Source: Flavobacterium sp. (GTDB lineage: Bacteria; Bacteroidota; Bacteroidia; Flavobacteriales; Flavobacteriaceae). Taken from it: a stretch of 64,000 bases of DNA. The translations under genes and the position numbers were made by a program. The stretch covers positions 78,854-142,853 of the forward strand of contig JACMLU010000028.1 in NCBI GenBank assembly GCA_014379405.1, in the 5' to 3' direction. The first letter of the stretch is position 1, and each line of letters starts with the position of its first letter. The notes beneath the pieces are model-generated. The model was not told where the DNA came from. It did no database searches and saw nothing but the letters and a program-made list of their open reading frames with translations. Shown here one piece after another: positions 1 to 64,000 of this stretch.

Positions 1-509
1 AAATCCTTTGTGGTTACATAATACATACGGTGGTTATTTTTCTCGTCTTCTACTCCTTTTTCGAATCGGAATGGGATTGTGGATGCCCAAATAATGATGT
101 ATTCTTTTTTGACATCGTCATAAAAAATTTCGGGTGCCCATACGTTTACGACTTCGGATTCGTGTTTCATTACGGGAATGTATTCCTGCTTTGACCAATG
201 AATCAAATCGTTAGAACTGGCGTATCCAAAACCGTTTCCGCCTTTCCAGTCGGTTGTCCAAACCATATGGTAGGTTCCGTCAGCACCTTTTGTGATGGAG
301 GGATCACGCATTATTTTGCTGGCTCCGATTTCGGGTTTTAGGAATGATCCTTCCAAACCTTTCCAGTTGTAGCCGTCTTCACTGTATGCTAAATACAAAC
401 CTTCTGTAGCGGGTTCCCTGAAAGAAGTGAAAAGAAAAATTTCCTTTTTTTTCTGGGAATAGCTGACAGCAAAAAGTGAAAGCGTTAGTATGATGAATAT
501 TTTTTTCAT
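1..509 (-). CDS. GH43-like beta-propeller glycosidase, 5' part only
   Basis: This frame is open from an ATG at 509 to the window edge, about 169 residues, so the C-terminus is missing. It is absent from the ORF track because it has no stop in the window. It begins with a signal peptide (MKKIFIILTLSLFAVSYSQ) and then shows features of five-bladed propeller glycosidases: a blade with LAYSEDGYNWKGL, the RDPSIT motif around residue 90, a W-rich HMVWTTDW blade strand, ASSNDLIHW, and VWAPEIFYDD. Family GH43 or a relative is likely; these often release arabinose, xylose or galactose from plant side chains. It is the last visible gene of the pectin locus, separated from the GH28 gene by a strong hairpin. 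The exact substrate cannot be read from this fragment. Confidence 0.75.
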   Translation of the reverse strand, partial: MKKIFIILTLSLFAVSYSQKKKEIFLFTSFREPATEGLYLAYSEDGYNWKGLEGSFLKPEIGASKIMRDPSITKGADGTYHMVWTTDWKGGNGFGYASSNDLIHWSKQEYIPVMKHESEVVNVWAPEIFYDDVKKEYIIIWASTIPFRFEKGVEDEKNNHRMYYVTTKD

Positions 510-527
510 TGTACCGTTATTGGTTTA

Positions 528-560
528 ATCTTTGTCAAAGTTTTGAACTTTGACAAAGAT
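528..560 (-). terminator. Perfect 15-bp hairpin after the GH28 stop
   Basis: ATCTTTGTCAAAGTT and its exact reverse complement are separated by TTG. The hairpin begins 16 nt after the GH28 stop in the minus-strand direction and lies before the GH43-like start. No clean T-run follows, so it may be a processing or stabilising hairpin rather than a strict terminator. A 13-14 nt piece of the arm (CTTTGTCAAAGTTT) recurs near 63654. Confidence 0.6.
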
Positions 561-576
561 GCCTAACAATTGTTTT

Positions 577-2151
577 TTATTCTGTAATTGCTTTTTTATC
601 CAGATCTTTCCCTTTTTTCACAACGGTACTTACATTATTAAATACATTGTTTTTCAGGAAAATATTCTTGGTTTCTTTTCCATCGGCTTCGATAAAAACA
701 TCGGTGGTGTTGAATGGAAAATTGTTGTTGATCATAATATTTGATGCGTTGTCGATTTTGATAACCGGAACTCCCTTGATTGGAGTTGAAGAACCTACGT
801 TGTCCAAAATGAGGTTCTTGGCATCCGAAATTTTGAAAGACGAACCCACTGTTGCATTCACTTTTACATCGTGAAATTCAACATCTGTTGCTGTAATCAC
901 CGTAAAACCTTCTTTGCCATCCATATTGATATTCGAAAAAGATATGTTTTGAATTGGCATTTCACTGATTCCGCGAACGAATCCGGCTTTGTTTACGTTT
1001 CCGCCCGTAACATTGCTGATGTGGATGTTTCTGAAAATTGGCGTGCGCTCTGTAACGGGCTCCACCGCATTGTCTTTATCATAGAACAAATCCAGAATAA
1101 TGGCTTCTTCCTTGATGTTTTTCATCACGATATTGTCGACGCGAATGTCTTCGACCACTCCTCCACGACCACGGGCCGATTTGATTCTAATTCCTCTGTC
1201 AGTTCCGTCAAAAACACAGTTCGAAATCGTGATTTTTTTGATTCCGCCCGACATTTCGCTTCCAATGACAACACCTCCGTGACCGCTTAACATTGTACAG
1301 TTTGTAATGGTTACGTTCTCGGTTGCTTTTCCGTATTTACGACCGTCTGCATCGCGACCCGATTTGATGGTGATACAGTCGTCGCCAACGCTGATGTGAC
1401 AGTTTGAAATGTGTACGTTGGTACAGGACGAAGGATTGATTCCGTCAGTATTTGGGGAATGTGGATTGTTAATTGTAATTCCCGTTATGTTTACATTGTC
1501 GCAAAATTCAGGATTTATGGTCCAGAAAGGCGAGTTTTTGAAGGTTACGCCTTCTATTAAAATATTCTTGCAATTATAAGCCTGGAAAAAAGAAGGTCTG
1601 AAAAAGTGTTTGTCAATTGTTCTTTTGTAGTAAGGCTCGTAAACGATTTCTTTGTTTTGCTCGACCCACATTTTTTGGTATTTGGTTTCCGGAATCGGGC
1701 CTTTGGCGGTTTCGATTCTGTAGACTTCGTTCCACCACGCTTTTCCTTGTCCGTCGATTACGCCTCTCCCTTTGATGGTGATATTCTCCACATCTTTGGC
1801 ATAAAATAATGGCGAGAATGACTGCATCACGATTCCTTCGTAACGCATTTCTACATACGGAAGGTAATCATCGAAATTCTCTGAAAATTTTAAAAGCGCA
1901 CCGGAATCTAAATGGATGGTGATGTTGCTTTTTAGTTTTAAAGCTCCGGTTAAATATTCTCCGGCAGGAAAAAATATGGTTCCGCCTCCGTTTTTAGATG
2001 CTTTTTCGATGGCGTTCTGAATGGCTTCGGTGCATTTTATGCCTTTGTTGTTTCCGCCTTCATTTAAGATGTTTAACCAGCCGTCGTTTGCGAAAGCGGT
2101 GTTTAATCCTGTTATGAAGAAGAGTATTATTATGATATTTTTGATTTTCAT
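577..2151 (-). CDS. GH28 polygalacturonase, secreted
   Basis: A 524-aa protein with a signal peptide (cleavage near AFA/ND, residues 20-22) followed by a right-handed parallel beta-helix. All GH28 signature motifs are present: NTDG with Asp236, GDDC with Asp257/Asp258, SGHGG with His291 and RIK at 322-324. It should hydrolyse alpha-1,4 bonds between galacturonic acid residues in pectin, as an exo- or endo-enzyme; the length and helix insertions fit the larger Bacteroidota exo-type or RG-type members, but this cannot be decided by eye. It lies downstream of the GH140 apiosidase with a 43-bp gap and is probably cotranscribed. Acting in the periplasm or at the cell surface, it would shorten oligomers imported by SusCD. 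Confidence 0.93.
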   Translation of the reverse strand: MKIKNIIIILFFITGLNTAFANDGWLNILNEGGNNKGIKCTEAIQNAIEKASKNGGGTIFFPAGEYLTGALKLKSNITIHLDSGALLKFSENFDDYLPYVEMRYEGIVMQSFSPLFYAKDVENITIKGRGVIDGQGKAWWNEVYRIETAKGPIPETKYQKMWVEQNKEIVYEPYYKRTIDKHFFRPSFFQAYNCKNILIEGVTFKNSPFWTINPEFCDNVNITGITINNPHSPNTDGINPSSCTNVHISNCHISVGDDCITIKSGRDADGRKYGKATENVTITNCTMLSGHGGVVIGSEMSGGIKKITISNCVFDGTDRGIRIKSARGRGGVVEDIRVDNIVMKNIKEEAIILDLFYDKDNAVEPVTERTPIFRNIHISNVTGGNVNKAGFVRGISEMPIQNISFSNINMDGKEGFTVITATDVEFHDVKVNATVGSSFKISDAKNLILDNVGSSTPIKGVPVIKIDNASNIMINNNFPFNTTDVFIEADGKETKNIFLKNNVFNNVSTVVKKGKDLDKKAITE

Positions 2152-2194
2152 ATTGATATTTTTTTAGCACGCAGATTCGGCTGATTTTTGCAGA

Positions 2195-3589
2195 TTATTT
2201 GTTTGACGTTAGAATTAGTACCCAGTCGTTTCCGTCTTCTTTTTTGCCGGAAGGCTGGAATTCTTTAGTTCCTTTGTTATCAAAAATTCCAATCTTTGTT
2301 TTTTCACCGTTTCTTGGGTCGTACCAGGTTGCGGTTACTTTATCTCCTGAAATTTTGCCCATATTTACGGTAATTTTTCTTCCGGTATAGGTATAAATCA
2401 AAGCATAATCATTTCCTCGGGTGGCGACCTGATAATCGTATTTTTTGCCTTGATTGGCCACTAATGTCTGGTCTGGAACTCTTTCTAAATACGGAAATTC
2501 CAACATCAGATTTTTGATGTACACCATTTGTCCGGCTCCCGGCGCATTGATGGCCGATGACCATAATTCTTTGTTTCCGTAGGCCGGATTGTCGCCTTTT
2601 CTGAACATTTGCATTACGGCATTGTGCCCGTATATGTAACCTGCTCCTCCTGCAAAAACGGACCAATATCCATAGCGTCTTACATCATTGGCAGTCCATT
2701 TTGGCTGTAAAGTATCGTGCAGACCGTGTGGAATTCCTTCGTATGATGGTTCTCCGTCAAGGGTTGGTTTGGTTGGTTTTAAATCCCAGTCTCTTTGAAC
2801 AAATTTGAAATTGTCTTCTTTGAAAGAGTTTTTCAAAGTATCCTGATCGTATCTTCTGTGACCTGATTGAAACATATTGAAATCCAGCCAGCTTGCGTTA
2901 TGAAAATTCTCTGATGAATCGGTTCTTCCGAATGGGTGGAACGTTACCAATTGATCTGGGTTACTTGTTTTTAAAATACTTCCGAGTGCGTTCCAAATGT
3001 CTTGAAATTTATCTCCATAGGTATCGCCACCGTTAAGCCAAATCACATTGGTTCTGTTTTTATATCGGTCGGCCAAAAACTTGGCGTATTTAGTTGCCTG
3101 ATCTTTGTTGACTTTATCTCCTTTTGAAACATTGGTTCCCCAAACGGGTACCATCGCTACATAAATTCCGTTTTTTTGGGCCACTTCCAAAGTGTAATCT
3201 ACGTGATCCCAATAATCGTATTCTTCTTTGTTATTGAAATTATTTCCCGGAGTTGTTATCGGTTTCGAAACGTCTTCATTAACTAAAGCTTTATCTCCAT
3301 ACACATTTACCGCATTGATGTTATGCAAAACCATCACCTGAATTACGTTGAATCCTTTTGCTTTTCTGTCCTGAAAATATTTATCAACTCCTGCTCTGTC
3401 TAACTTTCCAAAGGTCAGCCAACCGGTATCACCCAACCAGAAAAACGGTTTTCCATCTTCGGTTACGAAATAATGCTGGTTTTTGGATACTTTAAGTTTT
3501 GGCAATTTTTTGGATTGCGAAAATCCGCTTTGTGCCGTAAACATAAAGCATATACAAAGGGCATATAAATATTTTATTTTCAGATTCAT
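2195..3589 (-). CDS. GH140-like apiosidase (DUF4038 family)
   Basis: A 464-aa secreted protein (signal peptide ending near SGFSQ). The N-terminal DUF4038 TIM barrel shows FFWLGDTGW (about 49-57), VIWLNGGD with Asp189 and LDGEPSYEG with Glu280; these two acids are the likely catalytic pair. A short C-terminal beta domain (about 370-460) carries the WYDPRNGE motif typical of this family. Characterised GH140 enzymes remove D-apiose from rhamnogalacturonan II side chains. Its place between a GH28 and an uncharacterised beta-helix protein suggests it acts on apiose-bearing galacturonan. The family call is firm; apiose specificity is inferred from family and context. Confidence 0.88.
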   Translation of the reverse strand: MNLKIKYLYALCICFMFTAQSGFSQSKKLPKLKVSKNQHYFVTEDGKPFFWLGDTGWLTFGKLDRAGVDKYFQDRKAKGFNVIQVMVLHNINAVNVYGDKALVNEDVSKPITTPGNNFNNKEEYDYWDHVDYTLEVAQKNGIYVAMVPVWGTNVSKGDKVNKDQATKYAKFLADRYKNRTNVIWLNGGDTYGDKFQDIWNALGSILKTSNPDQLVTFHPFGRTDSSENFHNASWLDFNMFQSGHRRYDQDTLKNSFKEDNFKFVQRDWDLKPTKPTLDGEPSYEGIPHGLHDTLQPKWTANDVRRYGYWSVFAGGAGYIYGHNAVMQMFRKGDNPAYGNKELWSSAINAPGAGQMVYIKNLMLEFPYLERVPDQTLVANQGKKYDYQVATRGNDYALIYTYTGRKITVNMGKISGDKVTATWYDPRNGEKTKIGIFDNKGTKEFQPSGKKEDGNDWVLILTSNK

Positions 3590-3608
3590 TTTTGAAAGTA
3601 TTTTGAAA

Positions 3609-6600
3609 TTATTTTTTTATTATGAACAGTACTTTTTCCTTCACATCAGAAGCTGGAATTGTAACTTTTTTTCCACCACTAATGTTTGCATTTTCCGATA
3701 CGCTTCCATTGGTTGCATTAATTGAATAGACATCGAAATCCCCTTTATATGCTGAAAGATCTAATGAAATATCTTGAGAATTCTTCGTGTAAAAAAGATA
3801 GGCTTTCCCTTTATTTTCCAATGTCCAAAGATTGTCTGAGAAAGAATTTCCATTAACAAATTTCATACTACTAATCGCCGAATAGAATGCCGGAATTTCT
3901 ATTTTTGGAATATTAGGCAACGACCCACCCGCCATTAAAACCGACCATCCAAAACGAGAAGATCCATCGGTAGAATACAAGACTACTTTCTCCGAATATT
4001 TTTCGCGATATTCACGAACAGCCCTGTATACCTGATCATCTGTTTCTTTGCCTACTCTCAATTTTCGGGCGTGTTGGCGTGGTGCTAAATTCAAACCGCC
4101 TTCAGGAGCATAAGCTGTTCCGTCTTCTTTGTAATACCAATACCGAATATCGATTGCATCTACAGTTTTGGCTCTATTGGCATCATTCAAAATAGCATCT
4201 TGCACATCTTTGGTGGCGCTCAATCCGATGATTCCATTTTTGCCTGTTTCCGTTTTCCATTTTTGGACTTCATCCAACCAAAATTGCATAAAGTGAAGTG
4301 GGCCTGTATATTCGGCACTGGTCAACTGAATGACGTTAGAATTATCTTGAAAATTTTCCAATGATTTTCGGATAAATCCTTGGTGTAATTTTCTTCTTGC
4401 CGGATTCGTAACGTCATAAAATTGTTCCGCCATAAAAATACGCTTGTCTCCAGCATAAGGCGGTGGTTCAGGAAAACCTGTACTGCTGATATTATTAGCC
4501 GAACGCCAAGGAGAACTAGACCAATGCGCACCCGCTTCTATAATATTGTGCTGGAAATACTGTTGGTTGACCAACAATTGTCCGTTCGTTTCCGCTAAAT
4601 TGGCAAAACGAGCCAATCGATTCCAATACCAATCATTGAATTTTGTCAAATCATATTTGCTTAATTGATCCCAAGCCAAATCCTGTCCGCTTCTGGCGAA
4701 TGGTTGCTCGTAAAACGGAGGCCAAACATCCGAATCGAAACGGCGAACGCGCTCGTGATCATCCATTCTTCGTTCGTACCACAAGCCATAATTATGTTCT
4801 AAGGCTATCATATTATTAGTCGCCAAATAATCAACCACTTCGTTGATATTATCCGTTAATCCAGTACCTGTTCTACCTGGAACAAATCGGGTTATATGTG
4901 GCACAGCTTTAGAAACATCACTATCTCTAAGACTACCTCGCCACCAAGGCACGCTTAATCGGTTTCCGGCAATTAATTTATCATCATAAGTAAGCCAACC
5001 ATTTTGGGTCATTACTTTAGATTTATTGTTGGCAATTGTAGAATTTATTTTTAAATCGTTGGCGTTTTTAAGCCCCGAAGCATTTGAATTAATTGGATTG
5101 GATTTAGAAACTTCGGCAATAAATTCTGGTAAACTCTGCTTTACAGCCACTGAATTTTTAGTCAATTCTTGAGCCACTTCAACAGCAGGACTAGAGGAAG
5201 GCTCCGAACCTAAATCATAAATATGGGAATCTACCGGAAGTTTTCCTAGTCTATTTTCTAACTGTGCATAAAACAAACTTCTAGGACTAATATGGCCGTT
5301 TACCTCTTTCCAATGACCGTCCCCAGCCATAATGCCACCCCAAACTCCAAAAGCCCAGTTTTGCGCCGTTGGTGGATTGTAACATTCTATTTTTGAGGCT
5401 GAAGTTTCCCAAATCACACTATTGGCGGCAGTCCAACCAGCACCTCTACCATTTTGCTCTCGGTTGTTAAAGTTCAAAGCATTGCCATCAATATAGGCAA
5501 TATCAAATAATACGCCCGTGGCCCAACTACCAATAGCTCCACTGTTATTAAAAGGCAAATGGGATTCGCATTGTACAAAAACATTGGGTCCCGTAGTTCC
5601 AAATCCGCCAACTGCAAAATCGTGATAGCCGTATTCGGAGTAACAACGTTGAAACAAAGTTTGTTGACCTTCGGTATAAAAAGTGTGTCTTCTGAAACCT
5701 GCAATTTCCGAGATTGGTTCGGTTGCGATACAATCTTCAACAGTAATTTGTTGGGCTGATTTTAGTAGAGAAACCGCTCCACCTGCAAAGTGCTTAAAAT
5801 TGACTTGTTTTACCCAAATATTCTTTGCGTTTTCGATGCTAATTCCTAACCATCTGTGTTCTTCGTCTTTTGGATTCGAAGCATTATAGGTTGATTTCAT
5901 CAAAATATTTTCAATTCCAATTTGTTCGATTCTTCCCGACCAAGTGTATATTGTAACTTTTGAAGTTCCATAAGCATCGTCCAAAGCCATTGTCAAAGGA
6001 GCATTTAATGTCACTTCATTCCCATTTACTTTGGTCACCACTCTATTCCAAGAGATATCCCAATCATTTTTTTTCCAGCCAATCCAAGAAGTTTCGGCTC
6101 CAAAATCATCCATCTTCAATTCCTTGATCCAATTATCGGTCAAAGGTTTGCTAATGATAATTTCGTCGGATGTTTTTAATTTGGAAGCGTTTTTTAATTG
6201 GATTTTTTGTATTCCAAGCGGTGTATAAGAAATCGCAAATTCAAAAGTATCTCCCAACTTTTTATCATCCACTCCCAAAACTCGGATTACAGATTCTCTT
6301 TTTAATCCAGTTCCCAACAATACTGTTCCATTATCATTGTTTCCACTTCCGCGCAAAACAACACCCGAAGTTTTGATGTATAAAGTTCCGCTAACTTTAA
6401 ACGTTCCTTTATCTAAAAGAACTGCGCCACGAAAACCCGATTTGTTTGGTTTTAATGCACTGACATAATCAATTGCTGCTTGGATAATTTGGGTGGCATC
6501 TTGTTCTTGTTTTGGAACAAAAATTTTATTTTCCACATTCGGAATTGCTTTTTCAGAAGCCATATAACCGGCATACGAAAAATCAGGAATTTGCTTCGCC

Positions 6601-6794
6601 AGTTCGCCTTTCAGGCTCGGGTGGTTTCCTAGTTTATCTGAAGTAACAGAAAGTTTTCCTTCTTTGGTTTTTGCAATATCAGGAAATGTGTTTTGTGCAA
6701 CTCCATTGATGATGCAAAAAAGCAAAACAAAACCGGACAAAATCATTTTATCTTTTTGAAGAGCGATTCTATTTTTGAGTTGTATAAAATTCAC
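3609..6794 (-). CDS. Large two-domain protein: beta-helix plus TIM-barrel-like region
   Basis: A 1061-aa secreted protein. The track start is probably 16 codons long; a start at Met17 gives a clean signal peptide (MILSGFVLLFCIINGVAQ). Residues about 75-490 look like a right-handed parallel beta-helix (repeated short NIWVKQVNF/ITVEDC-type strands, FQRCYSEYGYHDFAVGG). Residues about 600-980 look like an alpha/beta barrel domain (ALEHNYGLWYERRMDD, NVIQLTSAEYTGPLHF, DAIDIRYWYY). A short C-terminal beta domain (KGKAYLFYTKN) resembles those closing glycosidases. I believe it belongs with DUF4955/DUF6298-type proteins, but this is recall, not a search. It sits 19 bp upstream of GH140 and is probably cotranscribed. 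Activity unknown. Confidence 0.8.
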   Translation of the reverse strand: MNFIQLKNRIALQKDKMILSGFVLLFCIINGVAQNTFPDIAKTKEGKLSVTSDKLGNHPSLKGELAKQIPDFSYAGYMASEKAIPNVENKIFVPKQEQDATQIIQAAIDYVSALKPNKSGFRGAVLLDKGTFKVSGTLYIKTSGVVLRGSGNNDNGTVLLGTGLKRESVIRVLGVDDKKLGDTFEFAISYTPLGIQKIQLKNASKLKTSDEIIISKPLTDNWIKELKMDDFGAETSWIGWKKNDWDISWNRVVTKVNGNEVTLNAPLTMALDDAYGTSKVTIYTWSGRIEQIGIENILMKSTYNASNPKDEEHRWLGISIENAKNIWVKQVNFKHFAGGAVSLLKSAQQITVEDCIATEPISEIAGFRRHTFYTEGQQTLFQRCYSEYGYHDFAVGGFGTTGPNVFVQCESHLPFNNSGAIGSWATGVLFDIAYIDGNALNFNNREQNGRGAGWTAANSVIWETSASKIECYNPPTAQNWAFGVWGGIMAGDGHWKEVNGHISPRSLFYAQLENRLGKLPVDSHIYDLGSEPSSSPAVEVAQELTKNSVAVKQSLPEFIAEVSKSNPINSNASGLKNANDLKINSTIANNKSKVMTQNGWLTYDDKLIAGNRLSVPWWRGSLRDSDVSKAVPHITRFVPGRTGTGLTDNINEVVDYLATNNMIALEHNYGLWYERRMDDHERVRRFDSDVWPPFYEQPFARSGQDLAWDQLSKYDLTKFNDWYWNRLARFANLAETNGQLLVNQQYFQHNIIEAGAHWSSSPWRSANNISSTGFPEPPPYAGDKRIFMAEQFYDVTNPARRKLHQGFIRKSLENFQDNSNVIQLTSAEYTGPLHFMQFWLDEVQKWKTETGKNGIIGLSATKDVQDAILNDANRAKTVDAIDIRYWYYKEDGTAYAPEGGLNLAPRQHARKLRVGKETDDQVYRAVREYREKYSEKVVLYSTDGSSRFGWSVLMAGGSLPNIPKIEIPAFYSAISSMKFVNGNSFSDNLWTLENKGKAYLFYTKNSQDISLDLSAYKGDFDVYSINATNGSVSENANISGGKKVTIPASDVKEKVLFIIKK

Positions 6795-6856
6795 TTTTAA
6801 ACTTTTAAATATTGTTTGGTAAGTTGATTCTTTGATTATACCTAAAAAAATGCACC

Positions 6857-6869
6857 GAGCCTAAGGCTC
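6857..6869 (-). terminator. Short hairpin with T-run after the PL1 stop
   Basis: On the minus strand GAGCC-TTA-GGCTC starts 4 nt after the PL1 stop and is followed, after a few bases, by a run of seven T. This is the best terminator-like signal inside the susCD-side part of the locus; the 5-bp stem is short, so read-through is likely. Confidence 0.5.
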
Positions 6870-6873
6870 TATT

Positions 6874-8580
6874 TTACTGCAATAATCCTTTGGACTTTGC
6901 CAAAGTATCGGTATTGTTTTCGGCTTTCGACCAATCAGTTTTTTGAGTTGGATCGATACCGTTAAAATATTTTTCTAAGTTGGTATATCCATCTCCATTC
7001 AAATCTTTATTAGCATCAGTAGCATCTTTTGGATTCAAACCATATTTCTTCTCCCAGTTGTCCGGAATTCCGTCATTATCCGAGTCTTTATAAGCTTTCC
7101 CTTTGTATTCTGGATAACCGCCCACTTGATTTGGGTTGGTTATAATTCCTTTTTTATACGAATCGGCAGGCAATCTTCTTTTGATAAATTCTTTGCCAAT
7201 GTTGTTTTCTAAACCGTCTTTAACCTCAATTTTTCCTGTTCGAACTTGTTTGATAATTCGTTCGTCAACGGCATCCCTTTTTGGAATTGTTGCCCCAACA
7301 TTGTTCAACACAAACTCATACGCTTCTTCTGCCTTCATTATTTTAAATTGTGGCATTGCGAATGGTTTTGGCTGTTTGATTAATTCTAAATATTCTTTTG
7401 ATTGTTCCAACGAAAGGTCTTCGAGTTGAATTCCACCATTCCAATTGTCGGCAGTAACTTCAGGAGATCCATTTATATAATTTCCAGAAACATAAGCTCT
7501 ACCAAAAGTTTTTGGTTTCATATAACCCGATTCTGGCTTCAAGATTCTGTAACGAATAGGCTCGTCTTTAGGAGTTATTGGTCCCGGCTTGAAATAATTG
7601 TTGATGATATTAAACATGGAACGATAATCTCCGCCATCCAAAGAACGGTTCCACCAATTGAAAATCACGTTATTTACAAAATTGAAGTCGCCATACATCC
7701 CGATAGAAGCATTTCTGGAAATGTTATCGGCCCATAAATTTCGCATAAAGGTACTGTTCAAACCTCCAATAGTACTTCCGAAAGCGTGATTGTAAGTGTC
7801 CATCCCTTCTGAAGAAATCGTGTTTTGAATGGTAATATTTACCGCTGGTAATTTTTCCAATTTGGATTTATCATTTGCCTGAAACTGGTGTCTGTACAAA
7901 GAAATATTTTCGTCTAAACCCCAACTTACCGAGCAGTGATCAATGATGATGTTCCCCATTGGATTTCCTCCCAATGCATCATCTCTTCGAGTTACATCGG
8001 TGGCACCTCTACGAAAACGCATATGTCTTATGATAACATCGTGCGTATCGATTTCCAAAGTTTCGCCTGCGATACAAATACCATCGCCCGGCGCTGTTTG
8101 ACCCGCAATAGTAACATAAGGAGCACGCATACTGATGCGGTTTTTCAATCGGATAATTCCCGAAACATTGAATACGATGGTTCTTGTACCAACTGCTTCG
8201 CAAGCTTCCCTGAAAGTTCCTTTTCCATTATCTTCCAAGCTAGTTATCACAAATATCTTTCCGCCACGACCACCTTGGGTAAAAGCTCCACCACCTTCGG
8301 CTCCAGGAAATGCTGGAATTTCGGAAGGTACAAAATCTTTAGGATACGAAGCCCAAGGTAAATAAGGTCTGCCGTGTTTTGCTTCTTCCTTGAGCACATT
8401 TTCGTTGCTTTTCCAAATTTCACCTAATCGGATTTCTTCTTTTGCCAAAATAGAATCTGTTTTGGCTTGAAGTTCTTTAGGAATTTCTGGATATTGGGCA
8501 AATACCGATGAAAAAGTCAGGCAAAAAGTTATTGCCATCATTACCTTCTTCGAAAAGTTATTTTGAAAAATGTTAAACAT
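6874..8580 (-). CDS. PL1 pectate lyase with calcium-binding C-terminal repeat
   Basis: A 568-aa protein with a signal peptide ending near SVFAQ (about residue 29). The PL1-type core starts at AFPGAEGGG (90-98) and shows GGRGG, VTIAGQTAPG (156-165), VIIRHMRFRRG and IIIDHCSVSWGLDE (211-224), the conserved beta-helix motifs of the family. It should cleave polygalacturonate by beta-elimination with calcium. The C-terminus (about 493-540) carries DSDNDGIPDNWE and DLNGDGYTN, thrombospondin-3/EF-hand-like calcium loops. It is closely similar to the 571-aa lyase two genes upstream, so the pair arose by duplication. DUF3826 sits between them, 41 bp upstream. Confidence 0.93.
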   Translation of the reverse strand: MFNIFQNNFSKKVMMAITFCLTFSSVFAQYPEIPKELQAKTDSILAKEEIRLGEIWKSNENVLKEEAKHGRPYLPWASYPKDFVPSEIPAFPGAEGGGAFTQGGRGGKIFVITSLEDNGKGTFREACEAVGTRTIVFNVSGIIRLKNRISMRAPYVTIAGQTAPGDGICIAGETLEIDTHDVIIRHMRFRRGATDVTRRDDALGGNPMGNIIIDHCSVSWGLDENISLYRHQFQANDKSKLEKLPAVNITIQNTISSEGMDTYNHAFGSTIGGLNSTFMRNLWADNISRNASIGMYGDFNFVNNVIFNWWNRSLDGGDYRSMFNIINNYFKPGPITPKDEPIRYRILKPESGYMKPKTFGRAYVSGNYINGSPEVTADNWNGGIQLEDLSLEQSKEYLELIKQPKPFAMPQFKIMKAEEAYEFVLNNVGATIPKRDAVDERIIKQVRTGKIEVKDGLENNIGKEFIKRRLPADSYKKGIITNPNQVGGYPEYKGKAYKDSDNDGIPDNWEKKYGLNPKDATDANKDLNGDGYTNLEKYFNGIDPTQKTDWSKAENNTDTLAKSKGLLQ

Positions 8581-8621
8581 TGAAATTGTTTTTAGTAATT
8601 ATACTTTTAAAAAATCAGAAC

Positions 8622-9290
8622 TTATTTACCCGATTTAGCTTTTTCGCGTTCTTCCACACGTTTGTGCCAATCGGTACTTTCTTTGTTCAAATCGTATCCT
8701 TCTTTAGATAAATAATTATTGATTCTTCCTTTGTATTTACCAAACCAAGCGTGTTTTTCTTTGGATGAACCTCCGTCCATTGCGTGTTCTCTGGCTTCAA
8801 CCAAAGCATCGTAAATGTATTTTTTTTGTGCTTCGGTTAAATTAGGTAACATATCGTTATAACCGGCAACCGTAATTGGCAAAACGCCATACGTCATTCC
8901 GTCTTTTACTTCGATAATTTTAGCTTCGTTTAATTGAGTGCCTAATTTTTTCAAATAGGATTTGTGCAATTTATCAATTGCTTTGTCGGCATCGGCTTTC
9001 AGTTTATCAATTGCTGCGTTTTGTTTTTCTTTAGCTAAAGTTCCACTTTTTACTTTAGCGATTTCAGCATCTCTAGCATCCTGAATTTTACTCAAATCAC
9101 GAAATTGTTGCGCAATAATATTAGTTACGGCTACTTCTTTTTTAGTATTTGCCAAAGCTAATTTAGCCACAATTTTGGCTGCTCGTTCATTGGTAACTTT
9201 GATATATTCTGGGTCTGTATTTTGAGCACTGATTTTGCAAAAAGCAAACAGCAGCAACAATAGACTTAGACTTAATTTTTTAATTGACAT
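8622..9290 (-). CDS. DUF3826 secreted helical protein
   Basis: A 222-aa protein with a signal peptide (MSIKKLSLSLLLLLFAFCKISAQ) and an almost wholly helical, lysine-rich body (AEIAKVKSGTLAKEKQNAA). The C-terminal stretch MDGGSSKEKHAWFGKYKGRINNYL is the recognisable DUF3826 motif. The function is not known to me. Proteins of this family occur beside PL1 lyases in pectin loci, and here it lies directly between two paralogous PL1 genes, so a role in binding, folding or presenting the lyase or its product in the periplasm is plausible but is inference. No catalytic motif is visible. Confidence 0.85.
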   Translation of the reverse strand: MSIKKLSLSLLLLLFAFCKISAQNTDPEYIKVTNERAAKIVAKLALANTKKEVAVTNIIAQQFRDLSKIQDARDAEIAKVKSGTLAKEKQNAAIDKLKADADKAIDKLHKSYLKKLGTQLNEAKIIEVKDGMTYGVLPITVAGYNDMLPNLTEAQKKYIYDALVEAREHAMDGGSSKEKHAWFGKYKGRINNYLSKEGYDLNKESTDWHKRVEEREKAKSGK

Positions 9291-9307
9291 AATTTTAATT
9301 TTTTAAT

Positions 9308-9359
9308 AAAGTAGCAAGTCAAAGGTCATAAAGTTAAGAAAACTTTGTCTTGCTACTTT
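9308..9359 (-). terminator. Intercistronic hairpin between PL1 and DUF3826
   Basis: AAAGTAGCAAG and its exact complement CTTGCTACTTT are 30 bp apart; an inner AAAG/CTTT can extend the stem. It starts 5 nt after the stop of the upstream PL1 gene. It probably stabilises or ends a fraction of the susCD-PL1 transcript. Confidence 0.5.
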
Positions 9360-9364
9360 TGAAT

Positions 9365-11080
9365 TTAATCCAACAAAGGTCTTGTTAAAGTCTCTTTATT
9401 ATTCGCTAAATCTTTCCAATCTACTTTCATCGCTGGATTTACACCATTGATGTAATCTTCGATATTAGCATAACCATCGTTGTTCAAATCGCCTTTAGCA
9501 TCAGATGGATCATTTGGATTAAGACCGTGTTTTTTCTCCCAAATATCAGGAATACCATCTTTATCAGTATCTACATAAGGTTTACCTTTGTATTCTGGAT
9601 AACCACCTACTTGAGAAATATCGGTAATGATACCTTGTTTGTATGAATCAGCAGGTAAACGACGGTGCTGAAATTGATAGAATGTTTTTTTCTCTAATCC
9701 TTTGGCATATTCTGGAACCCCAGTTTTTACTGTTCTAACTATTCTTTCGTCAACTTTGTCTCTGATTGGTAAAGTTGCACCAACATTTTTAAGTACAAAA
9801 TCATACGATTCTTCGGCAGTCATAATTTTATTAAACCAAGGCATTGGAAAAGGTTTGTCGCTTTTCATTTTGTCAAAAAATGGTTTGGCTTCATCATAAG
9901 TCATTAATTCCCCTTTCTTATTTTCGATTTGAATACCGCCATCCCAATTGTTTTTGGTTACTTTTTCGTTATTGTTAATCACATTTCCATTAACGTGAGC
10001 TCTACCATAAACCATATAAGGCAATTTGCTTCTTCCTGATTCTGGTTTTAAAATTCTATAGCTTATAGGCTCCGCTAAATTAGTCACCGGTCCTGGCTTG
10101 TAAAAATTGTTAATGATATTGTAGTTGGCCGTATAATCGCCACCATCAGTCGATCTGTTATACCAGTTAAAAATAACATTGTTAACAAAATTGAAAATAC
10201 CATTCCAACCAATTGAAGGGTTTCTACCGGCATTATTGGCCCACATATTTCTCATAAAAGAACAATTTTCTCCTCCCAATGTACTACCAAAAGCATGGTT
10301 GTAAGTATCCAATGCTTCTCCGAACAAACTGTTTTGAATGGTGATGTTTACAGTACCTTTCTTCTCGTCTGGATAACCAGCACCCGGGCTGTACATATGA
10401 CGGTACATCGACATATTTTCATCTAATCCCCAAGTTGCCGAAACGTGATCTATCATAATATTTCCTACTGGATTTCCTCCGATGGCGTCATCTCTACGAC
10501 CTACAAAAGTTTCTCCCCTACGAAAACGCATGTGTCTTATAACTACATCGTGAGTATTAATCCAAACGGATTCTCCCGCTACACAAATACCATCACCTGG
10601 AGCAGTTTGTCCCGCAATAGTAATATAAGGAGCACGGATAATTAATGGACTAATGATTTTTATAATTCCCGAAACATTAAAAACGATAATTCTGGCTCCA
10701 CCTTTTTCGCAAGCTTCACGCAAGGTTCCAGGACCTCTGTCTTCTAAACTTGTTACAGTGTAAACATTTCCCCCACGACCACCAAATGTGTACATTCCTC
10801 CACCTTCGGCTCCTGGAAAAGCAGGGATTGATGCTTGCGGCAAATCGTTTGGTCTTGATGCCCAAGGAATGAATGGTTTTCCTTGTTTGGCTTCTTGTTC
10901 AATAATTATGCTCGCTTTTTCCCAAGCTTCATCGGAACGTTTCGTAGCATCATCCATAATAACCTTGGATTGCGCTTGGACTTCTGGAGATAGTGAAGGG
11001 TACTGTGCAAAACATTTTGCATTCCCTAAAAATAGCAGGGGTAAAATAAATAAAATGGATTTTTTCATAATAATTTTCAA
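9365..11080 (-). CDS. PL1 pectate lyase, paralog of the 568-aa lyase
   Basis: A 571-aa protein. The ATG at Met5 (MKKSILFILPLLFLG) is the more natural start and gives a signal peptide ending near CFAQ. It shows the same landmarks as the other lyase: AFPGAEGGGMYTFGGRGG, ITIAGQTAPGDGIC, VIIRHMRFRRGE, IMIDHVSATWGLDE, and a C-terminal calcium-loop pair (DTDKDGIPDIWE, DLNNDGYANIE). It is the first enzyme gene after SusCD, separated by a 14-bp hairpin, so it is likely coexpressed with the transporter at a lower or different level. Two close copies side by side may differ in preference for methylated or substituted galacturonan. Confidence 0.93.
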   Translation of the reverse strand: MKIIMKKSILFILPLLFLGNAKCFAQYPSLSPEVQAQSKVIMDDATKRSDEAWEKASIIIEQEAKQGKPFIPWASRPNDLPQASIPAFPGAEGGGMYTFGGRGGNVYTVTSLEDRGPGTLREACEKGGARIIVFNVSGIIKIISPLIIRAPYITIAGQTAPGDGICVAGESVWINTHDVVIRHMRFRRGETFVGRRDDAIGGNPVGNIMIDHVSATWGLDENMSMYRHMYSPGAGYPDEKKGTVNITIQNSLFGEALDTYNHAFGSTLGGENCSFMRNMWANNAGRNPSIGWNGIFNFVNNVIFNWYNRSTDGGDYTANYNIINNFYKPGPVTNLAEPISYRILKPESGRSKLPYMVYGRAHVNGNVINNNEKVTKNNWDGGIQIENKKGELMTYDEAKPFFDKMKSDKPFPMPWFNKIMTAEESYDFVLKNVGATLPIRDKVDERIVRTVKTGVPEYAKGLEKKTFYQFQHRRLPADSYKQGIITDISQVGGYPEYKGKPYVDTDKDGIPDIWEKKHGLNPNDPSDAKGDLNNDGYANIEDYINGVNPAMKVDWKDLANNKETLTRPLLD

Positions 11081-11101
11081 TTACGGTGATGTCGTATAAC
11101 T

Positions 11102-11137
11102 AAATCACCTGTATTCTTGTTGAAATACAGGTGATTT
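11102..11137 (-). terminator. 14-bp perfect hairpin downstream of susD
   Basis: AAATCACCTGTATT and AATACAGGTGATTT form a perfect stem with an 8-nt loop, 121 nt after the susD stop and 21 nt before the PL1 start. Hairpins at this place in Sus-type operons commonly give more susCD than downstream mRNA. There is no strong U-tract, so partial termination or an RNA-processing block is likely. Confidence 0.6.
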
Positions 11138-11258
11138 ATAATACTAATTTTTAATATTAATTGGATTAATAAACCCTTGTCTTCGTTGGCTTAGATTCAA
11201 ATATGATGCCACAAACATTAATAATTGTATAATTAACATTTATTAATTATAATCAATA

Positions 11259-13256
11259 TTAATTTTGATAATCATAAGTCCCTGAATTACCAGAAGCATC
11301 ATTCCACCCTTTAGTTTGTGATAACCATGGATTTTGAGACAAAACAGTAAGATTAAGTCCCATAATATAATAATTCGATTTCCAATCAATATTAGTTGCC
11401 ACATTATTCACAGCATCCATAGGTGTTGGAGGAGAACGTAATACAAAGTTACTTGTGTAGAAAGTAGCTAAAGCTGTAATTTGAGCTGCAAAATTACTAG
11501 CATCCGGATCAACTGATATAGCTGCTCTGGCAGTAGCCAATGGATCTGTATTTGTAGCACTAGTACCATTTTTGTAATGTAAATAATTACCTATTCTTTG
11601 TGTTCCGTTTAATGTAGCAATACCAAGTTTAGCATTGGTGTTGTCATTTAAACTTGCATCATCGCTATACAGCAACCAACGTTGAATATCATAAAAACGT
11701 TTACCTTCATAAGCTAATTCCACTCTACGCTCATACAAACATGCTTCTAAAGCAGCATATTTCGTAGTTAAAGTTCCAATACCATAATTGTTAGCTGAAG
11801 AAATTCCTACACGGTTTCTAACTTTACTCAAATACGTTATAGTATTTGAAATATCATTTTTAGCCGCATAACATTCAGCGATATTCAACAATAATTCAGC
11901 ATAACGATATTCCATAATATCAGTCCCTGAAAACTGGAAATTTGACGCATTACTAACTGTAGGACTCGACATTTTACGAACAAAAGCTGGACTGGAAACA
12001 TCATTCCCCATACTATAAGCTACACCTGTAGTTGCATTAGTTGACCAACGATATGCCCACACTGTTGGTTGAGTAGTTGTAGTAGTAATGGTATTATTGT
12101 AAGGCCAATAAGATCCTGAAAAACCAAAAGTTCTGTAAAAACGAGGATCACGATCTTTAAAGAAAAGAAATGGATCATAATTAGTACCAGCAACTGGTCT
12201 GGCTCCAGTATTTGTTGGAAATAAATCAATCATACTTTTTGGTACATCAACACCTCCACTACCTTGACCACCTTGACTAGCCAAACGAATTGTTCTTTCC
12301 CAAGAATTATTTGAAAATAATGAACCTGTATTACCATCTGATAAAAGTTTAATAGTAATTGCTTCTTTATTAAAGGCATTATTATTAATATAAAACATTT
12401 CAGCCCATTGTTTAGCAGTTGTTCCATATAAGCCATAGCCATCTTGAGTTAACTGAGTTTCAGCTGCCAAACCCGCTGCCAAAGCAGCATCCCAACGACT
12501 GTTATCTGTATCCCAGTTTTTATTAAACAAAGGACTAGCATATGTTAATAATACACGAGATTTTTGAGCAATTGCTGCACCTTTGGTATAACGTCCATAA
12601 TTTGCAGCATCCCAATTTGGAGGCAATAAAGTAGCCGCCTTATCTAAGTCAGCAACTATCTGATTCACTACTTGTGCTACTGTAGCCCTAGGCAATTTGA
12701 TAGATTCGTCAGTATTAGTAGCAACCTGAACTGTTGTGACAATCGGAACTCCACCAAACGTACGCATTAAATCATAATACTGAAGTGCACGCAAATAATA
12801 TAATTGCCCTTTTATTCTATCACGAAATTGTTGTGCCAAATTAGCACCTAACACATCTAGATTTTCTAACATGGCATTACAATCTCTAATTCGATTGTAC
12901 GGTACATTATCAAAAGCATCTCTTAGAGCTGGTCCATAGTAACCTGAACCATCTTGTGCATTTACTAAAGTAATATTAGGATTAATAAAATTAGAAATCC
13001 CCCCTATTTCTTCTGTATATGAAGTTTCAGTTGTAGTAAAAGAACCTACTCTAATTGCAGTAGGGGTTTTATAACCATCAAAAAAATCATAATACAAATT
13101 ATTCACGTATTGATTTACACGCTCTTCACCTTGATAAAACTCCTCGTCATAGTATTTAAATTGTTTTTTTTCTTCTAAAAAATCATCACTACAGGAAGAA
13201 GCTCCTAAAACCAGAAAAAGTGATACTACTATATATTTATTAATTTTTGTTTTCAT
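11259..13256 (-). CDS. susD: SusD/RagB-family surface glycan-binding lipoprotein
   Basis: A 665-aa protein with a lipoprotein signal and lipobox ASSC (Cys22) followed by SDD, which fits a surface-export signal in Flavobacteriia. N-terminal SusD-like helices (YDEEFYQGEERVNQYVNNLYYDFF, RDCNAMLENL, LRALQYYDLMRTFGGVPIV) and the C-terminal RagB/SusD part (YRYAELLLNIAECYAA, CLYERRVELAYEGKRFYDIQRW) are both clear. It acts as the lid of the SusC transporter and binds pectic oligosaccharides at the outer membrane. It follows susC with an 18-bp gap. At 665 aa it is on the long side for the family. Ligand specificity is inferred from the neighbouring enzymes. Confidence 0.95.
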   Translation of the reverse strand: MKTKINKYIVVSLFLVLGASSCSDDFLEEKKQFKYYDEEFYQGEERVNQYVNNLYYDFFDGYKTPTAIRVGSFTTTETSYTEEIGGISNFINPNITLVNAQDGSGYYGPALRDAFDNVPYNRIRDCNAMLENLDVLGANLAQQFRDRIKGQLYYLRALQYYDLMRTFGGVPIVTTVQVATNTDESIKLPRATVAQVVNQIVADLDKAATLLPPNWDAANYGRYTKGAAIAQKSRVLLTYASPLFNKNWDTDNSRWDAALAAGLAAETQLTQDGYGLYGTTAKQWAEMFYINNNAFNKEAITIKLLSDGNTGSLFSNNSWERTIRLASQGGQGSGGVDVPKSMIDLFPTNTGARPVAGTNYDPFLFFKDRDPRFYRTFGFSGSYWPYNNTITTTTTQPTVWAYRWSTNATTGVAYSMGNDVSSPAFVRKMSSPTVSNASNFQFSGTDIMEYRYAELLLNIAECYAAKNDISNTITYLSKVRNRVGISSANNYGIGTLTTKYAALEACLYERRVELAYEGKRFYDIQRWLLYSDDASLNDNTNAKLGIATLNGTQRIGNYLHYKNGTSATNTDPLATARAAISVDPDASNFAAQITALATFYTSNFVLRSPPTPMDAVNNVATNIDWKSNYYIMGLNLTVLSQNPWLSQTKGWNDASGNSGTYDYQN

Positions 13257-13274
13257 AATTGCAATTAAATTAAA

Positions 13275-16200
13275 TTAGAATGACACATTCATACTAAGCG
13301 ACCAAGTTCTAAGCGTGGGATATTTTGTAGATGAATCATCATACATATTACGGTATTTATCTGGGTATGGATTGTATAAGTCCCATAAATTTTGACCCGT
13401 TATACCAAAATTAAGACCATCAATTTTTATAGATTTTAGCGCCTCTTTAGGAAGTGCAAAACCTACTGTCAAGTTTCTAACCACACATCTGAAAGTATTT
13501 AGTTGCCAAAAATCGGATGGAGCAAAAATATAATCTTGTTGCCCCATGTTAGGGTATTTTCCATTAGGATTATCCGTAGCATCATACATATCATTCCAGA
13601 AACTTTCATGACCCCAATCATTATGTGCAGAAGAAGTTCCTTGTTTAACCATATCAAGTGTATTGTAACCACCCCAAGAAGTAGAAATTTGTGTTCTTAA
13701 AGAAAAACTTTTGTATTTCATTCCTAAATTAGTAGTAAAACCATAAGTTCTATTTTGGTTAACCAATTTTTGATAATCGTCGTTTCTGGTAATTTTTCCA
13801 TCAGCAGGACGTCTCTCACCAGTAGCAACATCAAAAGCTCCTCCAACATCTTCATAAGCAAGCATCCCTTTTCTCATATTTGTTACACTTGTTATATTCA
13901 TATAATTTGGAGTTCCTCCTACTGCTGTAGCACGCTCTGTTAAGTATTGCCAATAGTTAGTGACATCCTGATCCGTACGCAAAATACCATCTCCTGTTGA
14001 AGTATCTTTCCAAGTTTTGAATCCCCAAACAGGAGTTATTAATGAGCTACCTGCAACCCTAGGATTAAATGACGGATCAGTCAAAGCTGCTTCAGGATAT
14101 TTTTTAATCTCATTATTAGAAAAACCAAAGTTAACCCCTACATTATAACTGAAATTATTTTTTATATTGTCTCTCCAATTTAAACTGAACTCAGTTCCCC
14201 AAGTATTCATTGCTGCATAATTTGACTCAGCAGTTGCACCACCTACAGAAATTGGAGTACCAGCTTGACTAGCTAAAGTAACCAACATATCTGTTTTTTT
14301 ATCAAAATAATAATCTGCCGTAATTTGCAATCTATTATTTAATAAGGCTAAATCAATACCAAAGTTATTTTTCAAAGTAGAATCCCATCTTATATCTCTA
14401 TTGGGAGTAACTCTAGGAGTTATACCTGAACCTAAAGTACCTCCTGCGCCTCCAAATTGAGCTCCTTTATCAACAATTGGCTCCCATAGTTGCAACCAAC
14501 GCCATGTCTGAAGATTATCATTTCCTGTTTTACCAATAGAATAACGCAATTTCAAATTATCTACCCATGATACATTTTCAGAAAACCAATTCTCCTTAGA
14601 TACAACCCAACCCACTTGTGCACCTGGGAAAAATCCCCAATAATTTTCAGGAGCGAATTTAGTAGAAGCATCCGAACGGAAAAGTGCTTCTATTAAATAT
14701 TTATCTTTATAACTATAATTCAAACGTCCTAAGTAAGAAAGCGTTCCTGCCTCTCCCTTGTCAGCAAGAGAATTTGAACTAATTGGTCCCGCAGAAGTAC
14801 TAGAACCTAAATAATCTTTACCTGTTCCCTCATAAGCCAAACGTACTGTTTTATAATCTGATTCAGAACGCTCCATACCTACCATACCAGCTACAGAATG
14901 GTCTCCAAAAGTTCTTGAATAATTGGCAAAAATATTCGCTTGAACCAAATTAGTCAAATCAGTATTATAATATACTCTTGAACCACGAATATTGGTTTCT
15001 GGTAAACCATTATTTGCATATGTAGAATTAGGATTCAAAAGATGATTATCTTCAAGATGATGATTAGTAATTCTAAGTAAGTCATAAGGCAACTGAACTT
15101 GTTCAGTATTAGCACTAGATTGACTTCTGGCATAACTTCCTTTAACAGACATTCCCTCTATAAAAGGAACTTTATATGTTAAATTTAAATTCACATTGTA
15201 TGTAAATTCTTGATCGATTTGTTTCCCAGCATCTTGAGCTGCAAAATAATTCCATCCTGCAATAGTAGTATTCGCATTAGCACTTCCTAAGTTACGATCA
15301 GTACGAGGGAATGGTGACATCCAATAATCTACTCCATTACGATTCGTTTGCCAAGGCACATATTTAGGCATATGCAATAAATACATATAGTCAGCCTGCT
15401 CTCCAGCACCTAGTGAACCAAAACTACTGTCATTCAAATTTGCTGAAGCTTTTGAAAATGATTTTTCTAAATCGTATGTACTAACTGCAATAGAAGCAGA
15501 AAAATCCAAACTATTACTGACTTTCACATTAGTACCTGTACGGAAATTCCATTTATCATAATCTTGTGATCCTAAGTTAGCTCCTTGAGTAAAGTAAGTT
15601 AATCCAGCAAAATAGGTTGCTTTATCAGTTCCTCCACTCACATTAAAAACGTGTCTTTGTTGTGTCGCTGGTTTCCAAGCTTCTTTTAACCAATCATAAT
15701 CTAATCCTTTCATTTGCTCTAATTCAGCTGCAGAAAAATAATTGGCAGGAGTAGCGTTTAGATTAGAATTTAAGAATCTATTTTTCCAAATTCCATGTTC
15801 ATTAGCACTCATTGTTTTCACATGACTTATGGCATCATTCACAGCAAATTGGCTATAGTATGTAAACTTCGCCTTACCCTCTTTACCCCTTTTTGTTTTT
15901 ACAATAATTGCCCCTTGAGAAGCACGAGAACCATAAATAGCCGCAGAACCATCTTTCAAAATAGTAATACTTTCAATTTCTGAAGGATCTAATCTATTGA
16001 AAGTTTCTTGTGTAGGCTTTCCTGTTTCTGGATCCACCTGAACCATATCATCAATCACAATCAATGGAACTGTGGAATGACCATCTTTAGAAAAACCATA
16101 ACTTTGACGAATTTGAATATCTGCAGCTCCTCCAGGACGACTAGATCCATTACCATTGCTTACTGATAAACCTGGAGTCAATCCTCTTAAAGCCTCTGCT

Positions 16201-16631
16201 AAATTAGAAACAGGTAAATCTTGAATATTTTCTGGATTTATAGTTGCAACAGCACCAGTAATCTTATTTCTTTTCTGTGTACCATACCCCACAACAACAA
16301 CTTCATCCAGAGTCGTTGTATCATCCTTCAACGATACATTAATAACAGTTTGATTTCCGACTGTTTTCTCTACCCTGTCCATTCCAATAAAAGCAAATAA
16401 AAGAATCGCCCCTTTATTCACAGAAATTTTATAATTTCCATCCACATCGGTAGTTGTACTACTTTTTGTTCCCTTTTCAACAACGTTTGCACCAGGTAAG
16501 CCCAAACCTGTGTTATCGATTACCTTCCCAGTGATAATTATTTTATCTCCATTAGTTGTTTGAGCAAAGCCCGACAAACTCAACAGAGCAAATAACAGTA
16601 CACCACATACCTGTTTAATAGTTTGTTTCAT
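13275..16631 (-). CDS. susC: SusC/RagA TonB-dependent outer-membrane importer
   Basis: A 1118-aa protein with signal peptide (ending SLSGFAQ), a carboxypeptidase-regulatory-like domain (about 30-110, IITGKVIDNTGLGLPGANV), the DEVVVVGYGTQ motif before the plug domain (about 115-235, LRGLTPGLSV, SIEILKD-like IESITILKDGSAA), and a large beta barrel ending in an aromatic residue (SLSMNVSF). It forms with SusD the TonB-powered pore that brings pectin fragments into the periplasm. It is the first gene of its transcription block, preceded by 892 bp without genes that must hold its promoter. Length is typical of SusC proteins. Confidence 0.96.
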   Translation of the reverse strand: MKQTIKQVCGVLLFALLSLSGFAQTTNGDKIIITGKVIDNTGLGLPGANVVEKGTKSSTTTDVDGNYKISVNKGAILLFAFIGMDRVEKTVGNQTVINVSLKDDTTTLDEVVVVGYGTQKRNKITGAVATINPENIQDLPVSNLAEALRGLTPGLSVSNGNGSSRPGGAADIQIRQSYGFSKDGHSTVPLIVIDDMVQVDPETGKPTQETFNRLDPSEIESITILKDGSAAIYGSRASQGAIIVKTKRGKEGKAKFTYYSQFAVNDAISHVKTMSANEHGIWKNRFLNSNLNATPANYFSAAELEQMKGLDYDWLKEAWKPATQQRHVFNVSGGTDKATYFAGLTYFTQGANLGSQDYDKWNFRTGTNVKVSNSLDFSASIAVSTYDLEKSFSKASANLNDSSFGSLGAGEQADYMYLLHMPKYVPWQTNRNGVDYWMSPFPRTDRNLGSANANTTIAGWNYFAAQDAGKQIDQEFTYNVNLNLTYKVPFIEGMSVKGSYARSQSSANTEQVQLPYDLLRITNHHLEDNHLLNPNSTYANNGLPETNIRGSRVYYNTDLTNLVQANIFANYSRTFGDHSVAGMVGMERSESDYKTVRLAYEGTGKDYLGSSTSAGPISSNSLADKGEAGTLSYLGRLNYSYKDKYLIEALFRSDASTKFAPENYWGFFPGAQVGWVVSKENWFSENVSWVDNLKLRYSIGKTGNDNLQTWRWLQLWEPIVDKGAQFGGAGGTLGSGITPRVTPNRDIRWDSTLKNNFGIDLALLNNRLQITADYYFDKKTDMLVTLASQAGTPISVGGATAESNYAAMNTWGTEFSLNWRDNIKNNFSYNVGVNFGFSNNEIKKYPEAALTDPSFNPRVAGSSLITPVWGFKTWKDTSTGDGILRTDQDVTNYWQYLTERATAVGGTPNYMNITSVTNMRKGMLAYEDVGGAFDVATGERRPADGKITRNDDYQKLVNQNRTYGFTTNLGMKYKSFSLRTQISTSWGGYNTLDMVKQGTSSAHNDWGHESFWNDMYDATDNPNGKYPNMGQQDYIFAPSDFWQLNTFRCVVRNLTVGFALPKEALKSIKIDGLNFGITGQNLWDLYNPYPDKYRNMYDDSSTKYPTLRTWSLSMNVSF

Positions 16632-16745
16632 AAGTGTTTTTCAATTAAATTAAAATTAGTTTAGTTAGTTGAATAAAAAAATTGGTTTCAAAACATTGAT
16701 TGAAGTTTACTTCAAAAAAATAAATGTGGAAAATACAATTATCAT

Positions 16746-16772
16746 ATTTGAGTCAAATTTATTGGGTCAAAT
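16746..16772 (-). promoter_or_regulatory. Candidate susC promoter -7 element with repeated GTCAAAT
   Basis: Minus-strand TAAATTTG (16761-16754) matches the Bacteroidota -7 consensus TANNTTTG, 123 bp before the susC ATG. It overlaps the palindrome ATTTGA-G-TCAAAT (16746-16758) and the direct repeat GTCAAAT at 16752 and 16766, 14 bp apart, which could be an activator site. No good -33 TTG lies at the usual distance, which fits an activator-dependent promoter. Tentative. Confidence 0.35.
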
Positions 16773-16915
16773 AATCGAAACTATCCTGCACTATGCTGGT
16801 TCAGTCTTTTTATCAAATAAAAGTAGCAAAAAATAAATCATATTAATAAAAAAACGGCTCAAAAATAAAATTAACAAAAAAAAGAGAAGAAATACTAATT
16901 ATAATTAATTTAAAG

Positions 16916-16929
16916 CTTGCATTTGCAAG
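16916..16929. promoter_or_regulatory. Palindrome CTTGCATTTGCAAG
   Basis: CTTGCA-TT-TGCAAG is a perfect inverted repeat about 285 bp upstream of susC. It could be a regulator site or a small hairpin; the plus strand has a T-rich tail after it. No second copy was noticed elsewhere in the window. Low confidence. Confidence 0.25.
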
Positions 16930-17523
16930 TTTTGTTAAAGGAAACACATAAAAATCATAACAGAACAGATAATAAATGATATTTAAGATTCATTTTTAGA
17001 AACGATAAATGCCAAATCCACTTCTTAAAAGCAAATCCTAAAAATTGGTGTTTTATAGTATTATTATATAAAACATCACTGTAAAAAATCATAAATAATA
17101 AACGTAATTATTTAATTTTCAATACTTTAAAAAAAATAAAACAAAAAAATATTTTTATTTTTTTAATTTTAAAAAGGACAAAAATATCTTTTTAATTTGT
17201 AGCTGAAACAACGTATTAACTGATTTATTTAAAAGTGTTAAAATTCACATTCAATGAAGATTTTTTGGCAAAAAAAGTAAATTCCTACAGTTTTGCTTTA
17301 ACGATTAAGCATCGTTTTTAATCTATGATTTAAAGGATGAGCAATTAGTTCTAAAAATTAATATTTCTTCATAACATCAAATGATAACCATATAATATCT
17401 TTTATTAATAAACTTGAAAATGGGTGTTGAATTTTACCTAATGGAATATCTCAGATAAAAACTCGCTATGAAAACCTAAAATAATTAATAGCTCCCTAAT
17501 AATAATAATGGGAAAAAAATGGG

Positions 17524-18516
17524 TTAGATTTTAGGATTCCACCCGTTCAATACTTTATACAAAGTATATTTTTTAATATCTGATTTTTTTAATTGGTGTG
17601 ACCAAGAAACTCTTTTTGAAATGTTTTTTGCTCCTACTCCTTTGCTACCGTATTCAGCATAAAAAACAGTTCTTTCTTTGTCAGGAAAATTCTTGTCACC
17701 TTTCCATGGATTCCAACCTTCTGGAACAATATGCGAACCCATTTCAGTATTGATAAATACCGTTTGAGCAAAAGGTCGCCAAGGTCTCCCTAGAAAAACT
17801 TTGGTAACAGCATCATCCGTTGCCGTAAGTATGCAATCCACGAATACAAAACCATAGACATCTTGCTGGGTTGTTGATGCTGCAGTAACATAAGAATTAC
17901 TTAAACTTTCGATAGTGCAATTGTAAAAATAGGCTGTTGCTGCACCGAAAATAAAATCAGTTGTACCATTGATATAACAGTTTTCAAAATAATTTCTTGT
18001 TCCTCCTTTTGCTAAATACAACGTATCTTGATTTCCTAAAATCGAGCAGTTTTTAAAAACCAATCGATCTCCTTCAGTATGTAACGCCACGGCCTGACCT
18101 ACTTTGCCTGCTTTGTTTTCTATTGTCAAATTTTCTATTGAACAATCATTCCCCTGAACCAATAAAGTATAAGAAGTGTAGGTGCTGAATTTTGTATCTC
18201 CTGTAACATCAATCCCTCGGAATGGTTTACCAGAATAATCATTGTATGAAATAACGGTTTTTTCTTTGTCTAATCCTTTCAAAGTGATATTTCTTTTGAA
18301 TGAAGGAATGACCACTTTTTCATTGTAAACTCCAGGTTTGATCAAAATAGTCACGCGCATTTCTGCGTGATCTCTAACATTGTTTATGGCTTCTTGTATG
18401 GTTTTAAAATTCCCTGAACCATCTTGAGCAACAGCTAGTTCGAACAAATTATCCATAGTTTGTGCTGACGACAAGATAGAACTTAATGACAGCAATAGGA
18501 TTAAAATACGTTTCAT
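17524..18516 (-). CDS. CE8 pectin methylesterase
   Basis: A 330-aa secreted protein (signal peptide MKRILILLLSLSSILSSAQ). It has the full CE8 active site: GNQDTLY with Asp164, the nucleophile region TTDFIFG with Asp187, and FLGRPW with Arg244; the N-terminal VAQDGSGNFKTIQEAI motif is also typical. It hydrolyses the methyl ester of galacturonic acid in homogalacturonan, which opens the chain to PL1 and GH28. It is the last gene of the block starting with GH127 and lies 39 bp after the alpha/beta esterase. Length is typical of bacterial periplasmic or secreted members. Confidence 0.95.
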   Translation of the reverse strand: MKRILILLLSLSSILSSAQTMDNLFELAVAQDGSGNFKTIQEAINNVRDHAEMRVTILIKPGVYNEKVVIPSFKRNITLKGLDKEKTVISYNDYSGKPFRGIDVTGDTKFSTYTSYTLLVQGNDCSIENLTIENKAGKVGQAVALHTEGDRLVFKNCSILGNQDTLYLAKGGTRNYFENCYINGTTDFIFGAATAYFYNCTIESLSNSYVTAASTTQQDVYGFVFVDCILTATDDAVTKVFLGRPWRPFAQTVFINTEMGSHIVPEGWNPWKGDKNFPDKERTVFYAEYGSKGVGAKNISKRVSWSHQLKKSDIKKYTLYKVLNGWNPKI

Positions 18517-18555
18517 AAATTTTTAAAATGATGGTTAGTGGTTAGTTATTTAAAA

Positions 18556-19464
18556 TTATTTTTTTAGGATATTTATTTCCGCCAGCCACTCTTCACAAAT
18601 ATCAGTCCATATATTCGTTGATCCTGGATTATTTCTCAATGCAATGGCGTGACCTCCTTGATTAAAAATGTGCAAACTCGAAGGAATTTTATTAGTTAAC
18701 AAAGCATCGTAAAACAACAAACTGTTTTTGGGTGAAACGGTTTTATCGTTAAAAGCGTGAGCCATAAAAGTGGGCGGCGTGTAATCGCTTACCTGAAATT
18801 GCAACGAATATTTTTTGAGCAATTCTGCTGATGGATTGGGTCCAAGTAGATTTTCCGTGCTTGCCTTATGTCCCAAAATCCCCATATCGATTACCGGAGA
18901 TATCAAAATCATAAAATCGGGTTTAAATGAAAAAGTATCCAAATCATCGCCAATTTTAGCAAAATCATCTTTGATTGTTCCTAGGCTTGCCGCCAAATGT
19001 CCTCCTGCCGAACAGCCCATTACTCCAATTTTATTCGTGTCAATTTTCCAAGCGGCGGCATTCTTGCGAATAATTCGCATCGCTCTTTCGGCATCTTGCA
19101 AAGGTGCTTTTTCTCTTTCTTTGATATCGGCTGAAATCGGCAATCGATGCGTCAATACGAAAGCATTAATTCCCATTGTATTGAACCATTTTGCCAATTG
19201 AAATCCACTGATATTATACGACAAATGATGATAACCTCCACCTGGAATTATCAAAACTGTCGCACCTTTATTTTCTTGAATGGAAGTGAAAAAAGCGTGA
19301 ACGCCAGGCATTCCCACCTGCATTACACGCTCATTATTGATGCTGTCTTTCACAACCAGTCCTTTGGAATTCGGCATTTTTCCCTTTGTCCAAAGCGGAA
19401 TAAATTCTTGTGCTTGAGATTCAACAATTGCAAACAGCAATAGAAACGGTATTATTTTTTTCAT
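18556..19464 (-). CDS. Secreted alpha/beta-hydrolase esterase
   Basis: A 302-aa protein with signal peptide (ending VESQAQ) and an alpha/beta-hydrolase fold of the BD-FAE/Abhydrolase_3 type. The oxyanion region is IPGGGYHHLSY, the nucleophile elbow is GCSAGGH, and the late FNDKTVSP and GGHAIAL supply the likely acid and histidine. Its role is likely removal of acetyl or similar ester groups from pectin or from side-chain sugars, judged by its place between GH127 (18-bp gap) and CE8. The enzyme class is firm; the ester it cuts is inferred. Confidence 0.85.
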   Translation of the reverse strand: MKKIIPFLLLFAIVESQAQEFIPLWTKGKMPNSKGLVVKDSINNERVMQVGMPGVHAFFTSIQENKGATVLIIPGGGYHHLSYNISGFQLAKWFNTMGINAFVLTHRLPISADIKEREKAPLQDAERAMRIIRKNAAAWKIDTNKIGVMGCSAGGHLAASLGTIKDDFAKIGDDLDTFSFKPDFMILISPVIDMGILGHKASTENLLGPNPSAELLKKYSLQFQVSDYTPPTFMAHAFNDKTVSPKNSLLFYDALLTNKIPSSLHIFNQGGHAIALRNNPGSTNIWTDICEEWLAEINILKK

Positions 19465-19482
19465 AGAGTTTTTTAAATTGTA

Positions 19483-21504
19483 TTAATGCGACAACCAAAC
19501 TGACATTTCGCCTTTGCCTTGATTCCCCCATGCAAAATAAGGAATTAATTTTATGGAATATGTTTTACCTTCGTTTTTAGGAATGGGTTGGTATAACTTT
19601 TTATCCCAAGAATTATCTGGAGTAATGGACGAACTGGCATTAATACTGAGTAAATTTCGATTGTCAATTTTAATAAAATCAGTGGTAAATGTAGAATTTA
19701 GATTCAACAAAACATCATTCACTTTAGTGTTCGCCGGAAGTTGATTGGATTCCAAACAATACACTATTGGCCCACGTTTTACAGCCACTTGATTCTTGAT
19801 TTCTTCTACTAGCGGATTGGCTTGCATCAATTCAACCGGCATTGGGATATTCAATTCTATGACCTCCCCTTTTTTCCATTTTTGCACTATTTTTTGGTAC
19901 GAACCTGAAACAATAGCATCATCAATATTTCTACCATTGATTGAAATTGTAGTTCCTTGACTCCAACCCGGAATTCTCAAGAAAAAAGCTTGTTCGTCTT
20001 TGGGAGCTTTCACAATTTTCAAAGTGATTTTTCCATCCCAAGGATAATTGGTTTGTTGTTCAATTTCGATTTTTTCTCCTGTAAGCGTAGTTGAATTCAA
20101 ACTGTTGCTGCCGTACAAATTCACATACAATCCTTCTTTCGAAAAATTATAAGCGTAATTGCTGATCTCGGCTATGGTTCTCGTCACGTTTGGCGCACAG
20201 CAATTCGACAAGGCAATATAACCTTCACGTTCTTTGCTCCATCTTTGTTTGAAAGGTAAATCTTTGGAAACATTCAACGGATTGTTGTAAAAAAATTCGG
20301 TTCCTTCCAAACTGATTCCAGACAACACACTATTATAAAGCGCCAATTCCACAATATCGGCATATTTTGCATCGGCAGTAATTTGAAGCATTCTCCAATT
20401 CCACAAAACATTCCCGATATTGGCACAGGTTTCTGTATGAGCCGTGGCATTTGGCAATTGAAACGGTCTTCCGTAAGCTTGATGAATTTTTTGTACATCG
20501 GCAGGATTATACGAAGTTCCGTCTGGCGAAACGCCGTCATACAAAGAACCGCAAGCTCCGGTAATGTACATTTTTCGATAAGCAACGTCATTCCAAATGG
20601 ATTCCAAATTACCCAATAATTTCTTCTCTCCCGTTTCGGCATATAAATCGGCAACACCAGCATACAAATAATTGGCTCTAACCGCGTGACCCATTGCCGT
20701 AGTCTGTTGCCTGAACGGAATTCTGTCTTGATTATCGTCTGTTCCGTCATTGGTTGCTCCTCTAATATCAATTAGATTATTGGCCAATTCTAAATATTTT
20801 GGATTTTTCGTGGTGCGATACATTTCGACAATTCCCATATAATGAGAAGGGCAAATAGCATTTCGAGCTAAATCTGGCGATGCTTTTTTATAGAAATCAT
20901 ACAGATAATCAGCAACACCTTTGGCGATATTCAAGAAATTGGTTTTTCCGGTGGCACGATAATGCACGCAAGCGGCAGTCATCAAATGTCCCATATTGTA
21001 TTTCTCGAAACCCAACTGTTTTTTTACTTCTTCCGGCCCTAAAGTTCCCCAACGTTCGTCTATTAAAACGAGAGTATGCAAATAGCCGTCTTTGCGTTGT
21101 GTTTTTGCAAAAAGCGCAATGGCTTTGTCCATTTCCGCATCCAATTTCTTGTCTTTCGTAACGGCATAAGTAGCAGCCATTCCTTCAAAAATCTTGTAAA
21201 AATCTCCGTCGTGAAAAGAGGGTCCTTTAAAAGTTCCTTTACTTTCACCAGCCGCGATTTCGAAATTTTTATAGGCGTGCGAAATCGAATCGTTATGATA
21301 CAAATTCCACATATACGGCAAGGTATTTTTGGTTTCCACATCAAATTGTTCTTTCCAAAAACCATTTGTCCATTGTACGTCCTGCAAATTCAGACTTTGC
21401 AATTTAGAATAAGGACTTTCCGAATTGGCAACCAGGCCTTTATTCTGCGCCACAAAGGCTGTAGAAAAAAGTATCGTTGATAATAGAATGATTTGCTTTT
21501 TCAT
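19483..21504 (-). CDS. GH127 beta-L-arabinofuranosidase-like enzyme (DUF1680)
   Basis: The track starts at 21534, but Met11 (21504) gives a proper signal peptide (MKKQIILLSTILFSTAFVAQ), so I prefer it, making 673 aa. The protein is an (alpha/alpha)6-barrel glycosidase. The zinc/cysteine site of GH127 is visible: HTETC (Glu368, Cys370 in track numbering) and SNCCAPNVTR (Cys445/Cys446, the second being the likely nucleophile). Known members release beta-L-arabinofuranose; related families act on other side-chain sugars. A long C-terminal beta-sandwich follows (about 460-680). It would trim arabinose-bearing pectin chains. A hairpin in the 125-bp gap upstream separates it from the large PL1 gene. 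Confidence 0.9.
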   Translation of the reverse strand: MKKQIILLSTILFSTAFVAQNKGLVANSESPYSKLQSLNLQDVQWTNGFWKEQFDVETKNTLPYMWNLYHNDSISHAYKNFEIAAGESKGTFKGPSFHDGDFYKIFEGMAATYAVTKDKKLDAEMDKAIALFAKTQRKDGYLHTLVLIDERWGTLGPEEVKKQLGFEKYNMGHLMTAACVHYRATGKTNFLNIAKGVADYLYDFYKKASPDLARNAICPSHYMGIVEMYRTTKNPKYLELANNLIDIRGATNDGTDDNQDRIPFRQQTTAMGHAVRANYLYAGVADLYAETGEKKLLGNLESIWNDVAYRKMYITGACGSLYDGVSPDGTSYNPADVQKIHQAYGRPFQLPNATAHTETCANIGNVLWNWRMLQITADAKYADIVELALYNSVLSGISLEGTEFFYNNPLNVSKDLPFKQRWSKEREGYIALSNCCAPNVTRTIAEISNYAYNFSKEGLYVNLYGSNSLNSTTLTGEKIEIEQQTNYPWDGKITLKIVKAPKDEQAFFLRIPGWSQGTTISINGRNIDDAIVSGSYQKIVQKWKKGEVIELNIPMPVELMQANPLVEEIKNQVAVKRGPIVYCLESNQLPANTKVNDVLLNLNSTFTTDFIKIDNRNLLSINASSSITPDNSWDKKLYQPIPKNEGKTYSIKLIPYFAWGNQGKGEMSVWLSH

Positions 21505-21554
21505 TTTATAATTATATTTTAAATATTTTGCCACAGATTAAAAAGTAAAATTCC

Positions 21555-21612
21555 ACCGCAGATTCGCAGATTATTTTTTAAAAATTCAATAAAAAATCAG
21601 TGAATCTGCGGT
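21555..21612 (-). repeat. Hairpin of the GCAGATT family between PL1 and GH127
   Basis: ACCGCAGATTC pairs with GAATCTGCGGT across a 36-nt AT-rich loop, starting 17 nt after the stop of the 818-aa lyase. Flanking sequence (CCACAGATT at 21532) resembles the longer hairpin at 35883-35961 and the remnant at 2166, so these belong to one degenerate intergenic repeat family. Confidence 0.6.
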
Positions 21613-21629
21613 AAAAAATTAGACCTGTT

Positions 21630-24086
21630 TTATTTTACAAAAACGTTGATAACACGAGTCATCGTGTCCCCATCTTTGTCGGTTACGGTTATTTTTAACG
21701 AAGCCAATCCTTTTTGGACAGCTGTAAATTCAATCGTTGAACCTTTTACTATAACTTTTCCGTTGGTAACATCAGAGAAAGAATATGCTAGTTTTTTCTC
21801 GTATCCTTTGAAATAATCTTTGGCATCCAAAGTCAATTTTCCACCTGAATTGATAAAAAAGTGTGGTTTTGCCATCCAATCTAAATAGTCGTCCAATTGG
21901 GTAAAACCGTCTTTGTCTTTATCCGAATTAGCATCTGAAAAATCTCCTACTTTCGTATTCACATTTGATCCTTTGGCTTCTTCCCACCAGTTTGGCAATC
22001 CATCGTGATCTGTATCCCAATCGGCTGTTCGTTTTTCATTGGCGAAATTTGGAAATCCTCCAGCGTCGGCTTCATTGTCTATAAGTCCTCCCAAACCACT
22101 TTTGCTTCCTTTGAAAGTATAAGTTCCTTTCAAAGTTTCCTCAACAATACGAATATCGTGTTTGTCGAAGAAAGGCTGAGTGGCACCAACATCAGAAAGC
22201 ACATCCTTGTAAGCTGCTTCTGCAGTCTGATTAGCTACAAAAGATTCGAAAAATGGTTTTGGCAAAAACACATCATAATCCACAATTGCTTTATTAGATA
22301 TTGTAAACTTTCTCCCTTTATCCTGATTCTTTTCATTGAAATAACCCGGCATCACGTTTCCATCAAAATAATATTGCTGTTTCCCTTTTCCAACACCCTC
22401 AATTTGTGCATTAAGCGCCACGAATATTTTAGTTGAAACTCCCGGTTTATAAAAATTATTGACAAAATTCACTTCACTCGCACCGCCGTCTGTAGTTCGG
22501 TGTCCCCAATTGTACACCACATTATTACGAATATCCACTCGTCCTCCATAAAAACCATCACCATTCAAACCACCGCCAATACTCCAATTTCTGCCTTCAT
22601 TGTGTGCCAATAAATTGTGGTGAAAACTTCCGATATCACCACCAATAGTCGCCGCATATCCGTGCATTTTTCCTGCTGGATATTTATCGTGACCCGCCAC
22701 ATTCAAGGCTTCTGAAATCAAAGTGCGTTGCATAGTAATATTGTGTGAACCTCGAGAACTAAAAGACTCATCAATCGTCCAGCTGATAGAACAGTGGTCT
22801 ATAATACTATGGTTGGCGCCCGTAAGTCCCATTCCGTCGTAAGTAGTTCCGCCGCCAATTCGAACTTTCAAAAATCGGATTACTCCATCATTTCCTGTCA
22901 GTCCAACAGGTGCCCTACTAATAGTGATCCCTTCACCCGGAGCGGTTTGCCCAGCAATTGTTATGTAAGGTTGATTCACCACTAATCTTGAAGCCAATTT
23001 TATATTTCCCGAAACATTAAACACAATGGTTCGCGGACCAATAGGCTGATCAACGGCATCACGCAAACTGCCTGATCCATTGTCATTCAAGTTGTTCACT
23101 TCGACCACTTTTCCGCCTCTTCCACCCAAGGCAAAACGACCATATCCTTCGGCTCCCGGGAACGCCAATTGTGCTGGCCTGAATGACCAAACTGTTCCCA
23201 AAGTTGCATTTCCTTTGGCATCCAATTCATCCACACGCCAGTAATAAGTTGTTCCACTGTATAATTTTCCAAGTTCAAATTTGTTCGAGGTTAATTTTCC
23301 TTTAAATTCAGGAGATTTTTCGGTGGCATTTGAAACGGCTTTTTTGTCGGTTCCATAATAGATTTGGTGGGCAACTGCATCTTTTGCCGATTCCCAATTC
23401 AATATCAATTTTTTATCAATCATCACATGTTCATTCGCGTTTTCAGGCTTTGGCGTATGCGATTGCTTTTTCAAATTTGGAGTGTCAATTTCAAATCCGT
23501 TAATGACCATTTGTTGGATAAAATCCGGGGATTTTGCATCTAATTCAAAACGAATCACCACATCCTTGTTGGCCTCGGCATTAAACAGGATATAAGCTGT
23601 TGCCGTTTCTATTTTGGAATTGGAACGATTACTTGGCGTTACTGTTTCCACCAATTTATTGTTCACATAAATTTTTACTGGTGCAAATGTTTTGCCTTCG
23701 ATTTTGTCGAAAGTGTTGTGAAACGTAAGCAAAGAATGTTCTCCCGCTTTCAGACCGCTAATTGTTAATTCCAAGTTTTCGGCTGTAGCCAAACCATCAC
23801 TTGCCAATTTACTGTAAAAAGGCGCATTCATCCCCACTTTATACCATTTTGCATTAAAGTTTCCTTTCAACTTGAAGGTTAGGTTTTTGAAAGATTTCTC
23901 GGCTTGCTTTTGTTCGCTTATCGGCCAAGAATTATAATTGGTGTCATTTACTTCTTCCACTCTCCTTTGCGAAAAATCAAAATCTACTTTCACGATTTGT
24001 TTCTCCGTCCCACTTTTTAATGATTGCGCTTGCGTATTTACAGCCAAAATAGCCGACAAAGCCAAACAACTTACTAATCTTTTCAT
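21630..24086 (-). CDS. Large multidomain PL1 pectate lyase
   Basis: An 818-aa secreted protein (signal peptide ending VNTQAQ). Residues about 30-205 form a beta-sandwich resembling a carbohydrate-binding or malectin-like domain (YNSWPIS, GLKAGEHSLLTFHNT). Residues about 210-300 look like a fibronectin type III domain (LNWESAKDAVAHQIYYG, YYWRVDELDAKG). The PL1 core starts near 307 (AFPGAEGYGRFALGGRGG) and has ITIAGQTAPGEG, SIIDHCSISWTIDE and FVNNFYKPG. A calcium-loop stretch (DTDHDGLPNWWEE) and an Ig-like C-terminal domain follow. It acts on galacturonan, with the N-terminal domains probably anchoring it to polymer. It is only distantly related to the two shorter lyases. Confidence 0.9.
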   Translation of the reverse strand: MKRLVSCLALSAILAVNTQAQSLKSGTEKQIVKVDFDFSQRRVEEVNDTNYNSWPISEQKQAEKSFKNLTFKLKGNFNAKWYKVGMNAPFYSKLASDGLATAENLELTISGLKAGEHSLLTFHNTFDKIEGKTFAPVKIYVNNKLVETVTPSNRSNSKIETATAYILFNAEANKDVVIRFELDAKSPDFIQQMVINGFEIDTPNLKKQSHTPKPENANEHVMIDKKLILNWESAKDAVAHQIYYGTDKKAVSNATEKSPEFKGKLTSNKFELGKLYSGTTYYWRVDELDAKGNATLGTVWSFRPAQLAFPGAEGYGRFALGGRGGKVVEVNNLNDNGSGSLRDAVDQPIGPRTIVFNVSGNIKLASRLVVNQPYITIAGQTAPGEGITISRAPVGLTGNDGVIRFLKVRIGGGTTYDGMGLTGANHSIIDHCSISWTIDESFSSRGSHNITMQRTLISEALNVAGHDKYPAGKMHGYAATIGGDIGSFHHNLLAHNEGRNWSIGGGLNGDGFYGGRVDIRNNVVYNWGHRTTDGGASEVNFVNNFYKPGVSTKIFVALNAQIEGVGKGKQQYYFDGNVMPGYFNEKNQDKGRKFTISNKAIVDYDVFLPKPFFESFVANQTAEAAYKDVLSDVGATQPFFDKHDIRIVEETLKGTYTFKGSKSGLGGLIDNEADAGGFPNFANEKRTADWDTDHDGLPNWWEEAKGSNVNTKVGDFSDANSDKDKDGFTQLDDYLDWMAKPHFFINSGGKLTLDAKDYFKGYEKKLAYSFSDVTNGKVIVKGSTIEFTAVQKGLASLKITVTDKDGDTMTRVINVFVK

Positions 24087-24092
24087 CTTCTT

Positions 24093-26420
24093 TTAATTTA
24101 ATTTGATTTTTTCTACCTCTGATTTACCTAGCAGATTGATTATATCTTTTTTCCTTTCTTCAGGAATTACCTTTAAAACTTTCAATTCACCATTTACGAG
24201 TTCCACTTCAACAGTAGTGTTTTTTGGTGCGTGCAATTTGAAATGCACATTCCAGTCTTTTGGCCAAGCTGGAAAAAGATAAATTTTCCCATCGGCTTCT
24301 TGCAAAAGCATTTCTTGCATTCCAATCATTCCGCTTCCTCCCCAATTATGATCCGGAACCCAATCATATCCTGGGCCCCAAAAGGCAGGAAATCTTCGGT
24401 CTGAATTGGCCATTTTCAACAAATTGTATTTGGCCGCATCGTTGGTCAAACCCAAACGAGCCGCAAAAATATTATCCTGTTTCCAGCCGATATGACTTCT
24501 GAATTTAATCGCATCCGTATCGTATTTAAAAGTATTTAAGGCCGTTTTTAAATCGGGTTTTCCAATTCCATAGATTCCCCATGGAAAAACGGAATACAAT
24601 TGTGGCACTTCAGAATTATTGATTCTTTCCCAAGATTTTGCTGGAACCAATACTTTATGATTATCTACTTGTCCAAAATTCAATGGAGGAATTCGGGTTT
24701 GAAAACCTTTCAAATATTCTAAATCTTCTTTTGACAGTTCTTTTTCCGAAAGAGTTAAAATCTTTTCCGTAATTACTTGCAAAGCGGAAATAGTGCTATT
24801 GGAATTATACGCCATTTTGTAAGTTTCGGCACCCGAACCTGGATATAGAATCAAATGACTATTGCCATCCAAAGGTTTTCTGCCTCTTTGTTTGGCCAAA
24901 TATTGGTAATGTTCATCAAAAAACCGAACACAACTCACGATAAACTGATTGTATTTTTGAATATTTTCATTGGCATATTCTTTCTGTTGCAACATCATTT
25001 GACAAAACTCAAAAACCGTGTCCCATTCATATTCCAACCAAGCATTGTACTCCATTCCTGGATCATAATCGGCTGGTCGTTTCCACTCGTATTCGGCAGG
25101 ATTAGGTAAACCAAAATTTTCCAATTGCTCTGTAAAAGCTGCTCCGCCGTGTTTCCAATAGACTTGCGAACGCAATTCGGCATTTTTTTGCAAACTCAAA
25201 TAATAATCCAATTGCGATTTCATCATATCAAAATCACCGCTTTTCACCATCGGAAAATAAACCAATCGCTGGTTTTGAGCCGTCATTGTTCCGCCTCCCC
25301 AATTTCTGAAATCGGGTGTAAAGTTCAAATCGGGATTAGTAAAAACAGGATCGACTGTAAATAATCCGCCGTTGAATTTAGTTGGATATTTTCCGTGAGC
25401 ATTGCAGCCCAGCATATAGCGAAACAACTGATAATTTTGCCCGATTTGATAAACGGAATCTTTTTCAGTCGAATGCTTTTTTTGTGTATAAATAAAAGAA
25501 CGATTCCAGAAATTATTCCACCATTTTACAGTATTTTTTTCGGCTTGCTTGGCTGTTCTTTTATTTAAAGAAATCAAACTTTTCAAACCGTTATTCCAAG
25601 TATTATAATCAAATTGGCTGGTATTCAGATAAATCTCCAGTGACTGTTTTTTCGAAGATTCTATGCTCGTTACATTAAAACCTTTAAAATCTGTATCTTG
25701 GTATTTACCAAAGTAAGTTCCGTCCGGTTTTAAATTATCACCTTTCATCAATCCGCCGAACGTCAAATCCATAATTGGGTTCATCATTTGATCCTTAACC
25801 GATTCCATTTTTTGCTGCTTTACGGCAACATCAAATACGGTTTCTTCACGGTTTCGGTGGTAAAATTTGATTCCGTTATTTTCAAAAGTGATTGAATCTT
25901 TGTAAGTAACAATATCTCCTTGCGGTGCCCATTTATAGGAATTGGCATTATTGGCTTTCCCTTTGGAATCTCGGTTTTTGTAACGCCAACTTTCGTAGGA
26001 AGCCGTCATTTTCAGTGGATTTTCACTTTCTAAATCCAAATGAATTATCGGCTTGAAAACATCGACCCAAAGTTTGATTTTGGTATCCCTTTGAGCAATC
26101 AAAATATAACCGTCTTTCAAAACCAATTCCTGATGAAAGCCTTCATTATCGACAAAAGGATTAGGCGTTAACGTAACTTTTACACGGCCTAGTTTCAGCA
26201 ACTTATTGTGCTCGTCAAAAGTGCCACTTCTAGAAAAATAAAAATACAAATCGCCTTTTTCTACCCAAACATTCAACCCAACATCTCCACCGCCCATAGG
26301 CATTGATTCTGATGAATTGTTGCTTTGTGTGATCCAAATTTGATTGTAATTCTCAAGCACAGGAATCTGCGCCTTTACTAAAAGCGTAAAAAAAAGAAAT
26401 ATGTAAATTATATGTTTCAT
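24093..26420 (-). CDS. DUF5703 protein, six-hairpin glycosidase-like
   Basis: The track starts at 26450, but Met11 (26420) begins a normal signal peptide (MKHIIYIFLFFTLLVKAQ), giving 775 aa. The N-terminal domain has the DUF5703 motif SMPMGGGDVGLNVWVEKGDL and FYFSRSGTFDEHNKLLKLG. The middle (about 310-650) is rich in aromatic helices as in (alpha/alpha)6 glycosidases (FRYMLGCNAHGKYP, RNWGGGTMTAQNQRLVYFP). The C-terminus (LFPAWPKDWNVHFKL) resembles the closing beta domain of GH95/GH78-type enzymes. Substrate is unknown; fucose, galactose or rhamnose links in pectin are guesses. It is followed by the 818-aa lyase after 6 bp and is clearly cotranscribed with it. Confidence 0.8.
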   Translation of the reverse strand: MKHIIYIFLFFTLLVKAQIPVLENYNQIWITQSNNSSESMPMGGGDVGLNVWVEKGDLYFYFSRSGTFDEHNKLLKLGRVKVTLTPNPFVDNEGFHQELVLKDGYILIAQRDTKIKLWVDVFKPIIHLDLESENPLKMTASYESWRYKNRDSKGKANNANSYKWAPQGDIVTYKDSITFENNGIKFYHRNREETVFDVAVKQQKMESVKDQMMNPIMDLTFGGLMKGDNLKPDGTYFGKYQDTDFKGFNVTSIESSKKQSLEIYLNTSQFDYNTWNNGLKSLISLNKRTAKQAEKNTVKWWNNFWNRSFIYTQKKHSTEKDSVYQIGQNYQLFRYMLGCNAHGKYPTKFNGGLFTVDPVFTNPDLNFTPDFRNWGGGTMTAQNQRLVYFPMVKSGDFDMMKSQLDYYLSLQKNAELRSQVYWKHGGAAFTEQLENFGLPNPAEYEWKRPADYDPGMEYNAWLEYEWDTVFEFCQMMLQQKEYANENIQKYNQFIVSCVRFFDEHYQYLAKQRGRKPLDGNSHLILYPGSGAETYKMAYNSNSTISALQVITEKILTLSEKELSKEDLEYLKGFQTRIPPLNFGQVDNHKVLVPAKSWERINNSEVPQLYSVFPWGIYGIGKPDLKTALNTFKYDTDAIKFRSHIGWKQDNIFAARLGLTNDAAKYNLLKMANSDRRFPAFWGPGYDWVPDHNWGGSGMIGMQEMLLQEADGKIYLFPAWPKDWNVHFKLHAPKNTTVEVELVNGELKVLKVIPEERKKDIINLLGKSEVEKIKLN

Positions 26421-26453
26421 CTCAATGATTTTCCTTGTTTTGATTCTCAACGC

Positions 26454-26486
26454 AGACCTGACAGGTTTTAAAAACCTGTCAGGTCT
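26454..26486 (-). repeat. 33-bp palindromic hairpin, copy 1
   Basis: AGACCTGACAGGTTTT and its exact complement around a single central base. It lies 9 nt after the SGNH esterase stop. Two further copies are at 31357 and 42490, differing by paired changes that keep the stem. Confidence 0.85.
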
Positions 26487-26495
26487 ATTAAGAAA

Positions 26496-27929
26496 CTACC
26501 ACTCATCCGTACGGAACGACGAAACTGGTAAACCTCCCGTACTGAACAATTCCGCTTTGGCAAAATCCTTGAATAAATATCGAACCGCCGCTGGTTTTGC
26601 AACTTTATCCGAAGTAAGTACGACCGATTTTCGGCGAACTTCGGCTTTGGCAGGATAAAAAACCTTGTCCTCTCCAGCAATTTCAAAACCTGTTACTTCT
26701 TTTCCGTAAGCTGTAATTCCGTTGGGCGCATCGTCAAAAGACACCGTTGCTTTCGCATCCACAATTTCCATACCTTTAAATTTTGGACTCTCAAATTCAA
26801 AGCCTTCTATTCCGTAGGTTTTGGCCAAAGCCAAATATCCCAAGCGATTTCCTCCCTTTTCTTTATCTACTGGATGGATATTATTTTCTTCGCCAATATC
26901 CATCAAAACGACCATTCCTGAATTCGGAATTCCCTTTGAAGCTTTCAATTGTGCTTCTCTCAAATAAGCCGAATTGTATTTTTCTAAATTATCTTTTGGA
27001 TGAAATTGTGCATAATTAAACGGGGCGATTTGAGCATAATAAAAAGGGAAATCGCCTTGTTTCCACAACTCTCTCCAACTGCCGACCATCTTTTTCATCA
27101 AAGCGGTATATTCTGATGCCCGTTCGTAATTTGATTCGCCTTGATACCAGATACAACCTTTGATTCCGTAACCTATAACAGGTGAAAGCATTCCGTTGAA
27201 CAAAGTCGTCGGCACACGGTTTGGGTCTTTTGCCAATTCCTCTTTCGTGGTTGGAATTTTGGCGCTTGCAAAATCTTTCAGCATTTCCTGATTCATCCAA
27301 GCTTCCATACTGGATCCGCCGTAAGAAACGTGAATCAACCCAACCGGAACTTGTAAAACTTCCTGCAAAAGCGAACCGAAGTACCAAGCCGTCGCACTAA
27401 AATTACCAACAGATCTTGGTGAAGCCGTTTCCCATTTTCCTTCAAAATTATCCAAAGGTTCCAAAACAGTAGCACGCGGAATCGTAATCAAACGAATGTT
27501 TTTATTGGTTGATCTAACGATGATTTCGTTGCCATTTTTAACGGGTTGTCCCGGAAAACCTTTCAAAGGCATTTCCATATTCGACTGACCAGAACACAGC
27601 CAAACTTCGCCAATTAATACATTTTTTACGACTACTTTTTCGCTTCCTTCCGAAACTTCAATCGTAAATGGTCCACCAAAAGATGGTGTTTGTAATTCTG
27701 CTTTCCATTTTCCAGAATTGTCTGCTTTCAGCTTGTAGGTTTTAGAATCCCAAGAGGTTTTTATTACAACATTGGCGTTCTTGTCTGCCCAGCCCCACAT
27801 TGGTGCATTTGCCTTTTGCTGTAGCATCATATTGTCCGAAAACAAAGCCGGTAATTTTATTTTGGCATTAATTTGAAAACTTCCTAAAATCAAAAAAATT
27901 GCAATAATATAGTTTCTAAAATGTGTCAT
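26496..27929 (-). CDS. SGNH-type acetylesterase (sialate O-acetylesterase family)
   Basis: A 477-aa secreted protein (signal peptide ending FQINA). It carries the SGQSNMEMPL block with the nucleophile serine, GCIWYQGESNY (the conserved Gly/Asn block) and a C-terminal beta domain. The family removes acetyl groups from sugars; in pectin loci it is expected to deacetylate galacturonic acid or rhamnose residues. Its ATG overlaps the GH106 stop by 4 bp (ATGA), so translation is coupled to the rhamnosidase, which suggests that an acetylated rhamnose-containing fragment is the common substrate. No true sialic-acid genes are nearby. Confidence 0.88.
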   Translation of the reverse strand: MTHFRNYIIAIFLILGSFQINAKIKLPALFSDNMMLQQKANAPMWGWADKNANVVIKTSWDSKTYKLKADNSGKWKAELQTPSFGGPFTIEVSEGSEKVVVKNVLIGEVWLCSGQSNMEMPLKGFPGQPVKNGNEIIVRSTNKNIRLITIPRATVLEPLDNFEGKWETASPRSVGNFSATAWYFGSLLQEVLQVPVGLIHVSYGGSSMEAWMNQEMLKDFASAKIPTTKEELAKDPNRVPTTLFNGMLSPVIGYGIKGCIWYQGESNYERASEYTALMKKMVGSWRELWKQGDFPFYYAQIAPFNYAQFHPKDNLEKYNSAYLREAQLKASKGIPNSGMVVLMDIGEENNIHPVDKEKGGNRLGYLALAKTYGIEGFEFESPKFKGMEIVDAKATVSFDDAPNGITAYGKEVTGFEIAGEDKVFYPAKAEVRRKSVVLTSDKVAKPAAVRYLFKDFAKAELFSTGGLPVSSFRTDEW

Positions 27930-30900
27930 TTCTTTTCTGTTTTTTCTTTTACAATGGTAACTGGCCCCAATAATCCTGCTTTAAGCAATGGCTCTCCTTC
28001 CAATCTAAAAGGAGCCGTTGTCCAGGTTAATCTTTCTTCTTTTGGTAACTTTTGGTCACCAATTAATCGGTTGGCCCAAGTATTCGTGATTTTTATGACT
28101 ATTGTATTTTTTCCTTTTTTCAATGCTTCCGAAATGTCCACTTTATAAGGAAAAGTCCAAAGTGTTCCGCAGTCTTTTCCGTTGATGCTCACCTCAGCAA
28201 TGTTGGCAATGATACCCAAATCCAACCAAATTTTATCATCGGTTTTCCCTTTCCAAACCAATTCTTTTTGATAGGTTGCCGTTCCTGAATAATATTTGAT
28301 ATTGTCGTTCTCCGAAGTGCTCCAATCGAAAAGCTTGTTGATTTTTACGATGTCTTTTGGCCCTTTAAATGCATGGTCGAATTGCAGTTCCCAGTTTTCG
28401 TCCAATGTTTGAACGGTTTCAAATTCAGATTCATTTCCTTTCGCGAAAAGCTCTTTGGTTTCTTCTTTAAAAATCACAAAACCGGATTCATTTGCATCTA
28501 ATATTATTTGGACGATTGTACGCACATTTTCTATTTTCCAATTGGTTAATGCTTTGCTTTTGTCGGTCACAGGATTGTACCAAACGGGAATTTTTCCTGC
28601 TATTCTAAATGATGCTTCAAATTGTCTCTTTTGTTCTTTCTGATTCGAAAGAAAATAAATTTCCTCGTTGTCAGATTTACGATGTGTCCAAGCGATTGTT
28701 TCGGATTCGGCTCTGTTTAAATTTGGAAAATAAACATCCTGTGTAATTCCAATTTCTGCAAAATCGTTTCCTAAATATGGCAATTTAATTATAGTTCCTT
28801 TTCCGATTTTCCAAGTTGATGAATTTGAATTATTCCAAATTTCATCAACCACATTCTTCCATTTTTTTTGATCAGCTTCTGATCGTATTCCGGGTTGTAA
28901 ATTCGGTTTTTCGTCAATAAAAACAGTTGCTCCTTCATTTACCAATTGTAATATTTTTTCGGCTACAGCCAAAGAAATCATTTTATTCGGCGCCATTTTA
29001 TGACTTCCAGGAAACAACAAAGCTCCATACTCGATACTGTTACTCAAGATTACTTTTCCGTTTACGACTTTCGCATTATTCAATAATACATCGGCATTGA
29101 AAGAATCGTATTGATAACCATTCATTGCGTTTATCCATTGTGACAAATCGGTTGAATTTTTAGTCGAGGTCACTTCTTTCGGTATTTTTATGCTTGGCTG
29201 ACCTTCGTTTTTCAATCGAATGGCTTCACTTTCCAGACGCTCTTTTCCAAAAACATTCGGAATGAACGGCACCAATCGATCCGGAAGTACCGAACGCGAC
29301 GGAAAATCTTCGCCAATGAAAACCGCCAAATCGATTACCGGTTTCCCTTTTTGCAATTGAAATTGTACTCTCTGACAATAATCCACCCAAGCTTTTCCGG
29401 GTTTCCACCAGGTTTGATCTCGCTGAAAATAAGACCCAACGCCGTCCAATGTCATTCCGGGTTTTCTGTCCGTCCAAGGATTATGAACAAAAACGTGATA
29501 GAAAAATCGGTTGATTCCGAGGGCATAATTTCTATCGGCCAACGTCTTCAAATTCCCAGGATGTTCGTCCCAATCCATTTTTAACTCCGTAAAAGCTTCC
29601 GCTTGAATAATGTCTTTTCCGTAAATATGCCCTCCTGAAATGGCATCAAGCATATCATTTGGTTTGTCGTGTGTTGGGCTTTTCAGCCAAAATTCGCCAC
29701 TCGGATAATCGATATGTTTAAAATGTAAAAGTCCGTCACTCATCATCGTTGGCGCTACATTTTCGGAACTGAATTTCACTCCTGCTTTTTTGGCTTCATC
29801 TGCCATCGTGCCAAAGAAATTATCGACAATTAATTCCGAAATCGTTTTGCGAACATCATACAATACTTTCTCCGAAGTTTCAATGTCATTTATTGGTATA
29901 CCCGCCATAACCGGCAAATAATCTACAATATTGTAGCCTCTGCGCTTTTTAAATTCTGCATGAAAAACAGGCGACCAGTTTTGACTGCCACATTCCCAGC
30001 TGTCCATATGCAAAATCTTGACCACTTTGGTTGCTAGTTCAGGACCTGCAGTTCGTAGCATTTCGCCAAACCAATGATCCAGTTGAAAACGAACCGCTTC
30101 GGCATTGAATTTATCGACTTCCAATCCTCGTCCTGCGCCTGCAGTGGCATTTTCGTGTCCTGTGGAAGTATGTCCAAAACGGATAATGCGCCAATTCCCT
30201 TTTAAAGGAGCTTTCCAATTTAGAAAGCCTTTTTCGTCAACAAACTTCGAAATGTTAATCATTTTTGATTGATCAACACAATCATTTTTTCCAATTTGTT
30301 CCACAGAAGTTTGCGGACTCAAACGCCAAATGGCTCCTGATTTTCCTTGATAATTGTCAATCAGCGGTTCATTGGACAAATAAATTTTGGCAACTTTCAA
30401 TCCTTGATTCCATTTGGCAGGATCCAAATCTTCCGCGCCGGGTTCTGTTCCTTCGGGATCATAAACAAATCTGAAAAACTTGGCTTTTGTTGGAACGATA
30501 CTGTGGATGTAAAACGCATCAGTGTCTTGCCACCCTTGACGTGGTGTTGTCAATCGACCCAGACTTTTAAAATTTACGCCATCATCACTCACTTCAATTA
30601 GTAAACGATGCGCCTGATAATTATTTCCTTTGGTTTCGATTTGAATGGATTTACACAAAAACGGCTGATCAAATTCGTATTGAATCCAGCCTTTTTCCTT
30701 TAATCGAAACTGATCGCCTTTTTTTGAATCACTCAAAAATGAAGCGTCAAAATCGCCAAGAGTAGAAGTGATTTTTGGACGATTCTGATTGGATGTGATA
30801 TAACTTTCGGTAACGGGAATGGCAAACACAGCGATATCTTTGTAATACTCTTTGTAATGATTTGGAACTGGTAATTGCAGATTTTTAAAGCTATTCCCAT

Positions 30901-31336
30901 TCACCGTAACATCCGCCCAAACCACTTTTTGCATCGACATTTCAGGCGTTATCCAAGGCCCTCCCGCAACAGCAAAACCATCGGCAGGGTGAAAAGCAAT
31001 TTTTACGCCCAATCGGTTGGCTTCGGTCAATGCCCAATGTACCAACTCCCAAAATTCCTTGCTTAACTGCAAAACGGGAGGATCCATCAACGGTGGATTT
31101 GCTGGACCTTTTATGGTCATCAAATAAGCACCTCCAATTCCGGCTTGTTTCATCGCTTCCAAATCGGCTGTGATGCTGGGTTTTGAATAAGCGCTTTGCA
31201 TCCAATACCAATACACCCAAGGTCTTGAGGATTCGATTGTAGGCTGAAACAAGGTGTTTTCTTTTTTAGGAACTTCCTGTGCGGAAACGAATCCCGCAAG
31301 AAGTAAAATAAAAAAGAGGTGTTTTTTTTGAAACAT
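27926..31336 (-). CDS. GH106 alpha-L-rhamnosidase
   Basis: An 1136-aa secreted protein (signal peptide ending AGFVSAQ). The N-terminus has the GH106 motif SRPWVYWYWMQSAYSK and GIGGAYLMTIKG; the barrel carries HPADGFAVAGGPWITPE, HMDSWECGSQNWSP with a likely catalytic Glu, and SSENVAPT. The C-terminal beta-sandwich (WLDLGIIANIAEVSINGKDCG, VIKITNTWANRLIGD) is typical. Known members release alpha-L-rhamnose from rhamnogalacturonan. Length matches the family (about 1100). It begins a new block after a 33-bp hairpin and is translationally coupled to the downstream acetylesterase. Confidence 0.93.
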   Translation of the reverse strand: MFQKKHLFFILLLAGFVSAQEVPKKENTLFQPTIESSRPWVYWYWMQSAYSKPSITADLEAMKQAGIGGAYLMTIKGPANPPLMDPPVLQLSKEFWELVHWALTEANRLGVKIAFHPADGFAVAGGPWITPEMSMQKVVWADVTVNGNSFKNLQLPVPNHYKEYYKDIAVFAIPVTESYITSNQNRPKITSTLGDFDASFLSDSKKGDQFRLKEKGWIQYEFDQPFLCKSIQIETKGNNYQAHRLLIEVSDDGVNFKSLGRLTTPRQGWQDTDAFYIHSIVPTKAKFFRFVYDPEGTEPGAEDLDPAKWNQGLKVAKIYLSNEPLIDNYQGKSGAIWRLSPQTSVEQIGKNDCVDQSKMINISKFVDEKGFLNWKAPLKGNWRIIRFGHTSTGHENATAGAGRGLEVDKFNAEAVRFQLDHWFGEMLRTAGPELATKVVKILHMDSWECGSQNWSPVFHAEFKKRRGYNIVDYLPVMAGIPINDIETSEKVLYDVRKTISELIVDNFFGTMADEAKKAGVKFSSENVAPTMMSDGLLHFKHIDYPSGEFWLKSPTHDKPNDMLDAISGGHIYGKDIIQAEAFTELKMDWDEHPGNLKTLADRNYALGINRFFYHVFVHNPWTDRKPGMTLDGVGSYFQRDQTWWKPGKAWVDYCQRVQFQLQKGKPVIDLAVFIGEDFPSRSVLPDRLVPFIPNVFGKERLESEAIRLKNEGQPSIKIPKEVTSTKNSTDLSQWINAMNGYQYDSFNADVLLNNAKVVNGKVILSNSIEYGALLFPGSHKMAPNKMISLAVAEKILQLVNEGATVFIDEKPNLQPGIRSEADQKKWKNVVDEIWNNSNSSTWKIGKGTIIKLPYLGNDFAEIGITQDVYFPNLNRAESETIAWTHRKSDNEEIYFLSNQKEQKRQFEASFRIAGKIPVWYNPVTDKSKALTNWKIENVRTIVQIILDANESGFVIFKEETKELFAKGNESEFETVQTLDENWELQFDHAFKGPKDIVKINKLFDWSTSENDNIKYYSGTATYQKELVWKGKTDDKIWLDLGIIANIAEVSINGKDCGTLWTFPYKVDISEALKKGKNTIVIKITNTWANRLIGDQKLPKEERLTWTTAPFRLEGEPLLKAGLLGPVTIVKEKTEKK

Positions 31337-31356
31337 TATTGTTGTTTTTAATCATT

Positions 31357-31389
31357 AAACCTGACAGGTTTTAAAAACCTGTCAGGTTT
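31357..31389 (-). repeat. 33-bp palindromic hairpin, copy 2
   Basis: AAACCTGACAGGTTTT with its exact complement around one base, 9 nt after the GH2 stop. Compared with copy 1, the outer G-C pair is replaced by A-T on both arms, so the change is compensated. Confidence 0.85.
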
Positions 31390-31398
31390 AAATTCTAA

Positions 31399-35804
<4,406 letters not shown>

Positions 35805-35882
35805 TTCAAATTTAATTTGCTTCAATGGAACGCAGATGACACGGATCGAACTGATTTTCGCGGATTTCTTTATTTTTTAATC

Positions 35883-35961
35883 TTGCCACAGATTTCACAG
35901 ATTTTCACAGATTTTTTTAAACTAACTTATAATCTGTGTGAATCTGTGAAATCTGTGGCAA
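35883..35961 (-). repeat. Long CACAGATT hairpin between the two propeller genes
   Basis: TTGCCACAGATTTCACAGATT and its complement form a 21-bp perfect stem which continues imperfectly inward as further CACAGATT repeats. It starts 17 nt after the stop of the 553-aa gene. The unit repeats three times in each arm. Sequence just upstream (AACGCAGATGACACGG at 35830) is another common variant of this intergenic repeat. Confidence 0.75.
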
Positions 35962-35978
35962 AAAATCTGTTTCCATTT

Positions 35979-37640
35979 TTATTTCAATTCCTTCAATCTG
36001 GATTCCATTACGTCTTTGTTCAGTTTTACTTTTACCATTCCTGTGGGATGAAATCTTCTTTTCAGATCGATGGCGTTGTACACGATTGTATAAACATCAT
36101 TTCCTTCAGGAATCAAACAAAGCGGTGTTCTCATAATATCCCACCATTTATCGACTTTGGTTTCTATGGGTAAATATCTTGCTTCTCCCCAATTGATTCC
36201 ATCTTTTGAAAGTGAATATCCAATCATATTTGGTAAGTGATGTCCCCAGCCTTCAGGGCCTCCATCAAAAATGGCGATGTACAAACCGTTTGGCAACTGA
36301 CTCACAATCGGATTTTCGACAAATTGCGGATGGATCGTTTTTATTGGTTCCAAACCTTTGTTTAATCGTTTCCATGGGCCTTCCAAACTGTTCGATTCTG
36401 CCAAAGCCACGAACCAACCTTTTCCTGATTTCTTCGGATAATCTGCCCAAGAGGCAAATGGATAAGCTCCGCTGTAAAAACCGAAATATTTATCGCCGAC
36501 TTTGTACGGAAAAAAAGAAGCGACTCCCTGACGTCCTTCCCAAGGCTGTGAATCCAAGCCCGGTTCCATAATGATGCCCATGTCTTTGTACGGACCACCG
36601 ATTCCGTGGATTCCATCGACCGTGGATTCACAACGCCAAATACGACCAAAAGAATGATTGGGTTGAATTTCTTTGTGAACGGTGTATGCCAAATAATAGC
36701 CGTACCATTTGTTTGCTTTTTCGTTAAAAACCGGCATGTACGACCAAATCGCCGAACGACGGTCGTTCATTGGATTGTCATCTTCGGTAACGGCATACAC
36801 TCCGCTGGCCTGGTAAATGGTGGATTCTCTTTTCCAGTGAATGGCATCTTTACTTGTCCAATGTCCGATTTTGGTTTTTACACGGTCGTAATACATTTCA
36901 ATTCCTTTTTCACCTGCTCTTTCCGTTGGAAACATATGATAGGTATCGCCTACTTTTACAACGCGACCGCCTTCAAAACCTCCCTGAATATCTTCGGTTC
37001 CGGGCATTCCTTCACCAATCACGGCTTTATTTTCTCCACCGATGATTTCAAAAAGCGGTTTTTCATCGGAGAATCCTTCAACTATATAAGTTGGATTCCA
37101 AAGTTTTCCGTCTGGAAGTTCAGCATTGCGGGAAACAATTTGAGGATTATTTTTGATTACACCCAAAACTGCAAACAAACCTTTCCCTTCGGGATTGATG
37201 ATGTGTGTTCCTTTTGAAAAAGAAACGGCGTACACATTTACGGGAGACAAACCTGTTATGGTTACACCATTTTCAAGCACCAATTTGGCATTTGGATTAT
37301 AATTTAATTGAAAATATTCCGCATTATCTTTTTCCTGAAAAACTCCTATCAGCACTTGAACCTTCTCTTTGAATTTTAGTTTTAATGGAGCATTCGTTCC
37401 ATTTTTATACGCATTTAATGGTAATTCAACTCCTGTTAATCCTTGCAATTCTGGAGCCAAACCTACAATATTGTGTTTGCTACCCGAAAAAACGTGAGCG
37501 TATTGTGTGGTTTTGAAAGTTTTGTAATTGGATTTTACCACTTCAAAAGAAGCGGGTTGCCAAGATGAGTTTTGAGCTGAAACTTGAAAGCTCAAAAAAA
37601 CCAAGAATAACCAATAAATATGTTTACTTTTTTGAATCAT
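35979..37640 (-). CDS. Beta-propeller glycosidase-like protein with N-terminal beta domain
   Basis: A 553-aa secreted protein (signal peptide ending FQVSAQ). Residues about 25-170 form a small beta domain (FKTTQYAHVFSGSK, AVSFSKGTHIINPEG). The rest is a five-bladed propeller with blades such as GGRVVKVGDTYHMFPTE, HWTSKDAIHWKRES, WSYMPVFNEKANKWYGYYLAY, GVASFFPYKVGDKYFGFYSG and MIGYSLSKDGINWGE. It looks related to the GH43/GH32 superfamily but I do not recognise a defined family. Its ATG overlaps the GH78 stop by one base, so it is coupled to the rhamnosidase and may act on rhamnose-exposed oligosaccharides. Function inferred only. Confidence 0.75.
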   Translation of the reverse strand: MIQKSKHIYWLFLVFLSFQVSAQNSSWQPASFEVVKSNYKTFKTTQYAHVFSGSKHNIVGLAPELQGLTGVELPLNAYKNGTNAPLKLKFKEKVQVLIGVFQEKDNAEYFQLNYNPNAKLVLENGVTITGLSPVNVYAVSFSKGTHIINPEGKGLFAVLGVIKNNPQIVSRNAELPDGKLWNPTYIVEGFSDEKPLFEIIGGENKAVIGEGMPGTEDIQGGFEGGRVVKVGDTYHMFPTERAGEKGIEMYYDRVKTKIGHWTSKDAIHWKRESTIYQASGVYAVTEDDNPMNDRRSAIWSYMPVFNEKANKWYGYYLAYTVHKEIQPNHSFGRIWRCESTVDGIHGIGGPYKDMGIIMEPGLDSQPWEGRQGVASFFPYKVGDKYFGFYSGAYPFASWADYPKKSGKGWFVALAESNSLEGPWKRLNKGLEPIKTIHPQFVENPIVSQLPNGLYIAIFDGGPEGWGHHLPNMIGYSLSKDGINWGEARYLPIETKVDKWWDIMRTPLCLIPEGNDVYTIVYNAIDLKRRFHPTGMVKVKLNKDVMESRLKELK

Positions 37641-39823
37641 TATTTAACTGCTTTATAACTTACTTTGTATTCCACATTCAGTTTTACGATCAATTGGTAT
37701 TTGTTTTTTGCCAATTCTGTAATCGTTCCTGAACTTGCTTTTGGCTTGCTTGAACTTTCGAAAATCAATTTTCCTTCGCCTTCAGAGGCTTTTACTTTGA
37801 TTTCTTTGGTACTACAATATACGGCAACTTCTCCGTTTGGAGTTGGCACTTTTCCTTCCATCCATTCCAAACCACCAAGATTTGGTTTGATTTCATATTC
37901 GGAATAGCCCGGAGCAGTTGGTTTTACACCTAAATAATATTTTCCCAGCAAATAAATTGGACTAGAACCCCAGGCGTGGCAAAGACTTTTTCCATAAGGA
38001 CGTCCATACATCGCTAAATGTTCTGTTCCTTTTTTCGTTGGATTGTATTCTTCCCAGAAAGAAGTAGCGCCTTCTTTTAACATTCCTCCCCAATAGTCTT
38101 TCATTTCTTTCAAAACATAGTCTTGTTCACCCATCGCACACAAAGCTTCCAACTCATAAAAACGCATGTATGGTGTAGTGATTTGAAGAATTTTATCATT
38201 GAGCAACACCTTCTTTTTGATGCTTTGTTTTTGTTCTTCATCAAAATAATTGAAAAAAATACCGAACATATTGGCGTATCTGGTTACAATATCCTGCATT
38301 TTACCATCTATGCGCTGGTGCTTCATCACGTTTTCCTTTTTGTCCCAAAACACGTCAAACAATTTTGTTTTTAAATCAACAGCTAATTTTTGATACTGTT
38401 TTTGGTCATCCTTTTCACCTGCAATTTCAGCACTAACAGCCATGGCTTCCAAGCTTCTCGCCAAAAGCATTTGCTCAAAACTAACCTCCCCAGTTTTTGG
38501 CAATCCGTTTGCCCAATCAATGAAAACCCAATCGCCTTCCAATGGTTCTAGGAATCCGTTTTTGTTTCTTCTTTCCAAGCAGAATTCCATCAATGATTTC
38601 ATTCGTGGATAAAAAGTTTTGATGAATTTCGTGTCGCCCGTGTGTAAATAGTAATCGTAAACTCCCACAAACCAATACAGCGAATAATCCATTATGATAT
38701 TTACATGAGCCGTCACAGGTTCTTTGCCACGAAGAGCCAACAGCGTTCGTTCCACGGAAGCCGAATCAAAGAATAAATAATAATTCATTAAATAACTTTG
38801 ATAAGCATCGCCAGACCAAACCCACCGGTCGCGTTTGATCCCGTCTATAAAAAATTCGCGGGATGTCAAATGCATCGTGTAAGCCGACACGTCCCAAATT
38901 TTATTCAATTCTTGGTCTGAAGATTTGAATGAACCGCGATGCTCCAATGGCAAGTATTCATAAAGCATCGAAATGGAATCATATTTTACCGATGCATCTG
39001 CTTGTACTTGAACATAGCGGAATGCTTTGGAACCATCATGTGTGTATGTTTGAGGCTGGTTTCCATCAAAAGATAAATGGTCCAGTGTTTCGCATTTGGC
39101 AGTATCCAGAGCTTCCTCGCGAGATTCACCATAATAAAGTGCCACTTTACCTTTTCCTTTTAAGCCGTGAATTTTAATGTAACCAAAAGTTTCTTTACCA
39201 AAATCCACCAACTGACCAGCTCCTATTTTTTCTGTTTTTTTGGCGTTCCAAGGTGTGGTTGTTAGTTTAAACCCGGAAGGTTTACTCTCTGGTGAATCAA
39301 AATTCCAAGAACCAACAGGAACCCAAGGTGTGCCTGATTGTTGTGCTTTTCCCGTTTCATCAATCCAAAGTTTATCTTCGTTGGTCACCTTCCAAGACGC
39401 ATCAGATTTAACATGCTTACCGGCAATGTAAATAGCTGGCAACACTTCCTGATTGTATACTTTAAAGGAAATTTTGTGTTTCCCGGCAGGAATTTTTAAT
39501 GATTTTGGCTGCCCGTAAACTTGAGCACCATCTAAAAGTAATTGAAAAGATCCTTCCGAATAGATTTTTATCTCGTCTGGTTCTGGAATATCCACTTCTG
39601 TTTGAAAAGTTACCAAAGCATAAGGACTGTAATATTGCCAAAGCGGTGGAAATACCGCTTCGCGTTCCGTACGTCTTACTTGCATTTTATTGCTTAACCA
39701 AACTTCGAAATCGCCCGGATACCAAATCCAAGTTTGTGCCGAAGCGGCTTCTGACAACAATAATAATGCACCAACGCAAAGAATCGTTTTTAAACTTTGG
39801 CGTAAAGAAGACAATGTGTTCAT
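37640..39823 (-). CDS. GH78 alpha-L-rhamnosidase
   Basis: A 727-aa secreted protein (signal peptide ending AASAQ). N-terminal beta domains (FQTEVDIPEPDEIKIYSEGS) lead into an (alpha/alpha)6 barrel with the GH78 landmarks REFFIDGIKRDRWVWSGDA (acidic catalytic region), MDYSLYWFVGVYDYYLHTGD, GDWVFIDWANG and SFWEEYNPTKKG, and a C-terminal beta domain (GLEWMEGKVPTPNGEV). It releases terminal alpha-L-rhamnose. Together with GH106 this gives the locus two rhamnosidases of different fold, useful for different linkages. The gap to the symporter upstream is a single base, so it belongs to the Gfo/Idh-symporter block. Confidence 0.9.
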   Translation of the reverse strand: MNTLSSLRQSLKTILCVGALLLLSEAASAQTWIWYPGDFEVWLSNKMQVRRTEREAVFPPLWQYYSPYALVTFQTEVDIPEPDEIKIYSEGSFQLLLDGAQVYGQPKSLKIPAGKHKISFKVYNQEVLPAIYIAGKHVKSDASWKVTNEDKLWIDETGKAQQSGTPWVPVGSWNFDSPESKPSGFKLTTTPWNAKKTEKIGAGQLVDFGKETFGYIKIHGLKGKGKVALYYGESREEALDTAKCETLDHLSFDGNQPQTYTHDGSKAFRYVQVQADASVKYDSISMLYEYLPLEHRGSFKSSDQELNKIWDVSAYTMHLTSREFFIDGIKRDRWVWSGDAYQSYLMNYYLFFDSASVERTLLALRGKEPVTAHVNIIMDYSLYWFVGVYDYYLHTGDTKFIKTFYPRMKSLMEFCLERRNKNGFLEPLEGDWVFIDWANGLPKTGEVSFEQMLLARSLEAMAVSAEIAGEKDDQKQYQKLAVDLKTKLFDVFWDKKENVMKHQRIDGKMQDIVTRYANMFGIFFNYFDEEQKQSIKKKVLLNDKILQITTPYMRFYELEALCAMGEQDYVLKEMKDYWGGMLKEGATSFWEEYNPTKKGTEHLAMYGRPYGKSLCHAWGSSPIYLLGKYYLGVKPTAPGYSEYEIKPNLGGLEWMEGKVPTPNGEVAVYCSTKEIKVKASEGEGKLIFESSSKPKASSGTITELAKNKYQLIVKLNVEYKVSYKAVK

Positions 39824-39824
39824 A

Positions 39825-41408
39825 TTAATTGAAATTAAAAATGAGGTATAAACTTAAAATGGCTAGTCCCAACAAGGCGAACAATATTTTTACTTTCTTG
39901 CTGGTTTTTGGAACATCGGTTTCGCTCACGAAATTCGTTTCCGGACTTTTATCCACCAATGAAATGACAATCGCCGAAACCATTAAAACTGCAAAAATGT
40001 AAAAGGAAATCAACAAGAAATGTGGCCAAGCCGTGTAAACATCGGCTGGGAAAATCCATAAATACAATACTCCAACAAATAAACTAAAGGCTGAACCCCA
40101 GGATAAAGTAGCATTCACGGCTTTTTTGGTCGTTCTTTTCCAAAAAATACTCAACAAAAACACTACCGACAAAGAGGGTGCCAAAAAGCCCAAAACTGCC
40201 TGAAAGATGTTGAATAAATTTTGTCCTTTTATATTGTCAATCGCAATCGCGATAAGGATTGCAAACACGCATCCTGCCGCAACGGTGATACGTCCCATTT
40301 TTATTTGCTCTTTAATCGTCGCCGCTGGATTGATTTTTTTCACATAAATATCATTGGTGTAAACCGTACTCAAGGCATTCAACGATGATCCAATTGTTGC
40401 TACCAATACAGCAATCATCACGCAAATAACCAAACCATTCATTCCGCTTGGGAATAAATTGGTCACCATAGTCATATAAGCCAAATCCGAATTTTTGCCT
40501 AACTCTGGATACAAAACGGAACACAGAATTCCTGGTAAAATAAACAATGGCAAAGCCAACACTTTTAGCCAACCTATGAAGTTCACTCCCAATTGTCCTT
40601 GCTCTAAATTTTTGGCTCCCAATACGCTTTGCACCATCGATTGGTCTGTACAAAAGAAAGCTACTGCGGCCACGGGATAACCCAATAAAATAGCTGGCCA
40701 AGGATAATTGGGATCGTTTGCCGGCTGAACCAAGTTCCAAAAATTAGAAGGTGTTTTGGCAATTAATGCGCTGATTCCACCCACTTTTTCCAAACCTAAA
40801 TAGGACAATGTAAGCGACACTACAATCAATAAAATCATTTGGAATACGTTCACTTTGGCAATGGCTTTCAAACCTCCTGCGAAAGTAAAAATTCCCGAAA
40901 AAATTACTAATACCGTCACACTTTGCCACATCGGGATTCCTAAAATCTGGCGTACCAAAATTCCTCCGCTGAACAATCCCAACGACAACCAACTCACTAA
41001 AATTTTCACCATTGCATACCAAGCCAAAATGGTTTGAGTACTGTCGCCATAGCGTTTTCCCATATATTCGGGCATCGTGCTGACTTTACTAGCAATATAT
41101 TTTGGAGCAAAAACCATTGCCAAAAGCAATAAGAAAACAAAAGCGTACCATTCGAAATTTCCGGCAACAATTCCCGTCGCATAACCAATACTGGCAAAAG
41201 CCAACAAGGACGAAGGTCCAACATTAGTTCCCCACATATTGAACCCGATATTGTACCAATTCAAGGAATTTCCCGCCATAAAAAGCGTTTCGTTCTTTTT
41301 GCTTTGCTTCACGCTCACCACATAACCAATGACCAATAATATCACCAAATAAATGGCGACAATTATAAAATCTAATGCAGTTAACTTGTCGTAAATGGTA
41401 TTATTCAT
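39825..41408 (-). CDS. Sodium:solute symporter (SSS family)
   Basis: A 527-aa inner-membrane protein with 13-14 hydrophobic helices (LDFIIVAIYLVILLVIGYVV at the N-terminus, VFAILIAIAI, FSLFVGVLYLWIF). The GNSLNWYNIGFNMWGTNVGPSSL stretch is the conserved first-helix region of the SSS family, and TIGSSLNALSTVYTNDIY is the conserved later helix. It would import monosaccharides or small glycosides, such as rhamnose, galacturonate or arabinose, with sodium. It is coupled to the upstream Gfo/Idh gene by a 4-bp ATGA overlap. Substrate is inferred from the adjoining GH78 and oxidoreductase. Confidence 0.92.
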   Translation of the reverse strand: MNNTIYDKLTALDFIIVAIYLVILLVIGYVVSVKQSKKNETLFMAGNSLNWYNIGFNMWGTNVGPSSLLAFASIGYATGIVAGNFEWYAFVFLLLLAMVFAPKYIASKVSTMPEYMGKRYGDSTQTILAWYAMVKILVSWLSLGLFSGGILVRQILGIPMWQSVTVLVIFSGIFTFAGGLKAIAKVNVFQMILLIVVSLTLSYLGLEKVGGISALIAKTPSNFWNLVQPANDPNYPWPAILLGYPVAAVAFFCTDQSMVQSVLGAKNLEQGQLGVNFIGWLKVLALPLFILPGILCSVLYPELGKNSDLAYMTMVTNLFPSGMNGLVICVMIAVLVATIGSSLNALSTVYTNDIYVKKINPAATIKEQIKMGRITVAAGCVFAILIAIAIDNIKGQNLFNIFQAVLGFLAPSLSVVFLLSIFWKRTTKKAVNATLSWGSAFSLFVGVLYLWIFPADVYTAWPHFLLISFYIFAVLMVSAIVISLVDKSPETNFVSETDVPKTSKKVKILFALLGLAILSLYLIFNFN

Positions 41409-42469
41409 AAGTTATATTCTTTTAAAACATCAGCAATTTTTACTGGCATTCCGATTTGTAAACTTTTATCCATTGCCTGCAATAATGCCACGGTTGCGAT
41501 GCCTTCTTCCATATTTGGATAAGCCACAAAATCCTGCTCGATGCTATCCACGAAATACTCCAAATAATTTTGGTATTCTCCAGCGTGATGGCTTTGCCCT
41601 TCAAAACGGAAATAATGTTTTAAGGTAGCATCGCCCCAAGTTACGGCTTTTTCTTCGCCTGTTTTGTCCGTAATTGCATAACGTAATTCGTGATAATCTG
41701 CTTGACTGGCGCCTTCAGTAGCTCTTAAAATTACGCTCATTCCACTGTCTCTTTGTGTCGGTTGGGTTGGCGAAGTATAAACACCGCTAACACGAGCAAT
41801 TCTTCCGTCAGTAGCCTTAAAAATAAAATGCATCGTGTCTTCGTTTTTCAAACCTGCCACACTTCCGTTGCTGCTGATCATTCCGTACCCCATTACTTCT
41901 TCTATGTTCGGCAAATACCATCTGATGAAATCCACGGGATGACTCAAACCACCATACAACCATTTGAAAGATTGCAATAGCGACCATTCTTTTTCCAAAA
42001 ACCATCTGTGATCGGCGTGATAATGCGATTCAATCGTAATTAAATCTCCTATTAAACCCGCTTCAAAATCGGCTCTTTGTCTTTTTGCCGGTTCGAAAAA
42101 TCTCGAACTTTGACCAATGAACACTTTTTTACCTGTTTTCTCGCTCAGTTCCAATAATGCTTTGGCATCCGAAAGATCATCGATAAAAGGTTTGGTGCAA
42201 ACCACGTGTTTTCCGTGCAACAAAGCTTGTTTTACGTGCTCAGCGTGCAAATGGTCTGGTGTATAAATAGCGATGATATCGATTGCGCTGTCATTCAATA
42301 AATCATCGTAATTTGTTGTGTAAGAATGAAAATCAAATTCCTGTGCTCTTTGTTGGCACAATTCCTCATTCCTGTCGCATATTTTTACCAACTCTAATTT
42401 GCTGCTTTTTAAAGCGGCCGACATTGTACTTCGTCCCTCACCGAGACCTAAAATGGCTATTTTTAACAT
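41405..42469 (-). CDS. Gfo/Idh/MocA-family oxidoreductase
   Basis: A 354-aa cytoplasmic protein with no signal peptide. The Rossmann N-terminus (KIAILGLGEGRSTM, then KICDRNEE) binds NAD(P); IAIYTPDHLHAEHVKQAL and VVCTKPF carry the conserved EKP-like motif with Thr-Lys-Pro; the C-terminal alpha/beta domain (GGLSHPVDFIRWYLP) holds the likely catalytic His. Such enzymes oxidise or reduce sugars or sugar acids. Its ATGA overlap with the symporter suggests that it handles the imported sugar. The GLGEGRS loop differs from the usual GxGxxG spacing (GLGEGRS), which is common in this branch. Exact substrate unknown. Confidence 0.87.
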   Translation of the reverse strand: MLKIAILGLGEGRSTMSAALKSSKLELVKICDRNEELCQQRAQEFDFHSYTTNYDDLLNDSAIDIIAIYTPDHLHAEHVKQALLHGKHVVCTKPFIDDLSDAKALLELSEKTGKKVFIGQSSRFFEPAKRQRADFEAGLIGDLITIESHYHADHRWFLEKEWSLLQSFKWLYGGLSHPVDFIRWYLPNIEEVMGYGMISSNGSVAGLKNEDTMHFIFKATDGRIARVSGVYTSPTQPTQRDSGMSVILRATEGASQADYHELRYAITDKTGEEKAVTWGDATLKHYFRFEGQSHHAGEYQNYLEYFVDSIEQDFVAYPNMEEGIATVALLQAMDKSLQIGMPVKIADVLKEYNL

Positions 42470-42489
42470 CTTTATTTGGTTTTCAAAAC

Positions 42490-42522
42490 AGACCCGACAG
42501 GTTTTGAAAACCTGTCGGGTCT
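42490..42522 (-). repeat. 33-bp palindromic hairpin, copy 3
   Basis: AGACCCGACAGGTTTT with its exact complement around one base, 13 nt after the stop of the mutarotase-fusion gene. Relative to copy 1 one T-A pair is C-G on both arms, again a compensated change. Confidence 0.85.
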
Positions 42523-42535
42523 AAACGTGAATAAA

Positions 42536-45049
42536 TTATTTTGTATTTACTTTCTTCAAAAACATCCAGGTTTCTCCCGGTTTTGTTCTTTCGATTCCTG
42601 TTTGGTATTTCTTCATTAAGGCATTCCAATCGTCCACACGTGGATTGTTTTCGGTTGTTTTTGGATTCAGTTTATCCAGGCTCTCTCCTTTTGGAATACT
42701 AATCACCAACATTAATTGTCTTCCGTTTTTGAAAACCTGCAATTGCTGAAAATCGGCATTGCAGAAGCCTTTGGCTATTTCTGGCCACTTTTCGAATTGG
42801 GTGGTGTGATAATCAACATATTCTTTTTGCATTTTGGCATCATCAACTAAATTGGCAGTCAAAATGATATTTTCCCATTCGGATGTTACTTTTACATCTT
42901 TGCATCTTTCGAAATTTTGGAAATCATAAATTGGTTTTTCATAGATTTTGATTTCCAATGCTGGAAAAGCCAAAGCCAGTTTTCTTTTCGTTCTTTCAGG
43001 TTGATTCATCAAACCGTAAATCACCAAATGATTTTCCCATTGGTACAATTCTTCGCCCACAATTCGGAAACCTTTTATGGTTGATTTGATTTTTTCCATA
43101 TCAAAATCCTTCCCGATTAATTCGATGACTACCGATTTTGGCATTTCCTGCAATCCCCAGGCTTCGTCAATGACAACTTCTTTCGTTAATACATTGCTGT
43201 ATGGTTCGCGAATACCTGCGTTTTTCTTGATTTCAGGATTCACGAAAGGATAATTGTCCTGCCAAACATTTCCCGAAGGGCCATTGTGGTTTTTCAATGT
43301 TTTTTGAATCGGAATCCAGTTGTTTTTGATGGTAAAACCCTGCGTTCCTTCGTCGGTGTACAAATACAACCACAAAAACGGATCGTGCGTAAATGGACTA
43401 TTGTAAACCTTGTCAATATAATTCTCTTCTATTCTGCTGTCAGGTTGGGAAGAAAGTGTATAAATTCCGGCTACATCGTGTAAATGTTTGGCATAATGAT
43501 GGATTTTGTTAGCTAGAATTTTGTTGTTGCGCATCACGTTTTCGGTAGATGTCCAACCCCAACCCATTGAAATTCCGCTGTAGGCTACATCCGAAATTTC
43601 ATTGTGCTCGATAGTCAAATTCTTTATGAAACCAGCTGCGATTCCTAAACATCCCCAATCTTCGTTGGCGACATTGGTAATCAAATTATCCGCAATTAAT
43701 TCATCCGAACAAATTTCTCTTTCATCTTTTACTTGTAATGGCAAATGGGCTTCAAAAGCTTCGTCAGAGAAAACACCTAAATTAATTCCGTTGCCGCCAA
43801 TGTCTTTGAATAAATTTCCTTTAACAATATTATGATTCGTTCCTCTATGAAAATCCAATCCCGTGGAAGACAAATGCTCAAAACTGCAACTTTCGAATAG
43901 TGTATTGTTGGCATAATTTACCTCAACGGCGGCTCTTGGTCTTCCAACCCAACCTTGATTTTCTAAATTCGCTTGATTTGGAGTTCCTGGCGTTTTCAAT
44001 TTATAGGCATCCAATAAATACATTCCTGCCTGCAACGGAACGTGACCTTGCTGCGAAGGACGAAGCCAATTACTGTACTGAAACGAAATTCCCTTGAAAT
44101 TAAAATGATGTACGGGCGAATCTAAAGTTCCTTTAACTTCGACTAAATTTTCCAAAACAGGAATCGTTACTTTTGCGGAACTCATATTCTCGCCTGCTCT
44201 TGGAATATAATAAACCTTGGCTTTTTTTCTGTCCAAATACCATTCTCCCGCTTCGTTCAACATTGAAAATCCGTTGTTTAAATAGAATGCCGAGTTTCCG
44301 TTGTTTTTTGAAATCCAAGGCGCAGGCCAAGGATGTTCGCTTTGGATGCGGCTTTCCGGCTGTTCGAATGAAAGTCTGGCACTGTCTTTTTTTACTTCTA
44401 TGTTTTTGATACGCAGATTGGCAATCGCCCACCATTGGACAATAAACATTTCCATTCCGGGTTCAAACTTGACGGATTTGTCTTTGAAAGGAATCCAGCA
44501 ATTCTCGGTTGCCGCATCCCAAGACAAAATACGATCCATTTTGTTTCCAGTCGTGCTTTTGGCTCTAACGGCTTTTTTTTCGTTGACCCACAATTGTCGG
44601 TAATTGATGATTTCACCTGCTTTTGCTGGAGCGTCGGCTTCCCAAACCGTTCCTGCTTTTAATCCATTTATAGAAACAGTCGATTTTTTCCAGTTTTTGA
44701 TTTCAAATCCACCGCTTAGGATTGGTTTTGCGTTTGCATCGGCTTCAATTGTAGTTGGACTTTCGGCCGTTCCTGAATCTTCGGGTCTTATGAATAAGGG
44801 TTCGTTTAAATAATACGTTCCGTTCATTACTACAATATGGATTCCGTCTTTGATGGAAGCATCTTTCAGGCGACGTAATTCTCTGGCTTTTCTGACTGCA
44901 ATTTGAACGGTTGCCAACGGACTTGATTTTGTACCTATGTTGGTATCATTTCCTTGAACAGAAACCCAAATTTCAGCAGCATTTGCCGAAAACAGCATTC
45001 CTATTAGAAGAAAAACCAAAAATAGTTTACGTTGTTGCTTTAAATTCAT
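42536..45049 (-). CDS. Secreted beta-helix protein fused to L-rhamnose-mutarotase-like domain
   Basis: An 837-aa protein with signal peptide (LFLVFLLIGMLFSANAA). Residues about 25-600 form a right-handed parallel beta-helix (VQGNDTNIGTKSSPLATVQIA, ANNTLFESCSFEHLSSTGLD, IEHNEISDVAYSGISMGWGW), as in pectin-active enzymes. Residues about 640-715 look like a ferredoxin-like domain (FRIVGEELYQWENHLVIYG). Residues about 725-835 match L-rhamnose mutarotases: EYVDYHTTQFEKWPE with the likely catalytic His748, then LQVFKNGRQLMLVI, DDWNALM and PGETWMFL. Mutarotases of this kind are normally about 105-aa cytoplasmic proteins, so export as a fusion is unusual. It could cut a rhamnose-containing chain and epimerise the released sugar. 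First gene of the locus, divergent from the AraC gene. Confidence 0.85.
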   Translation of the reverse strand: MNLKQQRKLFLVFLLIGMLFSANAAEIWVSVQGNDTNIGTKSSPLATVQIAVRKARELRRLKDASIKDGIHIVVMNGTYYLNEPLFIRPEDSGTAESPTTIEADANAKPILSGGFEIKNWKKSTVSINGLKAGTVWEADAPAKAGEIINYRQLWVNEKKAVRAKSTTGNKMDRILSWDAATENCWIPFKDKSVKFEPGMEMFIVQWWAIANLRIKNIEVKKDSARLSFEQPESRIQSEHPWPAPWISKNNGNSAFYLNNGFSMLNEAGEWYLDRKKAKVYYIPRAGENMSSAKVTIPVLENLVEVKGTLDSPVHHFNFKGISFQYSNWLRPSQQGHVPLQAGMYLLDAYKLKTPGTPNQANLENQGWVGRPRAAVEVNYANNTLFESCSFEHLSSTGLDFHRGTNHNIVKGNLFKDIGGNGINLGVFSDEAFEAHLPLQVKDEREICSDELIADNLITNVANEDWGCLGIAAGFIKNLTIEHNEISDVAYSGISMGWGWTSTENVMRNNKILANKIHHYAKHLHDVAGIYTLSSQPDSRIEENYIDKVYNSPFTHDPFLWLYLYTDEGTQGFTIKNNWIPIQKTLKNHNGPSGNVWQDNYPFVNPEIKKNAGIREPYSNVLTKEVVIDEAWGLQEMPKSVVIELIGKDFDMEKIKSTIKGFRIVGEELYQWENHLVIYGLMNQPERTKRKLALAFPALEIKIYEKPIYDFQNFERCKDVKVTSEWENIILTANLVDDAKMQKEYVDYHTTQFEKWPEIAKGFCNADFQQLQVFKNGRQLMLVISIPKGESLDKLNPKTTENNPRVDDWNALMKKYQTGIERTKPGETWMFLKKVNTK

Positions 45050-45306
45050 ATTAAATAGTAATTATTAATTGACAAAATATGTTTTCCACATCCGGAAAGT
45101 GTCAATATATTTGCATCTTTTATTTATTAATCCCAATTATAGTAATCTATTTCCGAGAATATTGCATTTAATCCAAGCAATAATTATTTAAAAGATAAAA
45201 GTAGTATTTATATAATTATTCCGTGCTATTTTTAAACAACGAACAATTCTATAATTATTTTGTAATTTAACCCCTTGAAAAGCAACTTCACAACTTCTTT
45301 ATAATT
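45050..45306. promoter_or_regulatory. Divergent control region between PUL and AraC regulator
   Basis: This 257-bp AT-rich region separates the first pectin gene from the AraC gene. Plus-strand TATATTTG at 45106-45113 matches the TANNTTTG -7 element and could drive the regulator with a long leader of about 190 nt; no TTG lies at the right distance. I see no convincing minus-strand counterpart. CCGGA near 45092 sits in a small imperfect palindrome (TTTTCCACATCCGGAAAG). Regulator sites are expected here but not provable by eye. Confidence 0.4.
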
Positions 45307-46254
45307 ATGGACAGTATAAATTCTAATGGCGTATCAAAAAGCAATACTGGAAATTCAGGTGTTTGGTGGCACGAAAATAATCCTGGTCCATTGGCCAACC
45401 TCCCTTTCATCAAGCAATTTGGAAGTATGCGTTTTACCAAAGTGCAAATGGACGAAAATATGCGACCCCATTTAAATGACGGCATTGAAATTCATTTCGT
45501 GACCAGCGGAAAGTACGATTGGGTTGTCGAAGGAAACCAAATTGAATTATTACCCGGCAATTTATCGGTTACAGCGCCTTGGCATTGGAACGGAAGTCCA
45601 AATGGCAAAATGGACATTGGATACATTGATTGGATTATACTAAAACCGCAAGAATACGGTCAAAAAAAGAAATTAAATCTAGGTAACTGGACCAAATTAT
45701 CAAAAAGCATTCAAGAAAACCTAGGTAATTTGATTGCCGACAACAGCAATGTAGTCTTGGAAAAAGCTAAAACTTTTGAAAAATATTTTATAGAAATTAG
45801 AAAAGAATTAGCCAATCAAGAGGAAGGTTATGAAATAATGGTTGGAAACATTTTAGAAAACCTATTAATAGATTTATACCGGCAACTTTCGGGCAAAGGT
45901 CTAAAAACGGTAGAGGAAACCAATTTTATCGATAAATTTACCAAAATCATTTCAGAAGATATCAGTAAAAAGTGGAACATTGACGACTTGGCACATCGCT
46001 TTGGAATGGGGAAAACAAAATTCACCTATGAAGTAAAAAGACTTACTGGATACCCGCCCAATAGCTACATCATTAATCTAAAAATAGAAAAAGCCATTGC
46101 ACTAATTTTAAATCCTAAAAACAAGTCGATGTCGGACATTGCCTATTCTTGTGGGTTTTCATCGATACAACATTTTACTTCCTCCTTTTTGCAAAGAACA
46201 GGAACTACACCTGGGAAATTTAGAACAAATGAAACCAAGGATAAAAATAAATAA
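45307..46254 (+). CDS. AraC-family transcriptional regulator of the pectin locus
   Basis: A 315-aa cytoplasmic protein. The N-terminal cupin sugar-sensing domain (about 30-150) has MRPHLNDGIEIHFVTSGKYDW and LLPGNLSVTAPWHWNGSP. The C-terminal double helix-turn-helix (about 210-310) has WNIDDLAHRFGMGKTKFTYEVKRL and MSDIAYSCGFSSIQHFTSSF followed by TGTTPGKFR, the usual AraC ending. It is divergent from the 23-gene locus and is the only regulator gene in it, so it most likely activates it in response to a pectin sugar such as rhamnose or galacturonate; the inducer is inference. Confidence 0.92.
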   Translation: MDSINSNGVSKSNTGNSGVWWHENNPGPLANLPFIKQFGSMRFTKVQMDENMRPHLNDGIEIHFVTSGKYDWVVEGNQIELLPGNLSVTAPWHWNGSPNGKMDIGYIDWIILKPQEYGQKKKLNLGNWTKLSKSIQENLGNLIADNSNVVLEKAKTFEKYFIEIRKELANQEEGYEIMVGNILENLLIDLYRQLSGKGLKTVEETNFIDKFTKIISEDISKKWNIDDLAHRFGMGKTKFTYEVKRLTGYPPNSYIINLKIEKAIALILNPKNKSMSDIAYSCGFSSIQHFTSSFLQRTGTTPGKFRTNETKDKNK

Positions 46255-46289
46255 AGCTGCCAACTAACATTCAATGAAACGCTTATTAG

Positions 46290-47468
46290 TTATTTAAAAG
46301 CAGAAATCCCGGTAATATCCATTCCCGTAATCAACAGATGAATGTCATGAGTTCCTTCATAAGTGATGACCGATTCTAAATTCATCATATGACGCATAAT
46401 CGAATATTCGCCAGTGATTCCCATTCCGCCTAGCATTTGTCGGGCTTCACGAGCAATGTGAATCGCCATATCTACATTATTTCTTTTGGCCATTGAGATT
46501 TGTGCCGTCGTTGCTTTTCCTTCATTTCTCAAAACACCCAATCGCCAAGTCAGCAATTGTGCTTTGGTGATTTCGGTAATCATTTCAGCCAATTTTTTCT
46601 GTTGCAATTGTGTTCCAGCAATGGGTTTGTCAAATTGGATTCTTTCCTTGGCATAGCGCAAAGCGGTGTCGTAACAATCCATTGCAGCGCCAATGGCTCC
46701 CCAAGCAATTCCATAACGAGCCGAATCCAAACAACCAAGAGGCGCGCCCAATCCCGATTTGTTAGGCAAAATATTTTCTTTTGGCACTTTCACGTTGCCA
46801 AAAATCAATTCTCCAGTTGCCGATGCACGGAGTGACCATTTGTTATGTGTTTCGGGAGTTGTAAAACCCGCCATTCCACGTTCAACAATCAATCCGTGTA
46901 TTCTTCCTGTTTCGTCTTTTGCCCAAACGATGGCAATATCAGCAAAAGGCGCATTCGAAATCCACATTTTGGCACCATTCAATAAATAATGGTCACCTTT
47001 ATCCTTGAAATTAGTAATCATACTTCCTGGATCGGAACCATAATTGGGTTCGGTCAAGCCAAAGCAACCCATCCATTCTCCAGAAGCCAGTTTGGGTAAA
47101 TATTTCAAGCGTTGTTCCTCGTTTCCATATTTCCAAATGGGATACATCACCAACGAAGATTGAACCGAAGCCGTTGATCTAACGCCAGAATCGCCTCTTT
47201 CGATTTCCTGCATAATCAATCCATAGGAAATTTGATCCAATCCAGCTCCGCCATATTCTTCAGGAATATAAGGTCCAAAAGCACCAATTTCAGCCAAACC
47301 TTTGATGATTTGTTTTGGGAATTCTGCTTTTTGAGCATATTCTTCGATGATGGGAGAAACTTCGCGTTTTACCCATTCTCGAGCGGCTTGACGCACCAAT
47401 TTATGTTCGTCCGTCAATAATTCGTCAAGGTTGTAATAATCTGGAGCTTGGAATAAGTCTGGTTTCAT
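46290..47468 (-). CDS. Acyl-CoA dehydrogenase, glutaryl-CoA dehydrogenase-like
   Basis: A 392-aa FAD enzyme with all three acyl-CoA dehydrogenase domains: N-terminal helices, the middle beta domain (GCFGLTEPNYGSDPGSM, WISNAPFADIAIVWAK) and C-terminal helices (ARQMLGGMGITGEYSIMRHMMNLES). The catalytic base is Glu371 in ITYEGTHDIH, the position used by glutaryl-CoA dehydrogenases. Members decarboxylate glutaryl-CoA to crotonyl-CoA in lysine and tryptophan breakdown. It is convergent with the AraC gene and is not part of the pectin locus. The N-terminal TDEHKLVRQAAREWVKREV also fits that subgroup. Confidence 0.9.
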   Translation of the reverse strand: MKPDLFQAPDYYNLDELLTDEHKLVRQAAREWVKREVSPIIEEYAQKAEFPKQIIKGLAEIGAFGPYIPEEYGGAGLDQISYGLIMQEIERGDSGVRSTASVQSSLVMYPIWKYGNEEQRLKYLPKLASGEWMGCFGLTEPNYGSDPGSMITNFKDKGDHYLLNGAKMWISNAPFADIAIVWAKDETGRIHGLIVERGMAGFTTPETHNKWSLRASATGELIFGNVKVPKENILPNKSGLGAPLGCLDSARYGIAWGAIGAAMDCYDTALRYAKERIQFDKPIAGTQLQQKKLAEMITEITKAQLLTWRLGVLRNEGKATTAQISMAKRNNVDMAIHIAREARQMLGGMGITGEYSIMRHMMNLESVITYEGTHDIHLLITGMDITGISAFK

Positions 47469-47490
47469 AGTTTGGAAATTGAAGGTCTAA

Positions 47491-47524
47491 CAAAGCTACG
47501 GAAAGAAAGGGAAGGAAACGACAA
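47491..47524 (-). promoter_or_regulatory. Promoter of the acyl-CoA dehydrogenase gene
   Basis: Minus-strand TTG (47524-47522), then 23 nt, then TAGCTTTG (47498-47491), which fits the flavobacterial TTG-N17-23-TANNTTTG pattern. The predicted start of transcription lies about 15-20 nt before the ATG. Confidence 0.5.
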
Positions 47525-47587
47525 TGAAATGTTGTATTTTTAAACTAAACTTTTGTTAAAAGATAAATATTGTAAGTAAAGCTCTTA

Positions 47588-47595
47588 TATATTTG
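47588..47595 (+). promoter_or_regulatory. Candidate -7 element of the S41 peptidase gene
   Basis: TATATTTG matches TANNTTTG, 23 bp before the preferred start at 47618. A TTG at 47570-47572 is only 15 nt upstream, a short spacing, so the -33 element is uncertain. Confidence 0.4.
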
Positions 47596-47617
47596 GCATT
47601 TTAACACAGTGTTTATT

Positions 47618-49285
47618 ATGAAAAAAATATTATTTTGTTTTCTAATTCTATCGTCGGTACAGTTATTTTCACAGACAATCCTTCCAGTGGCTCAGAAATA
47701 TAAGCAAATTGGTCTAGTATGGGGTTTGCTAAAATACCATCATCCTGATATTAGTAATGGCAAATATGATTGGGATTCAGAGTTTATCAAATTATCTGAT
47801 AAAGTAGATGCTGTGAACAATCAAGAAGAAATGAATGATTTGTTGTTAAGTTTTGTTTCAAAATATAGAACGGACAAGTTGAAAGCAAAGAAAATTGATT
47901 CTGAAAAGTTGTTTACAAAAAACTTAGATTACGACTGGATAGATTCATCTGTTTTTGGTAATCAACTGACAAAAACTCTTGTAGAAATCAAAGAAAATGG
48001 AAACATAAATAACTATTATGCTTCAACTAGTAAGATGTCGAGAATGCTGTCTTTTGAAAACGAAAAGGGTTTTAAAGATTTCGATTATGCTATCAAAAGT
48101 CATAGAATGCTCTTGTTGTATAATTTCTGGAATGCCATACAATATTGGGGTGTGAATAAATATTTAATGGATACCAAATGGTCTGATAATTTAGAGGTAA
48201 TGACAAAAGAGTTCTTGGACTGTAAAACAGATTTAGAATTTGAAATTGCTAAATCAAAATTGATTACTAAGTTAAATGATACTCATTCCTATCATTATCC
48301 TCCAATTATTTTTAGGGATCTATATAAACACTACTCTGTTTTCGGTATAAAAGCAGTAAATGATTCATTAGTAATAGAATCAGTTTATAATAAAACTTTA
48401 GCCCAGAAGGATGATATAGAATTGGGTGATATTATTGTCAAAATAAACAACAAAAGTATTTTTTCTTGCTTAAATGAAAAAGTTGCCCCTATATTGTCAG
48501 TTTCAAATTCAACTATTTTAAAAAGATATAGTTATTGGTTGTTTTTTAATTACAAGGATTCTATTAATGTAGACATAATAAAGAAAAACGGCACTCAAAT
48601 AAATAAATATATCCATCTGTACAAAACTTATAAGAGAGAAAATCCTGTTTTTTTGGTTGTTCCAAAAAAAGAGAAATGGTTTTATCTACAACCTAATATT
48701 GCCTATGTGAAATTAGATCAAATTACCAAAAATGAACTAGATGTTATTTTTAAACAAATAGAGAATACCAAAGGATTGATTTTAGATTTAAGAAATTATC
48801 CTAAAAATATTTCGCCTAATGATTTGGCTAAATATCTTTACCCTGAGAGAAAAGAATTTGTAAAAGTTCTTTTTCCAATTGAAAATAATCCTTCTTATGG
48901 AGATTATGATGGCGAAGCTCCTTTGAAATTGATAATGAATCCTTTTAATGCAGGAAGCAGTAATTCAAATTATTATAAAGGCAAAGTTGTTTTGCTTGTG
49001 GATAGAACAACACAGAGTAAAGCAGAATATATTGGAATGGCAATTCAGCAAGCTCCAGACTGTACAACTTTAGGGGAACAAACCGCTGGTTCGCCACTTA
49101 ATATAGTTAATTATATGATGTCTGACAAGACTAATGTTAATTTTACAGGTCTTGGAGGTTTTTATCCTAACGGGGAAGGTGTGCAAAGAAATGGTTTGCA
49201 TATAGATCATTATGTTAAAGAGAGTGCTAAAAATTATGATCCAGAATTGTATATAAAAGAGGCTGTGCGTTTGATTGAGAAATAA
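47618..49285 (+). CDS. S41-family (C-terminal processing type) peptidase
   Basis: Met4 of the track ORF (47618) gives a normal signal peptide (MKKILFCFLILSSVQLFSQ), so 555 aa are likely. The middle region (about 265-300) is PDZ-like (LAQKDDIELGDIIVKINNKS). The peptidase domain has WFYLQPNIAYVKLDQI, GLILDLRNYP, and the nucleophile block RTTQSKAEYIGMAIQ with the Ser near residue 467, followed by TLGEQTAGSP. It should be a periplasmic or surface serine protease of unknown target. The N-terminal region (LVWGLLKYHHPDI) is typical of Bacteroidota S41 proteins. It stands alone, convergent with trmN6 5 bp further on. Confidence 0.88.
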   Translation: MKKILFCFLILSSVQLFSQTILPVAQKYKQIGLVWGLLKYHHPDISNGKYDWDSEFIKLSDKVDAVNNQEEMNDLLLSFVSKYRTDKLKAKKIDSEKLFTKNLDYDWIDSSVFGNQLTKTLVEIKENGNINNYYASTSKMSRMLSFENEKGFKDFDYAIKSHRMLLLYNFWNAIQYWGVNKYLMDTKWSDNLEVMTKEFLDCKTDLEFEIAKSKLITKLNDTHSYHYPPIIFRDLYKHYSVFGIKAVNDSLVIESVYNKTLAQKDDIELGDIIVKINNKSIFSCLNEKVAPILSVSNSTILKRYSYWLFFNYKDSINVDIIKKNGTQINKYIHLYKTYKRENPVFLVVPKKEKWFYLQPNIAYVKLDQITKNELDVIFKQIENTKGLILDLRNYPKNISPNDLAKYLYPERKEFVKVLFPIENNPSYGDYDGEAPLKLIMNPFNAGSSNSNYYKGKVVLLVDRTTQSKAEYIGMAIQQAPDCTTLGEQTAGSPLNIVNYMMSDKTNVNFTGLGGFYPNGEGVQRNGLHIDHYVKESAKNYDPELYIKEAVRLIEK

Positions 49286-49290
49286 AGAGA

Positions 49291-49998
49291 TTACATCTTC
49301 AAATAAAAATCCTTTGTCAATTCGATGTATTCTGGAGTGTAAATATGTCGTGCGGTTTCGATGATTAATTCATCAATAGGAAAATTGGAGATTTCATTTC
49401 GGCCAAAAGCCAAAAGACTGCGTTTGATTTCGGTGGTTGGAGTTCCTTTTACGCGGGTAATTTTTAGGGGAAATAATTCGTATGCTGCGGCAAGAGCTAA
49501 GAAATTTTCTTCTTCTTTGAAAGGAATGATAACTGAGAAGATTCCGTTTTCGGAAAGTAACAAAGCAGCAGCTTCAATCAAATCCTCGAAAGGCATTGCA
49601 TCTTGAAAACGCGCCAAATCGCGTTGGTCGTTACTGGATTTAAAATCTTCGCTATAAAAAGGAGGATTGGAAACTATTAAATCGTACTCGTCTTCAGGTT
49701 CTTCGACAAATTCGTCCAAGCCGGCATGAAAACAAAACAAGCGGTCATTCCAAGGGGAATTTTCGAAATTATCGGTTGCTTGTTCGTAGGCATCTTCGTC
49801 AATCTCTAAAGCATCGATTTGCTGTGCAGCACTTCTTTGAGCCAACATTAAAGCAATGATTCCAGTTCCGGTTCCAATGTCTAAAATACTGAAAGGATTG
49901 TTTTCAATAGGAGTCCAAGCACCAAGCAAAACTCCATCTGTGCCAATTTTCATAGCTGTTCGATCTTGTTGAACAGAAAATTGTTTGAATTGGAACAT
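49291..49998 (-). CDS. trmN6: tRNA1(Val) adenine-37 N6-methyltransferase
   Basis: A 235-aa SAM-dependent methyltransferase. Motif I is DIGTGTG (40-46), ALEIDEDAYEQA is the adenosine-binding region, and IVSNPPFYSEDF (NPPF 111-114) is the catalytic motif for exocyclic amine methylation. The N-terminal MFQFKQFSVQQDRTAMKIGTD block is specific to the TrmN6/YfiC group. It makes N6-methyladenosine at position 37 of valine tRNA. It is the third gene of the rpsP-rimM-trmN6 order, with an 83-bp gap filled by repetitive AT-rich sequence. Confidence 0.92.
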   Translation of the reverse strand: MFQFKQFSVQQDRTAMKIGTDGVLLGAWTPIENNPFSILDIGTGTGIIALMLAQRSAAQQIDALEIDEDAYEQATDNFENSPWNDRLFCFHAGLDEFVEEPEDEYDLIVSNPPFYSEDFKSSNDQRDLARFQDAMPFEDLIEAAALLLSENGIFSVIIPFKEEENFLALAAAYELFPLKITRVKGTPTTEIKRSLLAFGRNEISNFPIDELIIETARHIYTPEYIELTKDFYLKM

Positions 49999-50081
49999 AA
50001 GATTTTTGATTGTAGATTAACGAATGCTGATTTCTGATTTTTGAGCAACTGAACACCAAAAACTGAATACTGAACACTTTT

Positions 50082-50606
50082 TTAAAGGTACATTTCAATC
50101 AAGCCTTCGGGTAAATCCATGATGACTTTTTTGTTTTCACGGTCAATTTTAACCAAGAAATGATCAATCATTGGAATAAGAATTTCTGCTCCGTCTTTGA
50201 GGACTTCAAAAAGCGGTTGAGCCGTGGTGTCGTTGATGGATTGAATTTCTCCAACATATCCCAGACGTTTGTCTTCTACTTCAAAACCAATTACTTCGTG
50301 GAAGTAGAATTTGTTGCCCGTAAGTTTGGGCAACATTTTTAAAGGAAGGTATAAATCATTTCCGAGTAAAGCATCGGCTTCTTCTTCGGTGTTTACATCT
50401 TCGAAACGAATTCTGAGGAAATCGTTTTTGTGCAGTGAGCTGCTTTCAATAAAAAAAGGAACCAAGTGTTTGTTGCATTCAACAAACACTGATTCCAAGT
50501 TTTGATATAACTCAGGTTCGTCCGTGTCTAAATAGGCTAGAACTTCCCCTTTGAAACTAAATTTTTTGGCTATTTTACCTAAATAGAAACAATCCTCTTT
50601 ACGCAT
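50082..50606 (-). CDS. rimM: Ribosome maturation factor RimM
   Basis: A 174-aa protein with the N-terminal RimM barrel (CFYLGKIAKKFSFKGEVLAYLDTDEP) and the C-terminal PRC-like barrel (KFYFHEVIGFEVEDKRLGYVGEI, ILIPMIDHFLVKIDRENKKVIMDLPEGLIEM). It binds ribosomal protein S19 and helps assemble the 30S head. It starts 15 bp after rpsP, the usual bacterial pairing. Length is standard. Confidence 0.96.
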   Translation of the reverse strand: MRKEDCFYLGKIAKKFSFKGEVLAYLDTDEPELYQNLESVFVECNKHLVPFFIESSSLHKNDFLRIRFEDVNTEEEADALLGNDLYLPLKMLPKLTGNKFYFHEVIGFEVEDKRLGYVGEIQSINDTTAQPLFEVLKDGAEILIPMIDHFLVKIDRENKKVIMDLPEGLIEMYL

Positions 50607-50621
50607 TTTCGCCTTCTAAAA

Positions 50622-51200
50622 TTATGCTTCAGTTGTTTCGTTATTTTCTTCTGCAGCAGGAGCTTCTTCAGCTTCAACTTCAGCAACTACTTCTTCAACA
50701 GCAGCTTCTTCTTCAACAGCAGGAGTTGCAGCAGCAATAGCATCAGCTTCAGCTTGAGCAGCAGCAGCTAAACGTTTTGCATTTACTTCTTGTTCTGCTT
50801 TGAACGCTTTTGCTTTATCAGCAGCTTGAGCTTTAGTCAAACCTTCTTTTTTAGCATCTACTTTTCCAGCTTTAGCCTCTAACCAAGCAGCTAATTTTGC
50901 ATCAGCTTGTTCTTGAGTCAAAGCTCCTTTACGAATACCTCCATCAAGGTGGTGTTTCAATAAAGCTCCTTTGTAAGAAAGAATCGCTTTTGCTGTATCA
51001 GTTGGTTGAGCACCATTGTGCAACCATTTTACTGCGCTATCCAAGTTCAATTCGATAGTTGCAGGATTTGTGTTAGGATTGTAAGTACCAATTTTTTCTA
51101 GGTATTTACCATCTCTTTTTGAGCGAGCATCTGCTGCTACAACCCAGTAAAACGGTTTTTGTTTTTTACCGTGTCTTTGTAATCTAATTTTTACTGACAT
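50622..51200 (-). CDS. rpsP: 30S ribosomal protein S16 with long acidic tail
   Basis: A 192-aa protein. The first ~80 residues are a normal S16 (MSVKIRLQRHGKKQKPFYWVVAADARSKRDG, LDSAVKWLHNGAQPTD). A lysine/alanine region follows (about 85-150), and the tail from about 145 is an Ala/Glu-rich low-complexity stretch ending in NNETTEA. Such extensions are usual in Bacteroidota, where S16 is about twice the length seen in E. coli. It is the first gene of the rpsP-rimM-trmN6 operon. Confidence 0.96.
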   Translation of the reverse strand: MSVKIRLQRHGKKQKPFYWVVAADARSKRDGKYLEKIGTYNPNTNPATIELNLDSAVKWLHNGAQPTDTAKAILSYKGALLKHHLDGGIRKGALTQEQADAKLAAWLEAKAGKVDAKKEGLTKAQAADKAKAFKAEQEVNAKRLAAAAQAEADAIAAATPAVEEEAAVEEVVAEVEAEEAPAAEENNETTEA

Positions 51201-51249
51201 AATCGTATGATTAAATTTTGAGGTACTCGACCTCGATTAATTAAGGGTG

Positions 51250-51257
51250 CAAAGATA
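51250..51257 (-). promoter_or_regulatory. Candidate -7 element of the rpsP operon
   Basis: Minus-strand TATCTTTG fits TANNTTTG 50 bp before the rpsP ATG. The nearest upstream TTG (51286-51284) is 26 nt away, slightly long. Confidence 0.45.
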
Positions 51258-51370
51258 CATCTTTTATCGATAAATACTAATTCCAATTGTATTTTAATGA
51301 TTGACACTTCATTAGGGTGATTTTATGTGTGAATTTTTGTTTGCATTTCAGTTATTAAATGAAAATAATA

Positions 51371-51378
51371 TACTTTTG
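51371..51378 (+). promoter_or_regulatory. Candidate -7 element of the DUF6252 lipoprotein gene
   Basis: TACTTTTG fits TANNTTTG, about 117 bp before the preferred start at 51495. TTTG at 51340-51343 lies 27 nt upstream, somewhat long for a -33 box. Confidence 0.35.
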
Positions 51379-51494
51379 TATGTATAAATACCTCTTATTA
51401 TGAAATCGCCACTAAAAACGAGTTTGTTGCAAACAAACATCAATAAATAAAAGCGATACCATAAATGACCATTGAAAAATCAAAATTTACATTT

Positions 51495-52001
51495 ATGAAA
51501 AAACAGTTACTATACCTATTCTTGTTCTTCGCTTTTATTTCATGTCAAGATGATGTAAAGTTCAATAATCCTTCATTCGAAGGTCAGAAAGACAATGTGT
51601 TTTGGAGAGCTATTGATTATAAAGCCATACTTGCAGCAGATGGTTCATTGAGCATCGAAGGTTATACCAGAAACGAAAAGCTGACATTAAAAACTACTTC
51701 TACAACGGCTCAAACTTATCCTTTGGGAACCAGTACTTCCAAAACGGCTACTTATGTTTTGACGGATGCCACCGGTACAATTACTTTTGCGACAGGATTT
51801 GGAATAGGTGAAGGTCAAATCGTAATAGAACAATATGATGCCGTAAACGGAACAGTTTCAGGCACTTTTAAATTTAATGCGGAGAACATATACAATAATC
51901 CATTGGCTGGACCGGTTTTAAATTTTCAATACGGTAACTTTTATAAAATACCTGTTTCCACCACCTCATCTTTAGTCACTTCGCTACCAGGAACTCCCTG
52001 A
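51495..52001 (+). CDS. DUF6252-like lipoprotein
   Basis: The track start at 51465 is probably 10 codons too early; Met11 (51495) begins a clean lipoprotein signal (MKKQLLYLFLFFAFISCQDD), giving 168 aa. The lipobox FISC is followed by QDD, which fits a surface-export signal of Flavobacteriia. The body is beta-rich with FWRAIDYKAILAADGSLSIEGY and TGTITFATGFG, as in the DUF6252 family found in this phylum. The function is not known. It is monocistronic, between the rpsP promoter and the RRM gene. Confidence 0.8.
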   Translation: MKKQLLYLFLFFAFISCQDDVKFNNPSFEGQKDNVFWRAIDYKAILAADGSLSIEGYTRNEKLTLKTTSTTAQTYPLGTSTSKTATYVLTDATGTITFATGFGIGEGQIVIEQYDAVNGTVSGTFKFNAENIYNNPLAGPVLNFQYGNFYKIPVSTTSSLVTSLPGTP

Positions 52002-52060
52002 TTTTTAAATAAAAAAATCATAAATAAGCTAATGTGTAGTAGATTAGAGAAAAATAAGAC

Positions 52061-52068
52061 TACATTTG
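52061..52068 (+). promoter_or_regulatory. Candidate -7 element of the RRM gene
   Basis: TACATTTG matches TANNTTTG, 24 bp before the ATG at 52092. No TTG sits at the ideal distance upstream. Confidence 0.4.
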
Positions 52069-52091
52069 TCACATATTATAAATAAGTACAT

Positions 52092-52457
52092 ATGAATATT
52101 TTTGTTGGAAGCCTTCCATTCAGTATTGAGGAAGCAGATTTAAGAGAGTCTTTCGAGGCTTACGGAGCAGTTGATTCTGTAAAAATTATTACTGATAAAT
52201 TTACTGGAAGAAGTAAAGGATTCGGTTTTGTTGAAATGCCAAATGATGACGAGGCTCAAAAAGCAATTGATGAGTTAAACGGAGCGACTGTTCAAGGTCG
52301 TGCTATCGTAGTAAATAAATCTGAGCCAAAACCAGAAGGCGAAAGAAGAAGTTTTAACAGCAACAGCCGTGGTGGAGATTCACGCGGAGGTTATGGTGGT
52401 GGAAACAGCCGTGGTGGAGACAACCGTGGAGGTGGAGACAGAGGAGGAAGATATTAA
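52092..52457 (+). CDS. RRM-type RNA-binding protein with glycine-rich tail
   Basis: A 121-aa protein. One RRM domain covers residues 1-80, with RNP2 as IFVGSLPF and RNP1 as KGFGFVEM; the tail (about 88-121) is made of RGG/GGY repeats (RGGDSRGGYGGG). Such small proteins bind single-stranded RNA and are often cold-induced in this phylum and in cyanobacteria. It stands alone and ends at a strong hairpin terminator. Confidence 0.93.
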   Translation: MNIFVGSLPFSIEEADLRESFEAYGAVDSVKIITDKFTGRSKGFGFVEMPNDDEAQKAIDELNGATVQGRAIVVNKSEPKPEGERRSFNSNSRGGDSRGGYGGGNSRGGDNRGGGDRGGRY

Positions 52458-52480
52458 TATTTTCTTTTAAAAACATAAAA

Positions 52481-52512
52481 AAAAGGTGTCAATGAAAATT
52501 GACACCTTTTTT
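52481..52512. terminator. Bidirectional terminator between the RRM gene and leuB
   Basis: AAAAGGTGTCAA-TGAAAA-TTGACACCTTTT, a 12-bp stem with T-runs on both sides, 24 nt after the RRM stop and about 60 nt after the leuB stop. A textbook convergent terminator. Confidence 0.9.
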
Positions 52513-52569
52513 GTTTGCTCTCACTTCAAACCCTCTCCGAAGAGAGGGAACTGAAAGTGAATTTTATTT

Positions 52570-53625
52570 TTAGATATTAGCTGCTAACCAATCTCCAACT
52601 TCTTTTGTCCCATAAGCTTTACCACCATCTGCTAAATCTTCTGTAACAATTCCTGCCTCTAAAGCTTTGTTAACTGCATCTCTCATTGCTTTCCCTTCTT
52701 CCATTAAACCAAAGTTTTCAAACATCATAGCAGCAGATAAAACAGTAGCCATTGGGTTAGCGATATTCAAACCAGTTGCTTGTGGATACGAACCGTGAAT
52801 TGGCTCAAACAAAGAAACCTCAGCTCCCATAGATGCAGATGGCATTAATCCCATAGATCCAGAAATTACAGAAGCCTCATCTGTTAAGATATCTCCAAAT
52901 AAGTTTTCAGTAATCAATACATCATAAGAGTTTGGCCATTGAACCAAACGCATAGCAACAGCATCAACAAATTCGTAAGAAACAGTAACTTCTGGATAAT
53001 CTTTTTCCATCGCTTGAACGGTTTCTCTCCACAAACGGGATGTTTCTAAAACGTTAGCTTTATCTACACAACACAATTTTTTAGAACGTGTCATAGCTAA
53101 TTCAAAACCTTTTTTTGCTAAACGTTGTACCTCATGTCTTGTGTAAACACAGTTATCAAAAGCAGTATCTCCGTTGTCTCTTCTTCCTTTTTCTCCAAAA
53201 TAAATTCCTCCAGTCAATTCTCTTAAGAAAACTAAATCAGTTCCTTCGATTCTTTCTCTTTTCAAAGGTGATTTATCCAATAAAGATGGGAATGTAAATG
53301 TAGGTCTTACGTTTGCGAACAAACCTAAGGCTTTACGCATTTTTAACAAACCTTGCTCTGGACGTACTGGCGCAGAAGGATCGTTATCATATTTTGGGTG
53401 ACCAATAGCACCAAATAAAACAGCATCAGCGTTTTTACAAATTTCATGTGTAGCATCTGGATAAGGCTCCCCTACTGCATCAATTGCTGCAGCTCCAGTT
53501 AAAGCTGGTTTCCAAGTAATTTCATGTCCAAATTTTTGTGCAATTGCATCTGATACTTTTACTGCTTGATCAATTACTTCTGGTCCGATTCCGTCTCCGG
53601 CTAAAAGGGCGATGTTAAATTTCAT
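52570..53625 (-). CDS. leuB: 3-isopropylmalate dehydrogenase
   Basis: A 351-aa protein beginning with the nucleotide-binding motif [11 protein letters not shown]. It has the substrate-binding arginines of the family ([21 protein letters not shown]), the ELTGGIYFG motif, the catalytic region [14 protein letters not shown] and the metal-binding [20 protein letters not shown]. It oxidises and decarboxylates 3-isopropylmalate, the third step of leucine synthesis, with NAD. Last gene of the leuC-leuD-leuA-leuB operon, 42 bp after leuA. Length is standard. Confidence 0.97.
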
Positions 53626-53667
53626 TATTTTTAGATTGAATTTTATATTATTTTAATTTTATATGAA

Positions 53668-55191
53668 TTATGCAGATACTACATTCAGCATTTTTTGGGT
53701 TGCCTTGATTGCTGCTACCGTTTGGTCTGAATCGAGTCCTCTAGTTTTGAATTCTTTTCCGTTGTTGGTCCAGGTGATAATGGTTTCGCACAACGCATCG
53801 GAACTACTTCCAGGCGGAATTCGCACTGCATAATCAATTAGTTTTGGCAAAGTGAGTTTCCTACTCTTGTATATTTTAGTCAAAGCATTCATAAAAGCAT
53901 CAAATTGACCATCGCCTTGAGCGTGCTCTTCGATGATTTCGCCGTCTATTTTCAATTGTAAGGATGTCGATGGCTGAAATCCTTTGGAGTGAACCAAAAC
54001 ATAGGATTCAATAACAATTTTATCTTCATAAGTATGACTGTCCAAAACATCGGAAATGATGTAAGGCAAGTCTTCTTTGGTAACTGTTTCTTTTTTGTCT
54101 CCCAATTCAATGATGCGTTGGGTTACCAATTTCAAATCTTCTTGATTGAGTTGCAATCCTAGTTCTTGAAGGTTTTTTTCAATATTGGCTTTGCCCGAAG
54201 TTTTTCCTAAAGCATATTTTCGTTTTCTTCCGAAACGCTCTGGAAGCAAATCGTTGAAATATAAATTGTTTTTGTTGTCACCATCGGCGTGGATTCCTGC
54301 GGTTTGAGTAAACACGTTGTCTCCAACGATAGGCTTGTTTGCTGGAATTCTGTAACCTGTAAAAGTTTCGACCAATTTACTAACCGAATACAATGAAGAT
54401 TCCTTGATGTTGATTTTCACCTCAGGCATAAAATCGTTAATCACGGCCACGGTACTTTCGAGAGGAGCATTTCCAGCACGTTCTCCCATTCCGTTTACCG
54501 TTACGTGCAAACCGTTGATGCCTGCTTTCACTGCTTCCATCACATTGGCAATACTTAAATCGTAATCGTTATGTGCATGAAAATCGAAATGAATGTTTGG
54601 ATACTTTGCGGTAATCTTGGAAATAAATGCAAAAGTATCCGAAGGAATAAGAACTCCTAAAGTATCAGGTAATAATATTCTTTTAACGGGTTGAGTTGCC
54701 AAGAAATCTAAATATTGGAAAACATATTCTGGAGAATTACGCATACCATTACTCCAATCTTCCAAATAAACATTAGTTGCAATTCCGTTTTCATTGGCCA
54801 ATGCAATAGCCTGTGCTATTTCGGAAAAATGCTGTTCTGGCGTTTTTTTTAATTGATGGGTCAAATGGTTTAATGAACCTTTGGTCAATAAATTTTGAAC
54901 TTTAGCGCCCGTTTTTTTCATCCATTCTATAGAAAGTCCGCCGTCTACAAAGGTCAAGACTTCAACACGGTCGTTATAACCTTTTGCTGATGCCCATGCC
55001 ATAATGCCTTTTACACCTTGAAATTCGCCTTCGCTAACACGAGCTGAGGCAATTTCGATACGGTCAATATTTAATTCTTCTAGCAATAATTGCGCAATGG
55101 TTAATTTTTCTGCGGCAGAAAAAGATACTCCTGAGGTTTGTTCACCATCACGGAGCGTCGTATCCATTATTTCAATTTTTCTTTTTTTCAT
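53668..55191 (-). CDS. leuA: 2-isopropylmalate synthase (LeuA/citramalate-synthase-like)
   Basis: Met23 of the track ORF (55191) is preferred, giving 507 aa starting MKKRKIEIMDTTLRDGEQTSG, the family's usual N-terminus. The HMGL-like barrel has DTTLRDGEQ, HFDFHAHNDYDLSIANVMEAV (metal-binding His) and VNGMGERAGNAPLE. The C-terminal regulatory LeuA-dimer domain (about 380-500) has QFDAFMNALTKIY and DYAVRIPPGSSSDAL. It joins acetyl-CoA and 2-oxoisovalerate. This subgroup is close to citramalate synthases, but the leu operon context favours the leucine role. It is followed by leuB; a hairpin precedes it. Confidence 0.9.
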   Translation of the reverse strand: MKKRKIEIMDTTLRDGEQTSGVSFSAAEKLTIAQLLLEELNIDRIEIASARVSEGEFQGVKGIMAWASAKGYNDRVEVLTFVDGGLSIEWMKKTGAKVQNLLTKGSLNHLTHQLKKTPEQHFSEIAQAIALANENGIATNVYLEDWSNGMRNSPEYVFQYLDFLATQPVKRILLPDTLGVLIPSDTFAFISKITAKYPNIHFDFHAHNDYDLSIANVMEAVKAGINGLHVTVNGMGERAGNAPLESTVAVINDFMPEVKINIKESSLYSVSKLVETFTGYRIPANKPIVGDNVFTQTAGIHADGDNKNNLYFNDLLPERFGRKRKYALGKTSGKANIEKNLQELGLQLNQEDLKLVTQRIIELGDKKETVTKEDLPYIISDVLDSHTYEDKIVIESYVLVHSKGFQPSTSLQLKIDGEIIEEHAQGDGQFDAFMNALTKIYKSRKLTLPKLIDYAVRIPPGSSSDALCETIITWTNNGKEFKTRGLDSDQTVAAIKATQKMLNVVSA

Positions 55192-55262
55192 ATTAAATCT
55201 GATGCTAGGTGATTTCTCTAATTTGAAATCGGAATTTTGTATTTTATATAAAAACACTAAAA

Positions 55263-55305
55263 GCAGTTACTTCGGCAAACCCATAGGGAATGCTTCAGTA
55301 ACTGC
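55263..55305 (-). terminator. Hairpin between leuD and leuA
   Basis: GCAGTTACT pairs with AGTAACTGC around a 25-nt loop that itself holds CCCATAGGG. T-runs flank it in both orientations (plus strand ATTTTTTT, minus strand CTTTTAGTGTTTTT). It lies 19 nt after the leuD stop and may reduce leuA-leuB expression. Confidence 0.5.
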
Positions 55306-55324
55306 ATTTTTTTAGGTTTTTTTA

Positions 55325-55921
55325 TTAGAAAGGAAGCTTGTCAGCAAATGCTACAATATCTCCTTTGATGTTTTGCAAATAATCGATATCGTCAAAACCG
55401 TTAATCATATTGTTCTTTTTGTATCCGTTGATATCAAAAGATTCTTTTTGTCCAGTTGCCAATAAAGTAATGGTTTGTTCCGGCAAATTGATTTCCAATT
55501 GCGTGTTTGGATCTGCTTCGATAGCTTTGAAAATAGTATCGGCAAATTCAGGACTGATTTGTACTGGCAAAACACCAATATTCAAACAGTTTCCTTTGAA
55601 GATATCAGCAAAGAAACTAGAAACAACCGCACGGAAACCGTAATCGTAAACTGCCCAAGCAGCGTGTTCACGAGAAGAACCTGAACCGAAGTTTTTTCCT
55701 CCAACAAGGATTTTTCCACTGTAAGTTTTGTCGTTTAACACGAAATCAGCTTTTGGAGTATCGTCTCCACTGTATCTCCAGTCTCTGAAAAGGTTGTCTC
55801 CAAAAGCTTCACGTTTTGTTGCTTTCAAGAAACGAGCTGGGATGATTTGATCGGTATCTACGTTTTCTATTGGTAACGGCACTGCGCTACTCGTAAGGAT
55901 ATTAAATTTATCGTATGCCAT
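55325..55921 (-). CDS. leuD: 3-isopropylmalate dehydratase, small subunit
   Basis: A 198-aa aconitase swivel-domain protein. NVDTDQIIPARFLK near the N-terminus and GGKNFGSGSSREHAAWA in the middle are the conserved substrate-binding loops. With LeuC it isomerises 2- to 3-isopropylmalate. It follows leuC with a 207-bp gap that contains an inverted repeat. Length is standard for LeuD. Confidence 0.97.
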   Translation of the reverse strand: MAYDKFNILTSSAVPLPIENVDTDQIIPARFLKATKREAFGDNLFRDWRYSGDDTPKADFVLNDKTYSGKILVGGKNFGSGSSREHAAWAVYDYGFRAVVSSFFADIFKGNCLNIGVLPVQISPEFADTIFKAIEADPNTQLEINLPEQTITLLATGQKESFDINGYKKNNMINGFDDIDYLQNIKGDIVAFADKLPF

Positions 55922-56051
55922 TTGATTTTTGATTTTTGATTAACGATTTCTGATTTTAGATTTACCGTAGTAAAATGTAATCGTAAACGCTAATGTTATT
56001 TTGTGTAATCTAAATATTGTATTGTAAACTGAATGTTTTTAAAAGAATTTA

Positions 56052-56116
56052 AAGATTAACGAAATCTGACTCGAGCGACAGCGAATAGGCGAAGCAATTC
56101 AGAAATCGTTAATCTT
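56052..56116. repeat. Inverted repeat in the leuC-leuD gap
   Basis: AAGATTAACGA and TCGTTAATCTT are the outer arms of a 65-bp element with an interior of higher GC (TCGAGCGACAGCGAATAGGC). Nearby sequence repeats GATTTTTGATTAACGATTTCTGATT-like text at 55922-55965 and, in weaker form, at 50005-50045. It looks like a spread intergenic repeat, not a gene. Confidence 0.55.
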
Positions 56117-56128
56117 CAATCTGAAATA

Positions 56129-57523
56129 TTAAAACAAATCTCTAGGGTCAGTTAATTTTCCAGTAACTGCTGCTGCTGCTGCCATAATTGGAGAAGCTAA
56201 CAACGTTCTTGAACCTGGACCCTGACGACCTTCGAAGTTTCTGTTGGATGTACTTACTGCATATTTTCCAGCAGGAACTTTATCATCGTTCATTGCCAAA
56301 CAAGCCGAACAACCTGGCTGACGCAATACAAAACCAGCTTCAGTAAGAATGTCCAAAAGACCTTCTTCTTTGATTTGTGCTTCTACAACGTGTGAACCTG
56401 GAACTAACCAAGCGGTAACGTTGTCTGCTTTTTTTCTTCCTTTTACGATTTCTGTAAAAGCTCTAAAATCTTCAATACGACCATTGGTACAACTTCCTAA
56501 GAAAACATAATCAATTGGTTTTCCAATCATCACATCATCTTCTTCAAAGCCCATATAAGCTAAAGATTTCTTGTAAGTTTCCTCGCCGCCTTCTACTTGA
56601 TTGGCGTTTGGAATATGTTTAGAGATACCAATTCCCATTCCAGGATTGGTTCCATAAGTAATCATTGGTTCAATATCTGCTGCATCGATATTCAATTCAG
56701 TATCGAAAATAGCATCAGCATCTGTTTTTAAAGTTTTCCAATATTCAACAGCTTTTGTCCAAGCTTCTCCTTTTGGAGCGAATAATCTTCCTTCCAAGAA
56801 ATCGAAAGTTTTTTGGTCAGGAGCAATCATACCACCACGAGCACCCATTTCGATAGAAAGGTTACACACAGTCATTCGACCTTCCATAGACATTTCTTCA
56901 AAAACATTTCCGGCGTATTCAGCAAAATATCCAGTTCCTCCAGAAGTAGTCAATTTTGAAATGATGTACAAAGCCACATCTTTTGGCCCAACACCTTTAC
57001 TCAAAGCTCCGTTTACATTGATACGCATTTTCTTTGGTTTTGGCTGCATAATACATTGAGTAGCCATAACCATTTCCACTTCAGAAGTTCCGATACCAAA
57101 AGCAATAGCTCCAAAAGCACCGTGAGTAGATGTATGTGAATCTCCACAAACGATAGTTGCACCTGGCAAAGTAATTCCGTTTTCAGGTCCTACTACGTGT
57201 ACAATTCCATTTTTTATGTGACCTAATCCCCAGTGAGAAATACCATATTCTGCAGCGTTATCTTCTAATGCTTTCAATTGATTAGCAGATAATGCATCAG
57301 CAACAGGTAAGTGTTGGTTTATAGTTGGTGTGTTGTGATCGGCAGTTGCAAAAGTACGCTCTGGGTATAAAACCTTGACACCTCTACCTTTTAAACCTAA
57401 AAAAGCAACAGGACTTGTAACTTCGTGAATGAAATGACGGTCAATAAAAAACACGTCTGGTCCATCTTCAATTTTACGTACTACGTGCGCATCCCATACT
57501 TTGTCAAATAATGTCTTACTCAT
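56129..57523 (-). CDS. leuC: 3-isopropylmalate dehydratase, large subunit
   Basis: A 464-aa aconitase-type protein. Residues at the N-terminus ([27 protein letters not shown]) and [24 protein letters not shown] are signatures of LeuC. The three iron-sulfur cysteines are in GSCTNGR and [10 protein letters not shown]. It forms with LeuD the isomerase of leucine synthesis. It is the first gene of the operon and has a good promoter 70-100 bp upstream. Confidence 0.97.
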
Positions 57524-57592
57524 TTTAATTTTTTTTAAGTGTATTTCTTTTTTTACAATTTTGGCAATTGTCCATAATTATAACAATGGCAG

Positions 57593-57622
57593 CAAATTTA
57601 TAAAAAGAATTAAAAGTGTCAA
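57593..57622 (-). promoter_or_regulatory. leuC operon promoter
   Basis: Minus-strand TTGACA starting at 57622, then a 19-nt gap after TTG, then TAAATTTG (57600-57593). This is an excellent fit to the TTG-N17-23-TANNTTTG pattern of flavobacteria. The leader before the leuC ATG would be about 60 nt. Confidence 0.7.
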
Positions 57623-58107
57623 TTATACTATTTCATTATATACGATACCCAAAAGTATTTTACAATGCTGAACTACTTCAAATATTTATTGGTAGCTAAG
57701 ATGTGGCTTTTTAATTTTGACTTTAATTCTCTTTTTAACATTGCTTTCAATGTAAAAAAAATGTTTTTAATTTTTTGCAAATTTACCTCTATTTTGGTGT
57801 AAATAAGTGAGTTTGTAGCTGTAAAATGTAACAAAACGAATAAAAATAGTAATAATTTGCAAAGTTTACGACTTGATGATATTGCCAAATAAAACTCGTT
57901 TTTTGCATTTTTGGTCTTTAAAAAAGAATAGCTTTGGCTGTCGCAAACGATATTTTTTTGATAAAATACTACGACATCCAAAAAATAGATTTTTGGATTT
58001 TTTTGTAAATTATGGAATGAATATTTACTAAAAACAATAATCGGGGTTCCGAGTTTAAAGTCACTTTTTTGTTGATAACTTAGATACTTTTTTCGGCTAA
58101 AAAATTC

Positions 58108-58115
58108 TAAATTTG
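58108..58115 (+). promoter_or_regulatory. Candidate -7 element of dnaE
   Basis: TAAATTTG matches TANNTTTG 51 bp before the dnaE ATG. No TTG lies within 17-23 nt upstream, so the match is partial. Confidence 0.4.
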
Positions 58116-58165
58116 GAAACTGCTAAAAACAATTTCAGTCAATTGCAAAGCATTAAAATCCAACT

Positions 58166-61100
58166 ATGTACTTAATATTCGATACCGAAACCACAGGTTT
58201 ACCAAAGCGTTGGGGCGCTCCCATTTCAGACACGGACAACTGGCCAAGATGTATTCAAATTGCTTGGCAGCTCCACGATGATATGGGAAAAGTCATCGAA
58301 CATCAAGACTATTTGGTCAAGCCGGAAGGATTCAATATTCCGTATGATGCCGAGAGAATTCACGGAATTTCAACTGAATTGGCCGAAGCCGAAGGTATTC
58401 CTTTGGCCGAAGTTTTAGAGAAATTCAATATCGCTTTATCGAAAACCAAATTTATTGTGGGTCAAAATCTAGGTTTTGACATCAATATTATGGGTTGCGA
58501 ATTTTATAGATTGGGCATTGAAAGTCCAATGGGTTCGATGCCAATTTTGGATACTTGTACTGAAGTTACAGCTTCATTATTGAAATTGCCTGGAGGTCGC
58601 GGAGGAAAATTCAAATTGCCTACATTAACCGAATTGCACCAATATCTTTTCAACAAACCTTTTTCTGAAGCACACAACGCCACTGCCGATGTCGAGGCAA
58701 CCACGCGTTGCTTTTTCGAATTGATCCGTACCAAAGTTTTTACCAAACAAGAACTGGAAGTTGAACAGGAATATTTCGAGGATTTCCAATTAAAAAATCC
58801 GAAGGAAATTCAACTCATTGGTTTAAAACACATTAATTTAAAAGAAGCGTCTGATAAAATTCGCCAGCAACTGGGAGCCAAACAAGAAACACCCATTTCT
58901 AAACAGGAACTTTCGGATAACAAACAAATATTAATTGATACTGATTTTGTGCATTTGCACAATCACACTCAATTTTCGGTCTTGCAATCTACCATAAGTA
59001 TTGCGGCTTTAGTTAAAGCGGCTTCACAACAAAAAATGCCAGCGGTTGCAATGACTGACAACGCTAATTTGATGGGAGCTTTTCACTTTGTTCGCGATAT
59101 TTTATACCATAACAAAGCGGCCGAAGCCAAAAATAAGGAAGCCACAGAAAAAGGTGAAGAACCGACAGAAGTTCCAATGAAACCTATCGTTGGTTGTGAA
59201 TTTTTTGTTTGCGAAGATCATCATAACAAGTCGGTAAAAGACAATGGTTACCAAGTCGTTCTTTTGGCGAAGACCAAAAAAGGCTATCATAATTTGGCTA
59301 AAATGTCTTCCATTGGATACACCGAAGGATTTTATTATGTGCCAAGAATAGACCGAAAAGTCATTCAACAATACAAAGAAGACATCATTGTTTTGTCGGG
59401 AAATCTCTATGGGGAAATTCCAAGCAAGATTTTAAATTTAGGTGAAAATCAAGCCGAAGAAGCCTTGCTTTGGTGGAAAGAAGAATTTGGCGAAGACTTC
59501 TATATTGAGGTAATGCGCCACAATCAAGAAGATGAAAACCGCGTGAACGAAGCCTTGATTTCATTGGCTAGAAAGCACGATGTGAAAATTGTTGCTACAA
59601 ATAACACTTTCTACATTGAGAAAGACAATGCCAATGCGCACGATATTTTGCTTTGTGTTCGTGACGGAGAAAAACAAACCACACCAATAGGACGTGGACG
59701 TGGTTACCGTTATGGTTTACCGAACCAGGAATATTATTTCAAGTCGGGTGATGAGATGAAAAAACTCTTCAACAATTTGCCGGAAGCGATTTCGAACATT
59801 TCCGAAATTGTCGATAAGATAGAAATATACAATTTGGCACGTGAAGTTTTGCTTCCAAAATTCGAAATTCCAGTAGAATTTAATATCCCAGAAGATGCCA
59901 TAGATGGAGGTGTACGAGGTGAAAATGCCTATTTAAAACATCTTACTTTTGAAGGAGCCAGACGAAGATACAAGGAAATCACGCCTGAAATTCAGGAGAG
60001 ACTGGATTTTGAATTGCTGACCATAGAAAATTCAGGTTATCCGGGTTATTTCTTGATTGTGCAGGATTTCATCGCCGAAGCTCGGAATATGGGTGTTTCT
60101 GTCGGACCCGGCAGGGGTTCAGCGGCAGGTTCGGTGGTGGCGTATTGTTTGAAAATTACCAATATTGACCCCTTGCTATACAACCTGCTTTTTGAGCGTT
60201 TCCTGAATCCGGATCGTGTGTCATTACCCGATATTGATATCGATTTTGATGACGAAGGACGAAGCAGCGTAATGGATTATGTGATTCGAAAATACGGTTC
60301 CAAACAAGTGGCGCAAATTATCACTTATGGTAAAATGGCAACCAAATCGGCGATTCGTGATACGGCTCGTGTGCTTGATTTGCCTTTGTTCGAAGCAGAT
60401 AAAATAGCCAAATTAATTCCGGGAATGATGCCGTCCAAATGGAATTTAGCGCGTTTTTTAAATGAAAAGGAAGATGCAATAAAGAAAGCGGTTCGTCCTG
60501 AAGAATACGATAAAATCAAGGAATTAATTGGTTTGGCAGGTGAAGATGATTTGGGTGGAGAAACCATTCAGCAAGCCAAAGTATTGGAAGGAAACCTAAG
60601 AAATACAGGGATTCACGCTTGTGGGGTGATTATTACGCCAAGCGATATTACCGATTTCGTTCCTGTGGCAACCGCCAAAGATTCGGATTTGTATGTCACT
60701 CAGTTTGACAACTCGGTCGTGGAAAGTGCCGGTTTGCTGAAGATGGACTTCTTAGGTTTGAAGACCCTAACCTTGATAAAAGATACCGTTAAACTGGTAA
60801 AATATAGAACGGGAATTGAACTCAATCCCGATGAATTCCCTATTGATGATTTAAAGACATACGAACTTTTTCAACGCGGGGAAACAGTGGGGATTTTTCA
60901 GTACGAAAGTGCCGGAATGCAAAAATATATGAAGGAATTGAAGCCTACGGTTTTTCCGGATTTGATTGCCATGAATGCCTTGTATCGTCCGGGTCCAATT
61001 GCTTATATCCCGAGTTTTATTAAACGTAAAAACGGAGAAGAACCTATCGAATACGATTTGGATGACTGCGAAGAATTACTGAAAGACACCTATGGAATTA

Positions 61101-62692
61101 CCGTTTACCAAGAACAGGTAATGCTTTTGTCTCAAAAACTGGCAGATTTCTCCAAAGGTGACGCCGACGTTTTGCGTAAAGCGATGGGAAAAAAGATGAT
61201 TGATGTTTTGGCGAAAATGGAGCCAAAATTTATCTCGCAAGCGATGGCAAAAGGACACGCCAAAGACAAGTTGGAGAAAATCTGGAACGACTGGAAAGCC
61301 TTTGCGGAATATGCTTTTAATAAATCACACTCTACTTGTTATGCTTGGATTGCTTACCAGACGGCTTATTTGAAAGCGAATTATCCTGCCGAATACATGG
61401 CGGCGGTTTTGTCCAATAATATGAGCGATATCAAGCAGGTTTCCTTTTTTATGGAAGAATGTAAACGTATGGGATTGCAGGTTTTGGGTCCCGATGTGAA
61501 TGAGTCATTTTATAAATTTACGGTAAACGATGATTATGCAGTTCGTTTCGGAATGGGAGCGATAAAAGGTGTTGGGCAAAGTGCTGTAGAGGCTATTGTT
61601 GAGAAAAGAAAAGATGGCAAATACAAATCGATTTTTGATTTGACAAAGCGGATTGATTTGCGTGCAGCCAATAAAAAAGCGATTGAAAACCTAGCTTTGG
61701 CAGGTGGTTTTGATTCGTTTGGCGGGACAACCCGAGCCCAATATTTTCACAATGATGGCGACGGAATTACGTTCTACGAAAAAGCCATTCGTTATGGTGC
61801 GAAGTTTCAGGAAAACGAAAATTCATCGCAGGTAAGTTTGTTTGGCGAAAGCAGCGACGTCCAGATTGCAGAACCTATTGTGCCGCCTTGCGAGGACTGG
61901 AGCACGATGGAAAAATTGGCCAAGGAAAAAGAAGTGGTCGGGATTTATATTTCGGGACATCCATTGGATGATTTTAGATTTGAAATGAATTATTTCTGCA
62001 ATTCTAAATTAGAGATGCTTAAGAATTTAGACCTTTATGTTGGGAAAACGCTTGCTTTTGGCGGAATTGTTTCCAACGTTCAAAGACGAATTGCCAAGAA
62101 TGGCAAGGAATGGGCGATTTTTAACTTAGAAGGCTATGATGAAAGTTTTGAATTTAAAATTTTCAATGAAGACTATTTGAATTTTCATCGCTACCTGCTT
62201 CCTAATAATTTTGTTTATTTTAAAATTCTCATCAAAGAAGGTTGGGTTAATAAAGACACGGGCAAAAAATCGGATCCAAGAATTCAGTTTACTGACGCAA
62301 AACAATTGCAAGATATCTTGGGTATTTTTGCCAAAAAACTAATCATTCACCTGAACATAAAAGACTTGCAAACGGATTTAATTCACAAACTGAATACTGT
62401 TTTTCAAGCCAATAAAGGAGATAATCAAGTCACGTTTGAAGTAATGGAATTGGAAACCGTCAAAAAACAAGTGGAGTTGGCACCAATAGAAATTGATGTT
62501 GACGAAATCATTATGGACGAAGATGGGAACATTTTAGAAAACGGAAATGCGGCAACTATTGTCGCAAATGAAGTGGACGAAATTAAAGTGATTACCAAAT
62601 TATCTATGCCAAGTCGAAAATTGAAAATCAAGATTTCTAATGAGCTGTTGGTGGAATTGGAGAAAATGCAGATAAATTTTAAGTTGAATTAG
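58166..62692 (+). CDS. dnaE: DNA polymerase III alpha subunit with fused 3'-5' exonuclease
   Basis: A 1508-aa protein. Residues 1-190 are a DnaQ-like proofreading exonuclease with all DEDDh residues (Asp6, Glu8, Asp105, His170, Asp175). Residues from about 261 form the PHP domain (FVHLHNHTQFS with intact HLH, VAMTDNANLMG). The polymerase palm carries PDIDIDFDD with Asp689 and Asp691, the two metal-binding aspartates, and SVGPGRGSAAGSVVAYCL. The thumb and fingers follow, then a C-terminal OB-fold region (about 1260-1350, GGIVSNVQRRIAKNGKEWA). E. coli uses a separate epsilon subunit; here proofreading is on the same chain. The last 92 bp have a near-copy at 63758. Confidence 0.97.
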   Translation: MYLIFDTETTGLPKRWGAPISDTDNWPRCIQIAWQLHDDMGKVIEHQDYLVKPEGFNIPYDAERIHGISTELAEAEGIPLAEVLEKFNIALSKTKFIVGQNLGFDINIMGCEFYRLGIESPMGSMPILDTCTEVTASLLKLPGGRGGKFKLPTLTELHQYLFNKPFSEAHNATADVEATTRCFFELIRTKVFTKQELEVEQEYFEDFQLKNPKEIQLIGLKHINLKEASDKIRQQLGAKQETPISKQELSDNKQILIDTDFVHLHNHTQFSVLQSTISIAALVKAASQQKMPAVAMTDNANLMGAFHFVRDILYHNKAAEAKNKEATEKGEEPTEVPMKPIVGCEFFVCEDHHNKSVKDNGYQVVLLAKTKKGYHNLAKMSSIGYTEGFYYVPRIDRKVIQQYKEDIIVLSGNLYGEIPSKILNLGENQAEEALLWWKEEFGEDFYIEVMRHNQEDENRVNEALISLARKHDVKIVATNNTFYIEKDNANAHDILLCVRDGEKQTTPIGRGRGYRYGLPNQEYYFKSGDEMKKLFNNLPEAISNISEIVDKIEIYNLAREVLLPKFEIPVEFNIPEDAIDGGVRGENAYLKHLTFEGARRRYKEITPEIQERLDFELLTIENSGYPGYFLIVQDFIAEARNMGVSVGPGRGSAAGSVVAYCLKITNIDPLLYNLLFERFLNPDRVSLPDIDIDFDDEGRSSVMDYVIRKYGSKQVAQIITYGKMATKSAIRDTARVLDLPLFEADKIAKLIPGMMPSKWNLARFLNEKEDAIKKAVRPEEYDKIKELIGLAGEDDLGGETIQQAKVLEGNLRNTGIHACGVIITPSDITDFVPVATAKDSDLYVTQFDNSVVESAGLLKMDFLGLKTLTLIKDTVKLVKYRTGIELNPDEFPIDDLKTYELFQRGETVGIFQYESAGMQKYMKELKPTVFPDLIAMNALYRPGPIAYIPSFIKRKNGEEPIEYDLDDCEELLKDTYGITVYQEQVMLLSQKLADFSKGDADVLRKAMGKKMIDVLAKMEPKFISQAMAKGHAKDKLEKIWNDWKAFAEYAFNKSHSTCYAWIAYQTAYLKANYPAEYMAAVLSNNMSDIKQVSFFMEECKRMGLQVLGPDVNESFYKFTVNDDYAVRFGMGAIKGVGQSAVEAIVEKRKDGKYKSIFDLTKRIDLRAANKKAIENLALAGGFDSFGGTTRAQYFHNDGDGITFYEKAIRYGAKFQENENSSQVSLFGESSDVQIAEPIVPPCEDWSTMEKLAKEKEVVGIYISGHPLDDFRFEMNYFCNSKLEMLKNLDLYVGKTLAFGGIVSNVQRRIAKNGKEWAIFNLEGYDESFEFKIFNEDYLNFHRYLLPNNFVYFKILIKEGWVNKDTGKKSDPRIQFTDAKQLQDILGIFAKKLIIHLNIKDLQTDLIHKLNTVFQANKGDNQVTFEVMELETVKKQVELAPIEIDVDEIIMDEDGNILENGNAATIVANEVDEIKVITKLSMPSRKLKIKISNELLVELEKMQINFKLN

Positions 62693-62693
62693 T

Positions 62694-63374
62694 ATGGATA
62701 AAAAGAAAGTATATTTGTTTATCGACGAAAGTGGCGATGCGTCTTTTTATGCCAAAAAGAACAAATTACTTGTAGGAACTGATGGTTTCCAACCATTATT
62801 GTTGCTCGGCTTGATAGTTTTAGAAGACAAAAAACAAATACACAATACAATTAAAAGCCTTCAAGAAGACATAAAAAATGACACATTATACAACTCTTTA
62901 AAATGTGTTTCAAATCCTAAAGGGTGGTATTTTCATGCTAGAAATGATCAACCAGAAATTAGAACAAAATTTATCGAGTTGATTAGAAAAATGGAAGGTT
63001 TTAAATCTTATATCGTTATTGGAAGAAAACGTTTAGATTTATTTCATAAAAAGCATAACAAATCTGAAAGTGAATTTTATTTTGACATAGTTTATCATTT
63101 GTTAAAGGATAGATTAAATGATTCATCTGTTTTTTATCAAATATTGTTATCTACGAGAGCTGGAAATTCAGGAGAAAAATTAAAGGAAGCAATTGAAAAA
63201 GCAATTGAAAGAGACAATAAAAAAAGAAAAAAACCAATAACCATTCATTATGACTGCAGAACAATTCCAAGCGATATTACTCCTGAGTTAAGTATTATTG
63301 ATTATTTGATGTGGGCTTTACAACGCTACATTCTTCTTAAAGACAGTAGATTTTATAATGCTTTAGTAAAATAA
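62694..63374 (+). CDS. DUF3800 protein, probably truncated by a -1 frameshift
   Basis: A 226-aa protein starting 1 base after the dnaE stop. The N-terminal YLFIDESGD is the DUF3800 signature, with acidic residues that fit the RNase-H-like fold I associate with this family; the C-terminal SIIDYLMWALQRYILLKDSRFYNALVK is the usual closing helix. The function of DUF3800 is not established; such genes often sit on mobile or variable DNA. The frame ends at an A-run, and the next ORF (-1 frame, overlapping TAATG) begins NLIIDLYD, which reads as the natural continuation of the family. So the gene may be split, and the whole protein would be about 275 aa. It is AT-richer than dnaE and lies inside a likely insertion. 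Confidence 0.8.
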   Translation: MDKKKVYLFIDESGDASFYAKKNKLLVGTDGFQPLLLLGLIVLEDKKQIHNTIKSLQEDIKNDTLYNSLKCVSNPKGWYFHARNDQPEIRTKFIELIRKMEGFKSYIVIGRKRLDLFHKKHNKSESEFYFDIVYHLLKDRLNDSSVFYQILLSTRAGNSGEKLKEAIEKAIERDNKKRKKPITIHYDCRTIPSDITPELSIIDYLMWALQRYILLKDSRFYNALVK

Positions 63375-63520
63375 TGAATTTGATAATTGATTTATACGAT
63401 TTTGAAAAATTTGGAAGTAAAAGCAGTAATTATTACCATCCTGTAAAGAATAAATTTGAGATAGAAAAAGCTAGCGAATTTAAAACTGATGGCTATATAA
63501 ACAAAAAAAGCAATCTTTGA
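63374..63520 (+). CDS. 48-aa ORF, likely C-terminal part of the DUF3800 protein
   Basis: ATG at 63374 overlaps the DUF3800 stop by one base (TAATG). The protein starts MNLIIDLYDFEKFGSK and ends KTDGYINKKSNL. It is below the size limit of the ORF track. It may be a coupled small gene, but NLIIDLYD looks like the end region of longer DUF3800 proteins, so I think it is the displaced C-terminus after loss of one A in the run at 63369-63371, or the product of a -1 slip on AAA. Both readings rest on recall of the family. Confidence 0.5.
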   Translation: MNLIIDLYDFEKFGSKSSNYYHPVKNKFEIEKASEFKTDGYINKKSNL

Positions 63521-63729
63521 TTAGCCGTACCAATACTGGTAACCTCTGCAAGTGCAGATTGTGCTATATCAAAATTGCCTATGCAAATATAGTCACAAAT
63601 ACATTAAACGTGTTAGAAACAGAAAATATTTAACATATTTGTTAACTGATAACCTTTGTCAAAGTTTAAATTTTACTGAAACTAAGTAGAATCTACAAAC
63701 CGAAAACACAGTAGTTATTGAAAAAAAAT
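63521..63729. other. Non-coding stretch inside the putative insertion
   Basis: No gene seen. TCTGCA-AG-TGCAGA is a small palindrome near 63535. CTTTGTCAAAGTTT at 63654 matches one arm of the hairpin at 528-560, so a fragment of that intergenic repeat is present here. Confidence 0.5.
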
Positions 63730-63849
63730 AGTTGAAGAAACCAAAATTGTTACTTTCCTATCTATGCCAAGCCGAAAATTGAAAATCATGATTTCGAATG
63801 AGCTGTTGGTGGAATTGGAGAAAATGCAGATTAACTTTAAGTTGAATTA
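63730..63849 (+). pseudogene. Remnant copy of the dnaE 3' end
   Basis: In frame it encodes VEETKIVTFLSMPSRKLK and on to the same ...MQINFKLN ending as dnaE, about 39 residues, with no start codon of its own. The last 92 bp (63758-63849) align without gaps to 62601-62692 with 6 differences. Five of these are silent and one changes Lys to Met. Upstream the likeness fades (EIKVITKLS in dnaE against ETKIVTFLS). Confidence 0.85.
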
Positions 63850-63918
63850 AAGAATTATATTGTCTAGTCCTGAAAAACCGATACAGGATTAATAAAAAAT
63901 AAAAGTACAATTTTTAGA

Positions 63919-63950
63919 CAGTAGTAAGCAATAGTTTACTACTGTTTTTT
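63919..63950 (+). terminator. Rho-independent terminator after the dnaE remnant
   Basis: CAGTAGTAA and TTACTACTG form a 9-bp stem with an 8-nt loop and a following run of six T. It probably was, or still is, the terminator of the dnaE transcript, now separated from dnaE by about 1.2 kb. A weaker stem TCCTG/CAGGA lies just before it at 63869-63889. Confidence 0.8.
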
Positions 63951-64000
63951 GTTTTATAGGTTCTCATTTTAATTTGGTTTTGGAGATGCATTTGATCAGG

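Follow-up and report, generated by a model that had tools for sequence, protein, structure and literature searches.

Rhamnogalacturonan II (RG-II) is the most complex of the plant cell-wall sugars; aceric acid is one of its constituent sugars, its 4-O-linked uronates belong to the backbone, and its breakdown has reportedly been described as nearly complete in work on Bacteroides thetaiotaomicron. The window studied here, by which we mean the whole 64,000-nucleotide stretch of a Flavobacterium sp. contig, is an RG-II locus in which a protein of 1061 aa is encoded beside a GH140 apiosidase. In the literature that we searched, DUF6298 proteins had no role assigned to them, and there was likewise nothing on BT1013, DUF4955 or DUF5703. 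Since the DUF6298 protein nearly always occurs with RG-II genes, it probably performs an undescribed RG-II step. The genes that set the scene are the following:

577..2151, minus strand: GH28, from Pfam
2195..3589, minus strand: GH140 apiosidase (Pfam Apiosidase 1.1e-110, plus Collagen_bind_2), both catalytic acids kept (D189, E280)
3609..6794, minus strand: 1061-aa protein with a PL29-like beta-helix and a DUF6298 barrel, from the open reading frame, Pfam, alignment and an AlphaFold2 model
6874..8580, minus strand: PL1-like pectate lyase, directly upstream of the 1061-aa gene (partial PelZ match)
8622..9290, minus strand: DUF3826, from Pfam
9365..11080, minus strand: PL1-like pectate lyase (partial PelZ match)
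11259..16631, minus strand: SusD and SusC pair, head of the operon
19483..21534, minus strand: GH127 aceric acid hydrolase, an RG-II marker (1110 bits vs a cut-off of 950)
27926..31336, minus strand: GH106 alpha-L-rhamnosidase
34674..35825, minus strand: GH137-like module, matching the N-terminal part of a beta-glucuronidase/beta-L-arabinofuranosidase model
42536..45049, minus strand: GH141 domain protein with a C-terminal L-rhamnose mutarotase (rhaM) domain

Eight of these genes follow one another on the same strand (SusC, SusD, PL1, DUF3826, PL1, the 1061-aa gene, GH140 and GH28) with gaps of 18-178 bp, and the spacing to the downstream GH140 gene is 19 bp, so that the apiosidase neighbour named in the earlier note stands, in both its position and its Pfam identity. 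DUF3826 is also found in BT1022 and at the C-terminus of BT1017 in B. thetaiotaomicron (PMC7939467). Enzymes specific to RG-II, namely the above-cut-off aceric acid hydrolase and the GH137-like module, lie alongside the 1061-aa gene, and the window additionally encodes GH78-type genes. The NCBIfam beta-glucuronidase/beta-L-arabinofuranosidase model is a fusion of GH137-like and GH2 parts; in the window these parts are separate, adjoining genes (GH2, 31399-34674; GH137-like, 34674-35825) in the order of the fused model. The RG-II locus also holds a DUF5703_N protein (24093-26450) and a 553-aa protein with a partial match to an alpha-galacturonidase model (35979-37640).

The 1061-aa reading frame opens with a GTG codon, in place of which some close homologs have ATG at the matching start. 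Residues 493-977 match the full length of the DUF6298 model (PF19815; 1.2e-236, 786.6 bits), a Pfam family of unknown function whose model omits most of the helix, and the N-terminal half received no Pfam assignment. An AlphaFold2 model built on a 50-sequence alignment (mean pLDDT 78.7, pTM 0.76) lays the protein out as a right-handed beta-helix (about 69-520), a helical linker, a (beta/alpha)8-like barrel (about 600-965) and a beta-sandwich (about 985-1061), and with Foldseek matches for both halves it bears out the arrangement of beta-helix and glycosidase-like barrel that had been proposed from the letters of the DNA. The modules map to the window as follows:

5235..6590, minus strand: N-terminal beta-helix module, residues 69-520, homologous lengthwise to PL29-like proteins and with invariant residues
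3900..4994, minus strand: barrel module, residues 601-965, within DUF6298, from Pfam, hhalign, the model, Foldseek and conservation
3612..3842, minus strand: C-terminal beta-sandwich, residues 985-1061, like the GH140 C-terminal domain, from profile comparison and the model

In a sample of the phylum, each of the 19 genomes that match DUF6298 over its full length has the fused form, in open frames of 1011-1083 aa, and the architecture is thus not a matter of chance. The N-terminus is hydrophobic and has no lipobox cysteine; we place the protein, provisionally, in the periplasm. A sequence search of the PDB returned no close relative (top match 7chu, 5.5e-5, over 69 positions), and the libraries searched contained no characterised member of the two-domain family.

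For the N-terminal half, comparison with PL29-like proteins, a set retrieved with the BT3328 model, gave remote homology over 450 aligned columns (hhalign, E 3.4e-23), running from a common PDFSYAGY..E..IP start to an SLFYAQLxxRL end. The NCBIfam model for BT3328 (PL29) itself matched residues 206-348 at 1.8e-9, with a score of 36 bits against an equivalog cut-off of 1100. Structural matches of the helix in the PDB were polysaccharide lyases and tailspikes, specifically the K1 capsule lyase 7w1c, LKA1 gp49 (4ru4) and 7chu. Across an alignment of 107 sequences, reaching as low as 41% identity to the window protein, the helix residues K309, D310, E311, H313, E363, R368, R369 and R383 are kept in at least 98.5%. 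In the hhalign alignment the helix lacks the invariant residues of the PL29-like set, with K309-D310 in place of His290/291 and R368 in place of His346, and the helix chemistry may therefore differ from that of the PL29-like set. Further stand-alone PL29-like beta-helix proteins are encoded on another contig of the window's own genome (G000:C14, 285127-286158 and 295848-296507).

For the barrel, the closest solved folds are GH140 apiosidases, led by BT_1012 (5msy, 2.7e-11), and when the barrel half was queried by itself, the top sixteen Foldseek matches were all of GH140 type (5msy, 3kzs, 4qfu, 8t9w; entries tied by sequence). This ranking was the only use made of the query, a weaker barrel-only AlphaFold2 model (pLDDT 66.7). 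Direct profile comparison of the barrel half with GH140 aligned the C-terminal sandwich only, and the link was obtained through Foldseek and a bridging family of about 490 aa, which matches the barrel at E 4.8e-22 (hhalign) and GH140 over its last 134 columns at E 7.8e-10. This single-barrel family (L024-L034; L155, 3027-4481) has an invariant NE motif and a weak DUF6298 match as its only Pfam name, and one copy has DUF6298 and GH140 close by in an RG-II locus. E828 is set by hhalign on an invariant Glu of the bridging family and lies four residues past strand 4 (VIQL-TSA-E), the same spacing as the GH140 acid (VIWL-NGG-D), so that the acid/base position carries a carboxylate, Glu here and Asp in GH140. 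Kept in at least 98.5% of the 107 sequences, with their spatial clustering read from strand order only, are D679 and H680 (after strand 2), E753 and H749 (strand 3), E828 (strand 4) and D863 and D866 (strand 5). After strand 7, at 937-945, where GH140 has the Glu that we take from BT_1012 to be the nucleophile, as we do the other residue roles, no acid is conserved among these sequences (D943 in 66%). Of the paired acids that the earlier note proposed to look for in the barrel, at about 600-980, an invariant E828 is present, and the classic pair is missing. Structure prediction of the two halves, which that note had called for, returned a beta-helix and a GH140-like barrel, each with invariant polar residues. 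The protein has no PF13204 Apiosidase match and belongs to neither PL29 nor GH140, though each half has a related fold, and we class it as uncharacterised.

Beyond the window, the DUF6298 gene tracks RG-II capacity in three genome samples. In 396 genomes of the phylum, 19 had a full-length DUF6298 match and 20 an above-cut-off aceric acid hydrolase, with both in 19 (Fisher p 2e-31); in 198 genomes of the order to which the genome of locus L111 belongs, the two occurred in an identical 7 (p 5e-13); and among 121 genomes from the genus that includes genome G602, the hydrolase was above cut-off in 33, DUF6298 was present in 36, and both were found in 33 (p 1e-26). These p-values are optimistic, because the genomes are related and one is common to two samples (G276/G602, equal coordinates). 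We take the last genus for Bacteroides, as the GH140 of one member is 99% identical to BT_1012; that genome also carries a DUF6298 protein. Three DUF6298 genomes of this genus have no above-cut-off hydrolase, and one of these three, G674, has the hydrolase in two pieces. A single genome of the phylum sample has an above-cut-off hydrolase and no DUF6298 (G228:C14, 77809-79761; L147), and it provides a natural test of whether the DUF6298 step is dispensable.

In the named collection, the loci closest to those of the window's genome are mostly from Flavobacterium. Of the 80 closest loci, 79 have PL1 nearby, the one exception being cut by a contig end, with GH140 in 76 and GH28 in 59; homologs away from pectin genes, which the earlier note had named as grounds for abandoning its proposal, did not occur among them. 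PL1 was directly upstream of the DUF6298 gene in all five Bacteroides-type loci read, and in these GH140 was not adjacent, being located elsewhere in the genome. Universal GH140 adjacency was hence dropped, as it holds mainly in relatives of Flavobacteriia/Sphingobacteriia type. One locus (L148, 5863-12120) has a tandem pair of DUF6298 genes whose products share about 45% and 43% identity with the window protein; the 20 kb read there showed no PL1.

The neighbours GH140, PL1 and GH28 would also suit an enzyme for apiogalacturonan or plain apiose-substituted homogalacturonan, with the tie to RG-II incidental. We regard this as very improbable, given the near one-to-one co-occurrence with an enzyme for an RG-II sugar. 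The earlier proposal of an apiose-bearing galacturonan as target is therefore narrowed: the window's genes for aceric acid hydrolase and the GH137-like module, together with the near-perfect co-occurrence across genomes, point to RG-II, and apiogalacturonan was dropped on the hydrolase result.

As to what the protein does, we put at about even the chances that it works in the periplasm as a two-module RG-II enzyme with both modules active, the helix on the acidic backbone and the barrel as a glycosidase. The PL29-like helix would attack the acidic galacturonan backbone alongside the adjacent PL1, with beta-elimination as the likeliest chemistry; as the 4-O-linked uronates of RG-II lie in the backbone, it is there that the helix, if a lyase, acts. 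The GH140-like barrel would remove or trim a side-chain residue, with Glu828 as the general acid and a partner other than the strand-7 glutamate of GH140, for which D863 or D866 are candidates. It is unlikely, in our estimate, that the barrel alone is catalytic and the helix a module that binds or positions the galacturonan backbone, even though non-catalytic beta-helix modules are possible, the helix lacks the residues that the PL29-like proteins conserve, and the barrel is conserved more strongly than the helix (invariant positions in the 107 sequences: barrel 23%, helix 17%, linker 5%, C-terminal sandwich 1%); the helix's own invariant set of K, D, E, H and R exceeds what a scaffold needs. 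The converse, a catalytic helix (a backbone lyase or a GH28-like hydrolase) joined to a degenerate GH140 relative that binds apiosyl branches, draws on the loss of the strand-7 nucleophile position and on PL1 being the most constant neighbour, and is slightly less likely again, since no other part of the protein is as conserved as the barrel, which keeps E828 across the whole alignment. Returning to the two-module reading, a stronger form can be offered tentatively: a dual-activity founder of two new CAZyme families, a PL29-related RG-II-backbone lyase together with a glycosidase related to GH140 whose catalytic pair differs, performing a near-obligate RG-II step absent from published pathways.

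A gene that tracks RG-II breakdown almost one-to-one across the Bacteroidota, and that has two predicted enzyme modules, suggests a missing or a redundant step; new lyase and glycosidase families are a possible outcome, and DUF6298 would offer a second marker by which RG-II degraders could be recognised from their genomes. Relative to the closest described enzymes, the N-terminal half is homologous lengthwise to PL29-like proteins, whereas BT3328 is a chondroitin/hyaluronan lyase acting on glycosaminoglycan and the locus here is pectic, with the helix fused to a barrel. GH140 (BT_1012, 5msy; 8t9w) shares the fold of barrel and beta-sandwich, and differs in the Glu after strand 7, which the DUF6298 barrel has not conserved as an acid. 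At the level of the locus, the window and the B. thetaiotaomicron RG-II system have in common, in a likeness that we take in part from general knowledge, genes for GH140, aceric acid hydrolase, GH137-type, GH141, GH106, GH28 and DUF3826 proteins.
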